Source: Acidobacteriota bacterium (lineage in GTDB: Bacteria; Acidobacteriota; Aminicenantia; Aminicenantales; Saccharicenantaceae). Taken from it: a stretch of 64,000 nt of DNA. Position 1 is the stretch's first letter, and each line of letters begins with the position of its first letter. A program made the translations under genes and the position numbers. The notes under the pieces are model-generated. The model was given only the letters and a program-made list of their open reading frames with translations. It searched no databases and had not been told where the DNA came from. Below are positions 1-64,000 of this stretch, piece after piece. The stretch covers positions 124,001 through 188,000 of the forward strand of contig JBDKSB010000011.1 in the NCBI GenBank assembly GCA_039683095.1, in the 5' to 3' direction.

Positions 1-1524
1 CGCGTCAGGCTCGACGCGATCGCCCGCGCCTCCCGCTCCTGGGTCACGCCGGTCGACCATCTCTACACCTACGACGTGCTCGAGGCGTCCGACGCCTTCC
101 GCGTCCTCGGCTCCAACGTCGTCGTCGCCGGGACGCTCAGGCGCGTCGGCGACACCCTGACCCTGACCCTCGACGCGCTCGACCCGGTCCGGGCCAGCCG
201 CCTGGCCTCGGTGCAGAAGACCGACCATATCGCCAACATCGCCACCTGGCGCGACGATCTCGTCCGCGAGACCGCCGCCCTGGTCGGATTGGCGATGCCG
301 GCTTCCGCCTCCCTGCCCGCCGTCACGACCGTGCCCGGGGCCTTCGAGGCCTACCTCCGCGGCCTCGGCCACCTGGCCCTCAGCTACGCCGAGGCCCAGG
401 ACCCGGCCTCGCCCGCCTGCGCCGAAGCCCTCGCCTCGGCCATAGCGGCCCTCGAGGAAGCGGTCCGCCTCGACCCCTCCTTCACGGAAGCTTCGATCGA
501 CCTGGCCGAAGCCTGCCGGATGAAGGCCGTCCCGGACAAGGACCCGGCCCCGGCCGCCCGGGCCGAGTCCCTCATCCGCGCGGTGCTGGCGACGAACGGC
601 GGCCTGGCCCGCGCCCACCTCGTTCTCGGCGCGATCCTGCGTCGGCTCGGCCGAGACGCCGAGGCCCGCCCGGAGATCGAACGGGCCGTAGCCCTCGATC
701 CCCTCTGCTACGACGCCCAGATCAGGCTGGCCTACGTCTACGAGGACGCGAACGAGCCGGCCAAGGCCGAGGCGGCCTACCGGGCCGCGATCAAGGCCCG
801 GCCCGGCTACTGGGCCGGCCGGTCCTTCCTGGCGATCTTCCACTTCTATCGCGGCGACTACGTCCGGGCCAGGGAAGAGCTCGAGGCCGCCAGCCGCGAC
901 TGCCCCGGCAACATCGTCGTCCTCAACGACCTGGGAGCCGTGCACTTCAAGCTGGACGCCTATGACCGGGCCATCGCCGTCTTCGAGCGCTCCAACGCCA
1001 TCAAGCGCAACCCCGACGCCTGCGGCAACCTGGCCACCCTCTACTACTACAGCGGCCGCTTCGCCGACTCGGTCAACATGAACGAGGCCTCGCTCGGCTT
1101 CGGGCCGAGCGTTTTCGCCTACGTCCTCTGGGGCAACCTGGGCGACGCTTACAGCTTCACCACGGGCAACGGCGACAAGGCTGACGCGGCCTACGGAAAA
1201 GCCATCGACCTGGCCGAGCAGGCCCTGGCCGCCGATCCCGGCAACGCCCGGGCCCGGGCCACCCTGGCCGTGGACCTGGCCAAGGCCAGGCAGGCGGCGC
1301 GCTCCCGCCGGGAGATCGAGGCCGTCCTGAAAGCCCGGCCCGGCGACACGGCCATCATGCAGCGGGCGGTCTTCGCCTTCGATCTCGTCGGGGACCGGCC
1401 GCGGGCCCTGGCGATCCTGCGCGAGTACGTCAAGCTCAAGGGCCCGATGGAAGAGATCGGCCGCGATCCGCTCCTGGCCGCCCTGCGCCGGGACCCCGGC
1501 TACGTCGCTATCACGTCGAAATGA
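1..1524 (+). CDS. TPR-repeat protein, C-terminal part (5' end outside window)
   Basis: The reading frame is open from the first base, so the gene starts before the window. The visible part begins with a FlgO/TolB-like segment (VLGSNVVVAGTLRRVGDTL, close to the usual 'vd.vleGsvrr.gd.lrv' pattern), followed by at least six TPR units from about residue 130 (for example ALDPLCYDAQIRLAYVYEDA). In Acidobacteriota and Aminicenantes this tail usually follows an N-terminal Ser/Thr kinase or winged-helix domain and one membrane segment. Which of these is present cannot be seen here. The likely role is signalling or protein-protein scaffolding. A TPR protein with a similar FlgO-like middle and a DNA-binding head lies at 36396-38189. 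Confidence 0.85.
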   Translation, partial: RVRLDAIARASRSWVTPVDHLYTYDVLEASDAFRVLGSNVVVAGTLRRVGDTLTLTLDALDPVRASRLASVQKTDHIANIATWRDDLVRETAALVGLAMPASASLPAVTTVPGAFEAYLRGLGHLALSYAEAQDPASPACAEALASAIAALEEAVRLDPSFTEASIDLAEACRMKAVPDKDPAPAARAESLIRAVLATNGGLARAHLVLGAILRRLGRDAEARPEIERAVALDPLCYDAQIRLAYVYEDANEPAKAEAAYRAAIKARPGYWAGRSFLAIFHFYRGDYVRAREELEAASRDCPGNIVVLNDLGAVHFKLDAYDRAIAVFERSNAIKRNPDACGNLATLYYYSGRFADSVNMNEASLGFGPSVFAYVLWGNLGDAYSFTTGNGDKADAAYGKAIDLAEQALAADPGNARARATLAVDLAKARQAARSRREIEAVLKARPGDTAIMQRAVFAFDLVGDRPRALAILREYVKLKGPMEEIGRDPLLAALRRDPGYVAITSK

Positions 1525-1558
1525 CGGATAGATCAGGCCCGCGAAGGAGGGGAATACG

Positions 1559-1927
1559 ATGGCCAAAATAACAGTGAAACCAGGACCGCGCGAAAAGCCC
1601 GGGCCGAGGCCCAGGGCCGACGTCGTGGTCGGGGTCAAGCTCGGCCGGATCGCCTGCGAGCCGAGCTGCCTCTACGTCAACCGGGGGGACAAGATCGTCT
1701 GGCGCTTCGATCCGAGCCACGCCTACGCGGTCATCATCAAGGTCTTCGCCGGACCGCTCGATTGGGATTACGCGGTCGTCCGCCGGGGAGCAGGCCGGCT
1801 CAGGGCGGCCGTCGCCCGCGACGCCAAGCCCGGGTTCTATCCCTACGCCGTCGTCGCCGAGGTCGAAGGGCGGCTGCTCGTGGCGGACCCGGAGATCATC
1901 ATCCCGCCGCCGAGGGGCGGCCACTGA
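1559..1927 (+). CDS. small protein of unknown function, possible cupredoxin-like fold
   Basis: 122 residues, starting at an ATG preceded by GAAGGAGGGG. I do not recognise the family. The sequence alternates short beta-type stretches (VVVGVKLGRIACEP, DKIVWRFDPSHAYAVIIKV, GFYPYAVVAEVEGRLLVADPEIIIPPP). 'RGDKIVWRF' followed later by 'KPGFYPYAV' resembles the layout of small cupredoxin-like or immunoglobulin-like domains. A complete Cys-His-Met copper site is not evident: the cysteines are in ACEPSC and the only nearby histidine is in PSHAY. There is no signal peptide, so it is probably cytoplasmic. It follows the TPR gene by 34 bases and may be cotranscribed. Confidence 0.6.
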   Translation: MAKITVKPGPREKPGPRPRADVVVGVKLGRIACEPSCLYVNRGDKIVWRFDPSHAYAVIIKVFAGPLDWDYAVVRRGAGRLRAAVARDAKPGFYPYAVVAEVEGRLLVADPEIIIPPPRGGH

Positions 1928-1969
1928 TCGAGGGCCGGGCCCGGGGGGAGAGAGGGAAGGGCGCCCGGC

Positions 1970-2251
1970 TCAGAACTCGCGGTCGTCGCGCTTGCAGTAG
2001 TAGTTGTAGGGGCTGATGTCCAGGCCGCCGAGATAGACCTCGCCGCGGTCGGCCCTTTTGAAGGCCTCGTGAGTGGGGAAGCCGTAGAGGATGGGGATGA
2101 CCTCGTCCTTCTCGCGGCAGTACGGGCAGACGACCTCGAGCTTCCGGCCGTGCCCTTTCGGCGCGGGCCTTCGGCCGCGGGCGACGTGCCCATGCCCCTG
2201 GCCGTGTTCGTGCTCGTGGCCGCGAGCCGTCTCGCAATGCGTGTTCATCAT
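1970..2251 (-). CDS. small His-rich protein with Cys4-type zinc ribbon
   Basis: 93 residues if started at the first ATG of the ATGATG pair, which has GAAGGAAGG six bases upstream; an in-frame ATG nine codons earlier lacks such a site. The N-terminus is rich in His (GHEHEHGQGHGH). The C-terminal half carries VVCPYCREKDEVIPILYGFPT and ends NYYCKRDDREF. CPYC is clear, but the second pair is reduced to a single Cys (YYC), so a zinc ribbon is possible but incomplete. The 'LYGFPTHEAFKRADRGEVYLGGL' core resembles small uncharacterised proteins I recall from other bacteria. Function unknown; metal binding is an inference. Confidence 0.6.
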   Translation of the reverse strand: MMNTHCETARGHEHEHGQGHGHVARGRRPAPKGHGRKLEVVCPYCREKDEVIPILYGFPTHEAFKRADRGEVYLGGLDISPYNYYCKRDDREF

Positions 2252-2379
2252 CTCGCACCTTCCTTCGTACGCGCCCATTCCTTTTCGCCCTCCATGCTAG
2301 GGGCGGGCCGGCTAGCCCTCAATCGCCGCCGGGGGTGATAAGAGGGGGTATTTTCCGCCCCGGACAGGGGGGACTGTGA

Positions 2380-2385
2380 TATAAT
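2380..2385 (+). promoter_or_regulatory. -10 box for the ADP-ribosylglycohydrolase gene
   Basis: A perfect TATAAT lies 14 bases before the ATG at 2400. No convincing -35 box is seen at 16-18 bases upstream. The expected transcript leader would be only about 8 bases, holding GGGGAAAC. Confidence 0.5.
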
Positions 2386-2399
2386 CCCGGCGGGGAAAC

Positions 2400-3173
2400 A
2401 TGATCGGTGCCATCGCCGGCGACATCATCGGTTCGGCATACGAGTTCGGCCGGACCAAGAGCAAGGAATTCCCCTTGTTCGGGCCGAAGTGCACGTTCAC
2501 CGACGATTCCGTCCTGACCGCGGCCGTGGCCCAGGCCATCCTGACGGACGGGGACTACGCCCGGGCGCTCCGGGAGTTCGGCCGGCGCCACCCGGGCCGG
2601 GGCTACGGCGGCCTCTTCCAGGGCTGGCTCATGTCGCCCGACCCCAAGCCCTACAACAGCTGGGGGAACGGCTCGGCCATGAGGGCCGGCCCGGTCGGGT
2701 TCGCCTTCGATACGGTCGAGGACGTCCTGCGCGAGGCCAAGCGCTCCGCGGAGTTCACCCACGATCACCCCGAGGGGATCAAGGGGGCGCAGGCCGCGGC
2801 GCTGGCCGTCTTTCTGGCCCGGACTGAGTGGGACAAGGACCTTATCCGGACCGAGATCACGGCTCGCTTCGGCTACGACCTTGACCGCACGGTCGAGGGG
2901 ATCCGCCCGGGCTATAGGCACTACGAATCGTGCCAGAAGACCGTGCCCGAGGCCGTCATCGCCTTCATCGGCTCGGCGTCATACGAGGACGCCATCCGGA
3001 ACGCGGTCTCGCTCGGCGGCGACGCCGACACGCTGGCCTGCATCGCGGGCGCCATCGCGGAGGCCTTCTACGGCCCGGTCCCGGCCGAGATCCGGGCCAA
3101 GGTCAAGGAGATCCTGTCGCCGGACCTGTGGCAGGTCGCCGAGACGTTCTGTCATAAATATAAGATCGTCTAG
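2400..3173 (+). CDS. ADP-ribosylglycohydrolase family protein
   Basis: 257 residues. It starts MIGAIAGDIIGSAYEFG, the family hallmark, followed by the metal-binding FTDDS motif (residues about 42-46). The C-terminal half holds the second acidic cluster SLGGDADTLACIAGAIAEAFYG (around residue 203 on), which supplies the paired Asp and Thr ligands for the binuclear Mg site of DraG/ARH3-type enzymes. The full-length, undamaged protein should remove ADP-ribose from proteins or hydrolyse related metabolites in the cytoplasm. The substrate is not predictable. It is transcribed alone. A macro-domain ADP-ribose hydrolase lies at 16873-17379. Confidence 0.9.
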   Translation: MIGAIAGDIIGSAYEFGRTKSKEFPLFGPKCTFTDDSVLTAAVAQAILTDGDYARALREFGRRHPGRGYGGLFQGWLMSPDPKPYNSWGNGSAMRAGPVGFAFDTVEDVLREAKRSAEFTHDHPEGIKGAQAAALAVFLARTEWDKDLIRTEITARFGYDLDRTVEGIRPGYRHYESCQKTVPEAVIAFIGSASYEDAIRNAVSLGGDADTLACIAGAIAEAFYGPVPAEIRAKVKEILSPDLWQVAETFCHKYKIV

Positions 3174-3231
3174 CTTCATCTCCTCATATTCCGCACCCTC
3201 GTATAGTGCCCTCTTTTCCTTTATCGGGGCT

Positions 3232-3259
3232 TTGCCCGGCCGCCGAGTGAGCATATAAT
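3232..3259 (+). promoter_or_regulatory. promoter of the M28 peptidase gene
   Basis: -35 TTGCCC (3232-3237), 16-bp spacer, -10 TATAAT (3254-3259). The Shine-Dalgarno sequence GGAGG and the ATG at 3279 follow. Confidence 0.55.
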
Positions 3260-3278
3260 CCCCGCTCGGAGGTTGCCC

Positions 3279-5408
3279 ATGACGAGATCGCGCTTCTTCG
3301 CCAGGCTCGCGGCCGCGGCCCTGCTCGCCGCCGCAGCCGTTCCCGCCGCAGCTCTCCTGGCCCAGGAAAGCCCCTTTGTGCCGGAAAAGCTGGCCCGGAC
3401 GCTCCGCAACGAGATCTCCGGCGACCGGGCCTACAATTACGTCCGCCGCCTGACGCCCTATCATCGCATCATGGGGTCCGACGCCTTCGTCCAGGCCGCG
3501 GAGATGCTGGCCGGGCTGGCCCGCGAGTACGGGTTCGAGAACGTCCGGGTCGTCCGGCAGAAGTTCGACGGGGGCATAAGCTGGGATCCCCGCTCCGGGA
3601 GGCTGTGGCTTCTCGGCCCCGACGAGGAGAAGCTCTGCGATTTCCCCGAAGTGCCGGTCTCGCTGGCGGTCTTCAGCCGGTCCGCGCGCGCGGAGGCCGA
3701 GCTCGTCGATGCCGGCCGCGCCGCCTCGCCGGAGGATTTTGCCGGGATCGACGTCGCCGGGAAGATCGTCCTGACCACGGCCCCGCCGGCCCTGGCCGTG
3801 CGGACCGCCGTCTGGGAACGGGGCGCGCTCGGCGTCGTGTCCTGCGCCAGCGTTCATCCCGAGGCCCGCTTCGACACGCCCGACCAGATCGCCTACATCA
3901 AGGTCCCCGCGATCTGTCCTCCGGGCCAGGCCGCCCCGTGGGGCTTCATGATCTCGGCGCGCCGTTATGGGACCCTCCAGGACCTCCTCCGGAAGGCCAA
4001 GGCGCGGGGGACGCCGGTCAGGGTCCGGGCCGAGATCGAGGCGGACGTCCGCGAGCCGGGCCAGCAGGCCTATCTCATGGCCGAGATCCCGGGCTCGGAG
4101 ATCCATGACCAGGACATCGTCCTCGTCGCCCACCTGGACGAGGAAAGCACCTCGGCCAACGACAACGGCAGCGGCTGCGCCTCCATCCTGGAGATCGGCC
4201 GGGCCATCAACGCCCTCATCAGGGAGGGGCGGATCGCCAGGCCCAGGCGCGACATCGTCTTCTGGTGGCCGAACGAGCACACCTCGGAATACCAGCTGCT
4301 GCGGGAGCAGCCGGAGGCGCGCCGGTCATGGCTGGCGTCCATCAACCAGGACATGGTCGGGGCCCGGCAGGGGATGGGCTCGCGGATCCAGCACATCATC
4401 CGGACGCCGTATTCTATGCCGAGCTATCTCAGCGATGTCATCCAGTCCGTGGCCGAATACGTCATCCTGGGCAACACCTCGTTCCTGGCCGCCGAAGAGG
4501 CCGGGACGCCACAGCCGTTCGGCAAGCCGATCCTCGCGGCTTACGGGTCGCGCGAGCGCTACGGGGCGATGGTCATCCCGCACAGCGGGGCCTCCGACCA
4601 GGAGGTCTTCTGCGAGGGCGTCGTCGGCGTGCCGGGCGTCGCCCTGATCAATAATCCGGATCCCTACATCCACTCGAGCTACGACGACCTGCCGAACATC
4701 GACCCGACCCAGCTCGGGCGGAACGCCTTCCTGGTCGCGGCGGCCGCGCTGTTCCTGGCCGACGCCGGGGACAAGGACGTGCCTATGCTGGCCGGGGAGG
4801 TTTTCGGCCGTGGCCTGGAAAGGCTGGGCGCGGATCTGAGGACCGCCCTGGCCCGCGTCCGGGACGACAAGGCGGGCGCGCCGGAGCGGTCGTTCCGGGA
4901 AGCGCGGAACCTGCTCGAGCGGGCCGGGGAGAGGGAAAGCGCCGCGGTGAAGTCGGCGATCGTTTTCGCGTCGCCGGGAGGCGCAGGCGCGGACTACGCG
5001 GGCGAGCTGGCCCTCCGGATCGGCGAGAGAGCCAAGGACCTCGTCCGCGAGCTGGAAGCCGCGTTCCCCGCGGTCGCCGGGCGCGCCAGGAAGTCGGGCC
5101 CCGCGGGCGCCGGCGGGCTCAGCCCGGTCGAGAAGGAACTGGCCGCGCTCGTGCCGGTGAACGCCGCCAGCCTGGACGAATACTTCGGGAAGCGGGGCTG
5201 GAACGTCGCTTTCCCGGGCCTCCACCCGATCATGGCCAAGGAATGCTACTGCTTCGTCGACGGGAAGCGGACCGGCCTGGACATCTTCCGGGCCGTCCAG
5301 GCCGAGGCCCTGTCGGTCGGAGCATACTATTACGGAACGGTCACCCCGGAAGCGGTCCTGGGGCTCCTCGACGAAGCGGTCAAGAAAGGCGCCCTGAAGC
5401 TCCGCTGA
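3279..5408 (+). CDS. exported M28 family metallopeptidase with PA domain
   Basis: 709 residues from the ATG at 3279, chosen because GGAGG sits six bases upstream. The N-terminus is a signal peptide (RSRFFARLAAAALLAAAAVPAAALLAQ), so the protein is exported. Residues about 120-260 look like a PA domain inserted before the catalytic core. The M28 zinc motif is visible as VAHLDEESTSANDNGSGC (His near 284, NDNGSG about ten residues on), followed by the WPNEHTSE glutamate region. The C-terminal 200 residues are helical and of unknown role. Probable work is aminopeptidase action on exogenous peptides outside the cytoplasm. The neighbour downstream is unrelated. Confidence 0.85.
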   Translation: MTRSRFFARLAAAALLAAAAVPAAALLAQESPFVPEKLARTLRNEISGDRAYNYVRRLTPYHRIMGSDAFVQAAEMLAGLAREYGFENVRVVRQKFDGGISWDPRSGRLWLLGPDEEKLCDFPEVPVSLAVFSRSARAEAELVDAGRAASPEDFAGIDVAGKIVLTTAPPALAVRTAVWERGALGVVSCASVHPEARFDTPDQIAYIKVPAICPPGQAAPWGFMISARRYGTLQDLLRKAKARGTPVRVRAEIEADVREPGQQAYLMAEIPGSEIHDQDIVLVAHLDEESTSANDNGSGCASILEIGRAINALIREGRIARPRRDIVFWWPNEHTSEYQLLREQPEARRSWLASINQDMVGARQGMGSRIQHIIRTPYSMPSYLSDVIQSVAEYVILGNTSFLAAEEAGTPQPFGKPILAAYGSRERYGAMVIPHSGASDQEVFCEGVVGVPGVALINNPDPYIHSSYDDLPNIDPTQLGRNAFLVAAAALFLADAGDKDVPMLAGEVFGRGLERLGADLRTALARVRDDKAGAPERSFREARNLLERAGERESAAVKSAIVFASPGGAGADYAGELALRIGERAKDLVRELEAAFPAVAGRARKSGPAGAGGLSPVEKELAALVPVNAASLDEYFGKRGWNVAFPGLHPIMAKECYCFVDGKRTGLDIFRAVQAEALSVGAYYYGTVTPEAVLGLLDEAVKKGALKLR

Positions 5409-5421
5409 GCGAACCGAAAAT

Positions 5422-5445
5422 GGGGGCACGCACGTACGTGTCCCC
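5422..5445. repeat. REP-like hairpin (GGGG...CCCC type)
   Basis: GGGGGCACG (5422-5430) pairs with CGTGTCCCC (5437-5445) around the 6-base loop CACGTA, one pair being G-U. It lies 14 bases after the M28 stop codon. The same GGGG-ACA/TGT-CCCC ends occur in the palindromes at 23379-23460 and 60884-60912. This suggests a family of REP-like elements; here it could also act as a weak terminator. Confidence 0.5.
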
Positions 5446-5595
5446 GCTCATCCCGCGTTGCGGCTGGCGCTTCCTCTGAGCCGGGTTTTCCGTGAGAATC
5501 GGGCGCCGGTGCGGGCGTCCCTTATATCGACGGAGGGCCGGTCCGTGGTTATATTCATTGAGGAAACGTTGAACGCAGCGGACAGGGGTTCTACC

Positions 5596-5844
5596 ATGGC
5601 CACGGCCGTCACCTCCGCCAAGGGGCAGGTCGTCATTCCCAAGAAAGAGCGCGAGCGGGTGGGGCTCCGGCCCGGGATGCGCGTCTCGGTCTCGGTCGTG
5701 GAGGATCACATCGAGATCCGGCCCCTGCCGGACAAGCCGGTCGAGCACTTTCACGGGTTCTATAAAAAGGGCGCATCCCTGACCAGGGCCCTGCTGGGCG
5801 AACGGCGGAAGGAGCGCCGGCACGAAGATCAGAAAGGTGCCTGA
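5596..5844 (+). CDS. AbrB/SpoVT-type antitoxin
   Basis: 82 residues. The N-terminal swapped-hairpin DNA-binding domain is clear: TAVTSAKGQVVIPKKERERVGLRPGMRVSV (residues 3-32), the usual 'kGqivIPkeiReklglkpGd' pattern. The rest (HFHGFYKKGASLTRALLGERRKE) is the flexible toxin-neutralising tail. An upstream extension of the frame exists but ATG 5596 matches the domain boundary. It would repress its own operon and bind the PIN toxin encoded just downstream. That toxin gene is broken, so this antitoxin is probably an orphan. Confidence 0.8.
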   Translation: MATAVTSAKGQVVIPKKERERVGLRPGMRVSVSVVEDHIEIRPLPDKPVEHFHGFYKKGASLTRALLGERRKERRHEDQKGA

Positions 5845-6082
5845 CGCCTTCGCGCTCCTTTCCTACCTCGAGGGGGAAAAAGGGCAAAGCCGGATCAAAG
5901 AACTCCTGGCTTCGGAAACGACCGACTTGCCGATGAACGCCGTCAATGTCGGCAAGGTCTTCTATATCGTCGCCCGGGGACGAGGCCTGCGGGAGGCCGA
6001 ATACTTCCTGGGCGTCATCTTGCCCAGCCTGCCGATCAGGGTGGGCGATAACTCGTTCGAGGATGCGATCTTATCCGCGCCG
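5822..6082 (+). pseudogene. PIN-domain (VapC-type) toxin remnant
   Basis: The frame reads KIRKVPDAFALLSYLEGEKGQSRI then NAVNVGKVFYIVARGRGLREAEYF and LPIRVGDNSFEDAIL, the first two thirds of a PIN ribonuclease. Homology stops near 6080, where the sequence becomes the 3' end of the HD-domain gene on the other strand. The last acidic residues of the PIN site are lost. The expected start position (5822) reads ACG, although GGAAGGAG lies seven bases upstream, so the start codon seems to have mutated; GTG 5837 is the only replacement. The frame continues on to 6550 but is then only antisense to the HD gene. Almost certainly non-functional. Confidence 0.7.
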
Positions 6083-6703
6083 CTCCGAGCGTTCCATCTG
6101 CCGTATGGCCAGCTCGAGTTCCGCGATGAGCGCCGGGACGCCCGTCAGACGCCGCCGGAAGACATCCAGGAGCGAGCGGTAATACCAGAGCTCGTCCTCG
6201 CGGCCGGCGTTGAAGCGGTCCCAGACGGACGGCCCTTGGTCGCGCAGGTCGGCGGCGATGGCCCGGGCGTTGTGGAGCTTGTCCGCGGCGGAGACGAGGA
6301 GCACCGGGCGGTCGGCCGTCTCGAGATGGGCGATGTAGCGCTCCTTGCGCTCGCGCCAGGGCGGCTTCGGGTGGGCGCTCGAGTCGCTGCAGCCCTCGAC
6401 GATCCGCAGGACCTCCGGGCCGAACGTGGCCACGGCCGCCCGCGCCTCCTCGGCCGGCCGGACGTCCTCGATCATGTCATGGAGGAGCGCCGAGACGGCC
6501 TCGTCCTCGCCGGCGCCGTGCTCGAGGGCGATGGCGCAGACGCCCATTAGGTGCGAGATGTAGGGGATGAGCCCGCCCTTCTTGGTCTTGCCGGCGAACT
6601 TGTCGGCCGCGACCCGGAAGGCCTCGGCCAGCTTTGTCGTCGTTGACCAGGGCCGGGGCGGCGGCGGGAAGCTGGGAAGCGAGGGGCTGACATCAGCGGA
6701 CAT
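6071..6703 (-). CDS. HD-domain phosphohydrolase related to (p)ppGpp hydrolases
   Basis: 210 residues from an ATG preceded by AAGGAGCC. Residues 25-100 show the SpoT/MESH1-like pattern: FAGKTKKGGLIPYISHLMGVCAIALEHG, then VSALLHDMIEDV, giving the His and His-Asp metal ligands. Later come SAADKLHNARAI and WYYRSLLDVF, also typical of the hydrolase half of RelA/SpoT proteins and small alarmone hydrolases. No synthetase domain is present. Likely a cytoplasmic nucleotide 3'-pyrophosphohydrolase, with ppGpp as a possible substrate. Its 3' end overwrites the PIN toxin remnant on the opposite strand. Confidence 0.8.
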   Translation of the reverse strand: MSADVSPSLPSFPPPPRPWSTTTKLAEAFRVAADKFAGKTKKGGLIPYISHLMGVCAIALEHGAGEDEAVSALLHDMIEDVRPAEEARAAVATFGPEVLRIVEGCSDSSAHPKPPWRERKERYIAHLETADRPVLLVSAADKLHNARAIAADLRDQGPSVWDRFNAGREDELWYYRSLLDVFRRRLTGVPALIAELELAIRQMERSERRG

Positions 6704-6754
6704 CGGGGCGGCTCCTTTTCATTGATTTCGAGACTCTGTCTGATTATATTGCGC

Positions 6755-7522
6755 TCATACCAGGCCGGGCATAAGCCCGGAAGCATAACGGATCCACTCG
6801 CCCAAGCCAGCCAAAATCCCTTCAGTAGTCGAGACTCTGGCCCCGGTCCGGGGATCCGATAGCCATTTCCGGTTCATCTCAACCATGATCGACGAGACCC
6901 GTTTATCCTTTTTATAGAACTCCGTGGGAACCATAGTGCCGGCGAAAGGGGCATTCTCTTTCACGACAAGGCCACGTCCTTCGAAGAACCTGCGAGCCGC
7001 GGCGCACAGGATCCCCGGGGTATGGAACGGATCGGTGCCCAGGCAGACGTCGGGGCGGGGGACTTCTTTAGTTGGCTCATGGGGGAGCGGCGCGTCGGAG
7101 AACGAATGGACATCGATGATGAGGCAGCGGCCATGGCCCTGGAGAGCCGCCCGCGCCGCTCGGGCCAATTCCCGATGGTGCGGATCAAAGTACCTTCCCA
7201 GGAGGTCCTGCCTGGTCTCCTGCGTCAGCGTCCGAAGTTCCCGGCCCTTGTGCGTGCTCGTGTAAACGGCCCCCATGCCGGCCTGTGACATCGGCTCGTC
7301 GGCGTCGTTCCTAAAACGTTCGACGTCAACGACCAACCGGCTCACCGGCGCCACGATCACCCTGGCGAGACCGGGGTCGATCCGGACCTCGTTCGTATAG
7401 AGGTCCGTCATGATCAGCAGCTCATGCCGCAGCTCCTCGTCGGATAATAATATGGACGACCGGACATCCGACGGGATGTCCGTCGAGGCATGCGGGATAT
7501 GGATGATCAAGGGCGTCGGCAT
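6755..7522 (-). CDS. N-formylglutamate amidohydrolase family protein
   Basis: 255 residues with the family pattern throughout: IIHIPHASTDIP at the N-terminus, DLYTNEV, then RLVVDVERFRND, IIDVHSFSDAPLP (the metal-binding His and Asp region) and VEMNRKWL near the C-terminus. These enzymes hydrolyse N-formylglutamate to glutamate and formate in one form of histidine degradation. No other hut genes are nearby, so the substrate could be another N-acyl amino acid. The gene starts six bases after the stop of the GIY-YIG gene, indicating cotranscription. Confidence 0.85.
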   Translation of the reverse strand: MPTPLIIHIPHASTDIPSDVRSSILLSDEELRHELLIMTDLYTNEVRIDPGLARVIVAPVSRLVVDVERFRNDADEPMSQAGMGAVYTSTHKGRELRTLTQETRQDLLGRYFDPHHRELARAARAALQGHGRCLIIDVHSFSDAPLPHEPTKEVPRPDVCLGTDPFHTPGILCAAARRFFEGRGLVVKENAPFAGTMVPTEFYKKDKRVSSIMVEMNRKWLSDPRTGARVSTTEGILAGLGEWIRYASGLMPGLV

Positions 7523-7528
7523 GGGATC

Positions 7529-8122
7529 CTAATGTCCGCCGCTGACTTTATAGCCCATCTCCCTCAGCTTGGCCGCCCATCTCTTCTCGGCGGCCTTCGA
7601 TGCGGCCTGGTCGTAATACCTAGTTTCGGGGGCCAGGTCCAGGCGCAGGCGCCGCCCGAATTTCCGGACGACGGGGGAAAAGAGGGGCCCGCGCCTGTTC
7701 CTCTTGCCCTTCCGATGCTCTTGGAAGCGCTCTTCTGGTGTCTTCGAGGTCTCGCCCACGTAAACGAATCCCTTTCCGGGATCCTTGCAGCCTTTCGGGT
7801 CGAGATCGATCACGTAGACTGTCCAGACTTTCGCGTCGCGGTTGACCGTGAATCCCTCTGCCTTGAGGCACTTGATTGCCGCCCGCTTTTCCTCGTCGGC
7901 TTCCTCCCGGAGCAGAAAGGGGCCCGACGTCAGGTCATCACGGAGCGCGATCAAGTGGTCCCGAAGCCAGTCGGGGCCTTTGCCCTTCAGCAGGGCCGCG
8001 AACCTGTTCGCCGGCTCCTGGGTCGTGATGGCCACATAGAGATTGGGCTTCCCGCGATCGCGGCGCGGCACGACGTCGTCGAGTTCGACCACCAGGACAT
8101 AATTCCGCGGCTCTCGCATGGA
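7529..8122 (-). CDS. GIY-YIG nuclease-like protein, two modules
   Basis: About 197 residues from the ATG at 8122; an upstream TTG at 8158 is possible and neither has a clear Shine-Dalgarno site. The C-terminal half is a GIY-YIG domain: VYVIDLDPKG...FVYVGETSKTPEERFQEHRKGKRNRRG, with RKFGRRLRLDL after it. The N-terminal half repeats the layout in degenerate form: YVLVVELDD...NLYVAITTQEPANRFAALLKGK. This looks like an internal duplication in which one copy has lost catalytic residues. Single-domain relatives nick DNA in repair or defence. Cotranscribed with the amidohydrolase gene; no functional link is obvious. Confidence 0.75.
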   Translation of the reverse strand, partial: SMREPRNYVLVVELDDVVPRRDRGKPNLYVAITTQEPANRFAALLKGKGPDWLRDHLIALRDDLTSGPFLLREEADEEKRAAIKCLKAEGFTVNRDAKVWTVYVIDLDPKGCKDPGKGFVYVGETSKTPEERFQEHRKGKRNRRGPLFSPVVRKFGRRLRLDLAPETRYYDQAASKAAEKRWAAKLREMGYKVSGGH

Positions 8123-8260
8123 CCGCCGCGGCCGTCGCGTATAGAAGCGCTTCCTCAAGGCTTATGTGCCCCCGAAGAAAGCTATCATCGGCCGGCGTAG
8201 CCTGTCAACGGAGCAAGGCGCTTGAGGATGCCGCCCTCGCTTGGCGCACATCGATCGGCC

Positions 8261-8677
8261 CTAGGCCAGCCAGTTCTCGACCTTGACGCCGGGGATGCCC
8301 TCGAAGTGACGGACATTCCCGGTCACCAGGATAAGGCGGTGCGTCAGCGCGATGGCGGCGATCTGCAGATCGGCCTCGAAGCGGGTTCGGCCCTGGCGCT
8401 CGAGCGTCGCCCGGATCCGCCCATAGGTCCTGGCGTCGGCCCGTTCGAAAGGCAGGATGGTCAGCCGCGGGAAGATCTGGCCCTCGAAGAACTCCAGCAG
8501 CCGCGCGCCAGCGCCGTCCTCGGCCTGAAGGCTGAATAGCCCATGATAGATCTCGGCGGCGTTGATCGCGCTAGTGAATTGAGCGGCGACGGGCGCGGCC
8601 GCCAGCTGCTTCGTCAAGCCCTCGGGCCGGCGCTTTTCAGCGAGATAGCTCAGGACGTCCGTATCGAAGAGGTACAT
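8261..8677 (-). CDS. VapC-type PIN-domain toxin
   Basis: 138 residues. The PIN hallmarks are intact: MYLFDTDVLSYLAE (first Asp), INAAEIYHGL (Glu), EADLQIAAIALTHRLILVTGNVRHFEGIPGVKVENWL (Asp and the C-terminal TGN..HF block). These make an Mg-dependent RNase site. The ATG overlaps the antitoxin stop as TGATG, so translation is coupled. Compare the broken PIN gene at 5822-6082. Confidence 0.9.
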   Translation of the reverse strand: MYLFDTDVLSYLAEKRRPEGLTKQLAAAPVAAQFTSAINAAEIYHGLFSLQAEDGAGARLLEFFEGQIFPRLTILPFERADARTYGRIRATLERQGRTRFEADLQIAAIALTHRLILVTGNVRHFEGIPGVKVENWLA

Positions 8678-8952
8678 CAGAGGTCCGTCTTGCGGGTCCG
8701 GGCCTGCGTCCGCGCCTCGTGGATCCCTTCGACCAGGGCGTCGATGGTCGCGTCGTCGTCCTCCGCGGGCGCGGGAACCGAGGCCAGCCCTCCGGCCTTG
8801 GAGGCCGTCAGCTCCTCCCAATCATCATAGGGGATGAGCGCCGCGACGGGCCGGCCGTGCTTGGTGATCACGATGTGCTCTTTCAAATTGAGGAGACGCT
8901 CGACGAGGCCGGAAATTCCCGCTTTCACTTCGGTGATGGGAATTGGGATCAT
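8677..8952 (-). CDS. Phd/YefM-type antitoxin
   Basis: 91 residues. It starts after AGGAGG with a five-base gap. The N-terminal Phd fold is visible (ITEVKAGISGLVERLLNLKEHIVITKHGRPVAALIPYDDWEEL). The C-terminal third is charged and Ala-rich, the usual toxin-binding tail. It should repress its own promoter; a perfect palindrome lies 38 bases upstream of the start. Confidence 0.9.
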   Translation of the reverse strand: MIPIPITEVKAGISGLVERLLNLKEHIVITKHGRPVAALIPYDDWEELTASKAGGLASVPAPAEDDDATIDALVEGIHEARTQARTRKTDL

Positions 8953-8989
8953 AGCCGCCTCCTGAGGACCAGCGGGCTCATAAAAATAT

Positions 8990-9002
8990 GGTCAAAATGA
9001 CC
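8990..9002 (-). promoter_or_regulatory. candidate operator of the Phd/PIN operon
   Basis: Perfect palindrome GGTCAAAATGACC in the AT-rich promoter region just upstream of the antitoxin gene. Phd-family antitoxins bind short palindromes of this kind as dimers. The site is seen; its use as operator is inferred. Confidence 0.45.
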
Positions 9003-9133
9003 AGAAATGTCGATAAAGCGCGCGCCACTGCCCGTTTACGGTCGGTTTCCTTGACATCGGGCCAGCCTGGGCGTTATGTTCCGCTCTCAAGACTTCAAGC
9101 GGGGCGCAGGGAAAATGGACCGATCCCTCGAGA

Positions 9134-9213
9134 ATTTTTTTCTCCGGCGCGAACTTCGGCCGCTTTCTGATGTCTTTGCCCTATGTAAACGTATGTTTCC
9201 GAAAAGAGGGGCC
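9134..9213 (+). repeat. left 80-bp direct repeat of the island
   Basis: Aligns without gaps to 14957-15036 in the same orientation, with roughly four fifths of positions identical. Shared blocks include CCGGCGCGAA, TTCGGCC, TGTCTTT, CCTATGTA and GAGGGGCC. It sits between the Phd/PIN operon and the island genes. The rest of the roughly 300-base gap (8953-9251) holds only a weak TTGACA-17-TTATGT promoter-like pair at 9051-9079. Confidence 0.75.
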
Positions 9214-9251
9214 ACGGGGGCAGGCGGGCATGGTGGACTGGGATGAACATA

Positions 9252-9380
9252 ATGAAACAAGCCAAAGTCCGCGAGCTGGTCATCGACCTGGGGACCACGA
9301 ACTCTGCCGCGTCTGAGATCGTCTGGGGCCCCGAATCCGGAGCCCAGCCGGAAACCGGTATGAAAGAGAGTAGCTCATGA
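9252..9380 (+). CDS. 42-residue ORF with ASKHA phosphate-1-like motif, probable remnant
   Basis: Reads MKQAKVRELVIDLGTTNSAA and ends KESSS. 'VIDLGTTNSAA' matches the phosphate-1 loop of Hsp70/actin-like ATPases, but the rest of such a domain is absent. Its stop codon overlaps the start of the nuclease gene as ATGA. An in-frame ATG three codons earlier (9243) is also possible. It may be a leader ORF that couples translation, or the stump of a deleted Hsp70-like gene. Low confidence that a protein is made. Confidence 0.35.
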   Translation: MKQAKVRELVIDLGTTNSAASEIVWGPESGAQPETGMKESSS

Positions 9381-10360
9381 AATCAGAAATCTGGCGTGTC
9401 CAGAGCGAGAAGATTGGCTCTCTCGAGGCATTCAGATCCGAGCGCGACATGGAGTCGTTCCTCATCAATAACCCGGCCATAGTCGGTTGCTGGGATCCCG
9501 ACGCCAGCAGCTCGATTCCCGCGCTCATCAGGGAGCAGATTTCCACCCTCACCGAGAAGTTCGATAAAGGCCGGATGGACCTGGTTGGCCTCGCTCGAAC
9601 CGAGAACGGATACGAACTGAGGATATTCGAGCTGAAAGCAGTTGAAATCACAGATAAGGCGGTAGACCAGCTTGACCGCTACCTCAAAGGCTGGAGGGCT
9701 CAGGCGTCGGCGAAAGAAAAAATCAAGAAGTGGGTCGTCGCGCTCGATCTCGAGGGCCTTACCGAAGCAGGCATCAAGGAGATCGTCGACAAGCCGGTCG
9801 GCGTGCTTGTCGGTCCGAAGTTCCTGCTTGAGGCAGCTGTCAAAGCAAAGTCCCTTAAGATACGGGCGGTCCGCCTGGCAAGGTTCAAGGCGGCTTCGGC
9901 TGCTGAATACTACGTCATCGTTGAAGATGAAGTCGGTGACGTCGTCGACACGAGCCGCAGGAGTTGGAGCTGGAAAGATCTTGCCGAAACCGGTCTTATT
10001 TCGGAGGGGGACTGCTTTGTCATCCGGCATGGCAAGGATGCCCTCAGGGCGAAGCCCGACCCCGCCGCCTGGGATTGGTACAAGAAGAAGGTGATATTCG
10101 ACGGGGATTCGACACGGAAGTTGATCGATAACGAAGTGGCGGTTCGCGCCCGGGCTAACAAGGATCACAAAAGATGGCTGGACAAGGAATATCGATCGCT
10201 GAAGGCCGGGTCAGGCGTCTTCCTTTCCAACGCGGCGGGCCTTTGTTATCTTGCGTTCGGCGGACCTACTCCTACATATTGGGTTTCCAACTGGTGCTGG
10301 ACCCATGAGAAGACCGGCCAGAAGTTGGACAGGCTTGTGCAGATTTTCATTGATAAATAA
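9377..10360 (+). CDS. NucS/DUF91-like PD-(D/E)XK nuclease
   Basis: 327 residues. The nuclease core sits at residues about 60-120: KFDKGRMDLVGLARTENG then LRIFELKAVEITDKAVDQLDRYLKGW, giving the Asp, Glu and Lys of a D-x(n)-ExK site and the following QL-x-RY helix as in NucS-type endonucleases. The N-terminal SEKIGSLEAFRSERDMESFLINNP is the helix seen in front of this domain in defence-related members. The last 150 residues (from SRRSWSWKDLAETGLIS on) are unfamiliar and may bind a substrate or partner. It is the first full gene of the island and precedes the HNH stump by 67 bases. Restriction-like or mismatch-cutting activity is inferred. Confidence 0.75.
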   Translation: MKSEIWRVQSEKIGSLEAFRSERDMESFLINNPAIVGCWDPDASSSIPALIREQISTLTEKFDKGRMDLVGLARTENGYELRIFELKAVEITDKAVDQLDRYLKGWRAQASAKEKIKKWVVALDLEGLTEAGIKEIVDKPVGVLVGPKFLLEAAVKAKSLKIRAVRLARFKAASAAEYYVIVEDEVGDVVDTSRRSWSWKDLAETGLISEGDCFVIRHGKDALRAKPDPAAWDWYKKKVIFDGDSTRKLIDNEVAVRARANKDHKRWLDKEYRSLKAGSGVFLSNAAGLCYLAFGGPTPTYWVSNWCWTHEKTGQKLDRLVQIFIDK

Positions 10361-10427
10361 AAATGATCGATATGAAATACCGGGGTCGTCTTTTCATTGA
10401 GGCGGGGGAGAAGGGCCCTAAAAAATC

Positions 10428-10616
10428 ATGAAACTCTGGATCGGCCTGACGGACGAAGAGTGGTTCGGCGTCGTCTCGTCCGTTACCGATATTGACGAGG
10501 TGAATTTCTGGCAGCCTGGGGGCGGCGGCCGGCAATTCCGGGCCCTCCTGCCGGGTGAGCCGTTCCTGTTCAAGCTGCACAGCCCGAATAACTATCTGGC
10601 TGGACAAGTAGAATGA
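10428..10616 (+). pseudogene. N-terminal stump of an HNH-type nuclease
   Basis: 62 residues: MKLWIGLTDEEWF...DEVNFWQPGGGG...GEPFLFKLHSPNNYLAG, then an abrupt stop. From memory this is the N-terminal domain of a family of roughly 300-residue HNH endonucleases, whose catalytic C-terminus is missing here. The stop overlaps the dGTPase start as ATGA (10613-10616). A 22-residue ORF (10363-10431) overlaps its start in the same way. It may still be translated as a coupling leader, but cannot be a nuclease. Confidence 0.55.
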
Positions 10617-11848
10617 AAATACCATTCTCCAATGAGAGGATGCAGGCGGGCCACCGTAAGTGGCGGCGGTGCATAGCTCGGGAGGGACACCTATATGAGC
10701 GCAAGGGCGATCCGCGGAGCGAGTTCTATCGCGATTATGCACGCATCTTGCATTCTACGGCTTACCGCCGTCTGAAGCATAAAACCCAGGTATTTTTCGC
10801 CACGGAGAACGACCATATATGCACTCGCATCGAACACGTCAACCATGTAGCCTCGGTCAGCTATACTATCGCAGATAATCTAGGCTTGAATACTGAGCTC
10901 GTCTCTGCCATAGCTACAGGTCACGATTTGGGTCATGCGCCGTTTGGGCATCAAGGGGAGATTATACTGAACGATCTTTCCCGTAAGGCTCTTGGCGAGG
11001 ATTTCTGGCACGAGAGAAATAGCCTGCGTTTCGTGGACCGCATCGAGACCCTGCCGAATCCTGCTGGCCTCCAGGAAAACCTTCATCTGACCTATGCCGT
11101 CCGAGACGGCATTATTTGCCACTGCGGGGAGATAGACCAGAAGACCTTAAGGCCGCGCGAGAAAGCCGTAGATCTTTACGACATCGAGGAGGCCGGCAGG
11201 ACGTCGCCGTTCACCTGGGAAGGTTGCGTAGTGAAAGTTTCCGACAAGATAGCTTTCCTCGGCCGCGATATCGAGGATGCCATCGAGCTCGGAATTCTGG
11301 ACAAGGCCGGCATTAGACGCCTTGGCGAGATAATAGCCGCGCTGGGCCCGGGGCTTAAACCTCGGGAGATCAATAATACTGTTCTAATGAATGAATTCAT
11401 CCAAGATCTTTCTCGCAACAGCAGCCCCAAGGAAGGCATTCGCCTTTCGCCCGAATATGTTAACGCTCTTAAGGCTATTAAAGAATTCAATTACGGATAT
11501 ATCTATGAGCATGAACGGCTAAGTCCGTTCAAGGAATATGCAAGGCTGATATTGACCGCCTTGTTTGATCTTCTTCGGTCGATGTACGGAAGCCGCAGAG
11601 AGAAGGCGAAGGCCGGCATAAATAAGAATCGGCATTGTTACCCGCTTCTGGCCGAGTATTTCGAAGACTGGCTGGTCAAATATTCCGATCTTGATCTCCT
11701 GGAGAAACGCAAGCGTAAGTACGCAAGCGGCCGGCTTTACCGGATTGAGGACGATCGCGACTTCACCCGAGCCGTCATAGAGTTCATCTCTGGTATGACC
11801 GACAAATTCGCTATCCGGTGTTTTAATGAAATGACCAGCTTTAAATGA
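10613..11848 (+). CDS. dgt: deoxyguanosinetriphosphate triphosphohydrolase (dGTPase) family protein
   Basis: 411 residues, full length for the shorter dGTPase class. The HD-type metal site is intact: LHSTAYRRLKHKTQVF, then RIEHVNHVASVSYTIA and AIATGHDLGHAPFGHQGE, followed by a further Asp in VVKVSDKIAFLGRDIEDA. The enzyme releases triphosphate from dNTPs. In defence settings related enzymes drain dNTPs during phage replication; housekeeping members control dGTP level. The location between a NucS-like nuclease and a helicase-exonuclease, the ATGA overlap with the preceding stump, and codon use that is AT-richer than the flanks favour a defence role by inference. Confidence 0.85.
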   Translation: MKIPFSNERMQAGHRKWRRCIAREGHLYERKGDPRSEFYRDYARILHSTAYRRLKHKTQVFFATENDHICTRIEHVNHVASVSYTIADNLGLNTELVSAIATGHDLGHAPFGHQGEIILNDLSRKALGEDFWHERNSLRFVDRIETLPNPAGLQENLHLTYAVRDGIICHCGEIDQKTLRPREKAVDLYDIEEAGRTSPFTWEGCVVKVSDKIAFLGRDIEDAIELGILDKAGIRRLGEIIAALGPGLKPREINNTVLMNEFIQDLSRNSSPKEGIRLSPEYVNALKAIKEFNYGYIYEHERLSPFKEYARLILTALFDLLRSMYGSRREKAKAGINKNRHCYPLLAEYFEDWLVKYSDLDLLEKRKRKYASGRLYRIEDDRDFTRAVIEFISGMTDKFAIRCFNEMTSFK

Positions 11849-12011
11849 AAAGATAATGGGACTAGATTCCTTGGCACAGAGAGCACTGGCATTAGGGGGT
11901 AATCGACGAAAAGCGCGGCCTGGGGGGCAATCCAAGTCTAAATGAGCGTCACGAAAAGCATATCGATGGCGGGCGCTTCATGCGCATTGAAAACTGCCTC
12001 CGGCCGGAGTT
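11849..12011 (+). other. intergenic stretch with overlapping short frames
   Basis: It holds a 29-codon frame (11856-11945) ending in an ATGA overlap with a 37-codon frame (11942-12055). A third, protein-like frame around 11899-12000 reads VIDEKRGLGGNPSLNERH and then GGRFMRIENCLRPELW, without a start codon. The last looks like a fragment of a real protein that I cannot identify. No promoter stands out. Confidence 0.3.
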
Positions 12012-14471
12012 ATGGAATCTTCCTGGAAAGAGGGGGATATCTTGGCCAAGAATGAACTCAATAGAGAGCAAAGGGACGTAATTGAATGCCTCAGAGGCCC
12101 GGTCCTCGTCTTGGCCCCGGTCGGCACGGGTAAGACGCTCGTACTCGCGGAGCGTGTCAAGCATGCGATCGCTACAGGCGTGGTTCCGGAGCGGACCCTC
12201 TGCTTGACGTTCACGAACCGAGCTGCCGGTGAGATAGCGGCGCGAGTTCGGAGCCAGTCCCCTGAGGCTGCTCCCAGGCTACTGGTTAAAACGTTCCATG
12301 GCTTGTGCGCGAGGATGCTTAGGATGGAGGCCCGGGCAATCGGCATGTCGCGCGATTTCGTGATATTTGACGATATGGATAGCATGGAGCTACTCCATGA
12401 CCTTTTTTCGCTGGACATGAAGGAAGCGAAAAGCCTTTATTATGAAATCGAAAGGATCAAAAGTGACACACTAGAGGATATGGGTAATTATGGCGAAACC
12501 TCACGGAAGGTCAACCGTTATCAGGCGGAATTACGGAAGATGTCGGCTCTTGATTATGCTGATCTCATTCGATCCGTCCGGGTGATGTTGAGTACTTCTG
12601 AAGAGATAAAGAACAGGTGGAGAAACCGATTCGACCTTATTCAAGTCGATGAGGTCCAAGATACTCATAATTCCGAATACGAGGTGCTGAGAACGCTTGC
12701 CGAGCAGTCGCGGAACATCGCCTTGATAGGCGACTTGGATCAGACGATTTATGAATGGAGAGGGTCAGAGCCAGATGAGATATTGGCCCGGTACAGAAAA
12801 GAATTCAACCCTCGGGAATTTAGTCTGATAAAGAATTACCGGGCAACGAAAACCTTGCTGCATGCTGCTTCTTCTTTCGCGAACATTCTCGAGGACCGAC
12901 GAACATCGATAGTCCCAGCGGCCTCATGCGGCATAGGACAGCCGATTGGCATACGGCGGGAACCGAATGAAGCGCAGGAAGCGAGTTGGATCGCGCAGAA
13001 GATCAGGGCTATTGCATCATCGGATTATAGCCGCATCGCAGTACTAGTTCGGAAAAATGACAGGGCGGCCCTCATATCTGATGTGTTAGAGCATCATGGA
13101 GTTCCATGCTTTACGGTGGAACAGTATGAATTCTTCCGACGCCAAGAGATCAAGGATGCCCTGGCATACCTTAAGCTGTTAATGAATCCCGAGGATCGCA
13201 ACAGTCTGGGCCGTGTATTGCTCCGTCCGCCGTGCGGCATTGGGGATGCGACGATAGCTCGGATAATCTTTGAAGGCGCGACATGCGGCTTGCGATTGAA
13301 CGACATGGTGTCTGCTTCATTCGATGAGGACGGCGAACCCTATGGTCGGCTGATACGGGATTTTAGAGGAGGAACGATATCGGTCGTTGATGTCGAAACC
13401 ACGGGACTGGAGACTGGTCGTGATGAGGTCGTAGAGATAGCAGCCGTTCGGATCGATAGGGGGCGCCCGGCGGAAACATTTCACCAGTATATCGCGAATA
13501 CTGTGCCTGTCGCCGACTCCGAAGCCATACATGGCTGGTCAGATGCATTCCTCAAGCAGAATGGGCTCCCGGCAGCCGAGGTCTATAGGGAGTTCAACCG
13601 GTTTATTGAAGGAGGACTGGTTGTAGGACATAACATCCGGTTCGATTTACGAATGATGGCAGCTCACGCGAGACGCGCAGGGCAGACGATGCCGAATATC
13701 CGCTCCTTTGATACATGGGCGATCGCCCTCCGGCTCCTGCCCGGGCTCGAAGACTACAAACTCGGGACGGTCGCCGGGCATCTTAGGATAACAGGGAAAC
13801 CGGAACATAAAGCCGAGGCCGACGTAATGGCGACTGAGCAAATATTGGAGCGTATGATGCCGGTGATCGAGGAGGGTTCGGCACGTAGACAGACAATCGT
13901 TGCCAGGCATAAGAAAGCATTCGATCCGCTGAAAGCCAATATAGCGTCCTTAAGCGCGAAAATGGATTTTATGAGCCCCGCAGAGCTTCTTGAAAACACT
14001 CTAGAGCAATCGGGGTTGCGCGAATATTATCGGTGCAACGGCGAGTCCAGGCGTCTGGAACATCTTGAGCGTCTGAAACGCATTTTTAAAGAAAAGGGCG
14101 AGCTCGGCTCAGCTAGCCGTTTAGCGCCTCGGGATGCGCTGGCCTCGATACTCGAATATGCCGCCTTAGCGAGGAATGTGGATCACATCTGCGATCAAGA
14201 CAACCTAGTTGCCGTTATTACAATCCATCAAGCGAAGGGACTTGAGTTCGATATTGTGTTCATAGCCGGTGCTTCCGAAGACGAGATTCCAAGCTACCTA
14301 AGCGTGCAGGGAGGACGGGCAGAGGAGGAAAAGAGGCTTTTCTATGTGGCTATGACCCGAGCCAAGCGCCAGTTGTTCATATCGAGCTACGAACAATCGG
14401 TCAAAGGACGAATTAAGGAACCAAGCCGTTTTCTATCTGCGCTCCCTGAACGGCTGATAGAACAATTATAA
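12012..14471 (+). CDS. UvrD-like helicase with inserted DEDDh exonuclease domain
   Basis: 819 residues from ATG 12012; a TTG at 12042 with GAGGGGG upstream is an alternative start. Helicase motifs are in order: Walker A APVGTGKT (about 34-41), LTFTNRAAGEIAARV, KTFHGL, Walker B VDEVQDTH, GDLDQTIYEWRG, LIKNYRAT, then TIHQAKGLEFD and VAMTRAKRQLF at the C-terminus. Between them, at about residues 453-625, lies an exonuclease domain: VVDVETTGLE (ExoI), VGHNIRFDL (ExoII), HKAEADVMAT (ExoIII). One chain should thus unwind and trim DNA. The AT-richer coding sequence matches the island. Repair or anti-phage DNA processing is inferred. Confidence 0.85.
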   Translation: MESSWKEGDILAKNELNREQRDVIECLRGPVLVLAPVGTGKTLVLAERVKHAIATGVVPERTLCLTFTNRAAGEIAARVRSQSPEAAPRLLVKTFHGLCARMLRMEARAIGMSRDFVIFDDMDSMELLHDLFSLDMKEAKSLYYEIERIKSDTLEDMGNYGETSRKVNRYQAELRKMSALDYADLIRSVRVMLSTSEEIKNRWRNRFDLIQVDEVQDTHNSEYEVLRTLAEQSRNIALIGDLDQTIYEWRGSEPDEILARYRKEFNPREFSLIKNYRATKTLLHAASSFANILEDRRTSIVPAASCGIGQPIGIRREPNEAQEASWIAQKIRAIASSDYSRIAVLVRKNDRAALISDVLEHHGVPCFTVEQYEFFRRQEIKDALAYLKLLMNPEDRNSLGRVLLRPPCGIGDATIARIIFEGATCGLRLNDMVSASFDEDGEPYGRLIRDFRGGTISVVDVETTGLETGRDEVVEIAAVRIDRGRPAETFHQYIANTVPVADSEAIHGWSDAFLKQNGLPAAEVYREFNRFIEGGLVVGHNIRFDLRMMAAHARRAGQTMPNIRSFDTWAIALRLLPGLEDYKLGTVAGHLRITGKPEHKAEADVMATEQILERMMPVIEEGSARRQTIVARHKKAFDPLKANIASLSAKMDFMSPAELLENTLEQSGLREYYRCNGESRRLEHLERLKRIFKEKGELGSASRLAPRDALASILEYAALARNVDHICDQDNLVAVITIHQAKGLEFDIVFIAGASEDEIPSYLSVQGGRAEEEKRLFYVAMTRAKRQLFISSYEQSVKGRIKEPSRFLSALPERLIEQL

Positions 14472-14602
14472 AAGGCAGCGAGATTGGGAGGTCGGGCGAC
14501 ATGTGTGTCGGCCATGTCAGGCTCAGACGTGCAACGGATCAATGAGAGAATAACCGAGTTAAGCTTAAAGGGGTGAACTGAGCCAGGGGATAAAGTGATC
14601 TC

Positions 14603-14896
14603 TTGAAAACGGGGTTTGATCGTGTTTATAACGCCCGCATCAGAGCCGTAGCCTTTGAATGGCTGACCGATCAGGTCCTTCGCTATGGAGACGTGTTGCC
14701 GCGGGACCTCCTGGTCCAAGGGTTTCATTTCGAGGAAGCGAGGGTTCCGCTCGTCGGCCCGCAGGGGATCTTCAAACCTCGCATTCTCGAGTTTCCGCTG
14801 TGGATCACGACGGCACTGGATGGGCCCTATAATGACGCCCTTGGCCCGGACGGTTAGGGGACTGACCTGAACCATCGAGATAATCGGGGCGTGCGC
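14603..14896 (+). pseudogene. HNH restriction-type endonuclease remnant
   Basis: The frame opens at TTG 14603 and reads AFEWLTDQVLRYGDVLPRDLL, RVPLVGPQGIFKPRILEFPL and DGPYNDALGPDG, then TAG. After the stop the same frame continues GTDLNHRDNRGVR. I recall this N-terminal pattern from HNH endonucleases of about 300 residues in which LLRYRYR lies between GPDG and GTD. That linker has been replaced by the stop codon, and the catalytic HNH half is gone. The remnant ends close to the right direct repeat. It belongs to a different family from the stump at 10428. The gap 14472-14602 before it holds nothing recognisable. Confidence 0.6.
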
Positions 14897-14956
14897 GACG
14901 ACCGCGTCGACTTCCTCCAGGCCAGTATCATTACTGACCGGCGGATCTCACGAAAA

Positions 14957-15036
14957 ATATTTTTTGCCGGCGCGAAGTTCGGCCCCTTTCCGGTGTCTTT
15001 AGCCTATGTAGATATCTGTTTTCGACGGGAGGGGCC
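14957..15036 (+). repeat. right 80-bp direct repeat of the island
   Basis: Gap-free partner of 9134-9213, same orientation. It includes the local palindrome AGATATCT where the left copy has AAACGTATGTTT, so a short inverted symmetry is kept although the bases differ. GC-rich chromosome-style coding resumes about 70 bases later. Confidence 0.75.
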
Positions 15037-15108
15037 TGTTGGGAAGAAGGTTTTGGGGGCTTGACCCCGTCGGAAGGCCGTGCCGGATGGCCCTGATGAA
15101 AGGGATCG

Positions 15109-16800
15109 ATGGCTAGCGCGGGGATCTCCGGCATCTACCCCAGGGGCGGGCCGTCGCTCGACTGGCCCGAGTCCGAGCAGGACGTCTATCGGCGCCTCAA
15201 GGAATCCCTCCCGGGCGGCTGGGTCGCCTGGCACTCGATGAAGATCCGGACGCACGGGGCGGAATTCGCCGAGTCCGACTTCGTCATCGCCGACCCGGCC
15301 CGCGGCGCCCTGGCCCTTGAGGTCAAGGGCGGCCTGATCGATAAAGGAGAGGGAGTCTGGCGGCAGAACGGCCAGGCCATGAAATCCTCGCCGCTCGACC
15401 AGGCCCACCGCTTCGTCCGGATGCTCCTGGCCAAGTTCAAGGACAAGCGGCTGGTCTCGCCGCCGATCGGCGTCGCCGCCGCCTTTCCGGACACGGATTT
15501 CGAGATCCCGCCCTCCCAAGGCGACCTCGAGGGCATCGTCATCGGGGCCCGCGACCTCCCGTACCTGGAGGATGTCCTGCCGCGGGTGTTCAAGACGGCC
15601 TTGAGGCCGAGCACGTGGGGCCCGGCCTCCCCGGGCTGGGTCGAATTCCTGCATGGCCTGTGGTGCGAGAGCTGGCCGCAGGGCATGACGCTGTCCCAGC
15701 TCGTCCGGGGGCGCGAGGCCGGGCGCGTCAGGATGGACGCCGAGCAGTTCGCGGCCCTCGAGAGCATCCTGGAGAACGACCTCGTGCTCGTCCGCGGCGG
15801 CGCCGGTTCGGGCAAGACCCTGCTGGCGCGCGAGCTCGCGATCCGCGAGGCGCGGGCCGGGCGCAAGGTCCTGCTGCTGACCTTCACCGACGCCCTGGGC
15901 CTCGAGCTGGCGGCGCGCATAGGCGAGCCGGGCGCCGTGGTTTCTCCCGTCGGCAGGTTCGCCCTGGAGAAGCTACGGAAGAGCGGCTTTGACGATCCGG
16001 AGCGCTATGAACCGGAATTCTGGAACGGGGTGACGCGGCGGGCCGCCGAGACGGTCGGGCTCTGGGAGGACCGAGGCGGTTTCGACACGGTCATCGTGGA
16101 CGAAGGCCAGGACTTCGGCCAATGCGAATGGGAGATCGTGGAGCGGTGCGCGGGACGCGGCGGCCGGCGCCGGATCTGGGTTTTCGCCGACGAGAAGCAG
16201 GCCTTCTGGGAGGGCCGGCGGATCCCTGCCGGGATCGAGGAGCGGGCGGTCAAGTTTGGATTGAGGCGCCCCTACCGCTGCCCCTCGGCCGTCCAGGCCC
16301 TGGCGGACGCCTATGCCGACGGCGGATGGGGGGACGGCTGCGAACGGCTCGAGGCCATGGCCCAGGGGCTGGCCGAGGGCACGGTCAAGGTCATCGCAAG
16401 CGACGGGGCCGGGCCCGAGATCCACTCCGCGGTCGGGGACGAGATCCGGGCCGCGAAGAAGCGGGGATTCGCCGAGAGCGACATCGCCGTGGTCTCGCTG
16501 CGGGGCCTGATGTACGCCGGCAACATCATGCACAATCCGTCGCTCGGGAGATGCGAGCTGGTCCAGGCTACGGACCTGGAGCGCCGGGACCGGGTCATCT
16601 GCGACACCTTCTTGAGATACAAGGGCCTGGAGCGGCCGATGGTCATCGTCGCGGACGTGCTGACGGCGGCCTCGCGGTATCGGGTCCGCATGAACATCGC
16701 CGTCAGCCGGGCGTGCGGCGCGCTGCGGATCGTCGTTTCCCGGGCCGAGCTCGAGCTGGACCCGATATTGAGGCGCGTCGCCGAAATGCAGGGGGAGTGA
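15109..16800 (+). CDS. NERD-domain UvrD-like helicase
   Basis: 563 residues. Residues 20-130 form a nuclease-related domain: ESEQDVYRRLKESLPGGWVAWHS, then AESDFVIADPARGALALEVKGG with the D...ExK pair, typical of NERD proteins. The helicase follows: Walker A RGGAGSGKTLLA (about 230-240), LLLTFTDALG, Walker B TVIVDEGQDF, FADEKQAFW, GLRRPYRCP, and RYKGLERPMVIVADVL plus MNIAVSRACGALRIVV in the C-terminal UvrD_C-like part. GC content returns to that of the chromosome. NERD helicases occur in defence islands and in plasmid maintenance; the target here is unknown. Confidence 0.85.
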   Translation: MASAGISGIYPRGGPSLDWPESEQDVYRRLKESLPGGWVAWHSMKIRTHGAEFAESDFVIADPARGALALEVKGGLIDKGEGVWRQNGQAMKSSPLDQAHRFVRMLLAKFKDKRLVSPPIGVAAAFPDTDFEIPPSQGDLEGIVIGARDLPYLEDVLPRVFKTALRPSTWGPASPGWVEFLHGLWCESWPQGMTLSQLVRGREAGRVRMDAEQFAALESILENDLVLVRGGAGSGKTLLARELAIREARAGRKVLLLTFTDALGLELAARIGEPGAVVSPVGRFALEKLRKSGFDDPERYEPEFWNGVTRRAAETVGLWEDRGGFDTVIVDEGQDFGQCEWEIVERCAGRGGRRRIWVFADEKQAFWEGRRIPAGIEERAVKFGLRRPYRCPSAVQALADAYADGGWGDGCERLEAMAQGLAEGTVKVIASDGAGPEIHSAVGDEIRAAKKRGFAESDIAVVSLRGLMYAGNIMHNPSLGRCELVQATDLERRDRVICDTFLRYKGLERPMVIVADVLTAASRYRVRMNIAVSRACGALRIVVSRAELELDPILRRVAEMQGE

Positions 16801-16872
16801 CGACCGGGGGTGCGGCGGCAGCGGCGCGGTCACGGAGGCAATATCGGGGATCGTCCCCGGGCGCGAATCCCC

Positions 16873-17379
16873 TTATTCCCGGAGCAGGGCCGCGTAGATC
16901 GCGTGATCGGCGTCCGAAAAGCAGCAGAATGTAACTTCGATGGCGGCCGGGTGCTCGTCCAGGAATTGCCGGACGGCAGTGACGGCGACCTCGGCGGCGA
17001 GGTCCTTGGGATAGCCGTAAACGCCCGTGCTGATCGCCGGGAAGGCGATCGACCGGACGCCGTTCGCGAGAGCGACCTCGAGCGACTTGAGATAACAGCT
17101 CCGGAGAAGGTCCTCCTCGTTCGCGCGGCCGCCCCGCCAGATGGGGCCGACCGTATGGATGACGAACCTGGCCGGAAGCTTGTAGCCCTTGGTGATCTTG
17201 GCATTGCCGGTGGCGCAGCCGGCGAGGGCGCGGCATTCTTCGAGAAGCTCCCGTCCGGCGGCCCGGTGGATGGCCCCGTCGACGCCGCCCCCGCCCAGGA
17301 GGGAGGAGTTGGCGGCGTTGACGATCGCGTCGACCTCGAGGGTCGTGATGTCGGCGACGACGGCTTTCATTTTTCTCAT
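16873..17379 (-). CDS. macro-domain protein (ADP-ribose binding or deacetylase-type)
   Basis: 168 residues, a stand-alone macro domain: [36 protein letters not shown] at the N-terminus, [25 protein letters not shown] in the middle, [13 protein letters not shown] near residue 110. The Asn and the GGGGVDG loop needed for O-acetyl-ADP-ribose or mono-ADP-ribose hydrolysis (YmdB/MacroD-like) are present. The start could be either of two close ATGs (MRK or MKA); neither has a clear ribosome site. It is convergent with the NERD helicase and divergent from the toxin-antitoxin remnant. Confidence 0.9.
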
Positions 17380-17458
17380 CGGGCCATGCCATTGACGGCA
17401 TTTGGCCGGGTCCGGCCTGCCCCGGCCTTCCTTGAGCGGGCGTCTTCACAATAGGAGC

Positions 17459-17847
17459 ATGAACGGGGGCAGTCAAGCGCGGGGCGCGATCCATCTCAAG
17501 CCGGAGTTCCATAAGGCGCTGAAGGTCAAGGCCGCGGAAACGGAATATTCCGTCTCCGACCTGGTCAATGCGGCTGTCAAGCGGGCCTTTGTCGAGGACG
17601 CCGTCGATCTCGAGGCCTTCGAAAAGCGGGCCGGGAGATCCCCGGGAAGGACCTGGCCCGCGTCGTCGCCCGGATCGGGAAGCTGGCGTCGCAGCCGAGG
17701 CCCAATGGGTGCGAGAAGCTCTCCGGACAGGAGCGATACCGGGTCAGGCAGGGAGATCATAGGATCGTTTATTCGGGCGACGATGATGGCCGGGTCGTCG
17801 AGATAGTCAAGATCGGCCGCCGCGGCGATGTCTATCGCCGAGCCTAA
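17459..17847 (+). pseudogene. collapsed CopG-type antitoxin / RelE-type toxin pair
   Basis: From ATG 17459 (AGGAG just upstream) the frame reads IHLKPEFHKALKVKAAETEYSVSDLVNAAVKRAF...DLEAFEKRAG, an antitoxin of the ribbon-helix-helix type. Near 17638 the reading shifts by one: the shifted frame reads IPGKDLARVVARIGKLASQP, NGCEKLSGQERYRVRQGDHR and VEIVKIGRRGDVYRR up to TAA at 17847, the second half of a RelE/ParE-type toxin. The antitoxin tail and the toxin N-terminus are missing. A deletion evidently fused the two genes out of frame. The last four bases overlap the end of the convergent helicase gene. Confidence 0.65.
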
Positions 17848-19610
17848 TTATCCTGACCGATCTCGAGGATGCGGTCGAGGCGGAAGGTCCGGCACTCGCC
17901 GCGCGAGTGGCAGTAGGCGCGCAGGCCCTCGAAGGTCCGGCCGCGATACTCCATGGTCTCGACGGCCTCGGGCCGGATGCGTCGGCGCGACTTAGTGTCG
18001 TCGGGCTTGAGATAGACGATCTCGAGCTCGCGGCCGTCGCGGATGGCCTCGAGAAGGAGGGCGCGCTTGGCGGCGAGAGGCAGCGCCTGGTCGGCCTTCT
18101 TGTACTGGAAGCGGGTCAGGAAGCGGACGATGCGCCAGTCCATCAGGATGTGGCCGCGGCGGATGGGCGTCCGCAGGACCAGGCCCTCGAACGAGGTGCA
18201 GCGGCTCAAGGCGACGTAGACCTGGCCGTGGGCGAAGGTGCCGCGGCCGATATCGACGACCACCCGGTCGAAGGTCTTGCCCTGGCTCTTGTGGATGGTC
18301 ACGGCCCAGGCCAGGCGCAGAGGGTACTGGGTGAAGGCGCCGACGGCCTCGGAGTCGATGCGGTCTTCCTCGGCGTCGTACTGGAAGCGGAAGAGCTCCC
18401 AGGTGTTGGGGGTGACGTCGACCTCGGCGCCGCCGGGGAGCTCGACGGTGACGATGTCGTCGGCGTCGATGTCCTCGGACTTGCGGATGCGGGCGACGCG
18501 GCCGATCGTACCGTTGACCCAGCGGCCCTTGCGGTCGTTGGTCAGGAGCATGACCTGGGCGCCGGGCTTGAGCTCGAGGGCCTCCTCGGTCGGGAGGGAG
18601 CGGCGGTCGAACTCGCCGTCGATGAGGCCCTCGTAGCGGCGGGCGCGGCCGCTGAGGGCGGCCAGCTTCTCGCGGTTGCGGGCGGCGGCCAGGTCGTTGG
18701 TGCTGGTCAGGGTGATGTAGAACCGGTCGTCGGGCGGGACGAAAGCCGGGTCGAGACGGCTGTTGAGAAGGGCCAGATGGGCGTCGTCGACCTGGCGGTT
18801 TCGGATGGCGTTGAGAAGGCCGATGAAGACGGCGTCGCTCTGGCGGTAGACCTTCTCGAGCTCGATGAAGTCCATGTCGAAGCCGGGCTCGGAGAAGATG
18901 CGGGCGGAGAAGAAATAAGGCGATTCGTAGCGGGGGGCGGAGGCGCCGGAAGTGAGGAGGGCGGGCGAAGAGGCGGAGGACGGAGCGGAGGAAGAGGCGC
19001 GACCGCCGGCGCCGGAGGCGGCGCGGGAGGCGAAGCCGCGGCGGAGCGACATCGGGTCGGGGGCGAAGAGCCCGCGCTCCTCGCCGGTGACAACGGGCGG
19101 CAGCTGGTAGAGGTCGCCGATGAAGATCATCTGCAGGCCGCCGAAGCGTTCCTTGGGCCGGGGGCCGTTGAGGCGCAGGAACTTCTCGACGCAATCCATC
19201 AGGTCGGCCCGGACCATCGAGACCTCGTCGATGACGATGGCGTCGAGGTTGCGGTAGAGGGCGATGCGGTCGGCGGTGGCGCCGCGGGCCTTGGGGAGCT
19301 TGCGGACCGACTCGGGCGTGACGTCGGGCTTGAAGCCGAAGAACGAGTGGATGGTCTGGCCGCGGACGTTGAGGGCGGCGACGCCGGTCGGGGCCAGCAC
19401 GGCGATCTTCTTGAGGGTCTGGTTGCGCCAGAGCTCGAGGAGGGTCGATTTGCCGGTGCCGGCTTTGCCGGTGATGAAGACGTGGCGCGACGTCCCCTCC
19501 ATGACGTCGAGGGCCCGCCGGAAACCGGGGTTGATCTCGATGGGGGGCGGAGACGGGGCGGACGAGGCGGGCGCGTTCGGGGCTCCGGCGGCGCTCTTTT
19601 TCGCTGACAT
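17844..19610 (-). CDS. Pif1/RecD-like helicase with C-terminal WYL domain
   Basis: About 588 residues from ATG 19610; a TTG three codons earlier is possible. Helicase motifs: Walker A ITGKAGTGKSTLL (about 47-59), LAPTGVAALNVRGQTIHSFF, Walker B VIDEVSMVRADL, QMIFIGDLYQLPPV, and WAVTIHKSQGKTFDRVVVD plus GQVYVALSRC at the C-terminal end. A low-complexity Ser/Ala stretch interrupts the core near residue 210. The last 70 residues are a WYL domain (LLLEAIRDGRELEIVYLKPDD...RIRPEAVETMEYRGRTFEGLRAYCHSRGECRTFRLDRI), which in other proteins senses nucleic acid or nucleotide ligands. A ligand-controlled DNA helicase is inferred. Confidence 0.85.
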   Translation of the reverse strand: MSAKKSAAGAPNAPASSAPSPPPIEINPGFRRALDVMEGTSRHVFITGKAGTGKSTLLELWRNQTLKKIAVLAPTGVAALNVRGQTIHSFFGFKPDVTPESVRKLPKARGATADRIALYRNLDAIVIDEVSMVRADLMDCVEKFLRLNGPRPKERFGGLQMIFIGDLYQLPPVVTGEERGLFAPDPMSLRRGFASRAASGAGGRASSSAPSSASSPALLTSGASAPRYESPYFFSARIFSEPGFDMDFIELEKVYRQSDAVFIGLLNAIRNRQVDDAHLALLNSRLDPAFVPPDDRFYITLTSTNDLAAARNREKLAALSGRARRYEGLIDGEFDRRSLPTEEALELKPGAQVMLLTNDRKGRWVNGTIGRVARIRKSEDIDADDIVTVELPGGAEVDVTPNTWELFRFQYDAEEDRIDSEAVGAFTQYPLRLAWAVTIHKSQGKTFDRVVVDIGRGTFAHGQVYVALSRCTSFEGLVLRTPIRRGHILMDWRIVRFLTRFQYKKADQALPLAAKRALLLEAIRDGRELEIVYLKPDDTKSRRRIRPEAVETMEYRGRTFEGLRAYCHSRGECRTFRLDRILEIGQDN

Positions 19611-19656
19611 GTCTTTCAATTCTACCGGATTCGGGCGGTGGCTGTCATCGTGGATG

Positions 19657-20002
19657 TGCCTTGGCTAAGGCAACGAACAGAATCTAAATGAAATAGTCGC
19701 GTTTTGGGGTTCCGCCATCAGTTTGCAGGTCCCATTTTATCGGCCGGTTTCAGGGCGGACGATGGTCAGCTACTTGCCTTGGCTAACGCAATATAAAGAT
19801 ATTAAATGAATTAGATTAATTTCCAGCTCCGGGATAAACTGATCAGAAGGTGGTTTTTCAGGACATTTCTCCGCCCGGCATACCAGTCAACAGAACGCGG
19901 AAAAGATCTTTTTCCGCCAAAAAAAGGCAGTCCCAAACTGTATAGATCAAGAGCAAACCAATACAACTTCTATATTATCAGTAAGATGCCTTAGCCAAGG
20001 CA
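19657..20002. repeat. AT-rich element bounded by TGCCTTGGCTAAGGCAA repeats (element 1)
   Basis: Copies of a quasi-palindrome lie at 19657-19673 (+), 19774-19791 (+, TTGCCTTGGCTAACGCAA) and 19987-20002 (-). The two + copies share a further tail ending TAAATGAAATAG or TAAATGAATTAG. The outer copies face each other like terminal inverted repeats, and the DNA between is far more AT-rich than its surroundings. A separate palindrome, GCGG(A)4GATC(T)5CCGC, is at 19897-19917. No gene was found in the gap 19611-19977. The - copy lies inside the 3' end of the tricorn-like gene. Origin (MITE-like or regulatory) is unknown. Confidence 0.65.
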
Positions 20003-23000
20003 CCAAGGAGCTCGGCGACAGCCGCCTCCAACTGCTCGTCGTGGCCCTTGACCACTTTCTCGTACGCGTTCATGACCTTGATGTCGGGCTCGGTCTGGTG
20101 ATTGTCGAGGTAGCCGATGCCCTCGACCTTAACCCCCATGGGCACGACGCCCCAGCGCACGCCGCTGTCCCCGAGCATCTCCCAGCCGGCGAACGAGCAC
20201 GTGCCCGGCACGGGCATGCCGACAAGCTTGCCCAGCTTGAGGTACTGGTAGGCGAAGGCGTAGCAGTGGCCGTCGCTGTACTGGGCCTCGCCGACGATCG
20301 AGATCGAGGGCTTGGTCCAGCGGAAATTGGGCTCGTAGCCGGTGCTCCGCTTGTCGGTCGTGTAATCGAAGAATTTCTTGCCGCTCAGGAACATGGCCAG
20401 GTCGGCCACGAGGTCGCCGCCGCCGTTGAAGCGCGTGTCGACGACAAGCGCCTCCCTGGTCGCGAACTTGCCCATGACCTCCTCGAAGGCCGAGCGGTAG
20501 GCGCTGTCGCTCATGCCCGGGACGTGGATGTAGCCCAGCCGGCCGCCGCTCAGCTTCTCGACCTCGGCCTGGTTCCGCAGGACCCAGCGCCGGTAGAGCA
20601 GGTTGCTCTCCTCGCGGGGCGAGACCGGCTTGACCGCAATCTCGCGCCTGGCGGGCGCCGCGCCCTTGACCGTGCCTTTTGCCGTACCCTTGTCCGGACC
20701 CTTGGCCGCCGCCTGGCCCGTTTGGCCTGCCGCGGCCGTCGCCGTCCCCGGCACGGACACGGTCAGCAGGACGTTCTGGCCGGCCTTGCGGTTGAGGTAT
20801 CGCTCGATGTCCTTGTCGGGCCTGACGGCCTCGCCATCCACGGCCTCGATGATCGTCCCGGGGACGATGTCCATTCCGGCCTTGTCGAGCGGCCCGCCTG
20901 CCATGACCTCGACGATCCTGACGCCTGGTCCGGCGTACGCCGTGTCGTAGAAGACGCCCAGCGAGGCCGTCTCGTCGGCGTTCTCCATCTGCCGTCCGTA
21001 GCGCGCCCCGCTGTGGCTGACGTTGAGCTCGCCCAGCATTTCGCTCAGAAGCTCGGCCAGGTCGTAGCCGTCGCCGATGCCGCTGAGGTGTTTCTCATAA
21101 ACGGACTTCAGGCCGTCCCAGTCGGCCCCGTGATACCCGCTCCTGTAGAACGTCTCCAGCACCCGGCGCCAGACGTGTTCGAACTGGGCCTGGCGCTCGG
21201 CGGCGACGTCGACGGTCATCTCGCCCTTGATGTCGATCGGGTCGCGCTTGCCGCTGGCGGGATCGACCTTGGCGATCGAGCCATCGGACATCAGGAAGAT
21301 CGACTTCTGGTCCTTGTCCCAGACCATCCGGCCGCCGTTGGCGTTGAGGGAGGCGAGCATCCTGGTCTCGCGGGTCTTGAGGTTGGTCGTCCACAGGTTC
21401 AGGCCCTTCTCGAAGCGGGACAGGTAGTAGAGGATGTCGCCGTCCTTGTTGACGAGGGCGTCGCCGAGCGACGACGAGTGGATGGTCAGGCGCGACTTGC
21501 GCAGGGCCAGGTCGGTCCAGTCGATGACCAGGGGCTTTATTTCCTCCTTCTTCTCCTTCTCCGTGGCCTCCTTCTTTTCCCCGGCCGCCCCGGGCTTGGC
21601 CTTCTTCTCCTCGATGTCCTTGAGCAGGGCTGCCTCCTCCTTGGTCAGCCGGAAGCGGTCCCAGGCGTCGCGGGTGAAGAACAGGGCGTAAGCGTCGTAT
21701 TGCGCGCCGCCGCTCTGGGCCACGGCCTTCAGGCCGTCGCGGTTGCTGAACCAGAGCATGGCCTGGCCGCCGAGGATCCACTTGGCCTGGCGGTCCTCGA
21801 AGCCGCTCTCGCTCAGGTTGACGATCTTGCCGGAGCCGTCGGCCTTGACCAGGCCGATCTCGCCGGGAGCGAAGCCGGGGACGGCGTAGTCGAAGAGAAG
21901 CCACTGGCCGTCCGGGCTCCACTGGTAATACTGGCTGCCGTCGGCCGAGGGGGCCAGCTCGCGGTCGGTCAGGAGCGTCACGGCCTGCCTGGTGGCCAGG
22001 TCCAGGACTTTGAGGGTGGTGCGGTCCTCGACGAAGGCCAGCTTCCTGCCGTCGGGGGAATAGGCCGGCTGGGTGTTCTGGCGGGCGTTGACGACGAGCG
22101 GCGTTTCCTTGAGCACCGTCGAGGCGCAGAAGTAGGGCTCCTCGGCGCGCGTGCGCCGGGTCTCGTAGACGCCCCAGCGGCCGTCGCGCTCGGAGGCGTA
22201 GAGGATGGCGTTGCCGTCGGGGGAGAAGGAGACGGCGGTCTCATCCCCGAACGACGAGGTGACGCGCTTGGTCATGCCGCCGTCGACATTGGCGGCGAAG
22301 ATGCCGCCGCGGACGACGACGGCGATCTCCTTGCCGTTGGGCGAGACCGCGAACTCGCGGGCCCCGCCGCTCGCGGGCACGACGACTTCGTTGTTGGCCC
22401 GGGCGTCTGACGAGAGGAAAACCGGGACGACGGCGGGCGCGGCCGCGTCGCCGCGCTGGGTGTAGATCGCGCCGTCGTAGCCGAAGCAGAGCGTGCCGTT
22501 CGCGGAGCGCGACAGGAAGCGGACCGGGTTCTTGGCGAAGTTCGTGATCCGGGTCGAGGCGCCTCCGGCGACGCTCATGCGGTGGACGTTGAACGAGCCG
22601 CTCTCCTCGCTCAGGTAGTAGAAGGCCTGGTCTCCGTCGGCCAGGACGGGCGAGCGGTCCTCGCCGGCGAAGTTCGTGACCTTGCGGTGCGTGCCGGCCT
22701 GGACGTCGCAGACCCAGATGTCGCGGGCGATGGCCGAGGTGTGGTGCTTGCGCCACTCGTTCTCGCCGCCCTTCTTGTCGTGGTAGACGATGAACCGGCC
22801 GTCCGCGCTGAAGCGGGCGTCCTCGGCCGGCGTGCCGAGGATCTGGACGGCGCGGCCGCCGGCGGCCGGGACCTTGTAGAGCTCGGGCTGCGAGCCGGCC
22901 GGGAAGGTCCGGTTGTCGGCGGCGTCGAGCCGGGCGGCGCCGAAGAGGACGGCCTGGTCGTCCGGCGTGAAGGAGAAGGGGATCTCGGAGGCCGAGTGAT

Positions 23001-23331
23001 AGGTCAGGCGCCGGGCCTCGCCGCCGGCCGCGGGCATGATGAAGACGTCGAAGTTGCCGTAGCGGTCGCTGGCGAAGGCGATGGACTTGCCGTCGTGGCT
23101 CCAGACGGGATTGGTGTCGTGGGCCTCGTGCAGCGTCAGGGGGACGGCCACGCCGCCGTCGGCCGGGACGCGGTAGATGTCGCCCTTATAGACGAAGGCG
23201 ATAGCCGCGCCGTCGGGCGAGATGGCCGGGTAGCGCAGCCACATGGGCACGTTGTCGGCGGAGGCGACGGCGCACAGGCCGAGGACGGCCAGGACCGGGA
23301 TGAGGGCGAGGACGGCTTTCTGACGCTTCAT
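19978..23331 (-). CDS. tricorn-like S41 protease with beta-propeller and PDZ domains
   Basis: 1,117 residues from the ATG with AAAGGAGC upstream. A signal peptide (KRQKAVLALIPVLAVLGLCAVASA) implies export. Residues 30-650 are propeller repeats of the PD40 type (SPDGAAIAFVYKGDIYRV, WSHDGKSIAFASDRYGNFDVF and many more). A PDZ domain follows (GPGVRIVEVMAGGPLDKAGMDIVPGTIIEAVDGE), interrupted by an Ala/Gly/Lys-rich insert, then the S41 core with VVDTRFNGGGDLV and EAQYSDGHCY; the Ser near residue 1,015 is the expected nucleophile. Likely role: peptide breakdown in the periplasm. The last residues, ALAKASY, are encoded by a copy of the intergenic repeat. Confidence 0.9.
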   Translation of the reverse strand: MKRQKAVLALIPVLAVLGLCAVASADNVPMWLRYPAISPDGAAIAFVYKGDIYRVPADGGVAVPLTLHEAHDTNPVWSHDGKSIAFASDRYGNFDVFIMPAAGGEARRLTYHSASEIPFSFTPDDQAVLFGAARLDAADNRTFPAGSQPELYKVPAAGGRAVQILGTPAEDARFSADGRFIVYHDKKGGENEWRKHHTSAIARDIWVCDVQAGTHRKVTNFAGEDRSPVLADGDQAFYYLSEESGSFNVHRMSVAGGASTRITNFAKNPVRFLSRSANGTLCFGYDGAIYTQRGDAAAPAVVPVFLSSDARANNEVVVPASGGAREFAVSPNGKEIAVVVRGGIFAANVDGGMTKRVTSSFGDETAVSFSPDGNAILYASERDGRWGVYETRRTRAEEPYFCASTVLKETPLVVNARQNTQPAYSPDGRKLAFVEDRTTLKVLDLATRQAVTLLTDRELAPSADGSQYYQWSPDGQWLLFDYAVPGFAPGEIGLVKADGSGKIVNLSESGFEDRQAKWILGGQAMLWFSNRDGLKAVAQSGGAQYDAYALFFTRDAWDRFRLTKEEAALLKDIEEKKAKPGAAGEKKEATEKEKKEEIKPLVIDWTDLALRKSRLTIHSSSLGDALVNKDGDILYYLSRFEKGLNLWTTNLKTRETRMLASLNANGGRMVWDKDQKSIFLMSDGSIAKVDPASGKRDPIDIKGEMTVDVAAERQAQFEHVWRRVLETFYRSGYHGADWDGLKSVYEKHLSGIGDGYDLAELLSEMLGELNVSHSGARYGRQMENADETASLGVFYDTAYAGPGVRIVEVMAGGPLDKAGMDIVPGTIIEAVDGEAVRPDKDIERYLNRKAGQNVLLTVSVPGTATAAAGQTGQAAAKGPDKGTAKGTVKGAAPARREIAVKPVSPREESNLLYRRWVLRNQAEVEKLSGGRLGYIHVPGMSDSAYRSAFEEVMGKFATREALVVDTRFNGGGDLVADLAMFLSGKKFFDYTTDKRSTGYEPNFRWTKPSISIVGEAQYSDGHCYAFAYQYLKLGKLVGMPVPGTCSFAGWEMLGDSGVRWGVVPMGVKVEGIGYLDNHQTEPDIKVMNAYEKVVKGHDEQLEAAVAELLGALAKASY

Positions 23332-23378
23332 CTGGGGCTCCTTTCTCGGGGCTGAGACGGCGATGATACCAGAAAAAA

Positions 23379-23502
23379 GGGGGACACAATACCTATTTCC
23401 CATTTTCTCCAGAGCGCGCGGGCCGCTCAATAAAATAGGGAAATAGGTATTGTGTCCCCCATTTTCGCCGCCTATAAAATCAGGAAATAGGTATCATGTC
23501 CC
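23379..23502. repeat. REP-like inverted repeat cluster
   Basis: A 23-bp perfect inverted repeat: the left arm 23379-23401 contains GGGGACACAATACC and the right arm 23438-23460 its complement, separated by 36 bases. A third, imperfect copy of the right arm lies at 23483-23502 (AAATAGGTATCATGTCCC) and overlaps the end of the next gene. The ends resemble those at 5422-5445 and 60884-60912. Such palindromes are typical of REP elements mobilised by RAYT transposases; no such transposase is in this window. It occupies the gap upstream of the tricorn-like gene. Confidence 0.7.
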
Positions 23503-24504
23503 GCTTTTGGGTCCCTTTTTATTCCTGACGCCGAACGAAAGCGCGCCCTTCGGGCAGCAGGAGTTAACGCAGACGGTGCAGGAGAAGCAGTCCGGCCGGA
23601 AGGCAGCGTCCTTCAGGATCTCGGGCACGGTCGGGCAGGGCGACTTCGCGGCGCAGGCGGCGCAATCGGTGCATTCGGATTTGCGCCGGACGACCCGGAA
23701 CAGGGCGAAGTTCTCGACCAGGTTGGTCAGCAGGCCGATGGGGCAGACGAGGTAGCAGAACGGCCGGTAGACGACGAAGGCGAAGCCGAGCGTCAGGAGG
23801 AACGGCAGGAAATGGAAGATGTTGTCGAGCAAGGTCGGCTGGATGGCGACCTCGTAGCCGTGGAAGGCGTTGATATAGTCGTAGAAGGACAGGGCCGCCG
23901 TCTGGCCGTTCTCCAGCGTCGTGTGCAGGACGGCGGTGCCGCTGAGGAAGACGAAGAGCAGGAAGAGGCCGACACGGACGCCCTGCGTGACCCGGAAGTT
24001 CCATTTGCGGCGGCGGATGCGGAGCTTGTCGGCGAGCATGGCGATGAGCTCCTGGACGGCGCCGACCGGGCAGACCCAGCCGCAGAAGAGCCTCGGCCCG
24101 ACCAGCGTCAGGATGAGGATGACCGCGAGGAAGGCGATCATGGGCGGCCGAAAGCCGTAGAGGATGGACTTCGTCGCCGAGCAGACGGGGGAGGGGTGCA
24201 TCGCGAACCCGGCGAACAGCTTCGTCGGCAGGTTGGCGGCGATGCCGTAGAGGAAGGTCGAAAGGAGCAGGATCGGCACCTTGACCGTGTTCTTCATCTT
24301 CCGGGTGAGGAGCAGGGCCAGGGCCACGAAGCCGATGACGAGCATGGTGGCGAACTTGGGACGGGCGAGGAAGGCGAGGATGCCGGCGGCTCCCTGCCGG
24401 CCGCGGCCCTGGCCCTGTTGGGCGGCGGCCAGGCCGGCGGGAAGCGCGATCAGAAAAGATGAAGCGAGGCCGGCGATCCGGCCGGCGCGTTGAGCAGATC
24501 TCAT
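23494..24504 (-). CDS. NapH-like polyferredoxin membrane protein
   Basis: 336 residues, start preceded by GGAGG. Six or so membrane segments are visible (ATMLVIGFVALALLL, VPILLLSTFLYGIAANL, PPMIAFLAVILILTLVG, VGLFLLFVFLSGTAVL, FLPFLLTLGFAFVVY). The membrane-linked Cys motifs FCGWVCPVGAVQEL and FCYLVCPIGLL match NapH/CcoG-type proteins. Two 4Fe-4S clusters follow near the C-terminus (CTDCAACAAKSPCP and CFSCTVCVNSCCPKG). It probably passes electrons from quinol or to a periplasmic partner; no partner oxidoreductase is adjacent. The final codons (KSGT) come from the third REP copy. Confidence 0.85.
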   Translation of the reverse strand: MRSAQRAGRIAGLASSFLIALPAGLAAAQQGQGRGRQGAAGILAFLARPKFATMLVIGFVALALLLTRKMKNTVKVPILLLSTFLYGIAANLPTKLFAGFAMHPSPVCSATKSILYGFRPPMIAFLAVILILTLVGPRLFCGWVCPVGAVQELIAMLADKLRIRRRKWNFRVTQGVRVGLFLLFVFLSGTAVLHTTLENGQTAALSFYDYINAFHGYEVAIQPTLLDNIFHFLPFLLTLGFAFVVYRPFCYLVCPIGLLTNLVENFALFRVVRRKSECTDCAACAAKSPCPTVPEILKDAAFRPDCFSCTVCVNSCCPKGALSFGVRNKKGPKSGT

Positions 24505-24605
24505 GACAACCTCCGGGGTTCAAGTCCGCCCATTTTAACCGAAACGGCCCGCTCTGGCCACCGATTTCGTTTTGGGGGATAATGGTCCCGCGACGGGGGA
24601 GGGCC

Positions 24606-25616
24606 ATGATCGAGGAACGCCTGCGGGAATGGGCCGCGGCGCGCGGCTACGCCTGCGCTATGACGGATCTCGGCGTAGTTGAGACCGTCCGGCGGAAGCT
24701 CGAGGAGCGCCGGGCCGCGGGAATGATCGAGGCCGGTTTTTTCGCGGATAGCCTGACCGGGTTCCGCTACCTCGAAGGAAGCTCGATCACCGGTCCGGCT
24801 TGCGCAGTGGTGCTGGCCGTCCCGTCGCCGATCAGCGTCCTTCCGGTGACGGTCGACGGGAGGAAGGTCGAAACCCTGATCCCGCCGACCTACGTCCGCT
24901 ACAACGCGACCTTCGAAGACGTCCTCGCGGACATGAAGGAGAACGCGCTGCGCGGCGACTTCGAGGCGGCCATCCTCAGGGCCCCCCTGAAATCGTTGGC
25001 CGCGCACATGGGCCTGGTCGCCTACGGGCGGAACAACATCACCTACCGGCCCGGCTTCGGCAGCGGCCACCAGCTCTGCGGCTATGTCGTCGGGGCGGCA
25101 TGGGAAACGGGCGAACGGCCGATGGCCGACGAGCCGCCGGCGGCGCAGCGGGCCGAAGCGAGGCTGGAGCGCTGCGGCGATTGTCGGGCCTGTCTCCAGG
25201 CTTGCCCGACGGGAGCGATCCGGGAGGACCGCTTCCTCATTTCCGCCGAACGGTGCTTCACCCTCCATTCCGAGAGCCGGAAGCCGATGCCGGCCTGGGC
25301 GCGGCCGGCCGGCCCCCTGTGTCTCATCGGCTGCCTGGCCTGCCAGCTGGTCTGCCCGGAGAACAAGGGCCGCCTGACGACGGCGCCCTCCGGGGTGGAA
25401 TTCACGGCCGAGGAAACCGACGCGGTCATCGGCGCGGGCCGGGACCTGGAGATGGCGGCCGGGGCCGGCCTGAGCCTGGCCGCCCGGGCCGAAAAGAACG
25501 CCGCGTTAGCCTTGGCCCTGGCGAAGTTCGAGCGCCTGGGCATGACTGAGGACATCGAGGTCATGGGCAGGAATCTCTGGTTTGCCTTGGCTAAAGGAAA
25601 CAATAGAAAACAATAA
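24606..25616 (+). CDS. QueG-like double-4Fe-4S protein
   Basis: 336 residues from ATG 24606, behind GGGGGAGGG; the earlier ATG at 24582 overlaps a likely -10 box (GATAAT 24579-24584). The Fe-S region is clear: CGDCRACLQACPTGAI then CLIGCLACQLVCPENKG, the spacing found in epoxyqueuosine reductase QueG. The N-terminal domain (residues 1-180, ending GYVVGAAWETGERP) is not an obvious match to QueG's cobalamin-binding part, so the substrate is uncertain and it may be a different reductase of the family. The C-terminal FALAKGNNRKQ is encoded by the intergenic repeat. It is divergent from the NapH-like gene. Confidence 0.75.
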   Translation: MIEERLREWAAARGYACAMTDLGVVETVRRKLEERRAAGMIEAGFFADSLTGFRYLEGSSITGPACAVVLAVPSPISVLPVTVDGRKVETLIPPTYVRYNATFEDVLADMKENALRGDFEAAILRAPLKSLAAHMGLVAYGRNNITYRPGFGSGHQLCGYVVGAAWETGERPMADEPPAAQRAEARLERCGDCRACLQACPTGAIREDRFLISAERCFTLHSESRKPMPAWARPAGPLCLIGCLACQLVCPENKGRLTTAPSGVEFTAEETDAVIGAGRDLEMAAGAGLSLAARAEKNAALALALAKFERLGMTEDIEVMGRNLWFALAKGNNRKQ

Positions 25617-25823
25617 TGTTAGCCATATAAAACCAAAGAAAAGCGGGCCTTTTTAACCCTTTTTTGGCCGATTTTCCGAAATCGCGGATCATAAAGATTT
25701 AGCGCTGGGGGAAATCGCTGCATCGAGGTTTTTGTGGGGAAAAAGAGGCGTTTTTCAGCTTAGAACAGGCCCTGAATATCAGTTATCGTTATGAATATCA
25801 GCAAGTTGCGTTAGCCAAGGCAC
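25582..25823. repeat. AT-rich element bounded by TGCCTTGGCTAA repeats (element 2)
   Basis: Inverted outer copies at 25582-25599 (+, TTGCCTTGGCTAAAGGAA) and 25806-25823 (-, GTGCCTTGGCTAACGCAA when read on the minus strand). The minus-strand copy continues CTTGCTGATATTC, similar to the CTTACTGATAATA tail of the right copy in element 1. Inside are a perfect hairpin CGATTTTCCGAAATCG (25669-25684) and a direct repeat TGAATATCAG (25773-25782, 25792-25801). The gap between the convergent QueG-like and pmbA genes holds no ORF. The PmbA stop lies two bases beyond the right copy. Confidence 0.65.
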
Positions 25824-25824
25824 G

Positions 25825-27258
25825 TTAAGACCCGGCGATGGTCATCTCGGCGACCTTGACGGTCGGACCGGTGATCGAGCTGTTGAAATCGAGGTCCGTC
25901 CCGACGGCCTCGATCGTCTCGAGGATGCGCCCCAGGTTGCCCGAGATCGTGATCTCGCTCACCGGGTAGGCGATCTGCCCGTCCTCGATCCACAGGCCGA
26001 AAGCGCCCCGCGAGATATCGCCCGTCACCGCGTTCAGGCCGTGGCCGATCGTCCGGATGAGCAGCAGCCCCTTCTTCGTACCGGCGATTATGTCCGCCGC
26101 CGGCGCCGCTCCCTGCCCCGGCTCGAGGTAGAAATTCGCCGGCCCGACGCCCCCGCCGTCGGCGCTCCCTGTCGACTGCAGCCCGAGCTTGCGGGCCGCG
26201 TAGTAGTTGCAGAGGTAGCTTTTCAGCACGCCCTTCTCGACGACCATGGTCCGCCGGCAGGGCAGGCCGTCCGAGTCGAACGGATGCGACCCCAGCGCGC
26301 CGCGCATGAGCGCATCGTCGATCACCGTGATCCGCTCGTTGCCGATCCTCTGCCCCAGCTTGCCCTCGAGGAAGGTCGCCTTCTGGTAGACCGCCGTGCC
26401 GGTGACGCACCCGAACAGGAACCCCAGGAGCCAGCCGGTCTGCGTCGGCTCGAAAAGGACCGGCGCGTTCTGGGTCGGGACCTTGCGCGGATGGAGCTGA
26501 CGCACCGTCCGCTCGACGGCCTTGCGGGCGATCTCCTCGGGCGCTCCCAGGTCTTTGAAATGCCTCTTCGACGAGGACCAGGAATCCTCGACCCGGTCGT
26601 CCGTGCCGCCGGCCTGCAGCCCGACGCCGAGCCCGCAGTAGGTCTGCTCGTACTCGCCGACGAAGCCGTTGGTCAGGGCCAGGACGGAACGGATCTCGTT
26701 CGAGGAGAAGGTCGCGCCGTAGGAGTTGGTGATGCGCTTGTCCCGCAGCGCCGCCCTCTCGGTCCGGAGGGCCAGGTCGATCTTGGTCTTCGAATCCAGC
26801 CCGGCGATGGCCGGGTCGTAGAGATCGAGCCCGACGGCGTCCACCCGCTCCCCCGAGAGCGGGGCCAGCGCCGCGAACTCGTCCGGGCTGCCAAGCTCGG
26901 CCCGCCGCACCGCGTTGCGGACGAGGCGCCGCAGCGTCGCCGGGTCGAGATCGGACGAGCTGGCGTAGGCCGTCTTCGTGTCCTTGATGATCCGCACGCC
27001 GGCCGACCGTGAGCCCGCCTCGACCAGCGTCTCGATCCGGCCCTTGCGGACGTCGACGTTGAACTCGTAGCCGTCGACGATGGAGACCTCGGCCTCGCCG
27101 GCCCCGCACTTGCGGGCGTATTCGACCAGTGACTCGGCCAGGTCGCGCAGGGCCGGCGCCGGCCTGGCCGTTTCCCGCCGCTTCGCGACCTGTCTTGCCG
27201 CCGGCATCCCGCGCCGCCCCGCGACCCGCCCCGGCGCCTGTCCCGCCGCCCGCCTCAC
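25825..27258 (-). CDS. pmbA: PmbA/TldE metallopeptidase-family subunit
   Basis: About 477 residues. The chosen start is GTG 27258: GGAGGG lies five bases upstream and the GTG overlaps the tldD stop (GTGA). An ATG at 27207 lacks a ribosome site. The family pattern is clear: SLVEYARKCGAGEAEVSIVDGYEFNVDVRKGRIE at the start, LLGFLFGCVTGTAVYQKATFLEGKLGQRI in the middle, GTKKGLLLIRTIGHGLNAVTGDISRGAFGLWIEDG near the C-terminus. There is no HExxxH; TldE is the inactive partner of TldD. Together they cleave unfolded or modified peptides in the cytoplasm. Confidence 0.9.
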   Translation of the reverse strand: MRRAAGQAPGRVAGRRGMPAARQVAKRRETARPAPALRDLAESLVEYARKCGAGEAEVSIVDGYEFNVDVRKGRIETLVEAGSRSAGVRIIKDTKTAYASSSDLDPATLRRLVRNAVRRAELGSPDEFAALAPLSGERVDAVGLDLYDPAIAGLDSKTKIDLALRTERAALRDKRITNSYGATFSSNEIRSVLALTNGFVGEYEQTYCGLGVGLQAGGTDDRVEDSWSSSKRHFKDLGAPEEIARKAVERTVRQLHPRKVPTQNAPVLFEPTQTGWLLGFLFGCVTGTAVYQKATFLEGKLGQRIGNERITVIDDALMRGALGSHPFDSDGLPCRRTMVVEKGVLKSYLCNYYAARKLGLQSTGSADGGGVGPANFYLEPGQGAAPAADIIAGTKKGLLLIRTIGHGLNAVTGDISRGAFGLWIEDGQIAYPVSEITISGNLGRILETIEAVGTDLDFNSSITGPTVKVAEMTIAGS

Positions 27259-28700
27259 GACCGCCCTCCGACCGTCATCTTGCCGATGCGCAGCGTCGGG
27301 CAGCCGTCGTTGACCGGCACATCCTGGCCGTCCTTGCTGCACGTCCCTGTTTGCAGGCCGAAGGCCAGGTCGCCGCCGACCCGGTCGATGCGCTTCAGGA
27401 TGTCGATGTTCGTCCCGATGAGCGTCGCCTGCTTGACCGGGGCCGTGAGCCGGCCGCCCTCGATGAGATAGCCGAGGGTCACGGAGAAGGTGAACTTGCC
27501 TGAGTCCTCGACCTGGCCGCCCGACAGGCTGGCGACGTAGAAGCCCTTGTCGACCGAGCGGACGATGTCCTCAGGCGCGTCCCCGCCCGCCGCGATGTAG
27601 GTGTTGGCCATGCGCGGGATGGGCCAGTGGCCGTAGTCCTGGCGCCGCCCGTGCCCCGTCAGCGCAGCGCCGCGCATCAGCCGCGACGAGAGCTTGTCCT
27701 GAAGCAGTCCGCGGACGACGCCCTTCTCGATGAGCAGGGTCCGGCGCGGCGCCGTGCCCTCGTCGTCGACGTTGTAGGAGCCGCGGAACGAGGGGATGGT
27801 CGGATCGTCGTAGATCGTGACCAGCTCCGAGCCGACCCGCTTTCCCATCTTGTTCCAGAAGATCGAGGTCTTCTTGCGGTTGAAGTCGGCCTCGAGCAGG
27901 TGGCCGACGGCCTCGTGGATGAGGACGCCGCTGTGGCCCGGGGCCAGCACGATGGGCATCTCGCCGGCCGGCGCGTCGGCGGCCCCGAGCAGGACGACCG
28001 CCTCGCGGGCCGCCCCTTCGCCGATCTGGCGCGGCGTCAGGACGTCGCGGAAGTACTCCAGGCCGACCCGGCCGCCGCCGCCCCAGAAGCCCGCCTCGCG
28101 CTTGCCGTCCTTTTCCGAGATGGCGACGCAGACGAGCTTGATCATCGGCCTGGTGTCGCGGACGAGCAAGCCCTCGGAGTTGGCGATGCAGACGTGCGTG
28201 AGCGAATCCGAATAATAGGCTTTGACCTTGGCGACGCGCGGGTCGTGTGCTTGGGCCGCGCCGTAGGCCTCGCGGACGAGCTTGATCTTCTCGCCGAGGC
28301 CCGATGCGCTCGCCGGCCGGCGGACGGCCAGCCGCTCCGAAGCCCTGGTCCGGTCGCGGAGAGGCGGGGGAGGGGCGTCGGCGCCCCGGCCGCGGGCGAT
28401 GGCCGCGGCCGTCCGGGCCGTCTTGCGGACCTTGTCCATGGAGAAGTCGTTGGTGTAGCCGAACCCCGTCCGGTCGCCGCGGATGACCCGGATGCCCAGC
28501 CCCAGGCTGACGGACTCGGCCGTCTCCTTGATGATGTCCTCCTCCATGTTGACGAAGTCGTAGGTCCGGTGCTCCATGAATATCTCGGCGAACTCGCCGC
28601 CGCTCGACAGGGCCTCGCCGAGGACCGACCGCAGGTCGGCCGGGCTCAGGCCGAAGTGGTCGACGTAGGGGATGGCTTTCGGTTTCGTCTGGCGCGTCAA
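27255..28700 (-). CDS. tldD: TldD metallopeptidase
   Basis: About 481 residues from TTG 28700; the frame is open further upstream without homology, so the start is uncertain. The zinc motif HEAVGHLLEADF supplies HExxxH. Other signatures: EFAEIFMEHRTYDFVNMEEDIIKETAESVSLGLGIRVI, SFRGSYNVDDEG, LIEKGVVRGLL, YIAAGGDAPEDIV and KGFYVASLSGGQVED. It should form a TldD/TldE peptidase with the overlapping gene downstream. It diverges from nadC. No RiPP precursor was found nearby. Confidence 0.9.
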   Translation of the reverse strand: MTRQTKPKAIPYVDHFGLSPADLRSVLGEALSSGGEFAEIFMEHRTYDFVNMEEDIIKETAESVSLGLGIRVIRGDRTGFGYTNDFSMDKVRKTARTAAAIARGRGADAPPPPLRDRTRASERLAVRRPASASGLGEKIKLVREAYGAAQAHDPRVAKVKAYYSDSLTHVCIANSEGLLVRDTRPMIKLVCVAISEKDGKREAGFWGGGGRVGLEYFRDVLTPRQIGEGAAREAVVLLGAADAPAGEMPIVLAPGHSGVLIHEAVGHLLEADFNRKKTSIFWNKMGKRVGSELVTIYDDPTIPSFRGSYNVDDEGTAPRRTLLIEKGVVRGLLQDKLSSRLMRGAALTGHGRRQDYGHWPIPRMANTYIAAGGDAPEDIVRSVDKGFYVASLSGGQVEDSGKFTFSVTLGYLIEGGRLTAPVKQATLIGTNIDILKRIDRVGGDLAFGLQTGTCSKDGQDVPVNDGCPTLRIGKMTVGGRS

Positions 28701-28812
28701 GATGCAGCCATGATGGCATATTTGCCGGGCGGAGGCAAACGCGGCGACAGGAACATCCCGCCTCGGGGACGGCCCCCGGCCTGCTTCCTTGACACCCGGA
28801 GGGCCCGGCGGT

Positions 28813-28842
28813 TTGACGCCCAAGCCCGGGAAGTCCTATAAT
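28813..28842 (+). promoter_or_regulatory. nadC-nadB promoter, probable leaderless transcript
   Basis: -35 TTGACG (28813-28818), 18-bp spacer, -10 TATAAT (28837-28842). The ATG of nadC follows after 11 bases and no Shine-Dalgarno sequence fits between. Transcription would therefore begin within a few bases of the start codon. Confidence 0.6.
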
Positions 28843-28853
28843 TTACGCCTGCC

Positions 28854-29702
28854 ATGGGAACGCAGCAGGACCTCAGACAAGCCGTCGATGCCGCCATCGC
28901 CGCCGCCCTCCGCGAGGACATGCCCGAGGGCGACATCACCTCCGAGAGCATCATCCCGGCCGAGGCCCGGTCCGAGGCTTGCTTCCTGGCCAAGGAGGAC
29001 GGCGTCCTGGCCGGCCTCGACGTCGCGGCCCGGGTCTTCGCCACGATCGACCCGTCGATCATCTTCATCGCCCGGTTCAAGGAGGGCGACGCCTTCCGCC
29101 AGGGCGACAAGCTGGCCCGCGTGAAGGGGCCGACGGTCGTCCTGCTCAAGGGCGAGCGGACCGCTCTCAACTTCCTCCAGCACCTCTGCGGCGTGGCCGC
29201 GGCCACCCGCCGCTTCGTCGAGGCCGTCGCCGGCACCAGGACCAAGATCCTGGACACGCGCAAGACGACCCCCGGCCTGCGCCTGCTCGAGAAGTACGCT
29301 GTGCGCGCCGGAGGCGGCACGAACCACCGCATCTCCCTGTCCGACATGGTCCTGATCAAGGACAACCACCTCCGCTTCGTCGGCAGCGTGGCCGAGGCCG
29401 TTCGCCGGGCCCGGGCCAAGGCCCGGCCGGGCGTCCGCGTCGAGGTCGAGGCGGCCAGCCTGCTCCAGGTCCGCGAGGCCCTGGCCGCGGGCGCGGACAT
29501 GATCATGCTCGACAACATGCCCACCGAGATGATGCACCAGGCGGTCACCCTGGCCGGCGGCCGCGTCCCCCTCGAGGCCTCGGGCAACATGACCCTCGAC
29601 CGCGTCCGGGCCGTGGCCGAGACGGGCGTCGACTTCATCTCCGTGGGCGCCCTGACCCACTCGGCCAAGGCCGTCGACATCAGCATGGACTTCGTCAAGT
29701 GA
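28854..29702 (+). CDS. nadC: nicotinate-nucleotide pyrophosphorylase (carboxylating)
   Basis: 282 residues, usual length. It turns quinolinate and PRPP into nicotinate mononucleotide in de novo NAD synthesis. Visible features: REDMPEGDITSESI at the N-terminus, GERTALNFLQHLCGVA, TKILDTRKTTPGLRLLEKYAVRAGGGTNHR (the PRPP- and quinolinate-binding Arg/Lys cluster, about 140-168), LIKDNHL, VEVEAASLLQVREAL and EASGNMTLDRVRAVAETGVDFISVGALTHS. First gene of an operon with nadB ten bases downstream; nadA is not in the window. Confidence 0.95.
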   Translation: MGTQQDLRQAVDAAIAAALREDMPEGDITSESIIPAEARSEACFLAKEDGVLAGLDVAARVFATIDPSIIFIARFKEGDAFRQGDKLARVKGPTVVLLKGERTALNFLQHLCGVAAATRRFVEAVAGTRTKILDTRKTTPGLRLLEKYAVRAGGGTNHRISLSDMVLIKDNHLRFVGSVAEAVRRARAKARPGVRVEVEAASLLQVREALAAGADMIMLDNMPTEMMHQAVTLAGGRVPLEASGNMTLDRVRAVAETGVDFISVGALTHSAKAVDISMDFVK

Positions 29703-29712
29703 GGCGGCCCGG

Positions 29713-31302
29713 ATGAGCGATCGGAGCGCGCGCGAACCCGACCTCAGGGCCGACGTCCTGGTCATCGGCTGCGGCATCGCCGGGGCCTCCGCCGCCCTCG
29801 AAGCGGCCCAGGCCGGTCTGCGCGTCGTCGTCATCACCAAGGACGCCCGGGCCGAGGAATCCAACACCCGCTACGCCCAGGGCGGCATCGTCTCGTTCGC
29901 GCCCAACGACCGGCCCGTCCTGCTCAAGCACGACATCCTCGAGGCCGGCGACAGCGTGGGCGATCCGGCGGCCGTCGACATCCTCGTCGCGGACGGCCCC
30001 CGGCTCGTCCGGGAAACGCTCATCGACAAGCTCAAGATCCCGTTCACCCGGAGCTCGCCGGACGCCCTCGACTACGCCCTGGAGGGCGGACACTCGCGCC
30101 GGCGCATCCTCCATGTCGAGGACGCCACCGGCCGGACGATCGAAGACCGCTTCCTGCGGGCCCTGAGGAAAGAATCCCGGGTGACCGTCCTCACGGGACG
30201 GACGGCCGTCGACCTCATGACCGTGCCCCACCATTCGAAGGACCCGGTGGCCTATTACCGCGAGCCCCGGGCCATCGGCGCTTTCGTCCTCAACAACGCC
30301 ACGGGCGCGGTCGGCCGCATCTTCGCCCCGTTCACCGTCCTGGCCACGGGCGGCTGCGGCTCCGTTTTCCTTCACACCTGCAACCCGCCCGGGGCGGACG
30401 GCTCCGGCTACGCCATGGCCTACCGCGCCGGGGCGCGCATCGGCAACATGGAGTACATCCAGTTCCATCCGACCGTCTTCATGCGCGGCTCGGGCGACGG
30501 CTTCCTCATCTCGGAATCCGTCCGCGGCGAGGGGGCCCGCCTCAAGACCAGGGACGGCAGGACGTTCATGGAGAAGTACTCGCCGCTGCGGGACCTGGCC
30601 CCGCGCGACGAGGTCTCCCGGGCCATCTACGAGCAGATGATCCTGACCAACACGAACTACGTCCTGCTCGACCTCGCCTCGTACGCCAGGCCGGATGTCA
30701 TCCGCAAGCGCTTCCCGACCATCCTCAAGACGTGCCTCGAGGACGGGGTCGACATCACCCGGCAGCCCATTCCGGTCGTGCCGGCGGCTCACTACTGCTG
30801 CGGCGGCGTGCTGGCCGACGGCTGGGGCCGAACCTCGCTCAAGGGCCTCTACGCGGCCGGCGAGGTGGCCTGCACGGGCGTTCACGGCGCCAACCGCCTG
30901 GCCTCGACGTCGCTGCTCGAGGGGCTGGTCTGGGGGACGCGGGCGGCCCAGGACATCGCCGTCCGCTTCGACAGCGAGCGGCCCTGCAAGGCCTCGGAGA
31001 TCTACCGCTGGCGCTATCCGAAAAAAGAGGACGACCTCGACCCGGCCCTGGTCAACCAGGACTGGCTGACCATCCGCTCGACCATGTGGAATTACGCCGG
31101 CGTCATCCGGACGCGCAAGCGCCTGGAGCGGGCCAAGGCCGACCTCGACTACCTGCGCCACCGCATCGAGCAGTTCTACCGGGCCGCCCCGGTCAACCCG
31201 GCCATCGTCGGCCTGCGCCACGGCATCCTCGTGGCCCTGATGATCACCCAGGCGGCGCTGGCCAACCCCGTCTCCCGCGGCGCCCACTTCATCAAGGAAT
31301 AG
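29713..31302 (+). CDS. nadB: L-aspartate oxidase
   Basis: 529 residues. It oxidises aspartate to iminoaspartate, the first step to quinolinate. The FAD-binding VIGCGIAGASAALEAAQAG lies at residues 17-35. Substrate-region signatures include NTRYAQGGI, HSRRRILHVEDATGR, LATGGCGSVFLHTCNPPGADGSG and IQFHPT. The C-terminal VPAAHYCCGGVLADGWGRTSLKGLYAAGEVACTGVHGANRLASTSLLEGLVWG is diagnostic of NadB over other flavoproteins. The GAGG ribosome site is followed by ATG 29713. It is the natural partner of NadC. Confidence 0.95.
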   Translation: MSDRSAREPDLRADVLVIGCGIAGASAALEAAQAGLRVVVITKDARAEESNTRYAQGGIVSFAPNDRPVLLKHDILEAGDSVGDPAAVDILVADGPRLVRETLIDKLKIPFTRSSPDALDYALEGGHSRRRILHVEDATGRTIEDRFLRALRKESRVTVLTGRTAVDLMTVPHHSKDPVAYYREPRAIGAFVLNNATGAVGRIFAPFTVLATGGCGSVFLHTCNPPGADGSGYAMAYRAGARIGNMEYIQFHPTVFMRGSGDGFLISESVRGEGARLKTRDGRTFMEKYSPLRDLAPRDEVSRAIYEQMILTNTNYVLLDLASYARPDVIRKRFPTILKTCLEDGVDITRQPIPVVPAAHYCCGGVLADGWGRTSLKGLYAAGEVACTGVHGANRLASTSLLEGLVWGTRAAQDIAVRFDSERPCKASEIYRWRYPKKEDDLDPALVNQDWLTIRSTMWNYAGVIRTRKRLERAKADLDYLRHRIEQFYRAAPVNPAIVGLRHGILVALMITQAALANPVSRGAHFIKE

Positions 31303-31362
31303 GGGAGGCCGGCGGGCCGCGGATTCCAGAAGGGCCGGGTGGCGGGAACGGGCAACTTGTTC

Positions 31363-31368
31363 TATAAT
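31363..31368 (+). promoter_or_regulatory. -10 box upstream of ileS
   Basis: TATAAT located 33 bases before the ileS ATG. No good -35 box is seen. A GGAG site six bases before the ATG gives a normal leader. Confidence 0.45.
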
Positions 31369-31401
31369 GGGCCGTTGTATTTTGTTTAACGGAGTCCCCC
31401 G

Positions 31402-34194
31402 ATGGCCGACAAGTCCGACGTGAAGGCGACGCTCAACCTGCCGCGCACCGATTTCGCCATGAAGGCCTCCCTGGCCCAGAAGGAGCCGGAGATCATCAAG
31501 AGCTGGGAGACCGGCCGCCTTTACGAGAAGATCCTCGAGAAGCGGGCCGCCGCCGGCCGTCCGCCGTTCATCCTCCACGACGGGCCGCCCTACGCCAACG
31601 GCCACATCCACCTGGGCACGTCGATGAACAAGATCCTCAAGGACTTCATCGTCAAGTCCCAGTCCATGCTCGGCCACTACGCGCCCTATATCCCCGGCTG
31701 GGATTGCCACGGCCTGCCGATCGAGATCCACGTCGACCGGCAGCTCGGCGGCAAGAAGAAGGACATGCCGGTCATGGCCGTCCGCGAGGCCTGCCGCAAG
31801 TACGCCGAGAAGTTCATCGACATCCAGCGCGGCGAGTTCAAGCGTCTGGGCGTCCTCGGCGCCTGGGAAAAGCCCTACCTGACCATGGCCCCGGCCTACG
31901 AAGCCAAGGTCCTCGAGTACCTGGGCGCCTTCTTCGAGCACGGCGAGGTCTATAAGGGCAAGCGGCCCGTCCACTGGTGCATCCATGACCGGACCGCCCT
32001 GGCCGAGGCCGAGATCGAATACAAGGACAAGACCTCGCCCTCGATCTATGTCCGCTTTCCGGTCGTCTCCGGCCTCGGGGCCAAGTTCCCGGCCCTGGCC
32101 GGGCGCAAGGTCTCCGTCGTCATCTGGACGACCACGCCCTGGACCCTGCCGGCCAACATGGCCGTCGCCTTCCATCCCGACCACGAGTACGTCGCGGCCG
32201 AGGCCGGCGGCGAGGTCTTCATCCTGGCCAGGCGCCTCCTGCCAGTCGTCGCCGGGGAGCTCGGCTGGCCGGAGCCCAAGGTCCTGGCCTCGTTCCCTGG
32301 CCGCGCCCTCGAGGGGCTCAAGGCCCGCCACCCGTTCATCGACCGTGATTCGGTCTTCGTCCTGGCCGAGTACGTCACCCTCGAGGACGGCACGGGCTGC
32401 GTCCACACGGCGCCCGGCCACGGCCACGACGACTACCTGACCGGCCTGGCCTACGGCCTCGACATCTACACGCCGGTCGACGACGAGGGCCGGTTCACGC
32501 CCGAGGTGCCGCGCTACGCCGGCCTGCAGGTTTTCGAGGCCAACGCCCTCATCACCGCCGACATGAAGCGGGACGGGACGCTGCTCAAGGAGACCCAGAT
32601 CACGCACTCGTACCCCCACTGCTGGCGCTGCAAGAACCCGGTCATCTTCCGGGCCACCGAGCAGTGGTTCATCTCCATGGACAAGGGCGGGCTGCGGACC
32701 AAGGCCCGCCAGGCCATCGCCCAGGTCAACTGGATCCCCGAGTGGGGCCAGGACCGCATCGACGGCATGGTGGCCGGCCGGCCCGACTGGTGCATCTCGC
32801 GCCAGCGCTCCTGGGGCGTGCCCATCCCGGCCTTCAGGTGCCGGGCCTGCGGCGCGCCGCTGGCCTCGGCGGGCGTGGCCCGCCATGTCGCCGGCATCTT
32901 CGCCGTCGAGGGCTCGGACGCCTGGTTCGTCCGCGACGCCGCCGCGCTCGTCCCGCCCGGCGCCGCCTGCGCCTCCTGCGGCGGGACGGATTTCGAGAAG
33001 GAATACAACATCCTCGACGTCTGGTTCGAGTCCGGCTCGTCCCAGAACGTCATCGAGCGCGCCCCCGGCCTGTCCTGGCCGGCCGACGTCTACATCGAGG
33101 GCCATGACCAGCACCGCGGCTGGTTCAATAGCTCGCTCCTCGTCGGCGTCGACGCCAAGGGCGGCAGCCCCTTCCGGACCTGCATCACCCACGGCTTCAT
33201 CCTCGACGAGCAGGGAAGGGCCATGTCGAAATCGATGGGCAACGTCATCGAGCCCGGCGAGATCATCAAGCGCAGCGGCGCCGAGATCGTCCGGCTCTGG
33301 GCGGCCATGCTCAACTACAAGGAGGACGCCCGCTTCGGCCCGGAGATCGAGCAGCGGCTGGTCGAGGCCTACCGCAAGATCCGCAACACCTGGCGCTTCC
33401 TCCTCGGCAACGTGGCCGACTTCGTGCCCGGCCGCGACGCCGTGGCCGAGGCCGACCTCGTCGACCTCGACCGCTGGATCCTCCACCGTTTCGAGGAGGT
33501 CCGGGCCCGGGTCGTCAAGTCCTACCGGGAATTCGAGTTCCACCCGATCCTCCACGATATCCTCGACTTCTTCACCGTCGATCTGAGCGCTTTCTATCTC
33601 GACGTCGTCAAGGACCGGGCCTACTGCTCGGCCAAGGACGCGCCGGAGCGGCGCTCGGCCCAGACGGCCATGTTCACGATCCTGCACGACTCGCTGCTGC
33701 TCATGGCCCCCGTCCTGTCGTTCACGGCCGAGGAAGCCTGGGCCTTCGTCCCGGCCTTCGAAGGCAAGGACCCGTCGATCCACCTGGGCGAGTTCCCGGG
33801 CCCCACGGACTGGCTGAAGTCCGCCCCGCGCGGCTTCACCGCCGACATGGAGCGCCTGCTGACCGTCCGCGAGAAGGCCCTCAAGGAGCTGGAGAAGGCC
33901 CGGGAATCGAAGCTGATCGGCAACTCCCTCGAGGCCCGGGTGACGCTGAAGGCCTCCCCGGCCGACGCCGGCTTCCTCGAGGCGCGCCGGGCCGGCCTGG
34001 CCGCGCTCTTCATCGTCTCCCAGGTCGAGGTCGAAAAGGCCCCGGGCGGCGCGGAGCTGGTCATCGCGGTCGACAAGGCCGCGGGCGCCAAGTGCGAGCG
34101 CTGCTGGAACTACTCGACCTCCGTCGGGACGAGCCCGGACTGCCCGGCCCTGTGCGCCCGCTGCGCCCGGGCCGTCAAGGCAGGCCGGGCATGA
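31402..34194 (+). CDS. ileS: isoleucyl-tRNA synthetase
   Basis: 930 residues, full length. Class I signatures: the HIGH region PPYANGHIHLG (about 61-71) and KMSKS-type AMSKSMGNVIEPG (about 606-618). The editing domain (about 190-400) contains VVIWTTTPWTLPANMAVAF and GTGCVHTAPGHGHDDY. The anticodon-binding domain follows, and a C-terminal zinc finger CERCWNYS...CPALCARC closes the protein. This is the bacterial (zinc-tail) type. First gene of an ileS-lspA-lgt-rluD run; the stop overlaps the lspA start. Confidence 0.97.
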   Translation: MADKSDVKATLNLPRTDFAMKASLAQKEPEIIKSWETGRLYEKILEKRAAAGRPPFILHDGPPYANGHIHLGTSMNKILKDFIVKSQSMLGHYAPYIPGWDCHGLPIEIHVDRQLGGKKKDMPVMAVREACRKYAEKFIDIQRGEFKRLGVLGAWEKPYLTMAPAYEAKVLEYLGAFFEHGEVYKGKRPVHWCIHDRTALAEAEIEYKDKTSPSIYVRFPVVSGLGAKFPALAGRKVSVVIWTTTPWTLPANMAVAFHPDHEYVAAEAGGEVFILARRLLPVVAGELGWPEPKVLASFPGRALEGLKARHPFIDRDSVFVLAEYVTLEDGTGCVHTAPGHGHDDYLTGLAYGLDIYTPVDDEGRFTPEVPRYAGLQVFEANALITADMKRDGTLLKETQITHSYPHCWRCKNPVIFRATEQWFISMDKGGLRTKARQAIAQVNWIPEWGQDRIDGMVAGRPDWCISRQRSWGVPIPAFRCRACGAPLASAGVARHVAGIFAVEGSDAWFVRDAAALVPPGAACASCGGTDFEKEYNILDVWFESGSSQNVIERAPGLSWPADVYIEGHDQHRGWFNSSLLVGVDAKGGSPFRTCITHGFILDEQGRAMSKSMGNVIEPGEIIKRSGAEIVRLWAAMLNYKEDARFGPEIEQRLVEAYRKIRNTWRFLLGNVADFVPGRDAVAEADLVDLDRWILHRFEEVRARVVKSYREFEFHPILHDILDFFTVDLSAFYLDVVKDRAYCSAKDAPERRSAQTAMFTILHDSLLLMAPVLSFTAEEAWAFVPAFEGKDPSIHLGEFPGPTDWLKSAPRGFTADMERLLTVREKALKELEKARESKLIGNSLEARVTLKASPADAGFLEARRAGLAALFIVSQVEVEKAPGGAELVIAVDKAAGAKCERCWNYSTSVGTSPDCPALCARCARAVKAGRA

Positions 34195-34682
34195 AGGCGA
34201 ACGGCCCGTACTTCCTGCTGGCGGGCGCCCTGATCGCCCTGGACCAGGCGACCAAGAACCTCGTCGCCCGCAAGCTCCCGCTCTACGACTCCGTGCCGGT
34301 CATCCCCGGCTTCTTCAACATCACCCGCGTCCACAACAAGGGCGCCATCTTCGGCACCTTCTCCCAGACGGGCAACACGCTCGTCTTCGCCCTGCTGACG
34401 GCGGCCTCGCTGGCCGCCCTGGCCTTCGTCGTCTACTACTTCTTCAAGACGCCCGCCTCGGACAAGCTCATGAAGGTCTCCCTGACCCTGATCATGGCCG
34501 GGGCGGTCGGCAACCAGTTCGATCGGCTCGTCCGCGGCTACGTCGTCGACTTCCTCGACTTCTACGTCGGGAAAGCCCATTGGCCGTTCTTCAACGCGGC
34601 CGATTCCTGCATCACCATCGGCGCGTGCCTGATGCTCGTCGTCCTGTTCAGGAGGAAACCCGCATGTTCCCCGTCCTCGTGA
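34191..34682 (+). CDS. lspA: signal peptidase II (lipoprotein)
   Basis: 163 residues with four membrane segments. It removes the signal peptide from diacylglyceryl-modified prolipoproteins. Signatures: ALDQATKNLVARKL, FFNITRVHNKGAIFG, and the two catalytic Asp blocks GAVGNQFDRLVRGYVVDFLDFY and FFNAADSCITIG. The ATG overlaps the ileS stop (ATGA), the common ileS-lspA coupling. The C-terminus (RKPACSPSS) overlaps the lgt start. Confidence 0.95.
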   Translation: MKANGPYFLLAGALIALDQATKNLVARKLPLYDSVPVIPGFFNITRVHNKGAIFGTFSQTGNTLVFALLTAASLAALAFVVYYFFKTPASDKLMKVSLTLIMAGAVGNQFDRLVRGYVVDFLDFYVGKAHWPFFNAADSCITIGACLMLVVLFRRKPACSPSS

Positions 34683-35467
34683 AGATCGGCCCCCTGACCG
34701 TCCACACCTACGGCTTCATGATGGCCGTCGGGGTGGCCTTCGCCCTGTGGTTCATATTCCGGCAAGCCAAAAAGGCCGGCCTGGACGCCGACCGGATCAT
34801 GGACGCCTCCTTCTACACGATCATCGTCGCGCTCGTCGGGGCCAAGCTCATCCTGTTCCTCAGCAACATCTCCTATTACACGGCCTATCCCAAGGAGCTC
34901 CTGTCGCTGGCCCAGTCGGGCGGCGTCTTCCAGGGCGGCCTGACCTTCGGCGTGGTCTTCGCCCTGTGGTACTTCCACCGCCGGAAGATCCCGACCTGGA
35001 AGACGGCCGACGTCATCGTCCCGGCCCTGGCCCTGGGCCACGGCTTCGGCCGGATCGGCTGCTTCAGCGCCGGCTGCTGCTACGGCCGGGAGTGCGCCGC
35101 GCCCTGGGCGGTCACCTTCACTAGCAAGTACGCGGCCCAGCTGACCGGCGTCCACCTCGAAACGCCCATGCACCCGGTCCAGCTCTACGAGGCGGCCCTC
35201 AACTTCGTCAACTTCGTCGTCCTGTACTTCATACTGAAGAAGAAGAGGTTCGACGGCCAGGTCTTTGCCTTCTACATCATCAACTACTCCGTCATCCGCT
35301 TCTTCACCGAGTACTTCCGCGGCGACCACGGCGACAAGGCCTACTTCCTGCGCGGGGCGACCGCCTTCGCCAGCCTGTCCTACCCGCAGCTCTACTGCCT
35401 GCTCGGGCTCATCGCCGGGGCCGTCTTCTATGTCATCATGAAGAGGCGACAGGTTGCCCACAGCTGA
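34664..35467 (+). CDS. lgt: prolipoprotein diacylglyceryl transferase
   Basis: 267 residues, multi-pass inner-membrane protein. It transfers diacylglycerol to the lipobox Cys, the step before LspA. The ATG 34664 has AGGAGG eight bases upstream, inside lspA. Seen: LTVHTYGFMMAVGVAFALWF, the Lgt core ALGHGFGRIGCFSAGCCYGRECAAPWAV (about 122-150), MHPVQLYEAALNF and FYIINYSVIRFFTEYFRGD. The adjoining of lspA and lgt gives a lipoprotein maturation unit that would serve lipoproteins such as the one at 46837. Confidence 0.95.
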   Translation: MFPVLVKIGPLTVHTYGFMMAVGVAFALWFIFRQAKKAGLDADRIMDASFYTIIVALVGAKLILFLSNISYYTAYPKELLSLAQSGGVFQGGLTFGVVFALWYFHRRKIPTWKTADVIVPALALGHGFGRIGCFSAGCCYGRECAAPWAVTFTSKYAAQLTGVHLETPMHPVQLYEAALNFVNFVVLYFILKKKRFDGQVFAFYIINYSVIRFFTEYFRGDHGDKAYFLRGATAFASLSYPQLYCLLGLIAGAVFYVIMKRRQVAHS

Positions 35468-36380
35468 TTTCGTGGCCGGGCCCGAGGCCGACGGCGGCCT
35501 GCGGCTCGACGTTTTCCTGGCCGACCGGATCGAGGGCCTGTCGCGGGCCCAGGTCCGCAAGGCCATCGACGCCGGCGGCGCGCGGGTCGGTACGTTCACG
35601 CGGAAAGCCGGCTACAAGATCAAGCCCGGGGACCGCGTCCACGTCGAGTACCGGATCCCCGAGCCGGAAGGCGTCCTCGTCGCCCAGAACATCCCCCTCA
35701 AGATCATTTACGCCGACCCTGACGTCATAGTCATCGACAAGCCGCCGCACCTCGTCGTCCACCCGGGGCCGGGCCATCCGTCGGGGACGCTGGTCAACGC
35801 CCTGCTCCATCACTTCCCGGAGGTCGCCGCCGTCGGCAGCGGGGAGCGTCCGGGCATCGTCCACCGCCTGGACCAGGACACCTCCGGGGTCATGGTCGTA
35901 GCCCGCTCGAGCCGGGCCTTCTCCTACCTCCGCGACCAGTTCAAGCGGCGCGTGGTCTGGAAGACCTACCTGGCCCTGGTCTGGGGCCGGATGTCGGACA
36001 CCGCGGGCAAGCTCGACTGGCCGCTCGGACGGCACCCCACGGAGGGCTCGCGGATCTCCATCCGGGCCCGGAGCCCTAAACGGGCCGAAACCTTCTTCCA
36101 GGTCCAGCGGGCTTTCGTGGATACCACGCTGCTCGAGGTCAAGCCGGTCACGGGCCGGACCCACCAGATCCGCGTCCATATGGCCGCGGCCGGGCACCCC
36201 GTCTGCGGCGACCCGGTCTACGGCCGGAAGCGCGAGCCGCGCGAGTTCCCCCGCATCTTCCTCCACGCCCACACGCTGTCCTTCCTCCACCCGGACAACG
36301 ATAAGCGGCTGACCTTCGCTTCGCCCCTGCCGCCCGATCTGGAGGCGGTCATCGCCCGCGAGCTGTCCCTGAAGACCTGA
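35454..36380 (+). CDS. rluD: RluD-family 23S rRNA pseudouridine synthase
   Basis: 308 residues from TTG 35454, which lies inside the end of lgt with GAGG seven bases upstream. An N-terminal S4 domain (LRLDVFLADRIEGLSRAQVRKAIDAGGARV) precedes the catalytic domain: DVIVIDKPPHLVVHPG, GIVHRLDQDTSGVMVVA with the catalytic Asp, KTYLALVWG, and LEVKPVTGRTHQIRVHMAAAGHPVCGDPVYG. It modifies uridines in helix 69 of 23S rRNA in the model enzyme. The gene ends convergent with the TPR gene, 15 bases apart. Confidence 0.92.
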   Translation: MPTADFVAGPEADGGLRLDVFLADRIEGLSRAQVRKAIDAGGARVGTFTRKAGYKIKPGDRVHVEYRIPEPEGVLVAQNIPLKIIYADPDVIVIDKPPHLVVHPGPGHPSGTLVNALLHHFPEVAAVGSGERPGIVHRLDQDTSGVMVVARSSRAFSYLRDQFKRRVVWKTYLALVWGRMSDTAGKLDWPLGRHPTEGSRISIRARSPKRAETFFQVQRAFVDTTLLEVKPVTGRTHQIRVHMAAAGHPVCGDPVYGRKREPREFPRIFLHAHTLSFLHPDNDKRLTFASPLPPDLEAVIARELSLKT

Positions 36381-36395
36381 ACGGGGCAGGATCCC

Positions 36396-38189
36396 TCAGA
36401 GCCCGCCGAGCTTCTTGCGGAGACTGTCCTTCTCGGCTTCGACCTGGCGCAGGATCTGGCGGTAGCCGGGGTGGTTGAGGATGACCCCGCAGACCGGGCC
36501 CAGCGGGCCGTTCAGGAGCGGGAAGGGGTAATCGACCCGGTGCAGCCTCCGCCGGGAGATCTCGAGTCCCGCCCGGATCTCGGCCAGCATCTCGTCGGGG
36601 AGGCAGAGAAAAGCATATACGGCGGTCGCGTCCATCCCCGGGACAGGCGAGTGGTTCCGGAAAGCCCGCAGGGCTCCGATGGCCTTGTCTTTCTCTCCCT
36701 CGGCCGCCCAGAGGACGGCCTGGGCCAGGCGGACGTCCGGGTCCTCCGGGGCCAGGACCATGGCGACCGTGATCTCGTGCCGGGCCCCCTCCAGATCATT
36801 CAGCAGCAGCAGGGACCGGGCATGCACGGCAAACGCCCGGGCGCTGGCCGGATTCATCACGCAGAGCCTGGCCGTATCCCGCTCGGCTGCGCCGAACTGA
36901 CCCGCCAGCGTCTCGTAGAAGGCCCTAAGGCGGTAGGCCCGGGTCGACCGGTCGCCCAGGTCGATCGCCCGGGTCAGGTAGAAGACGGCCCTGTCCGCCA
37001 GGCCGATATGTCCGAGGAAAGCCCCGGTGTAATAGTTCACCTCGAGTTCGGCGGGAGCCAGGTCGCGGGCCTTCTTGAACCAGGCATAGGCTTCGTCCAC
37101 GTTGCCGCTGAGAAGCTGCGTCCAGCCGGCGCCGAGGAGCGCCTCGGGCAGGCCCGGGTTCAAACGCAGGGCCTCCCGGTAAGCGGCGGCCATGGCCTCG
37201 AGAGCGGCCTGGTCGCTGCCGCCGGAGCCATAATACTCGTTCTGATAACAATGCCCCAGGCCGAAATGGGCGCGCGCGCTGCCCGGCCGGGCCGCGATGG
37301 CCTGGCGATAGAGGCCGACGGCCTGCCGCAGCCGCTCCGGGTCGAATTCCGAGACGGAAGCCCGCTCGGCCGCCTGGGCCTCCTCGAGGAACGGTCCGGG
37401 GTCGTCGCCGGCTGCCTTCAGGCCCGGCTCGAGGCCAGGGGAGCGGCCTGGGGACGCGGTCAGGCCCAGGGCGGGGAGAAGCTTGTCCGCGACGAGGGGC
37501 GCCAGGTCCAGGGGATCCTCGCCGGCGCTGACCGATGCGCTGGCGGGCCGGTCACTCGGGCCGAAGAGGTCATAGCTCAGCGTCCAACCGCCGGCTTTCT
37601 TCCAGAAATGGCCGACGAAAAGATGGGTCGCTTCCGTCCTTCTCATCAGGGACCGGATCAGGGATTCGGACGGGTCAACGCGGCCGGAGGCGTCGAGGGC
37701 CTTCAGGGATTCCGCCACCGCCGGCGCGTTGACGACCGCGAGGCCCTCCCCGGTCTTGGCCCTGATCTCGGCGATGATCCGGCGCTGGAGCCGGCCGCCG
37801 AGGACCTCGCGCCCGGCGTCCCCCGTATCGTTGAGGACCGGCAGGACGGCCAGGGAGACGGGCGGCCTCGACGGAGCATCGACGCTTTTCTTCAGCCGTC
37901 CGGCCCGCAGGGCCACGAAGACCGTCACGATCAGAACAACGAGGTAGCCGACCGCGAGGCCCGCCCGCATGATCAGCCGGCGCCGCGACGACGGCAGGCC
38001 GTGATGTTTCGCTCTTCTGAGCCACTGGTCGAGCTCTTCCGAATCGGCATAGACCCGGGACTTGGGCGAATCATCGACGCGGTGGATGGGCAGCCCGGCC
38101 TCGCGTTCCAGGCGCTGGCAGGTGCGGATGCTGTGGTTCAGGTAGTCCGCGACGGCCTTCCAGGAATCGAGAATGACCCCTGATCCCAT
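36396..38189 (-). CDS. membrane TPR protein with N-terminal DNA-binding-like domain
   Basis: 597 residues from ATG 38189. Starting further upstream would overlap the promoter. Residues 5-60 form an excisionase-like helix-turn-helix (ILDSWKAVADYLNHSIRTCQRLEREAGLP...YADSEELDQWLRR). One membrane segment follows near residues 75-95 (AGLAVGYLVVLIVTVFVAL), then a FlgO-like domain (VSLAVLPVLNDTGDAGREVLGGRLQRRIIAEI) and TPR repeats to the end. The layout suggests a membrane-anchored one-component regulator that senses outside and binds DNA inside, like CadC or ToxR in principle. Targets unknown. Confidence 0.75.
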   Translation of the reverse strand: MGSGVILDSWKAVADYLNHSIRTCQRLEREAGLPIHRVDDSPKSRVYADSEELDQWLRRAKHHGLPSSRRRLIMRAGLAVGYLVVLIVTVFVALRAGRLKKSVDAPSRPPVSLAVLPVLNDTGDAGREVLGGRLQRRIIAEIRAKTGEGLAVVNAPAVAESLKALDASGRVDPSESLIRSLMRRTEATHLFVGHFWKKAGGWTLSYDLFGPSDRPASASVSAGEDPLDLAPLVADKLLPALGLTASPGRSPGLEPGLKAAGDDPGPFLEEAQAAERASVSEFDPERLRQAVGLYRQAIAARPGSARAHFGLGHCYQNEYYGSGGSDQAALEAMAAAYREALRLNPGLPEALLGAGWTQLLSGNVDEAYAWFKKARDLAPAELEVNYYTGAFLGHIGLADRAVFYLTRAIDLGDRSTRAYRLRAFYETLAGQFGAAERDTARLCVMNPASARAFAVHARSLLLLNDLEGARHEITVAMVLAPEDPDVRLAQAVLWAAEGEKDKAIGALRAFRNHSPVPGMDATAVYAFLCLPDEMLAEIRAGLEISRRRLHRVDYPFPLLNGPLGPVCGVILNHPGYRQILRQVEAEKDSLRKKLGGL

Positions 38190-38208
38190 TCCTGCTTTCC
38201 CCGAAAAA

Positions 38209-38237
38209 ATTGTAGCGGACCCGCCTTTGGAAAGCAA
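38209..38237 (-). promoter_or_regulatory. promoter of the TPR/HTH gene
   Basis: Minus strand: -35 TTGCTT (38232-38237), 17-bp spacer, -10 TACAAT (38209-38214). The GGAAAGCAGGA sequence then leads into ATG 38189. The same TTGCTT -35 sequence is used at 52184 and 63081. Confidence 0.65.
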
Positions 38238-38273
38238 GAGGGGCCCGGGGAACCAGGGGCCCCGGCCTCGGGC

Positions 38274-39329
38274 CTAATTGACGATGATGTACCTGAAGTT
38301 CCCCTGGGCCAGGGCGTCCGCGGCATAAGCGCTGATCTGCCCGGGAGGCGCCGGACCTTCGCAGTTCATCTCGAGCAGCAGGTACCGGACCGACTGGAAG
38401 GTCAGGGACGAGCCCGGCAAGAGCGGCACGGCGACCCCGGCGAGCATGTGCTCCGGCACGCGGATCAGGATGACCCGGTAATTCGAGAGCCGGAGCCAGA
38501 GCGCCGCGAAGAGCACGGCCTTGGAATCGCAGTCGCCGTTGTCGTCGACGAGAACCCGGAGCGGCACATCGACCCCCGAGCAGAACCGGCCGCCGTCCAC
38601 GGCCGGGGTCGGCCGGTAGGGGATGGCCTGAACGAAGGAATGCAGGGCGGCCAGCAGACCGGCCTTGGACGGCCCGAAGGACCGCCGGAAGGCCTCGGCG
38701 ATCGGCTTCATCCGGGCCGAGCTGGCCCGGACGAGGCGCCGATAATCGACGGCCAGGCCGCCCGATGCGAGCCGCATGCCATGGGCTTCGGCGTACTTCT
38801 TCAATTCTGCCCGAAGGCGCTCCTCCACCTCCTTATGGGTGGCCTCCCACCGCTGCTCGAAAGCCGATATGATGCTCGCCGCCTCGGCTTCGCCCGCCGT
38901 CCACTCGGGCAGGTCGGACTTCAGGACGAATTCGAAATCCCTGGCCGGAGCCTGGCTGACCTGGAAGCCGGCGGGGACGGGCGCATCGGAGACGGCTCGC
39001 TTGGCGATGTCAAGGGCGGACAGGCCCCGTTCCCGGCGGATGCGGGCCTCGGCCTCGAGAAGATGCCGCCTCAGATCCTCGATCGGGAATCCCAGGGCCT
39101 GCTCGGACTCCGCCAGGTCCGCATCCGATATGGCCAGCTCGATCGACCGGACCAAGCCCTTCGTGTCCGTCCATCGGTAGGCAATCCGGCAGCCGCCGGG
39201 CACGATCGTCTTCCGGACCGAGCGGTCCGGGTCCGCGCTCCCGGGCCCGGTCCCCGGCCGGGCGAACGCGTAAAGGGCCGCCCACAGGACGAGCGCGCCC
39301 CCGACGATCTTTTCCCGCCAGGAATGCAT
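38274..39329 (-). CDS. transglutaminase-like protease-fold protein, membrane-anchored
   Basis: 351 residues. An N-terminal hydrophobic stretch (IVGGALVLWAALYAFA) anchors or exports it. The middle is long and helical (EQRWEATHKEVEERLRAELKKYAEAHG). The C-terminal 120 residues hold the catalytic pattern: RVLVDDNGDCDSKAVLFAALWLRL with the Cys in GDCD, and later RVPEHMLAGVAV with the His. This is the transglutaminase-like fold that usually acts as a cysteine peptidase. Encoded just upstream of the TPR/HTH gene on the same strand. Substrate unknown. Confidence 0.7.
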   Translation of the reverse strand: MHSWREKIVGGALVLWAALYAFARPGTGPGSADPDRSVRKTIVPGGCRIAYRWTDTKGLVRSIELAISDADLAESEQALGFPIEDLRRHLLEAEARIRRERGLSALDIAKRAVSDAPVPAGFQVSQAPARDFEFVLKSDLPEWTAGEAEAASIISAFEQRWEATHKEVEERLRAELKKYAEAHGMRLASGGLAVDYRRLVRASSARMKPIAEAFRRSFGPSKAGLLAALHSFVQAIPYRPTPAVDGGRFCSGVDVPLRVLVDDNGDCDSKAVLFAALWLRLSNYRVILIRVPEHMLAGVAVPLLPGSSLTFQSVRYLLLEMNCEGPAPPGQISAYAADALAQGNFRYIIVN

Positions 39330-39491
39330 CCGGCACCTCCCCCGATACCGGCCGCCGTGAATCTCGGCGCGGCAACCCGGGATTCAAGAGCCTGACGCAT
39401 CATGGCCGACGGGCGCCGCGACGCTTCGCATCGCGTTGCTTCCGGGGCCGGGCGGCCGCGGCGGCGCTGCCGGGGCGCTATCCGGGAACGT

Positions 39492-39854
39492 TCACCTTTT
39501 TGAACGAACGTGATATTCCTGAACGCCGGGGGAGGGCCGGGAGGGAGGAAGCGAAGCGGCCTCGAACACGCGGACGGGCGTGATGCCAAGCTTGCGGAGC
39601 TTGTAATGCAGCGTCGTCGGCTTGATCCCGAGGATCTTTGCCGCCTGGTTCTGCCGGCCGTTCGTCTGTTCCAGCACATAGACGATGATGTCCCGCTCGA
39701 GCCGGTCGAGGGCTTTCTTCAGGCCGGCGCGGTCGTCCAGGCAGACGTGGCGGACGTAAAGCGAGATGAGCTCCCGGGACAGGGCCGCCGGGCGGGCTTC
39801 AGGCTGCCCATCCTGTCCGGCCCCCTGCTTCCCGGCTTCGTTCGGCTGGATCAT
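39492..39854 (-). CDS. Fis-type helix-turn-helix protein
   Basis: 120 residues. Residues about 45-95 make a Fis/NtrC-type HTH: LERDIIVYVLEQTNGRQNQAAKILGIKPTTLHYKLRKLGI. The first 40 residues are polar and disordered-looking. There is no AAA+ or receiver domain, so it is a stand-alone DNA-binding protein rather than a sigma-54 activator. The last residues (PSRPSPGVQEYHVRSKR) are basic. The 162-base gap between it and the transglutaminase gene holds nothing recognisable. Confidence 0.75.
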   Translation of the reverse strand: MIQPNEAGKQGAGQDGQPEARPAALSRELISLYVRHVCLDDRAGLKKALDRLERDIIVYVLEQTNGRQNQAAKILGIKPTTLHYKLRKLGITPVRVFEAASLPPSRPSPGVQEYHVRSKR

Positions 39855-39945
39855 GTCTTTCCCGGACCCTGCGGCCGTCGCTCTCCAATAATTTCAATCC
39901 ACTTGAAAACATTAGATCGCCGCACGCCGATGGCAAGTGGAAAAA

Positions 39946-39982
39946 TGCGACTGGGATGAGCGGAAGTGCGACAGGGATGCGC
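39946..39982 (+). repeat. tandem 16-bp repeats with 21-bp spacing
   Basis: TGCGACTGGGATGAGC (39946-39961) and TGCGACAGGGATGCGC (39967-39982) differ at two positions and start 21 bases apart, two helical turns. They lie in the 425-base gap between the divergent Fis-type and EF-G genes. Otherwise the gap holds a 9-bp inverted repeat (AGGGCGCCG at 40140-40148 with its complement at 40180-40188) and the EF-G promoter; no ORF there is credible. Possibly an operator; the binding protein is unknown. Confidence 0.4.
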
Positions 39983-40211
39983 CAGACAGCGTGTTTTCGC
40001 CTCGCTCTGGTTACGCGGGTCCCGACGCGTTCATCGTCCCCAGGCACTCTCTTTATGCCGCTGACCCGTTCCTGAAAACGGGGCTATTTCCCGTCGAATA
40101 TCGGGCTTCTCTGAAGAGAAACGGTTAGAACGCGTGAGAAGGGCGCCGAAAGAGGGGCGGAGGCGACCCCCGAGCCCTGCGGCGCCCTCCGTCATAACGT
40201 GGATATTCCTC

Positions 40212-40240
40212 TTGAGCCCGATGCCCTTTTTGGGTAAAAT
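40212..40240 (+). promoter_or_regulatory. promoter of the EF-G-like gene
   Basis: -35 TTGAGC (40212-40217), 17-bp spacer, -10 TAAAAT (40235-40240). AGGAGG then precedes ATG 40280 by seven bases. Confidence 0.6.
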
Positions 40241-40279
40241 AGCCTTTCGTTTTCGCCGAGAATCCCAGGAGGCTCGAGG

Positions 40280-42376
40280 ATGAAAGACTATTCGGCCGAA
40301 GCAATAAGAAATATCGTCCTGGCCGGGCACGGCTCTTCGGGGAAGACGACGCTCGCGTCGGCCTTCCTGTTCGATGCCGCGGCGACCAACCGGCTGCTCA
40401 AGGTCGACAAAGGCAACACCATCACCGACTACGATCCCGACGAGATCGAGCGCAAGATCTCGATCAACGCGACGCCCTGCTTCTGCGAGTGGGCCAGCCA
40501 CAAGATCAACGTCATCGACACGCCCGGCTACAGCAACTTCCTCTGGGACACCCGGGCCGCCCTGCGGGCCGTCGACGGGGCCGTCGTCCTGATCGACGCC
40601 GTGGCCGGGGTCGAGGTCGGCACCGAGAAGGTCTGGGAGATGATCGAGGAGCGCGGCCTGCCGCGCCTTTTCGTCATCAACAAGATGGACCGCGAGAACG
40701 CCAACTTCGGCCGCGCCCTCGAATCCGTCCGCGAGTTCTTTGGCCGCCAGGCCGTCCCGGTCCAGCTGCCGATCGGCGAGGAGAAGAACTTCGCCGGCGT
40801 CGTGGACATCGTCGAGCGGAAGGCCTACCTCTTCGAGAAGGATGAGAGCGGCAAGATGACCGAGGCGGCCGTCCCCGAGGCCCTGGCCGGCGAGGTCGAG
40901 CGCCGCTACAAAGAGCTGATGGAGATGGTCGCCGAATCCGACGAGAAGCTCATGGAGAAGTATTTCGACAAGGGCGAGCTCGCGCCGGAGGAGTTCAAGG
41001 CCGGCCTCAAGAAGAGCATCCGCCGCCACCAGATCTACCCGGTCTTCGCGGCCTCGGGCCTGGCCAACATCGGCGCCCAGCCGCTCATCGACGGCGTCAT
41101 CGCCTACCTGCCGTCGCCGGTCGAGGCCGGGGCGGTCAAGGCCGCGATCAAGGGCGAGGACAAGGCCGTCGCCCCCTCGGCCGACGGCCCGTTCGCGGCC
41201 ATCGTCTTCAAGACCATCTCCGACCCCTACACGGGCCGGATCTCCCTGATGCGCGTCTTCTCCGGCCGGGTCAACCCCGACGGCGCGGTCTATAACCCCA
41301 ACCGCGACGCCGACGAGAAGCTCGGCGGCCTCTTCTTCCTCCAGGGCAAGGAGCAGATCGCGGCCGGCCAGGCCAAGGCCGGCGACATAGTGGCCACGGC
41401 CAAGCTCAAGGTCACGGCCACGGGCGACACGCTCTGCGTCAAGGGCTCCGGGATCGTCTTCCCGGACATCAACTTCCCGCTGCCGTCCATCTCCTTCGCC
41501 ATCGAGCCCAAGACCAGGGCCGACGAGGACCGCATCTCCCAGGCCACCCACCGCATCACCGAGGAGGACCCGACGGTCCGCATCGAGCGCGACCCCAACA
41601 CCTCCCAGCTCATCATCTCCGGCAACGGCGAGCTCCACGTCCGCATCATCACCGAGCGGCTGAAGAAGCGCTACAACGTCGACGTCGACCTCAAGCCGCC
41701 CAAGATCTCCTACCTCGAGACGATCAAGGGCAAGTCCGACGTCCAGGGCCGGCACAAGAAGCAGACCGGCGGCCGCGGCCAGTTCGGCGACTGCTGGATC
41801 AAGTTCGAGCCCCTGCCGCGCGGCAAGGACTTCGAGTTCGAGGACAAGGTTTTCGGCGGGGCCATCCCGCGCAACTTCATCCCCTCGGTCGAGAAGGGCC
41901 TCCAGGAAGCCCGCAAGAAGGGCGTGCTGGCCGGCTACCCGACGGTCGATTTCAAGGCCATCCTCTACGACGGGTCCTACCACGATGTCGACTCGTCCGA
42001 CATCGCCTTCAAGATCGCGGCCAACAAAGCCTACAAGAAGGGCATCCGCGAGGCCAAGCCGACCCTGCTCGAGCCGGTCATGAACGTCGAGATCTACACG
42101 CCCGAGGCCTACATGGGCGACATCATGGGCAACCTCAACGGCCGGCGCGGCCGGGTCCAGGGCATGGAGCAGAAGGGCCCCATGCGCGTCCTCAAGGCCC
42201 AGGTGCCGATGTCGGAGATGCTCGACTTCGAACCGACCCTGACCTCGATCACCGGCGGCCGCGGCTCCTTCCTCATGGAGTTCTCGCACTACGAGGAAGC
42301 GCCCTCGAACATCCAGCAGAAGATCATCGCCGAAGCGGTCAAGGAAGGCCGGGTCAAGCCCGAAGAAGAGGACTGA
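40280..42376 (+). CDS. fusA: elongation factor G paralogue (EF-G2 type)
   Basis: 698 residues with all five EF-G domains. G1 is GHGSSGKTT instead of GHIDAGKTT. G3 is DTPGYSNF, so the His that helps GTP hydrolysis in translational GTPases (DTPGH) is Tyr here. G4 NKMD is normal. The domain II-V signatures (IVFKTISDPYTGRISLMRVFSG, GELHVRIITERL, GRGQFGDC, VMNVEIYTPEAYMGDIMGNLNGRRGRVQGME) are intact. These changes match the EF-G2/FusA2 paralogues, which bind ribosomes but differ in GTPase or recycling function. No rpsL, rpsG or tuf gene is adjacent, which also speaks against the housekeeping copy. Confidence 0.9.
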   Translation: MKDYSAEAIRNIVLAGHGSSGKTTLASAFLFDAAATNRLLKVDKGNTITDYDPDEIERKISINATPCFCEWASHKINVIDTPGYSNFLWDTRAALRAVDGAVVLIDAVAGVEVGTEKVWEMIEERGLPRLFVINKMDRENANFGRALESVREFFGRQAVPVQLPIGEEKNFAGVVDIVERKAYLFEKDESGKMTEAAVPEALAGEVERRYKELMEMVAESDEKLMEKYFDKGELAPEEFKAGLKKSIRRHQIYPVFAASGLANIGAQPLIDGVIAYLPSPVEAGAVKAAIKGEDKAVAPSADGPFAAIVFKTISDPYTGRISLMRVFSGRVNPDGAVYNPNRDADEKLGGLFFLQGKEQIAAGQAKAGDIVATAKLKVTATGDTLCVKGSGIVFPDINFPLPSISFAIEPKTRADEDRISQATHRITEEDPTVRIERDPNTSQLIISGNGELHVRIITERLKKRYNVDVDLKPPKISYLETIKGKSDVQGRHKKQTGGRGQFGDCWIKFEPLPRGKDFEFEDKVFGGAIPRNFIPSVEKGLQEARKKGVLAGYPTVDFKAILYDGSYHDVDSSDIAFKIAANKAYKKGIREAKPTLLEPVMNVEIYTPEAYMGDIMGNLNGRRGRVQGMEQKGPMRVLKAQVPMSEMLDFEPTLTSITGGRGSFLMEFSHYEEAPSNIQQKIIAEAVKEGRVKPEEED

Positions 42377-42383
42377 CCGGTCC

Positions 42384-43577
42384 TTAAGCCGCCGGCTTCT
42401 TCGTCCCCTTGACGAAGATAAGGAGCAGGGCGGCCGCCGCCGTCAAGCCCAGCGAAAGAACGAAGGGGGCCTGTCTGCCCATCTTGTCCCAGAGGACGCC
42501 GGCCGCCATGGAGGCCGGGAAGGCGCACACGCCGATGACCATCTGGAATCCCCCCAAGACCGAGGCCCGGTAGGCGTCTGGCGCGAGCTCGGCGGCGATC
42601 GTCTTCTGGACCGGGTCGAGGGCGGCCTTGTGGACGCCGTAGAGGACGAACAGCAGGCCGACGGCCGCCAGGCCGCGGGCGAATATGACTCCGGTGCAGA
42701 CGACGGCCCAGGCGCCGAGGGCCAGGAACATGACGGGCTTGCGCCCGATCCGGTCCGAGAGCCGGCCGAAGGGGTAGGACAGGAAGGCGGCCACGGCCGA
42801 GTAGACGAGGAAGAGGACGGGGATGGCGCCCGTCTTGAAGCCCTCCGACTTGGCGTAGAGGAGCAGGAACGAATAGGTGAAGGCGCCCAGGGCGAAAACG
42901 GCGTTGAGGACGATGTAGAGGGACAGGTTCCTGCCGACGTCCTTGAACGACAGGCCCTTGAAGACCCGGGCCACCGGGGTTCTTTCCTCCCGGATGTTCC
43001 GCAGGATGAGCAAGACGGCGACGATGGAGGGGATGGCGGCCAGGGCGAAGAGGAGCCGGTAGCCCAGGACGCTGAAGAAGGCGATGGAGATGAGGATGCC
43101 GGCGACGGACCCGGAGTAGTCCATGGCCCGGAGCAGGCCGAAATTACGGCCCCGGTTCGCGTCAGTCGAGATATCGGCCAGCATGGCGTCCCGCGGAGCG
43201 CCGCGGATCTTGCCGGCCCGGTCGAGGACGCGGAAGGGGATGAGGTGCTGCCAGACCGACGAGGCGGCGTAGCCCAGCCGCGAAACCGCGCCGCAGAGAT
43301 AGCCGGTCCAGATGAAGACCTTGCGCTTGCGGATCTTGTCCGAATAGTAGCCGGCGACGGCCTGCGACAGCGAGACGACGGCTTCGCCCAGGCCGTCGAG
43401 AAAGCCGAGCGCGGCCATGTTGGCCTTGAGGACCTGGGTGACGAAGAGGGGCCAGACGGGGTTGATGATGTCCGAGCCCATGTCGTTGAGGAACGAGGCC
43501 CAGGCGAACGTGCGGATGGTCTCGCGGGTCCCTGGCGGCGCCGCGGCCTTCGTCCCGGCAAGAGGTTCTTGCGGCAT
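42384..43577 (-). CDS. MFS transporter
   Basis: 397 residues, about 12 membrane segments. The MFS loop motifs are visible: GYYSDKIRKRKVFIWTGYLCGAVSRLG after helix 2 and GRLSDRIGRKPVMFLALGAWAVV after helix 8. RGAPRDAMLADIS lies at helix 4. It resembles efflux-type members with a short cytoplasmic N-terminus. Substrate not predictable. It is convergent with the EF-G gene (7 bases) and divergent from the ChaN-like gene. Confidence 0.9.
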   Translation of the reverse strand: MPQEPLAGTKAAAPPGTRETIRTFAWASFLNDMGSDIINPVWPLFVTQVLKANMAALGFLDGLGEAVVSLSQAVAGYYSDKIRKRKVFIWTGYLCGAVSRLGYAASSVWQHLIPFRVLDRAGKIRGAPRDAMLADISTDANRGRNFGLLRAMDYSGSVAGILISIAFFSVLGYRLLFALAAIPSIVAVLLILRNIREERTPVARVFKGLSFKDVGRNLSLYIVLNAVFALGAFTYSFLLLYAKSEGFKTGAIPVLFLVYSAVAAFLSYPFGRLSDRIGRKPVMFLALGAWAVVCTGVIFARGLAAVGLLFVLYGVHKAALDPVQKTIAAELAPDAYRASVLGGFQMVIGVCAFPASMAAGVLWDKMGRQAPFVLSLGLTAAAALLLIFVKGTKKPAA

Positions 43578-43585
43578 GGACGATA

Positions 43586-43591
43586 ATTATA
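43586..43591 (-). promoter_or_regulatory. -10 box of the MFS gene, probable leaderless start
   Basis: TATAAT on the minus strand ends only 8 bases before the ATG (43577). No Shine-Dalgarno sequence can fit. The -35 region is weak (TTCTTT at 16 bases). Confidence 0.5.
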
Positions 43592-43627
43592 GCGCGTCGG
43601 CAGGGAAAAAGAACTATCCCGGACGCG

Positions 43628-43657
43628 TTGACAGGTCCGGAAGGCCGCGGATATGAT
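43628..43657 (+). promoter_or_regulatory. promoter of the ChaN-like gene
   Basis: -35 TTGACA (43628-43633), 18-bp spacer, -10 TATGAT (43652-43657). GGAGGG and ATG 43688 follow. The frame is open from the -35 box, but the promoter rules out that start. Confidence 0.65.
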
Positions 43658-43687
43658 ACGGGGGCAATCCGCCGGACGGAGGGTCTC

Positions 43688-45010
43688 ATGACGCATTTCC
43701 AGCGCGCCGCGGGCTTTGTTTTCCTGATCGCCTGCATCCTTGCCGTCGCTCCCGGCTTCGCCCAGGCCCCGGCGTCGCCCTCGACCCCGGCTCGGGGCCA
43801 GGAGGCGGACAAGCCCGCCGCGGACAAGCCCGATCCCACGCTGACTCTCAAGATCGGCGATCCCCGGCTCAGGGACAAGGTCATGGCCGTCGCGCCGGGC
43901 GATATCCTCTCCGGGCGGACCGGCCGGCCCCTGGGCTTCGAGCGGATGGCCGACGAGATGATGGCCGCCCGGATCGTCCACGTCGGCGAGACCCACAACT
44001 CGATGCCCATGCACGAGGTAGAGTTCCAGGTCATCCGGGCCCTCTACGCCAGGGACCGGCGCCTGGCCATCGGCCTGGAGATGATCCCCGTGACCCTCCA
44101 GGAGGCCCTCAACAGGTGGACGGACAGCATCCTGACCAGGGACGAGCTCCTGCGCCAGCTCAACTGGTATGTCACCTGGAACTTCAACTTCGGCTACTAC
44201 GAGAAGATCTTCGACTTCGCCCGGGAGCACCGGCTGCCGGTCTACGCCCTGAACGCGCCGGGCGAGGTCATCAACACGATCCGCATGGGCGGCTGGGAGG
44301 CCCTGAGCGACGCCGAGAAGGCCTTCTTCCCGGGGCCTCCCGATCTCGCGAACCAGGACCATCGGACGCTCATCAGGACGGTCTTCGAGTCCTCCGACAT
44401 CCCGGAGGCGATGAAGGGCGCCGGACTCGACATGATGTTCGAGGGCCTCTATCGGGGCCAGTCGGCCTGGGACGAGGTCATGGGGGCGAACGCGGTCAGG
44501 GCGGCCCAGGCCGAGGGGCGGCGCGTCGTCGTCTGCGCCGGTTCGGGGCATCTCCTCTACAACCTGGGCCTGAACCGGCGCGCTTTCGAGCGGTCGAAGC
44601 TGCCGTTCAGGACGGTCATCGCCGTCGAGGTCCCGGCCGGGAAGAAGGACCTGACGGTCAGCCGGGCGATCGGCGACTATGTTTTCGGCCTGGCGGCGCA
44701 GGACAAGCCCGCCTTCCCGAACATCGGCCTGGGGCTCAAGAAGGTCGAGGGCCTGGAGAACCTGGTCGTCGACCCGAAGCCGGCCGAGGGCGCCTCGAGC
44801 CGGGCCGGCTTCGAGAAGGGCGACGTCATCCTGTCCGTCGACGGGAAGGCTTACACGGACATCAACGAGCTGCGGATGGAGCTGGCCAAGCTCCGCTGCG
44901 GCGGCGAGGTCAGGTTCGAGGTCCTGCGGGCCGGCGCGGTCAAGGACGTCGCGCTCAAGTGCGAGCGGTCCGCGGCGCCCGCAGTGGCCGCGGACAAGGA
45001 ATTGCCTTAA
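43688..45010 (+). CDS. ChaN-like protein with C-terminal PDZ domain, exported
   Basis: 440 residues; signal peptide at the N-terminus (AAGFVFLIACILAVAPGFAQ). The ChaN/DUF399 core spans about residues 85-320: ARIVHVGETHNSMPMHEVEFQVI, LAIGLEMIPVTLQEALNRW, YALNAPGEVINTIRMGG and VVVCAGSGHLLYNLGLNRR. ChaN proteins bind haem and are tied to iron uptake. The last 90 residues are a PDZ domain (AGFEKGDVILSVDGKAYTDINELRMELAKL). No lipobox is seen. The M14 peptidase follows 28 bases downstream, probably in one operon. Confidence 0.85.
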   Translation: MTHFQRAAGFVFLIACILAVAPGFAQAPASPSTPARGQEADKPAADKPDPTLTLKIGDPRLRDKVMAVAPGDILSGRTGRPLGFERMADEMMAARIVHVGETHNSMPMHEVEFQVIRALYARDRRLAIGLEMIPVTLQEALNRWTDSILTRDELLRQLNWYVTWNFNFGYYEKIFDFAREHRLPVYALNAPGEVINTIRMGGWEALSDAEKAFFPGPPDLANQDHRTLIRTVFESSDIPEAMKGAGLDMMFEGLYRGQSAWDEVMGANAVRAAQAEGRRVVVCAGSGHLLYNLGLNRRAFERSKLPFRTVIAVEVPAGKKDLTVSRAIGDYVFGLAAQDKPAFPNIGLGLKKVEGLENLVVDPKPAEGASSRAGFEKGDVILSVDGKAYTDINELRMELAKLRCGGEVRFEVLRAGAVKDVALKCERSAAPAVAADKELP

Positions 45011-45038
45011 CATACTTCCGCTCCAGGAGAAAAGACCC

Positions 45039-46778
45039 ATGAAGCGATTCAATTCGGCGCAGATATCGGCGATCGCGATCCTCACCGGCTGCCTGATGGC
45101 GATCGGGGCGGCCTCCGCCGGGACCGCGGAAGAACGGCCCCGGGCCGCCGGGCAGGCCATCTTGAAGACCCCCGCGGAACTGGCCGACTATCGTGAATAC
45201 AGCCAGAACGAGGCCGTCGCGGCGTTCCTGAGCGGCCTCGCCGCGGCTTCCGACCGGGTCGCCGTTTCGACCGCCGGGCGGAGCCTGCCGGCCGACGCGT
45301 ATGGCGCCCGGGAGATCTTCCTGGCCGTCCTCAGCGCGAACGGCGCGGCGACGCCCGGGGCGCTCGACCGGAAGAAGCCGACCGTCCTCCTCACGGCCGC
45401 CCAGCACGGCAACGAGCAGTCGGCCAAGGAAGCCGTGCTCCGGCTCGTCCGGGACCTGGCCGTCGGAGAGCTCCGTCCGCTCCTCGACAAGATCAACGTC
45501 CTGGCCATGCCCCAGACCAATCCCTACGGCAACTTCATGGACGTCCGGGTGAATGAGCTCGACCTGGACATGAACCGCGACCACGTCAAGCTCGAAGCCG
45601 AGGGCGTGCGGGCCATCCACCGGGTTTTCCGCCGCTGGACGCCCGAGGCGACGATCGACGTCCACGAGAAGGGCGACGATTATTACCGGGTATCCATCGG
45701 CTGCGTTTCCAACGCCAACATCGGCAAGGACCTGCAGGAGTTCTCGCGATCGGTCCTTCTGGCCGAGATCGAGAAGGCCCTGAAAAAAAAGGGCGTGGCC
45801 TTCCACGAATACCTGGTCACCGAGGACCTCGGCCTGGACACGTCGTCGGGCGCGGCCTATGCCCAGGGGGCGTCCGGCCCGCGCGAGGAGATGAAGCGCT
45901 TCTCGACGACCGACCTCAACGACGGCCGCAACAGCCTGGGCATCTTCGAGACGCTGTCCTTCATCCAGGAAGGCGCGTCGCGCCACGATATCGGGACGCT
46001 CGAGGCCCGGACGGGCTGGCAATACCAGGGTTTGAGGGCCTGGCTCGAGTCGGTCGCCGGCCACGCCGCGGACGTCCTGGAGATGGTCCGCCGGGACCGG
46101 GCCCGGCTGCTCGAGCGGGCCGCCGTCCGGGACGCGGCCGATCCCGTCCACCTGCGGATGAAGTTCGCCCGCGACCCGAAGGAGCCCCAGCTGCTGCTCA
46201 AGGCGTTCGAGACGGTCGAGCCGCCAATCCGGGGCGTCCTCAAGGTCGACAAGAAGGCGGGGGAGACCCTCACGGCCGCCGACATCGCCCCCTATCCCGC
46301 GCCGCGGAACGTCAAGATCGTCGACGAGGTGGTCAAGAACTGGTTCCCGAACGTCGAGCCGACGCTTTCGGTGGCCAGGCCGCGCGGCTACATCGTCCGC
46401 GGCGACCGGCTCGATATCGTCGAGGCCCTGCTCGGCCTGGGCGTCGAGGTGGGACTCGTCGTCAGGGACGGGGTGGCGAGCGCCGAAGCCTACGACGTTA
46501 AGGAGATCGTCCCGGCCGGGCTCGATTACCTGGCCCCGGAGAAGATCGCCGTCGCCGCCAGGGCCGTCGAGGTCCCGGTCCGGAAGGGCGATTTCTACGT
46601 CGATTGCGTCCAGCCGGCGGCCAACCTCGTGCCCTGCCTGCTCGAGCCGCAATCGGAGTTCGGCCTCATCCGCTACTGGAAGTTCAAGCTCGTGCCGGAA
46701 GCCGGCGGCGTCTTCGAGATCCTGCGCTTCACGGGCAAGACGGCGCCCGCCGTCGTTCCCTACAAGCGTTGGGAATAG
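45039..46778 (+). CDS. exported M14 zinc carboxypeptidase-like protein
   Basis: 579 residues from ATG 45039 with CCAGGAGA upstream. Signal peptide at the N-terminus (SAQISAIAILTGCLMAIGAASA). M14 pattern: VLLTAAQHGNEQSAKEA with the first His and Glu ligands (about residue 125), NVLAMPQTNPYGNFMDVRVNELDLDMNRDHV, and IDVHEKGDDYYRVSIG with the third ligand (about 207). The C-terminal 200 residues, including the PRNVKIVDEVVKNWFPNVEPT region, are an accessory domain. Expected to cleave C-terminal residues or cell-wall peptides outside the cytoplasm. Second gene of the ChaN-like operon. Confidence 0.85.
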   Translation: MKRFNSAQISAIAILTGCLMAIGAASAGTAEERPRAAGQAILKTPAELADYREYSQNEAVAAFLSGLAAASDRVAVSTAGRSLPADAYGAREIFLAVLSANGAATPGALDRKKPTVLLTAAQHGNEQSAKEAVLRLVRDLAVGELRPLLDKINVLAMPQTNPYGNFMDVRVNELDLDMNRDHVKLEAEGVRAIHRVFRRWTPEATIDVHEKGDDYYRVSIGCVSNANIGKDLQEFSRSVLLAEIEKALKKKGVAFHEYLVTEDLGLDTSSGAAYAQGASGPREEMKRFSTTDLNDGRNSLGIFETLSFIQEGASRHDIGTLEARTGWQYQGLRAWLESVAGHAADVLEMVRRDRARLLERAAVRDAADPVHLRMKFARDPKEPQLLLKAFETVEPPIRGVLKVDKKAGETLTAADIAPYPAPRNVKIVDEVVKNWFPNVEPTLSVARPRGYIVRGDRLDIVEALLGLGVEVGLVVRDGVASAEAYDVKEIVPAGLDYLAPEKIAVAARAVEVPVRKGDFYVDCVQPAANLVPCLLEPQSEFGLIRYWKFKLVPEAGGVFEILRFTGKTAPAVVPYKRWE

Positions 46779-46788
46779 GCAGGACCCG

Positions 46789-46819
46789 CCCCGGGCCCGG
46801 GCGGCGCGAAAGCCCGGGG
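46789..46819. terminator. possible bidirectional hairpin between convergent genes
   Basis: CCCCGGGC (46789-46796) and GCCCGGGG (46812-46819) form an 8-bp stem with a 15-base loop, between the M14 stop and the DUF5107 stop. No T-run follows on either side, so factor-independent termination would be weak. Confidence 0.4.
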
Positions 46820-46836
46820 TGGGCGGCCGGCCGGCG

Positions 46837-49800
46837 CTAGCCGAGCCGCTTGATCATCTCCAGCACGCCGGCCGGCGGCTTGGGCCGGCCGAGGAGCTCG
46901 CGGGCTTTGAGCCGGTCCTCCTTGCGGCCGAGCTTTTCCAGGACAAGCCCGCCGTAATATCCGTAGGGCTGGTTCTCGTCCCAGTATCTCAGCGTGTAAT
47001 CGCGGATGGACTCGCGCAGGGCCGCGGCCTTGTCCTTCTCGCCCATCTTGTCGCGGCAGAGGGCGATGAGATAGTCCTGCATCCGGCTGTCGGGGTGGAA
47101 GGGGGCGCCGGTGCCGAGCTTCTCCGGGTAGAGCTTGGAGAGCTCGAAGGCCTGCGCGGCCTCGGCCCAGGCGGCCTTCTTCATGGCCTCGAGGCCGATC
47201 CCGACGTGGGCCCGGACGTAGAGCCCGTGGATGTCGCTCGCGCCTTCGTAGGGAAGGGCGGCGACGGCATCGAGGACGGTCGCGGCCTCGTGGGGATCGC
47301 CGGCGGAGAGCAGCGCCTCGGCCAGGTCGACCTGGAGCGGGACCTCTGCCGGGAAGTCGGCCGCCGCTTTCCGGGCCGCGCCCAGGGCCTCGGCGGCCTT
47401 GCCCTGCCGCAGGAAGCAGGCGGTCAGGGCGTGGCGGGTCCGCCAGGCGGCAGCGTCGATCTCGACCGCCCGCCGGTAGTCCGCGACGGCGCGCTCCGGG
47501 TCGGTCTTCTCCAGGAAGGCGCCGCGGGCGATGTAGAACGGCGCGAAATCGGCGTTCTCGATCATCTCCAGGAGGTCGCTCGACTCATCGAGGCGGCCCT
47601 TGCCCCAGAGGATCAGGGCCAGGTAATACTTGGGCTTCCAATCCGCCGGCCTGGCGGCCAGGGCCCAGGAGAAGACGGCGATCTCCTCCTCGCGGAATGG
47701 AAAGACGAGGAGCGGCGAGGCCGACGAGGCCTTCTCGAGACAGGCGGCGCTCTCGGCCGGGGCGCTCTCGCGCAGGAGATAGGCCAGGGTATAGAGGACC
47801 GTCGTCTGGGCCGGGGCCGCCTTCAGGGCTTCGACCGCGTCGGCGTCCAGGCCGAGGCGGCGATAGAACGCGGCCATCTCGAGCCAGGTCTCGTGCGGCA
47901 ACTCGCTGCGGATCAGGGACTTGCAGGCTTCGAGGTCCCCGGCCTTGCGGCTGTGGAGGTACTTCTCGAAGCGGGCCAGGTGGTCGAGCGGATCGACCTC
48001 GAGGAGCCAGGCCAGGACGCGGTTGGCGTCGGACTCGCGGCCGGCCAGGCGGTCGGCCAGGGCCAGGACCTCGAGCGCGTTGATGTTCAGATCGTCGGCG
48101 ACCAGGGCCTTGAGGGCGTACTCGACCGCGGCCGGATAGTCCTTTTCGACCAGGGCGATCTCGGCCTGCTGGACCCTGGCCACGGCCTCGAACTGCGGCG
48201 AGCGGGCCGCCCAGCCGAGGGTCTCCCTGGCGTCGATGAGGCGGCCCAGGCGGCGGGCCGCCACGGCGTAGACGTAATTGGCCTCGGGATCGTACATCGA
48301 CACGGACAGGGCCCTGCCGGCCAGCTCGAGGGCCTTGGCCGGCTCGCCCCTGCGGGTATAGAGCTCGGCCGCCCGGGCCAGGGCCCGGACATGGAGAGGC
48401 TCCGCGGCCGCGGCGGCCAGGTACTTGTCGAGGGCCTCGGGGAGGCGGCGTTCCCGCTCGAGGCCGCGGGCCTGCAGGAACAGGGCCTCGGCCGAGCCGC
48501 CCGACGGCGCGCTGAAATGGATCGGCCGCTCGAGGTCGCCGGCGCCGGGCGCGCTCGCGTAGAGGAGCTGGGCGCCCAGCCGGACCTCGAGGGAGGCGCC
48601 GGCGGGCGTGCCGGCCAGGGCGACATTCTTCTTCCAGGTCTGCTCGGGCCGGAGGGCGACGCGTTCGCGGAAGATCTCCTTGCCGGCCGCCGTTACGGAC
48701 AGGTCGCCGGCGAGGGGCCGGATCGCGTAGAGACCGAGATCCAGCGTGTCGCCGCCGCGGACGGCGCTGAGCGCGGCCTCGGGCGTGGCCCTGGTCATGG
48801 GCCCGATGCCGCGGTAGGGGAACCAGTGTTCCTGCCAGCGGTCGGCCGAACCCGGGGCGAAATCGCCGTGGTCGGACTGGTTGAGCAGGCGGCCGGCCTG
48901 GGGCTCGGTGTACTGGCCGTCCTTGTCGGTCAGCAGGTCGACCCAGATCTCGCCAGAGCGCGAGAGGTCCCAGATCCAGACCTTGCGCCCCGGCATGTCC
49001 TCGTAGGGGGACCAATGGCCGAAGCCGGCGTCGGCCTTCTCATACCAGCCGCCGTAGAAATCGGCATACTGGCCGACCGTGAAGTAGCTCTTGGAGCCAG
49101 GCGTGGCGTTGTTACGGTACCAGGAGAGGTCGCGGCCGGTCCGGTCGACGGGCCAGGACTCGAGCGGCACGGAATAGTCGTGGCCGATGAACCACTGGCC
49201 TGGGAAGATGTACCTGAGGTCGTCGGCGGCCTTGATCGCGGCGCAGGACCAGGCGTAGTAGGACTGGCTGAAGGGCGTCGGGTTGACCCACAGGGCGTGG
49301 GTCTCGAACGCGGCGCTGTCCTTGGGCAAGGTCACGGTGACGCTCCAGCGTGTCCGCGAGGCCAGGTCCATGGCGCCGACGACGACGCTGGCGCTGCCGT
49401 CGCGGTTCCGCCGGACGAGGTAGTCGACCGGCGTGGCGGTCGTCGGGGCGTGGCCGACGACGCCGAAGTTCCACTCGATGCCGCCCGACGTCCAGGGCCC
49501 GCGCATGGCGATCTGGCGGAACTTGAGGACATGGTTCCAATAGAGGAAGTCGCGGCCGGTGGCCAGGTCCCTGGCCCCCCAGACCTTGCCGCCGGCCCCG
49601 GGCAGAACGGCGACCTCGACGTAGGGGTTCTTCAGCCGGACGACGGTCCAGGGCCGATCGACGCCCTCCGCTGTGAAGCGGTCGAACATGAAATAGGGAT
49701 AGAGCCTCGCGCCCTGGCCCCACATCGACGACCGGGCGAATATGGGCACGGGGTCGGGATCGGCGAAGGGGTAGGTCCGGATGGTTTCCGTCTTCTCCTC

Positions 49801-49929
49801 GGCCGTCGCGCCGGGGGACGAGCCGAGGCGGCAGGCCGCGCCGGCGGCGAGGGCCAGGGCCAGGAGGAACAAGGCGCCGGCGAAAGCGGGCGGAGAGAGC
49901 GGGTTTTTCCCGGCGCGATTCCGGATCAT
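46837..49929 (-). CDS. DUF5107 and TPR lipoprotein
   Basis: 1,030 residues. AGGAGG lies five bases before the ATG. The N-terminus has a lipoprotein signal with Cys near residue 33 (LALALAAGAAC). Residues about 50-430 are a sugar-binding-like beta domain of the DUF5107 type: RLKNPYVEVAVLPGAGGKVWGARDLATGRDFLYWNH, GGIEWNFGVVGHAPTTATPVDY and WVNPTPFSQSYYAWSCAA resemble galactose-mutarotase-fold proteins linked to glycoside metabolism. About 15 TPR units follow to the C-terminus. It may handle polysaccharide at the outer membrane. A very long frame on the other strand is antisense noise. Confidence 0.85.
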   Translation of the reverse strand: MIRNRAGKNPLSPPAFAGALFLLALALAAGAACRLGSSPGATAEEKTETIRTYPFADPDPVPIFARSSMWGQGARLYPYFMFDRFTAEGVDRPWTVVRLKNPYVEVAVLPGAGGKVWGARDLATGRDFLYWNHVLKFRQIAMRGPWTSGGIEWNFGVVGHAPTTATPVDYLVRRNRDGSASVVVGAMDLASRTRWSVTVTLPKDSAAFETHALWVNPTPFSQSYYAWSCAAIKAADDLRYIFPGQWFIGHDYSVPLESWPVDRTGRDLSWYRNNATPGSKSYFTVGQYADFYGGWYEKADAGFGHWSPYEDMPGRKVWIWDLSRSGEIWVDLLTDKDGQYTEPQAGRLLNQSDHGDFAPGSADRWQEHWFPYRGIGPMTRATPEAALSAVRGGDTLDLGLYAIRPLAGDLSVTAAGKEIFRERVALRPEQTWKKNVALAGTPAGASLEVRLGAQLLYASAPGAGDLERPIHFSAPSGGSAEALFLQARGLERERRLPEALDKYLAAAAAEPLHVRALARAAELYTRRGEPAKALELAGRALSVSMYDPEANYVYAVAARRLGRLIDARETLGWAARSPQFEAVARVQQAEIALVEKDYPAAVEYALKALVADDLNINALEVLALADRLAGRESDANRVLAWLLEVDPLDHLARFEKYLHSRKAGDLEACKSLIRSELPHETWLEMAAFYRRLGLDADAVEALKAAPAQTTVLYTLAYLLRESAPAESAACLEKASSASPLLVFPFREEEIAVFSWALAARPADWKPKYYLALILWGKGRLDESSDLLEMIENADFAPFYIARGAFLEKTDPERAVADYRRAVEIDAAAWRTRHALTACFLRQGKAAEALGAARKAAADFPAEVPLQVDLAEALLSAGDPHEAATVLDAVAALPYEGASDIHGLYVRAHVGIGLEAMKKAAWAEAAQAFELSKLYPEKLGTGAPFHPDSRMQDYLIALCRDKMGEKDKAAALRESIRDYTLRYWDENQPYGYYGGLVLEKLGRKEDRLKARELLGRPKPPAGVLEMIKRLG

Positions 49930-49966
49930 GCGAGCCTCCTAATCCTGCGGCGATCTTGTCCCTCCC

Positions 49967-49995
49967 TTATTATGCGCACGGCGGGCTTTTGTCAA
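49967..49995 (-). promoter_or_regulatory. promoter of the DUF5107 gene
   Basis: Minus strand: -35 TTGACA (49990-49995), 17-bp spacer, -10 TAATAA (49967-49972). The rest of the 198-base gap up to the permease gene holds nothing else I can identify. Confidence 0.55.
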
Positions 49996-50127
49996 CGCCG
50001 CTCGGCTAATGGCGTCGTTGGCTCGATCCCCGCGCTTCAGCCGAAAGGTTTCCGCGGCGGGGGGGCAAGGAGCGATATCCCGGGCACGGCCGGGAGAAGG
50101 AGTTCGGCCGATGATCCCGGATCGAAC

Positions 50128-52098
50128 CTAGATGTTGATCCGGATCGGCAGGATGACCGTCGTGATCCCTTTCCAGCGCAGCTCCTGCTGGATGGCGAAG
50201 GCGGTCTCGTTGTGGAGGATGCGGTTGATCATGCCCGGCCGGCGAAAGACGGTCTGGCCGGCGAAAACAGTGGACTTGGGGAAATCCTTGGTCACCGATT
50301 CGCACAGGGCCGTGGCGGTGGCGACGACGTCGATGCCCGCATCGAGGCGCGACTCGGCCGGGAAGCCCAGATGCCGGGCCAGGTCGACGTATTTTTTGAG
50401 GGAATCCTTGGTCGCGGCGGTCAGGTGGGCGACGGACTCGGACTCCTTGAACGCGCCGGCGTCCACCTCGGCCACGGAGATGAAAACGAAGTTCTTGTAG
50501 AGGCCGGGGAAGCCCCGGATGATCGACAGGAAGGTGTGGACGCCGAAGCCGGAGTAGCCGCTGACCAGCTGGATGGCCGTCATCTCGTTGGGATTGGTCG
50601 GGTCGGCGTTATAGTCGCCCCGGTGCGGGATGGCGACGAGCATGTCGTCGAGCTCCCGGACGCCCCGGCGGACCCGGTTGTAGTGGCCCTTGATGGCGTA
50701 GCAGAGGGCGATGACGACGGCCGTGATGACCAGGGTCAGCCAGCCGCCGTGGGTGAACTTCTCGATTGTAGTGATGATCAGGATAGTCAGGCAGAGCGTC
50801 AGGCCGGTCAGGTGGACCGGCAGGTGCTTCTTCCAGTTCGGCTCCGTCTTCCGGCTGCGGATGAAGAAGCGGGACATGCCCAGCTCCGAGAGCGAGAAGG
50901 TCATGAAGACGTTGATCGAGTACATGACGACCAGGGTCGAGATGCGCCCCTTCGAATAGACGAGGAGGGCCAGGGCGGCCCCGCCCATCAGCAGGACGCC
51001 GTTCTGCATGGTCAGGCGGTCGGAAAGCGAGGCGAAGCGGTGGGGGAACCAGTAGTCGACGGCCATGTTGCCGATGACCCGGGGCCCGTCGACGAAGCCA
51101 GTCTGGGCCCCGACGAGAAGCAGGGCCCCTTCCGCGAATATGGTGACGAGCGCCAGGACGGGCCCGAAGCCCCAGCCGGCGAAGACCTTCTCCGCCAGCA
51201 CCGCGTTCAGCGTCTTCCCGGCGATGGGCGCGACGCCCAGGAGGAGATAGCAGACGAGGATGCCGCCGGCGGTGACCGCCAGGGACGTCGCCAGGTAGAC
51301 CATGGTCCGCTTGCCGTTCTGGACGCGGGGCTCGCGCAGGATCTGCAGCCCGTTCGAGACCGCCTCGATGCCGGTGAACGTCCCGCCGCCCATGGAGAAG
51401 GCCCGCAGGAACAGGAACAGCACCCCCCAGCCGCCGAGCGCGGCCAGCCCGGACCTGTAGTCCGCGGCGATCCTCTGGGAGACCGGCCCGACCTGGCCGA
51501 GGTGGGACAGGAGCCCGTAGCCGATCAGGAGGACATGGGTCACGACGAAGGTCAGGAAGATCGGGGCCAGCAGGGTCACGGATTCCTTGATGCCGCGCAG
51601 GTTGATGACGACGAGGAACAGGACGGCTCCGACTTCGAAGACCGTCTTGTACGGCTGCCAGGCCAGCGGGAAGAAGCTGAACAGGGCGTCGCCGCAGGAG
51701 ACGATCGAGACGGTGATCGTCAGCATGTAATCGACGAGGAGCGCCGCGCCCGAGATGACCCCGAACTTTTCGCCCAGCGTATGCGTCGCGACGATGTAGC
51801 CGCCGCCGCCGGACGGGAAATATTCGATGATGCGCGAATAGGCGTAGGAGATGATGAAGACGGTCAGGGCCGTGGCCAGGGCCAGGCCGACGGCCAGGTA
51901 GGTGTGCTGGCCCAGGGTCCGAAAGGCTTCCTCCGGGCCGTAGGACGCCGAGGACAACCCGTCGGCGCCGAGCCCGATCCAGGCCAGGACCGGGATCAGG
52001 GCGAGCTTATGGAAAAGCGACGGGTCCTTGATGTTGCGGGGCTTGCCGAAGAGCGTCCGCCTGATCCGGCCTCCGATCGTCTTGTTTTCGTCGTTCAT
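50128..52098 (-). CDS. APC-family permease with C-terminal cytoplasmic domain (KimA/YdaO-like)
   Basis: 656 residues from ATG 52098. About 12 membrane segments occupy the first 450 residues, including PSGGGGYIVATHTLGEKFGVISGAALLVDYMLTITVSIVS, which resembles the K+ importer KimA. The last 150 residues (MTAIQLVSGYSGFGVHTFLSIIRGFPGLYKNFVFISV) look like a USP-type domain as in KimA, where it binds c-di-AMP. K+ uptake is an inference; amino acid transport is equally possible. The gene is transcribed from its own promoter, on the same strand as mdh, which ends 278 bases upstream. Confidence 0.8.
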   Translation of the reverse strand: MNDENKTIGGRIRRTLFGKPRNIKDPSLFHKLALIPVLAWIGLGADGLSSASYGPEEAFRTLGQHTYLAVGLALATALTVFIISYAYSRIIEYFPSGGGGYIVATHTLGEKFGVISGAALLVDYMLTITVSIVSCGDALFSFFPLAWQPYKTVFEVGAVLFLVVINLRGIKESVTLLAPIFLTFVVTHVLLIGYGLLSHLGQVGPVSQRIAADYRSGLAALGGWGVLFLFLRAFSMGGGTFTGIEAVSNGLQILREPRVQNGKRTMVYLATSLAVTAGGILVCYLLLGVAPIAGKTLNAVLAEKVFAGWGFGPVLALVTIFAEGALLLVGAQTGFVDGPRVIGNMAVDYWFPHRFASLSDRLTMQNGVLLMGGAALALLVYSKGRISTLVVMYSINVFMTFSLSELGMSRFFIRSRKTEPNWKKHLPVHLTGLTLCLTILIITTIEKFTHGGWLTLVITAVVIALCYAIKGHYNRVRRGVRELDDMLVAIPHRGDYNADPTNPNEMTAIQLVSGYSGFGVHTFLSIIRGFPGLYKNFVFISVAEVDAGAFKESESVAHLTAATKDSLKKYVDLARHLGFPAESRLDAGIDVVATATALCESVTKDFPKSTVFAGQTVFRRPGMINRILHNETAFAIQQELRWKGITTVILPIRINI

Positions 52099-52161
52099 AT
52101 TGGAACCTGGAGGATATTGCGGGGTTATTCGAGGGTTCGATGGGGAAGTCGATTGCGCTTT

Positions 52162-52189
52162 ATTATAGGCGTTCGGCGGCGAAAAGCAA
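52162..52189 (-). promoter_or_regulatory. promoter of the APC permease gene
   Basis: Minus strand: -35 TTGCTT (52184-52189), 16-bp spacer, -10 TATAAT (52162-52167). Transcription would give a leader of about 57 bases before ATG 52098. Confidence 0.7.
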
Positions 52190-52314
52190 GGGCGGGATCT
52201 GCCGTGAGTCCTGCCGGACAGGACGGAGGCAACGGGCTTCCCGATCCGGGCCGGATTGCGGACCATCCGGCCGCCGGCGTCGATGAAGAAGGGACCTGGG
52301 AAAGAAGGGAGAAA

Positions 52315-52352
52315 CGAAAAAAAGGCCGGAGGCGGATGACCCGCCTCCGGCC
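52315..52352 (-). terminator. factor-independent terminator after mdh
   Basis: Perfect 12-bp stem: GGCCGGAGGCGG (52324-52335) with CCGCCTCCGGCC (52341-52352), loop of 5. On the minus strand it is followed by a run of seven T (52317-52323). It lies 23 bases past the mdh stop. Confidence 0.9.
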
Positions 52353-52375
52353 GCATAATCGCGCGTTAGGACGTC

Positions 52376-53308
52376 TTAGAGCTTGGTCTCCTCGACCGTC
52401 TTCTTGACGACGCCGATCGTCTTCTGGAGCATGGCCGTCTCTTCGTCGTTGAGCTTGATCTCGTAGATCTTCTCCATGCCCCGGCCGCTGATCAGGCAGG
52501 GCACGCCGATGAACAGGCCCTTGACGCCGTACTCGCCGTCGCACAGGGCCGCGCAGGGCAGGATGCGGCGCTTGTCCTTGAGGTAGGACTCGGCGATGAC
52601 GATGGCGCTCCAGGCCGGGCTGAAGAAGGCCGAGCCCTTGCCGAAGAGCTTGACGATCTCGGTGCCGGCCTCGCGGGTGCGGGTGGCGAGCCTGTCGATC
52701 TGCTCCTTGGTGGCGATCTCGGTCAGGGGCACGCCGCCGACCGTGGTCAGGCGGGGCAGGGGCACCATGTCCGGGCCGTGGCCGCCGAGGACCGTGCCGG
52801 CGACGTCGCTGACCGACACGCCTAGCTCCATGGCGATGAAGGCGCGCCAGCGGGCCGTGTCGAGCGTCCCGGCCATGCCGACGACCTGGCTCTTGGGGAA
52901 GCCGGTCAGCTTCGAGAACGCGTAGACCATGGCGTCGAGCGGATTGGTGACGATGATGCAGAACGCCTTCGGGGCGTACTGCTTGACCCCCGCGGCCACC
53001 TTGGTGATGATATCCAGGTTGACCGCCAGGAGGTCCTCGCGGGTCATGCCGGCCTGGCGGGGCCGGCCGGCCGTGATGATGACGACGTCGGCCCCGGCGA
53101 TGTCCTTGTAGTCGGAGGTGCCGGTGATCAGGGCGTCGTAGTTGCCGTGGGGGGCCATCTCCATGAGGTCGAGGGCTTTCCCCTTGGCCGGGTTCTCGAG
53201 CTCGGGGATGTCGAGGACGACGATGTCCCCGAGCTCCTTCTGGGCCGCGAGCATGGCCAGGATCTGGCCGATCTGCCCGCCGCCGATGAGGGCGATCTTC
53301 TTCCGCAT
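52376..53308 (-). CDS. mdh: malate dehydrogenase
   Basis: 310 residues, LDH-like type of MDH. NAD-binding KIALIGGGQIGQILAMLA and VVVLDIP at the N-terminus. Substrate Arg region GRPRQAGMTREDLLAVN (about 80-97), VTNPLDAMVYAFSKLTGFPKSQVVGMAGTLDTARWRAFIA and catalytic His in GGHGPDMVPLPR (about 175). It interconverts malate and oxaloacetate. It lies 31 bases after the isocitrate dehydrogenase gene, in one operon that ends at the terminator. Confidence 0.95.
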   Translation of the reverse strand: MRKKIALIGGGQIGQILAMLAAQKELGDIVVLDIPELENPAKGKALDLMEMAPHGNYDALITGTSDYKDIAGADVVIITAGRPRQAGMTREDLLAVNLDIITKVAAGVKQYAPKAFCIIVTNPLDAMVYAFSKLTGFPKSQVVGMAGTLDTARWRAFIAMELGVSVSDVAGTVLGGHGPDMVPLPRLTTVGGVPLTEIATKEQIDRLATRTREAGTEIVKLFGKGSAFFSPAWSAIVIAESYLKDKRRILPCAALCDGEYGVKGLFIGVPCLISGRGMEKIYEIKLNDEETAMLQKTIGVVKKTVEETKL

Positions 53309-53339
53309 GCAACAACTCCTTTATGAGGTTCCGCCCGGA

Positions 53340-54539
53340 TCAGCCCTTGACGAAGGCCTCCCAGGCGTCTTTGAGCTTGGGGTCGCGGACCCAGTCCATG
53401 ACGTAGTTCGTGAAGTCCTCGCCGGTGGCGCCGCTCGAGCGCCCGGTGACGACCAGCTTCTTCTCGTACTGGCCGGTGATGTCCAGGGCCATCTCCAGGC
53501 CCCGGCCGAGCTGCGGGCGGCCGATATGGACGAGGAGCATGGCCGCCGCCCGGATCATGCTGCTGGGATCGGCGTACGCGGCCCGACCCTCGGTGACCAT
53601 GCGGGGCGCCGAGCCGTGGATGGCCTCGAACATGGCGTAGCGCTGGCCGATGTTGGCGCTGCCGGCCGTGCCCACGCCGCCCTGGAACTCGGCCGCTTCG
53701 TCGGTCAGGATGTCGCCGTAGAGGTTGGGCAGGACCAGGACCTGGAAGTCCCGGCGGCGCTTCTCGTCGACGAGCTTGGCCGTCATGATGTCGATGTACC
53801 AGTCGTCGGCGTCGATCTCCGGGTAATCCCTGGCCACGCGGTAGAAGCATTCGAGGAACCGGCCGTCGGTCGTCTTGACGACGTTGGCCTTGGTGACGCA
53901 GGTGACGCGCCGGCGGCCGTTCTGCCGCGCGTCCTCGAAGGCCAGTCGGCAGATGCGCTCGGCGCCCGGGCCGGTGATGAGCCGGAAGTCGATGGAGATG
54001 TCCTCGTCGACGTCGAGGCCGTTGGAGCCGAGGGCGTAGAGATCCTCGGTGTTCTCGCGGAAGAACTTCCAGTCAATGCCCTGCCGGGGGATGCGCACGG
54101 GCCGGACGTTGGCGAAGAGGTCCAGCGACTTGCGCAGGGCCACGTTCGAGCTTTCGATGTTCGGCCAGGGATCGCCCTTGCGCGGCGTCGTCGTCGGGCC
54201 CTTGAGCGTGACCGGGTACTTCCTGATCTCCTCCAGGACGTCGGCGGGGACGGCGCAGCCGTGGGCGGCCCGGTTCTCGATGGTCAGGCCGCCGATCTCG
54301 GCGATGACGACCCGGCCGGAGGCGATCTCCTCCCGGAGCAGGAATTCGAGGACGCGCCGGGCTTCGGCCGCGATGAACGGCCCGATGCCGTCGCCGGGCA
54401 GGACGCCTATCTTGAGCGGGGATAGCGACTTGTAATCGATCCAGCCGGGGGCGGACTTGACCGCTTCCATCCGCTTCGCCTGGGCTTCGAGGAGCCGGCC
54501 GAAGTGCTCCTTGGCCCTCTTGATCGCGGCGTGGTCCAT
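53340..54539 (-). CDS. icd: isocitrate/isopropylmalate dehydrogenase family, probably NAD-type isocitrate dehydrogenase
   Basis: 399 residues from ATG 54539; the upstream extension of the frame would cover the promoter. Substrate and metal residues: LKGPTTTPRKGDPWPNIESSNVALRKSLDLFANVRPVR (about 120-157), KANVVKTTDGRFLECF, DDWYIDIMTAKLV and VLPNLYGDILTDEAAEFQGGVGTAGSANIG. Isocitrate use rather than isopropylmalate is favoured by the SSNVALRK pattern and by mdh and aconitase as neighbours. No Shine-Dalgarno site; the -10 box ends 10 bases before the ATG. Confidence 0.85.
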   Translation of the reverse strand: MDHAAIKRAKEHFGRLLEAQAKRMEAVKSAPGWIDYKSLSPLKIGVLPGDGIGPFIAAEARRVLEFLLREEIASGRVVIAEIGGLTIENRAAHGCAVPADVLEEIRKYPVTLKGPTTTPRKGDPWPNIESSNVALRKSLDLFANVRPVRIPRQGIDWKFFRENTEDLYALGSNGLDVDEDISIDFRLITGPGAERICRLAFEDARQNGRRRVTCVTKANVVKTTDGRFLECFYRVARDYPEIDADDWYIDIMTAKLVDEKRRRDFQVLVLPNLYGDILTDEAAEFQGGVGTAGSANIGQRYAMFEAIHGSAPRMVTEGRAAYADPSSMIRAAAMLLVHIGRPQLGRGLEMALDITGQYEKKLVVTGRSSGATGEDFTNYVMDWVRDPKLKDAWEAFVKG

Positions 54540-54549
54540 TTGAGCCCAG

Positions 54550-54578
54550 ATTCTAGCCGTCTTCGGCCGGTAATGCAA
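54550..54578 (-). promoter_or_regulatory. promoter of the icd-mdh operon, probable leaderless
   Basis: Minus strand: -35 TTGCAT (54573-54578), 17-bp spacer, -10 TAGAAT (54550-54555). The ATG follows after 10 bases. Confidence 0.55.
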
Positions 54579-54720
54579 GCTTGAAGGGCCGTCGCCTCCA
54601 GGAACACCCCAGCGCGCGCGGGCCTCTTCCGGTGGCACTCGTTTTTGATGCACGCCAAGGCCAAGCGGGCGATGATCAACCCAGCCTTCAGTGGATCAGA
54701 GCGCCTTGAGCCAGGGGGCT

Positions 54721-54750
54721 TTGACAAGCGCGCCGGAAAACCGATAAATT
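54721..54750 (+). promoter_or_regulatory. promoter of the acnB operon
   Basis: -35 TTGACA (54721-54726) and an AT-rich -10 region (GATAAATT, 54743-54750) at 16-18 bases. AGGAG precedes ATG 54783. The divergent icd promoter is about 140 bases away, so the two TCA units could share control. Confidence 0.55.
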
Positions 54751-54782
54751 AGACGCGCAAAATCGGACGCGAGGAGAGAACA

Positions 54783-57323
54783 ATGCTCGACGATTATCGC
54801 CAGATGGAAAAAGACCGGGCCCGGGCGGGGCTGCCGCCGCTGGCCCTGACTCCGGCCGAGGTAGCGGAAGCCTGCCAGGGCCTGGAAACGGCCGGCCGGG
54901 ACGCGGGCGCGGAGCTCCGCGGCCTGCTCGAGGACCGGGTGCCGCCGGGCGTGGACGCCGCGGCCAAGGTCAAGGCCGAATGGCTGGCCGCCGTGGCCAG
55001 GGGAACGATCAAGTCGCCGGCCGTGACCCGGCAGGACGCGGTGGCCATCCTCGGCACGATGCTCGGCGGGTATAACGTCGAGCCGCTGGTGGAGGGCCTG
55101 TCCGATCCGGACCTGGCCGCCGCCGCGGCCGGGGCTTTGAAGAAGATCGTCCTCGTCTACGGCCAATTCGACACCATCGTCATGATGTCGGCGAAGAACC
55201 CTCACGCCAGGGCCGTCCTCGAATCCTGGGCGGCCGGGGAGTGGTTCCTGTCGCGGCCCGCCTTCCCCGACCTGCTTGTCCTCAAGGTCTTCAAGGTCGA
55301 CGGCGAGATCAACACGGACGACTTCTCGCCGGCCGGGGACGCCCCGACCCGCCCGGACATCCCCCTCCACGCCCAGTCCATGGGCCGGAAGCGCTTCCCG
55401 GGCGGCAACGAGACCATGAAGAAGTTCCGCGACGAGGGCCATCGCGTCGCCTTCGTCGGCGACGTCGTCGGCACAGGCTCGAGCCGCAAGTCGGCCTGCA
55501 ACTCCCTGATGTGGCACATAGGCGAGGACATCCCCTGCGTGCCGAACAAGAGGCGGGCCGGCGTCGTCATCGGCGGCCTCATCGCCCCGATCTTCTTCAA
55601 CACGACCGAGGACTCCGGCGGCCTGCCCCTCATGGCCGACGTGACGAAGATGAAGACGGGCGACATGATCACCCTGGACTTCCGGGCCGGCGTCATCCTC
55701 GGCCCGGACGGCGCGGAGATCTCCAGGCTGGCCGTCAGGCCGGCGACGCTCAAGGACGAGTTCCGGGCCGGCGGCCGCCTGACGCTCATCATCGGCCGAC
55801 AGCTGACGGCCAAGGCCCGCAAGGCCCTCGGTCTCGGCGAGCCGGACTTCATCACCACGGTCGAGAACCCCGCGCCCAAGCCGGACCAGGGCTACACCCT
55901 GGCCCAGAAGATCGTCGGCCGGGCCTGCGGCGTCGCCGGCGTCCTGCCCGGCACCGCCTGCGAGCCGCACATGACCACGGTCGGCTCCCAGGACACGACC
56001 GGGCCGATGACCGCCGACGAGCTCAAGGAGCTGGCCTGCCTCGAGTTCCAGGCCGACCTGTTCATGCAGTCGTTCTGCCATACGGCCGCCTATCCCAAGC
56101 CGGCCGACGTCAAGGTCCACAAAACCCTGCCGGGCTTCATGATCGCCCGCAAGGGCGTGGCCCTGAAGCCGGGCGACGGGGTCATCCATTCCTGGCTCAA
56201 CCGCCTCGTCCTGCCCGATACGGTCGGCACGGGCGGCGACTCGCACACCCGGTTCCCCATCGGCGTCTCGTTCCCGGCCGGCTCGGGCCTGGTGGCCTTC
56301 GCCGGCGCCCTGGGCTTCATGCCGCTGGACATGCCCGAGTCCGTCCTGGTCAAGTTCACGGGCCGGCTCAACCCCGGGCTGACCCTGCGGGACGTCGTCA
56401 ATTCGATCCCGTACTTCGCCGTCAAGAAGGGACTCCTGACGGTCGAGAAGAAGAACAAGAAGAACGTCTTCAACGGCTGCGTCCTCGAGATCGAGGGCCT
56501 GGAGGACCTGAGCGGCGACCAGGCCTACGAGCTGACCGACGCCTCGGCCGAGCGCTCGGCCGCCGCCTGCGTCATTTCCCTAAAGGAAGAGCGGGTCGCC
56601 GAGTTCCTCAAGAGCAACGCCGCCCTGATGGAGGAGATGATCAAGGAAGGCTACCAGGACGCCGAGACGCTGCGCCGCCGCATCGACGCCTGCCGGGCCT
56701 GGCTGGCCAAGCCCGCTCTCCTCAAGCGCGACGCCCGCGCCGAATACAAGGCCGTGCTCGAGATCGACCTGGGCCAGATCACCGAGCCGCTCGTGGCCTG
56801 TCCGAACGATCCCGACGACGTTCGACCCCTTTCGGCCGTCGCCGGGGACCCCGTCCAGGAGGTCTTCATCGGCTCGTGCATGACCAACATCGGCCAGTTC
56901 CGGGCGGCCGCCAGCATCCTCGACAAGTGCGCCCCCAAGGCCAAGGTCTGGATCACGCCCCCGACCAAGATGGACGCGGCCCAGCTCATGCGCGAGGGCT
57001 ATTACGCCGCCTTCATCGGCTTCGGCGCGCGGACCGAGATGCCCGGCTGCTCCCTGTGCATGGGCAACCAGGCCCGCGTGGCCGCCGGCACGACCGTGTT
57101 CTCCACCTCGACCCGGAACTTCGACCACCGGCTCGGCGACAACACCAGGGTCTACCTGGGCTCGTCGGAGCTGGCCGCCCTGACGGCCCTCCTGGGCCGC
57201 GTCCCCGAGGTCGGAGAATACATGGCCGTCATGAAGGAGAAGGTACTGCCCAGGGCCGCCGAGATCTACCGCTACCTCGAGTTCCACAAGATGGGCGACT
57301 TCAGCCTGGGATACGTCCGATGA
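54783..57323 (+). CDS. acnB: aconitate hydratase B
   Basis: 846 residues in the AcnB order: N-terminal HEAT-like helical domain (1-160), swivelling domain (about 165-380) with FSPAGDAPTRPDIPLHAQSMG, VGTGSSRKSACNSL and NTTEDSGGLPL, then the catalytic core. Core features: EPHMTTVGSQDTTGPMT, FCHTAAYPKP, GTGGDSHTRFPIG, and the cluster cysteines in GSCMTNIGQFR and EMPGCSLCMGNQARV. It isomerises citrate to isocitrate and stands beside icd and mdh as a TCA unit. The stop overlaps the SDR start. Confidence 0.95.
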   Translation: MLDDYRQMEKDRARAGLPPLALTPAEVAEACQGLETAGRDAGAELRGLLEDRVPPGVDAAAKVKAEWLAAVARGTIKSPAVTRQDAVAILGTMLGGYNVEPLVEGLSDPDLAAAAAGALKKIVLVYGQFDTIVMMSAKNPHARAVLESWAAGEWFLSRPAFPDLLVLKVFKVDGEINTDDFSPAGDAPTRPDIPLHAQSMGRKRFPGGNETMKKFRDEGHRVAFVGDVVGTGSSRKSACNSLMWHIGEDIPCVPNKRRAGVVIGGLIAPIFFNTTEDSGGLPLMADVTKMKTGDMITLDFRAGVILGPDGAEISRLAVRPATLKDEFRAGGRLTLIIGRQLTAKARKALGLGEPDFITTVENPAPKPDQGYTLAQKIVGRACGVAGVLPGTACEPHMTTVGSQDTTGPMTADELKELACLEFQADLFMQSFCHTAAYPKPADVKVHKTLPGFMIARKGVALKPGDGVIHSWLNRLVLPDTVGTGGDSHTRFPIGVSFPAGSGLVAFAGALGFMPLDMPESVLVKFTGRLNPGLTLRDVVNSIPYFAVKKGLLTVEKKNKKNVFNGCVLEIEGLEDLSGDQAYELTDASAERSAAACVISLKEERVAEFLKSNAALMEEMIKEGYQDAETLRRRIDACRAWLAKPALLKRDARAEYKAVLEIDLGQITEPLVACPNDPDDVRPLSAVAGDPVQEVFIGSCMTNIGQFRAAASILDKCAPKAKVWITPPTKMDAAQLMREGYYAAFIGFGARTEMPGCSLCMGNQARVAAGTTVFSTSTRNFDHRLGDNTRVYLGSSELAALTALLGRVPEVGEYMAVMKEKVLPRAAEIYRYLEFHKMGDFSLGYVR

Positions 57324-58081
57324 TCCGCCTCGACGGGCGCAGGGCCCTGATAACCGGTGGCTCGCGCGGCATCGGCCGGGCCACGGCGGTCCTGTTCGCC
57401 CGAGCTGGGGCCGACGTGGCCATCAGCTACGTCAGCAACCGGGAGGCTGCCGACCAGGTCTGCCTGGAGGTCGAGAAGCTCGGCCGCCGGGCCCTGGCTT
57501 ACAAGGCGGAAATGTCCTCTAAAGCGGACATCGACCGCATGGTCGCCGACATCCTGGCCAAGTGGGGCGAGCTCGACACACTGGTCAACAACGCCGGGAT
57601 CTGGACCTACTTGGAGATGGGCAAGATGGCGGAGGCCGTCTACCACGAGACGATCGGCGTCAATCTGGACGGCGTCTTCTACGCCATAAATGCTGTGGTC
57701 CCGGCCATGAAGGAGCATGGCCGGGGCTGGATCGTCAGCGTGTCTTCGACGGCCGGGGTGCGGGGGGAGGCCCTCCACTCTCATTATGCCGCCAGCAAGG
57801 GCGCCCTCCATTCCCTGACCAGGTCCCTGGCCGTGGAACTGGCCCCCTGGGGCATCCGGGTCAACGCCGTGGCCCCGGGCTGGACCGATACCGACATGAG
57901 CGCCGGGTCCTTCAGCCAGCCGGGCTTCCGGGAGAAGGTCAGCCAGTCCATCCCCCTGAAGCGCATCCCGCCGCCTGAGGACGTGGCCGGCCCCATCCTG
58001 TTCCTAGCCTCCGACCTGGCCCGGCACGTCACCGGGGAGGTCCTGGACGTCAACGGAGGGGCGGTCCTGTGCGGCGGATAG
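57320..58081 (+). CDS. SDR-family oxidoreductase (FabG-like)
   Basis: 253 residues. Rossmann motif ITGGSRGIGRATAVLFARAGADV at the N-terminus, NNAG near residue 90, and the catalytic Ser...YAASK set (SVSSTAGVRGEALHSHYAASKGALHSLTRSLAVELAPWGIRVNAVAPG). NAD(P)H-dependent; could be FabG-type or a sugar or alcohol dehydrogenase. It overlaps the acnB stop by ATGA and so is translated with aconitase, an unusual pairing. A short terminator follows. Confidence 0.9.
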   Translation: MIRLDGRRALITGGSRGIGRATAVLFARAGADVAISYVSNREAADQVCLEVEKLGRRALAYKAEMSSKADIDRMVADILAKWGELDTLVNNAGIWTYLEMGKMAEAVYHETIGVNLDGVFYAINAVVPAMKEHGRGWIVSVSSTAGVRGEALHSHYAASKGALHSLTRSLAVELAPWGIRVNAVAPGWTDTDMSAGSFSQPGFREKVSQSIPLKRIPPPEDVAGPILFLASDLARHVTGEVLDVNGGAVLCGG

Positions 58082-58109
58082 GGGAGCGGCCGCCGGGCTA
58101 GCCAAACCG

Positions 58110-58133
58110 GGGGGAAATTATATCCCCCTTTTT
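58110..58133 (+). terminator. short terminator after the SDR gene
   Basis: GGGGGA (58110-58115) pairs with TCCCCC (58123-58128) around a 7-base A/T loop, followed by five T (58129-58133). The stem is short but the T-run is in the right place. Confidence 0.6.
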
Positions 58134-58138
58134 AAGTA

Positions 58139-58168
58139 TTGACACTTTTCAGGCGGATATGGTAATTA
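58139..58168 (+). promoter_or_regulatory. promoter of the M23 peptidase gene, probable leaderless
   Basis: -35 TTGACA (58139-58144), 18-bp spacer, -10 TAATTA (58163-58168). ATG 58180 lies 11 bases downstream. The alternative ATG at 58159 falls inside the promoter. Confidence 0.5.
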
Positions 58169-58179
58169 AAGCGGGTCAA

Positions 58180-59103
58180 ATGCCCAACAAGCATCTGTCG
58201 GTCATCATCGTCCCGCACACCAAGACCAGCACCAGAACGCTGTGCTTTTCCCGTAAAAGGCTGAAATTCATGGGGATCGGCGGCGTCGTCATGGCCGTGG
58301 CCCTCCTGGCCATGGTCGTGGACTACACCAGGATGAGCTTCATCAGGGGCCGGTACAAGGCCCTCAAGGCGGAGACGGCCGAACAAAGAACGGCCATCGC
58401 CGGCTATGAAAAGTCCATCACCGAGCTCCAGGCCAAGATCTCCAGCCTCGAAAGCTATACCAAGAAGCTCAACGTCATGGCCGGACTGAAGTCGCCCGAT
58501 GTCCTGACCGCTCCGGCCGGCGTCGGGGGCGGCGGCCCCGAGACGGACGATCCGGAGCCGGCCGGCGGGCCGAACCAGGTCCCGGCAATGAACGCCCCCC
58601 AGGCCATAAACCCGGGGACCATCCAGAACCTGAACCGGAAGGCCCAGAGCATCGAAAGCAACCTGAGCAGCCTGGTCAATTACTTCGAGAGCAACAACCT
58701 CCGCCTGGCCTCGACCCCTTCGATCATGCCGGTCGCGGGCTGGATCAGCTCGGTGTTCGGCCACCGGAACGACCCGTTCACGGGCGCCTGGGCCATGCAT
58801 TGGGGGCTTGATATCTCCACGAACATGGGCAACCCCATCATGGCCACGGCCGAAGGCATAGTCATCAAGGTCGAGACGGACCGCTACCTGGGCAAGAACG
58901 TCACGATCAGCCACAGCAGCGGCTACTCGACCGTTTACGGCCACATGAGCGGCTTCGCCGTCAAGCCCGGCCAGAAGGTCAAGAGGCGGGATGTCATCGG
59001 CTACGTTGGCCAGACCGGCAAGGCGGCCGGTCCGCACGTCCATTATGAGGTCTGGAAGGACGGCAAGCGGATCGACCCCCGGAACTTCCTGCTCGAAGAA
59101 TAG
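58180..59103 (+). CDS. membrane-anchored M23 (LytM-type) peptidase
   Basis: 307 residues from ATG 58180. One N-terminal membrane segment (GIGGVVMAVALLAMVV), then a coiled coil (YKALKAETAEQRTAIAGYEKSITELQAKISSLESYTKKL), a Pro/Gly linker, and the LytM domain from about residue 180: GWISSVFGHRNDPFTG, MHWGLDIS (His-x3-Asp), TVYGHMS and GPHVHYEVWKDG (HxH). All zinc ligands are present. It should cut peptidoglycan cross-links or activate amidases. Transcribed alone behind its own promoter. Confidence 0.9.
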   Translation: MPNKHLSVIIVPHTKTSTRTLCFSRKRLKFMGIGGVVMAVALLAMVVDYTRMSFIRGRYKALKAETAEQRTAIAGYEKSITELQAKISSLESYTKKLNVMAGLKSPDVLTAPAGVGGGGPETDDPEPAGGPNQVPAMNAPQAINPGTIQNLNRKAQSIESNLSSLVNYFESNNLRLASTPSIMPVAGWISSVFGHRNDPFTGAWAMHWGLDISTNMGNPIMATAEGIVIKVETDRYLGKNVTISHSSGYSTVYGHMSGFAVKPGQKVKRRDVIGYVGQTGKAAGPHVHYEVWKDGKRIDPRNFLLEE

Positions 59104-59118
59104 CTGCCCGTTCTCGCC

Positions 59119-60069
59119 TTAATCCCCTAATCTGGCTCCTGGAGCGATTCGTGCCCCCAGGGAAAAGGCATAGGCGGACATGACGTTCTTGCCCTCGGGC
59201 CGCAACTCCTCGACGAGATAGGCCGTCCCCGCGCCGCAGGCGACCTCGAGGCCGGCCTTGCCCGCCGCCAGGACGGTCCCGGGCGCGGCCCCGGCTTCAG
59301 CCGGCTGACGGTCCGGGGATCCGGCCGGCCGGCCGCTGACGATGCCCAGCCGCCTCATCCCGAAAAAGGTGAAGACGCCCGGCCGGCCGGTCAGGGCCCG
59401 GACCCTCCGGTCGACGGCCGCGGCCGTGTCCGCCCAGGCGATGCGGCCGTCCTCCTTGCGGAATTTCGGGGCCAGGGTGGCCAGGGCATGGTCCTGGGGG
59501 GCGCGCTCGACCCGGTCGATCCGGTCGAGGGTGGAGAGAAGAAGGCTCGCGCCCAGGACGGCCAGCCGGGCTTCCAGGCCCGCGGCGGTCTCGCGCGGCC
59601 CCACGGCCGCCGTCTCACGGGCCAGGATGTCGCCCTCGTCCATCCGGTCGTTGAGCTCGATGATGGTCACGCCGGATCCGGCATCGCCGTTTAGGACGGC
59701 CCATTGGACGGGCGCCGCGCCGCGGTACCGGGGCAGGAGCGAGAAATGGACGTTGATCGAGTGGTAGCGGGGGAAATAGTGGATGGCCCGGGGGATGATC
59801 TGGCCGTAGGCGACGACGACATTGACCTCCGGGGCGGCCGCTTGGATGCGCTCCAGGGCCGCCGCGTCCGACCGGATGCGGGCCGGTTCGATCGTCGGGA
59901 TGCCCCGCTCCAGGGCGAACGATTTGACCGCCGAAGGCGCCGGCCGGAGGCCCCGGCCGGCGGGCTTATCGGGCTGGGTGACGGCCAGGGCGACGGTGTG
60001 GCCGGCCGAAAGAAGCGCCTCGAGGGAGGGAAGGGCCGAGGCGGGGCTTCCGAAGAAAACGATCCTCAT
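59119..60069 (-). CDS. fmt: methionyl-tRNA formyltransferase
   Basis: 316 residues. N-terminal domain with RIVFFGSPASALPSLEALL, AVTQPDKPAGRG, NVVVAYGQIIP, and the catalytic block SINVHFSLLPRYRGAAPVQWAVLNGDAGSGVTI (Asn and His near 106-108, with the conserved SLLPRYRGAAP). LNDRMDEGDIL follows. The C-terminal OB domain is shorter and less conserved. It formylates initiator Met-tRNA. Translated with def (overlap of four bases), the usual def-fmt pair. Confidence 0.95.
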   Translation of the reverse strand: MRIVFFGSPASALPSLEALLSAGHTVALAVTQPDKPAGRGLRPAPSAVKSFALERGIPTIEPARIRSDAAALERIQAAAPEVNVVVAYGQIIPRAIHYFPRYHSINVHFSLLPRYRGAAPVQWAVLNGDAGSGVTIIELNDRMDEGDILARETAAVGPRETAAGLEARLAVLGASLLLSTLDRIDRVERAPQDHALATLAPKFRKEDGRIAWADTAAAVDRRVRALTGRPGVFTFFGMRRLGIVSGRPAGSPDRQPAEAGAAPGTVLAAGKAGLEVACGAGTAYLVEELRPEGKNVMSAYAFSLGARIAPGARLGD

Positions 60070-60581
60070 GGGGTCATGGCGGAGGCCGCGCTCTTCTTGA
60101 GCTTCTTCCTGATCAGCGTCCGCTTCAGGGCCGAGAGCTTGTCGACGAACAGGATGCCGTCGAGATGGTCGATCTCATGGCAAAGGGCGCGGGCCAGAAG
60201 GTCCTCGCCCTCGACCTCGACCGTTTTCCCTGCCAGGTCGAGCCCGCGGGCCACGATCCGGTAGGGGCGGGCGACTTTCTCCTTGATGTCGGGGATCGAA
60301 AGGCAGCCTTCCTCGCCCAGGACCTCGCCCTCCTTCTCGATGATCTCGGGATTGAGAAGGATATGGAGGGCGTTCTTGTCCTCGCCCACGGAGACGTCGA
60401 CGACGATGAGCCGCTTGCTGACCCCGACCTGGGGCGCGGCCAGGCCGACGCCCGGAGCGGCATGCAGGGTCTCGACCATGTCCCGGGCCAGGCGGACAAG
60501 CTCCTCGGTGACCGCGGAGACAGGCTCCGACTTCCGGGTCAGGATCGGATCGCCGATGATCAGGATCTCGCGCAGGGCCAT
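60066..60581 (-). CDS. def: peptide deformylase
   Basis: 171 residues. Three deformylase motifs are intact: GVGLAAPQVG (about 46-55), EGCLSIP (about 92-98) and HEIDHLDGILFVD (about 138-150), giving the Cys and two His iron ligands and the catalytic Glu. It removes the formyl group from new proteins. Its stop overlaps the fmt start. Confidence 0.95.
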   Translation of the reverse strand: MALREILIIGDPILTRKSEPVSAVTEELVRLARDMVETLHAAPGVGLAAPQVGVSKRLIVVDVSVGEDKNALHILLNPEIIEKEGEVLGEEGCLSIPDIKEKVARPYRIVARGLDLAGKTVEVEGEDLLARALCHEIDHLDGILFVDKLSALKRTLIRKKLKKSAASAMTP

Positions 60582-60598
60582 CTTCGTTTTCCAGGCCT

Positions 60599-60628
60599 AT
60601 TTTAACCGAAAACCGGCCTTCTCTGCAA
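60599..60628 (-). promoter_or_regulatory. promoter of the def-fmt operon
   Basis: Minus strand: -35 TTGCAG (60623-60628), 18-bp spacer, -10 TAAAAT (60599-60604). ATG 60581 follows 17 bases later. Confidence 0.55.
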
Positions 60629-60770
60629 AGCCGCGCCTTGACTCAGCTTATATGCAGCCGAACGGGAGCTTGTTGGATCAAACAAAATGTAACCGAGATC
60701 CCTGAGATAGAGGACGGTTACCGGAGGACATGGATATGGCCTCGCGGCAACAGTACCTTCGAAGAAGGGT

Positions 60771-60872
60771 GGACCGGGTCTTCGCGTGACGGAACGGACC
60801 AGGTCTTCGCAAAACGGAAGGCTTGCCGTTCTGCGAGGCCTGGTCCGCTCTGGGAGGGCCTGGTCCGCTCTG
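60771..60872. repeat. compound repeat with long hairpin and direct repeats
   Basis: Two direct copies of a 25-bp unit, GGACCrGGTCTTCGCrwrACGGAAs, lie at 60771-60795 and 60796-60820. The second forms a 22-23 bp imperfect hairpin with 60826-60847 (CCGTTCTGCGA...CCTGGTCCG) around an 8-base loop. A 15-bp direct repeat GCCTGGTCCGCTCTG occurs at 60838-60852 and 60858-60872. The stretch from def to the OPT gene (60582-60921) holds no credible ORF, only this and the neighbouring palindrome. Transcribed, it would be strongly structured. Confidence 0.6.
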
Positions 60873-60883
60873 CGATAAAGAAA

Positions 60884-60912
60884 GGGGACATGTGCCTGAG
60901 GCACATGTCCCC
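60884..60912 (-). terminator. perfect 14-bp palindrome, REP-like or terminator of the OPT gene
   Basis: GGGGACATGTGCCT (60884-60897), one central base, then its exact complement (60899-60912). It lies nine bases past the OPT stop and is followed on the minus strand by TTTCTTT, so it may terminate that gene. Its GGGGACA ends resemble the palindrome at 23379-23460. Confidence 0.6.
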
Positions 60913-60921
60913 CTGGAGAGC

Positions 60922-62967
60922 TCAGATGACGGCGGAGGGAGGCGCCGGTTCGTCGGCGGCTCCGGCGTTCTTGAGCGGGATACGGATGAGGTAGAGGGCG
61001 ATCAGCGCCAGGACGGCCAGGCCGCCGACGTAGAGGTCGACGGCGCCGAAATATTTGCCGCCCTTGAACACCGTCGGGATGTCGACGTGGATTATGTTCT
61101 GCAGGAAGAAGAACTTCCAGGCCGCGCGGACCAGGCCCATCAGGCCCTCTCCGGCGATAAGACCGGCCGCGAGCAGGATGCCGACGTTGGTCGTCCGGGC
61201 CGTCTGCGCGGCGTTGAAATTCCGCTTGGCCATGGCCTTGTCGACCAGGCCCTTGATCATGCCGCCGACGAAGATGGCGAACGTCGTCTCGAGCGGCAGG
61301 TACATGCCGACCGCGACGAGCATGGGCGACTTGACCTGGACCAGGATGAAGGCGAAGCCCATGAGCATGCCGACGATGACGAGGGGCCAGGCCATCTCGC
61401 CGCCGACGATGCCCTTGGCCAGCGCGGCCATCAGGCCGGCCTGGGGCGCGGGCAGGTCCTTGCTGCCGAAGGTGAACGCGCCGTTGAGGAGCATCAGCGG
61501 GAAGTACATGACCAGGGCGGCGACGAGGATCCCGAAGATGTTGCCGATCTGCATCTTGTAGGGCGTGCCGCCCAGGATGTGCCCGACCTTGAGGTCCTGG
61601 AGCATCTCGCCGGCGACGGCCGAAGAGACGCAGACGACGGCGGCGACGCCGAGGACGGCGGCGACGCCCTCCGTCCCGGTGGCCCCGACGAGGACCATCA
61701 GCAGGGCGGCGATGATCAGGGTCGACAGGGTCAGCCCCGAGATGGGGTTGTTGGACGAGCCGATCGTCCCGACCAGGTTGCCGGAGACGGCGGCGAAGAA
61801 GAATCCGGCTATGGCCATGACCACCGCGGCCAACAGGGCCGAGCCGAACGACTTGGAGAAGGCCTGGTAGACGAAGACCATGAGGACGAAGGCCAGGGCC
61901 ATGAGGGTCATGACGACCTTCGGGTTCAGGTCCTTCTCGATCCGGGAGACTACCTCGCCCTGGCCAGCGGCCTTCTTGACGTCGCCGATCGAGCGCTTGA
62001 GGCCGGCGGCCAGGTTCTTGCGCATCTTGTAGAGGGTGTAGCCGGCGCCGACGAGCATGCCGCCGACGGCGATCGGCCGGATGATGAACTTCCAGACGTT
62101 GGTGACCAGGTCGACCCAGCCGATGTCGGCCGCGGCCGCGCCGGGCCCGTAGAACATCGGGATGAGCTGCGGGCCGAGGAAGTACATCAGCAGCGGGGCG
62201 AACAGGCCCCAGGCCAGGAGGCCGCCGGCGAAGTTGAGGGCGGCCAGGCGCGGGCCGATGATGTAGCCGACGCCGATGTAGGCGGGGAAGATGCCCGGCC
62301 CGGAGACGGCCACGGTCCCGCCGGTGCCGAGCGTCGGCGAGTCCTTGGCGGCGCCCAGGCGGACGAAGCTCGAGCCGATCCTGCCGACCTTGAGGATGAA
62401 GTCCTTGCTGGCCGAGAAGATCTGGATGACGCCCAGGGAGTAGATGAGCGCGCCCAGGCCCATGGCCTGGAAGAGGTGCTTCGAGCCCTGGCTGCCCTTC
62501 TGGCCGGCCTTGTGGATCTCGGCCGCGGCGACGGACTCGGGGAAGACGAGGTCGGGATCGGTGACCATGACCCGGCGCAGGAAGGTGACGAAGAGGATGC
62601 CGAGCAGGCCGCCGACGAACATCAGGAGCGTCGACTTGATGTAGGCGTCGAGGGTGTTGAAATTGGCCCAGGCCCCGGAGATGACGAAGGCCGGGATGGT
62701 GAAGATGGCCCCGGCGGCGATCGATTCGCCGATGGAGCCGATCGTCCGGGCGATGTTCTCCTCGAGGATCGATCCCTTCATGATCCGCAGGACGGCCATG
62801 CCGATGACGGCGGCCGGGTAGGTGGCCGCGATGGTCATGCCCGCCCGGAGGCCAAGGTAGGCGTTGGCCGCGCCGAGGATGACGGTCAGGACGAGGCCGA
62901 TCAGGACGGCCCGGAGGGTGAACTCCTTCTGGTCCGTTTTTTCGGGGACATAGGGCTGATAACTCAA
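60922..62967 (-). CDS. OPT-family oligopeptide or metal-chelate transporter
   Basis: 681 residues, about 15 membrane segments. It starts at TTG 62967 with AAAGGAG seven bases upstream. Family features: EFTLRAVLIGLVLTVILGAANAYLGLRAGMTIAATYPAAVIGMAVLR near the N-terminus, VFPESVAAAEIHKAG, GIFPAYIGVGYIIGPRLAALNFAGG and NLVGTIGSSNNPISGLTLSTL. Prokaryotic OPT proteins import peptides or metal complexes by proton symport. A cytoplasmic loop (GLKRSIGDVKKAAGQG) lies mid-sequence. Transcribed alone. Confidence 0.92.
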   Translation of the reverse strand: MSYQPYVPEKTDQKEFTLRAVLIGLVLTVILGAANAYLGLRAGMTIAATYPAAVIGMAVLRIMKGSILEENIARTIGSIGESIAAGAIFTIPAFVISGAWANFNTLDAYIKSTLLMFVGGLLGILFVTFLRRVMVTDPDLVFPESVAAAEIHKAGQKGSQGSKHLFQAMGLGALIYSLGVIQIFSASKDFILKVGRIGSSFVRLGAAKDSPTLGTGGTVAVSGPGIFPAYIGVGYIIGPRLAALNFAGGLLAWGLFAPLLMYFLGPQLIPMFYGPGAAAADIGWVDLVTNVWKFIIRPIAVGGMLVGAGYTLYKMRKNLAAGLKRSIGDVKKAAGQGEVVSRIEKDLNPKVVMTLMALAFVLMVFVYQAFSKSFGSALLAAVVMAIAGFFFAAVSGNLVGTIGSSNNPISGLTLSTLIIAALLMVLVGATGTEGVAAVLGVAAVVCVSSAVAGEMLQDLKVGHILGGTPYKMQIGNIFGILVAALVMYFPLMLLNGAFTFGSKDLPAPQAGLMAALAKGIVGGEMAWPLVIVGMLMGFAFILVQVKSPMLVAVGMYLPLETTFAIFVGGMIKGLVDKAMAKRNFNAAQTARTTNVGILLAAGLIAGEGLMGLVRAAWKFFFLQNIIHVDIPTVFKGGKYFGAVDLYVGGLAVLALIALYLIRIPLKNAGAADEPAPPSAVI

Positions 62968-63022
62968 GGGCGGACTCCTTTCGGAAGGTGGCGGGCCGCG
63001 CGCCGCGCGCGAACCCTGTACC

Positions 63023-63052
63023 TTCTTAATGGAAAATCGGCCCCAAAGTCAA
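63023..63052 (-). promoter_or_regulatory. promoter of the OPT gene
   Basis: Minus strand: -35 TTGACT (63047-63052), 18-bp spacer, -10 TAAGAA (63023-63028). The transcript leader would be about 50 bases. Confidence 0.45.
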
Positions 63053-63080
63053 GCCGGGAAACGCCTTCCGGGGGCCGTAT

Positions 63081-63109
63081 TTGCTTCGGCCGGGGAAATG
63101 TGCTACAAA
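63081..63109 (+). promoter_or_regulatory. promoter of mreB
   Basis: -35 TTGCTT (63081-63086), 17-bp spacer, -10 TACAAA (63104-63109). GGAGAG and ATG 63133 follow. Nearly the same pair of boxes as at 38209-38237. Confidence 0.65.
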
Positions 63110-63132
63110 AGGCGGGACGGAGAGAAGCCGAA

Positions 63133-64000
<868 letters not shown>

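Follow-up and report, generated by a model that had tools for sequence, protein, structure and literature searches.

Repeat copies in the window and across the genome

Two AT-rich intergenic gaps in the window, the 64,000-nucleotide stretch of DNA that was analysed (C11:124001-188000 of the source genome G000, 3.29 Mb in 13 contigs), raise the question of what the short repeats within them are and whether they belong to a mobile element. The original prediction described five copies of a 17-mer in these gaps and compared the inverted outer copies with the terminal repeats of a MITE. All five copies are real, each within 1-2 bases of where it had been placed, at 19657, 19775 and 25583 (+) and at 19986-20002 and 25806-25822 (-). 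With up to three mismatches allowed, the window held 8 matches to the 17-mer against 0.15 expected, a number reached in 0 of 100 shuffles, some copies being counted on both strands because the core is near-palindromic. The low GC content of both gaps was likewise confirmed (about 51-53% in 500-bp bins, with surroundings mostly at 63-73%), as was the likeness past the core, where TAAATGAAATAG / TAAATGAATTAG follows two of the + copies and CTTACTGATAAT / CTTGCTGATATT follows two of the - copies; this likeness extends about 100 bp inward of each tip. The first gap consists of one single end unit, then an inverted pair. The single unit, which has no partner, spans 19656 to about 19755 (+), with its tip GCCTTGGCTAAGGCAA at 19658 and a profile match of 55 bits, and the pair, a non-autonomous element at 19774-20003, is made up of a left unit at 19774 to about 19873 (+) and a right unit from about 19904 to 20003 (-), with profile matches of 54.6 and 55.8 bits. 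The second gap holds an inverted pair at 25582-25823, with a left unit at 25582 to about 25681 (+), whose tip is slightly degenerate (GCCTTGGCTAAAGGAA), and a right unit from about 25724 to 25823 (-), matching the profile with 37.5 and 63.2 bits, respectively.

Three genes abut these pairs. The ORF of a tricorn-like S41 protease (19978-23430, -; Pfam PD40, Tricorn_C1 and Peptidase_S41) overlaps the pair at 19774-20003 with its 3′ end, and its protein ends in ...LLGALAKASY. An ORF at 24582-25616 (+; Pfam Fer4_16), putatively named as encoding a QueG-like 4Fe-4S protein, overlaps the second pair in the same way and ends in ...NLWFALAKGNNRKQ, and 3 bp separate the right tip of that pair from the stop codon of a PmbA/TldD-family protease gene (25825-27342, -). 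The interval between the two window elements, 23494-25616, is partly variable within the genus: the QueG-like gene is present in only 2 of 12 congeners and is therefore unusable as an anchor for empty sites, whereas the tricorn-like and the neighbouring PmbA/TldD-family genes are widespread. Elsewhere in the window, the stretch 9001-15000, which ends near a NERD/UvrD-type helicase gene (15109-16800), has about 50-57% GC compared with mostly 63-73% in the genome and is possibly foreign DNA.

The 17-mer is not confined to the two gaps. A search of the whole genome with up to two mismatches returned 43 sites, on contigs C1, C4, C9, C11 and C12, compared with 1 for a reversed-pattern control. The 17-mer forms the outer tip of a transposon end of about 100 bases, of which the genome has about 45 copies. 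Over about 100 bp, 44 units align ungapped in a fixed register, and outside the tip the sequence is unconserved. Among these units, 26 are arranged as 13 inverted pairs that face inward, 2 flank a transposase gene and 16 are single; the pairs measure about 203-261 bp with the tips outermost, and the empty ones, of about 230 bp, have no ORF inside. Each end unit combines a tip of 14-17 bp, which is conserved across the genome, with a body of A/T tracts. The consensus begins with tGCCTTGGCTAACGCAA, continues with an A/T-rich part at 18-38 (ct.acagAtAatAAAa.aatTAg), and further in peaks in A/T content near 45-48 and again near 66-68, before TTTTT at 78-82 and a run of A/T at 89-93. The tips are invariant and the bodies strongly diverged, different copies being only about 40% identical beyond the tip, a contrast that is partly a product of tip-based searching. 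The prediction that the interiors differ thus holds for their sequence, but it misses the A/T tracts that the bodies share in a fixed register. A short palindrome unrelated to the family, GGGACAGTCCC...GGGGACCGTCCCTCCC, which may belong to another repeat family, was seen beside one unit on contig C12 (near 3050 of locus L041, C12:820000).

The RAYT gene, its tips and the phased body

An inverted pair of family ends, at 52776 (+) and 53814 (-) of contig C9, encloses an intact gene for a protein of 256 aa (C9:52929-53696), the only family-ended RAYT in the 13-contig assembly. Its product (P0001) is a Y1/HUH transposase of the RAYT/TnpA-REP superfamily, since it matches Pfam Y1_Tnp with 30 bits (cut-off 23) and the NCBIfam REP-associated tyrosine transposase with 58.8 bits, which is under the cut-off of 80, and since sequence profile (E 0.005) and fold both point to E. 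coli TnpA-REP (4er8) as its best solved relative. The fold search, which used a model of a 65% identical homologue (pLDDT 87) in place of the G000 enzyme itself, also returned the IS200/IS605 transposases 2xm3 and 2vjv. The motifs NHIH (HUH) and YIDLNM of P0001 are invariant or nearly so in alignments, with YID[LM]NM present in 37 of 45 relatives; the C-terminus is a confident helical region in the model, but Pfam gives no helix-turn-helix family match there. A collection of species-level genomes yielded 506 relatives, spread over Aminicenantes, Desulfobacterota and several further groups, a distribution that points to Candidatus Aminicenantes as the probable source of the window. Most of the relatives with both flanks available have inverted ends, typically GGGGTCGG[GA]CCAAGCTAAC, and their elements mostly measure 0.93-1.06 kb.

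Several further observations concern RAYTs and their surroundings. A second Y1_Tnp-family protein of 232 aa is encoded by an intact frame 14 kb from the active-looking C9 RAYT (around C9:39071-39337; L055:1129-1827, -); it looks catalytically dead, since DSVD replaces HUH and the YIDLN tyrosine motif is absent, and it is perhaps a domesticated RAYT. Both G000 and G011 have a conserved non-coding block (..GCCGACGCTCCGGGC..GAGCGTCTTTATCC..), for which no Rfam match was found, next to the RAYT element, on opposite sides of the gene (upstream in locus L057, downstream in L058). At another locus (L059, G013 C5:232018-232752) the RAYT frame contains one internal TAG, and each flank carries a short inverted element in complete form (CTCTGGCTGCTGGA...TCCAGCAGCCAGAG), so that two pairs replace two ends.

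The exact G000 tip was absent from all 59 relatives when these were searched with the exact pattern. Restriction of the family to one species was rejected, as a sequence-only unit profile detected the body behind different tips in most congeners, with 13 units in G011, 20 in G008, 24 in G012 and smaller numbers in another seven; many of these matches start at model position 14 or later, i.e., inside the tip. Read outward from the body, the tips are GGGGTCGGACCACAG in G001, G008, G011 and G012, GGGGTCAGACCCCAG in G009, TGCTTGGCT in G003 and G007, and GCCTTGGCTG in G008 and G011. G011 encodes two RAYTs, with 67% and 52% identity to the G000 enzyme. The first is flanked by GCCTTGGCTGTCATA and the second by GGGGTCGGACCACAG, and each type also occurs as dispersed units in this genome. 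We infer from such sequence pairings, for which G011 is the best evidence, that each RAYT pairs with its own tip type. G012 has many units, yet a RAYT of the same family was not found in this genome, which is 89% complete, and a RAYT corresponding to the GCCTTGGCTG-type units of G008 was not found in G008, so that these are units without a resident enzyme. At one G008 locus (L233, C173:700-4700) a RAYT was matched in two pieces, with GGGGTCGGACCACA-type units nearby.

The A/T content of the G000 units is periodic at 11.0 bp, both in the averaged profile (p 0.02) and in the individual units (z = 16 relative to shuffles in 4-bp blocks). The same period was found in 58 units of the genus with another tip type, and 38 RAYT left ends, mostly from Desulfobacterota, gave a period of 10.75 bp (0 of 2000 shuffles as strong in either set), with a T run and an A run at the same coordinates as in the G000 units; seven RAYT right ends showed the same peak, which was not significant (p 0.16). 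A body of A/T tracts phased at 11 bp is common to three data sets that include other phyla. A hairpin in the body was rejected. RNAalifold found no consensus structure in the units. No compensatory pairing emerged from scans for covariation or from testing the bases inside the T run/A run, with the exception of one isolated covarying column pair in relatives. The second run is T instead of A in about a third of the G000 units, and for this reason phased tracts fit better than a stem. The halves of pairs showed no complementarity beyond the tip (38.9% vs 38.6%), and Rfam gave no credible match to the units.

Insertion sites and the origin of the repeats

Occupied sites proved to be empty in congeners. 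At C4:52696, where the comparison rests on the spacing of protein matches and on the G011 sequence, the flanking genes are 0-55 bp apart in eight congeners and a 259-bp element separates them in G000, with G011 carrying a separate element of its own. The site of a 238-bp element in G008 is empty in G009, where the junction carries 23 additional bp; since junctions were compared between species, the element ends are not exact to the base. A unit lies at the 3′ end of G000 uvrC, whose last codons are unlike those of congeners, and the end of a peptidase gene at C1:469717 is likewise altered. At about 12 gene ends the frame reads through the tip (GCC TTG GCT AAC/AAG, giving ALAN/ALAK) and stops in the A/T-rich part, and at 4 further ends the TAA of the tip itself is the stop (...LG and stop); both counts are approximate, as genes were called by ORF length. 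Sites are clustered, with a neighbour within 10 kb for 22 of 27 compared with 3.9 expected. Same-orientation neighbours less than 3 kb apart are 54% identical outside the tip, compared with 40% for other pairs and 39% for opposite-orientation neighbours, a similarity which indicates that local copying keeps orientation. Such retention is a prediction of strand-biased single-strand transposition; segmental duplication could equally cause it.

Taken together, the repeats very probably terminate a family of RAYT-type (Y1/HUH) transposons of the TIRtron kind, along with its non-autonomous derivatives. This reading is based on the enclosure of the C9 RAYT by inverted family ends, the superfamily assignment of its product, the excess of genomic sites over the control and the ungapped alignment of the units; on the position of homologous RAYTs between inverted ends in other genera and phyla; on the match between G011 tips and their resident RAYTs and the empty sites in congeners; and on the absence of target duplication and the clustering of neighbours with orientation kept. 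By analogy with IS200/IS605 and TnpA-REP, the RAYT would recognise tips of its own type and move or copy a pair by single-strand cleavage and joining through its HUH and tyrosine residues, leaving the target unduplicated, while the phased body would serve as an architectural element acting on duplex DNA. New copies would land mostly close to their source in the same orientation. Insertion at gene ends would be tolerated, with the final codons often exchanged for those of the tip and the stop provided by the unit. Single ends probably represent what is left of former pairs.

A different origin, in which the units are regulatory elements (terminators or insulators) maintained by the host, a host protein binds the tip and the adjacency to a RAYT is incidental, would account for the many units that adjoin gene 3′ ends, several of them between converging genes, and diverged bodies behind constant tips could also fit a host function that selects the tip. 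We regard it as improbable, given that orthologous sites in congeners lack the element, that tips are wholly different between congeners, that the same architecture encloses RAYTs across phyla and that local clusters retain orientation; the units may have a secondary host role after insertion. The MITE comparison in the original prediction was correct in part: the elements are mobile, short, mostly non-coding and intergenic, and their outer copies face each other as terminal inverted repeats. Movement of a classical MITE family by an undetected DDE transposase, with which the inverted ends, the length of about 230 bp and the pairs lacking an internal ORF agree, is nevertheless highly improbable. 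A check for target duplication detected none at 14 inverted pairs (mean match 0.93 vs 0.75 by chance, p 0.33), the interiors are dissimilar, and the intact transposase between the same ends is a Y1/HUH RAYT and not a DDE enzyme. Least credible of all, and virtually dismissed, are attC-like integron sites with the genes between pairs as cassettes: GGCTAAC...GTTAGCC loosely resembles RYYYAAC...GTTRRRY and genes of about 2 kb separate successive pairs on contig C4, but GTTAGCC (and GGCTAAC) violates the GTTRRRY consensus, the same body carries GGGGTCGGACC tips in congeners, single units are common and the flanking genes, e.g., uvrC and feoB, are chromosomal.

Within the RAYT reading, a wider proposal concerns the whole clade and is held with rather less than even confidence. 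Its ends may be two-part, with an exchangeable, RAYT-matched tip and a body of about 85 bp whose tracts stand at fixed coordinates (e.g., 78-82 and 89-93 from the tip) with an 11-bp period, a body conserved in lineages of this widespread clade as far apart as Aminicenantes and Desulfobacterota. Should the body work on duplex DNA, through bending or a protein that reads one face of the helix, these HUH transposases would assemble on long phased ends without relying on a short hairpin, unlike IS200/IS605 and TnpA-REP, and specificity would shift by a swap of the tip alone. The present data tie together dispersed repeats, their likely transposase, tip-swapped sister families and a phased end body across phyla, a linkage which opens to direct testing both the part of the end that each RAYT recognises and the need for helical phasing. 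The family further accounts for a class of intergenic AT-rich repeats in Aminicenantes genomes, whose insertions alter gene 3′ ends.

Comparison with known systems

IS200/IS605 elements end not in inverted repeats but in short subterminal hairpins. The G000 family shares with them the transposase fold and an unduplicated target, and differs in its inverted ends and in a body where no compensating hairpin was found. REPINs with their RAYTs (Bertels and Rainey, 2011; PMC3116915) resemble it in that inverted doublets are the apparent mobile unit and singlets probable remnants, and in an outer conserved 16-mer with a variable interior and one RAYT per repeat type. The G000 units differ in being about 100 bp rather than 20-40 bp long, in their A/T-phased body and in numbering tens rather than hundreds of copies. 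Identity with GTAG REPs or REPINs was rejected, as the 44-unit alignment has no conserved GTAG/GTGG-type foot on a 20-40-bp palindrome.

The closest counterparts are the TIRtrons with their TIRYTs, as set out in the text of Di Nocera et al. (2013; PMC3733652), which probably correspond to TnpAY1 subclass 2.1 in the text of Quentin et al. (2018; PMC6006769). The latter links this subclass to TIR-flanked RAYTs, reports that automatic and manual searches found no REP-like sequences beside its genes, and assigns it a C-terminal helix-turn-helix domain and, as its signature, the class 2 tyrosine motif Y---NP. In common with the TIRtrons described in PMC3733652, the G000 family has a Y1/HUH RAYT-like gene bounded by long inverted repeats that bear no relationship to GTAG REPs; these TIRs also occur elsewhere as families of singles and dimers, and the protein is long, with a C-terminal extension. 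The TIR motif GGGGWSAS is given there as a majority feature, not a universal one; the G000 tip GCCTTGGCTAACGCAA misses it, the G009 tip GGGGTCAGACCCC fits and the GGGGTCGG of other relatives is close. The tyrosine motif of the G000 clade is YID[LM]NM (in the 37 of 45 relatives above) and not Y---NP. The text consulted from both papers makes no mention of a phased body of about 85 bp or of tip exchange; the kind of element is known, and the helically phased body with a swappable tip appears, within that text, to be undescribed. Measured against these published descriptions, the G000 family is a TIRtron on most features, but a variant and not a plain member, since its tip misses the majority TIR motif and its clade lacks Y---NP.
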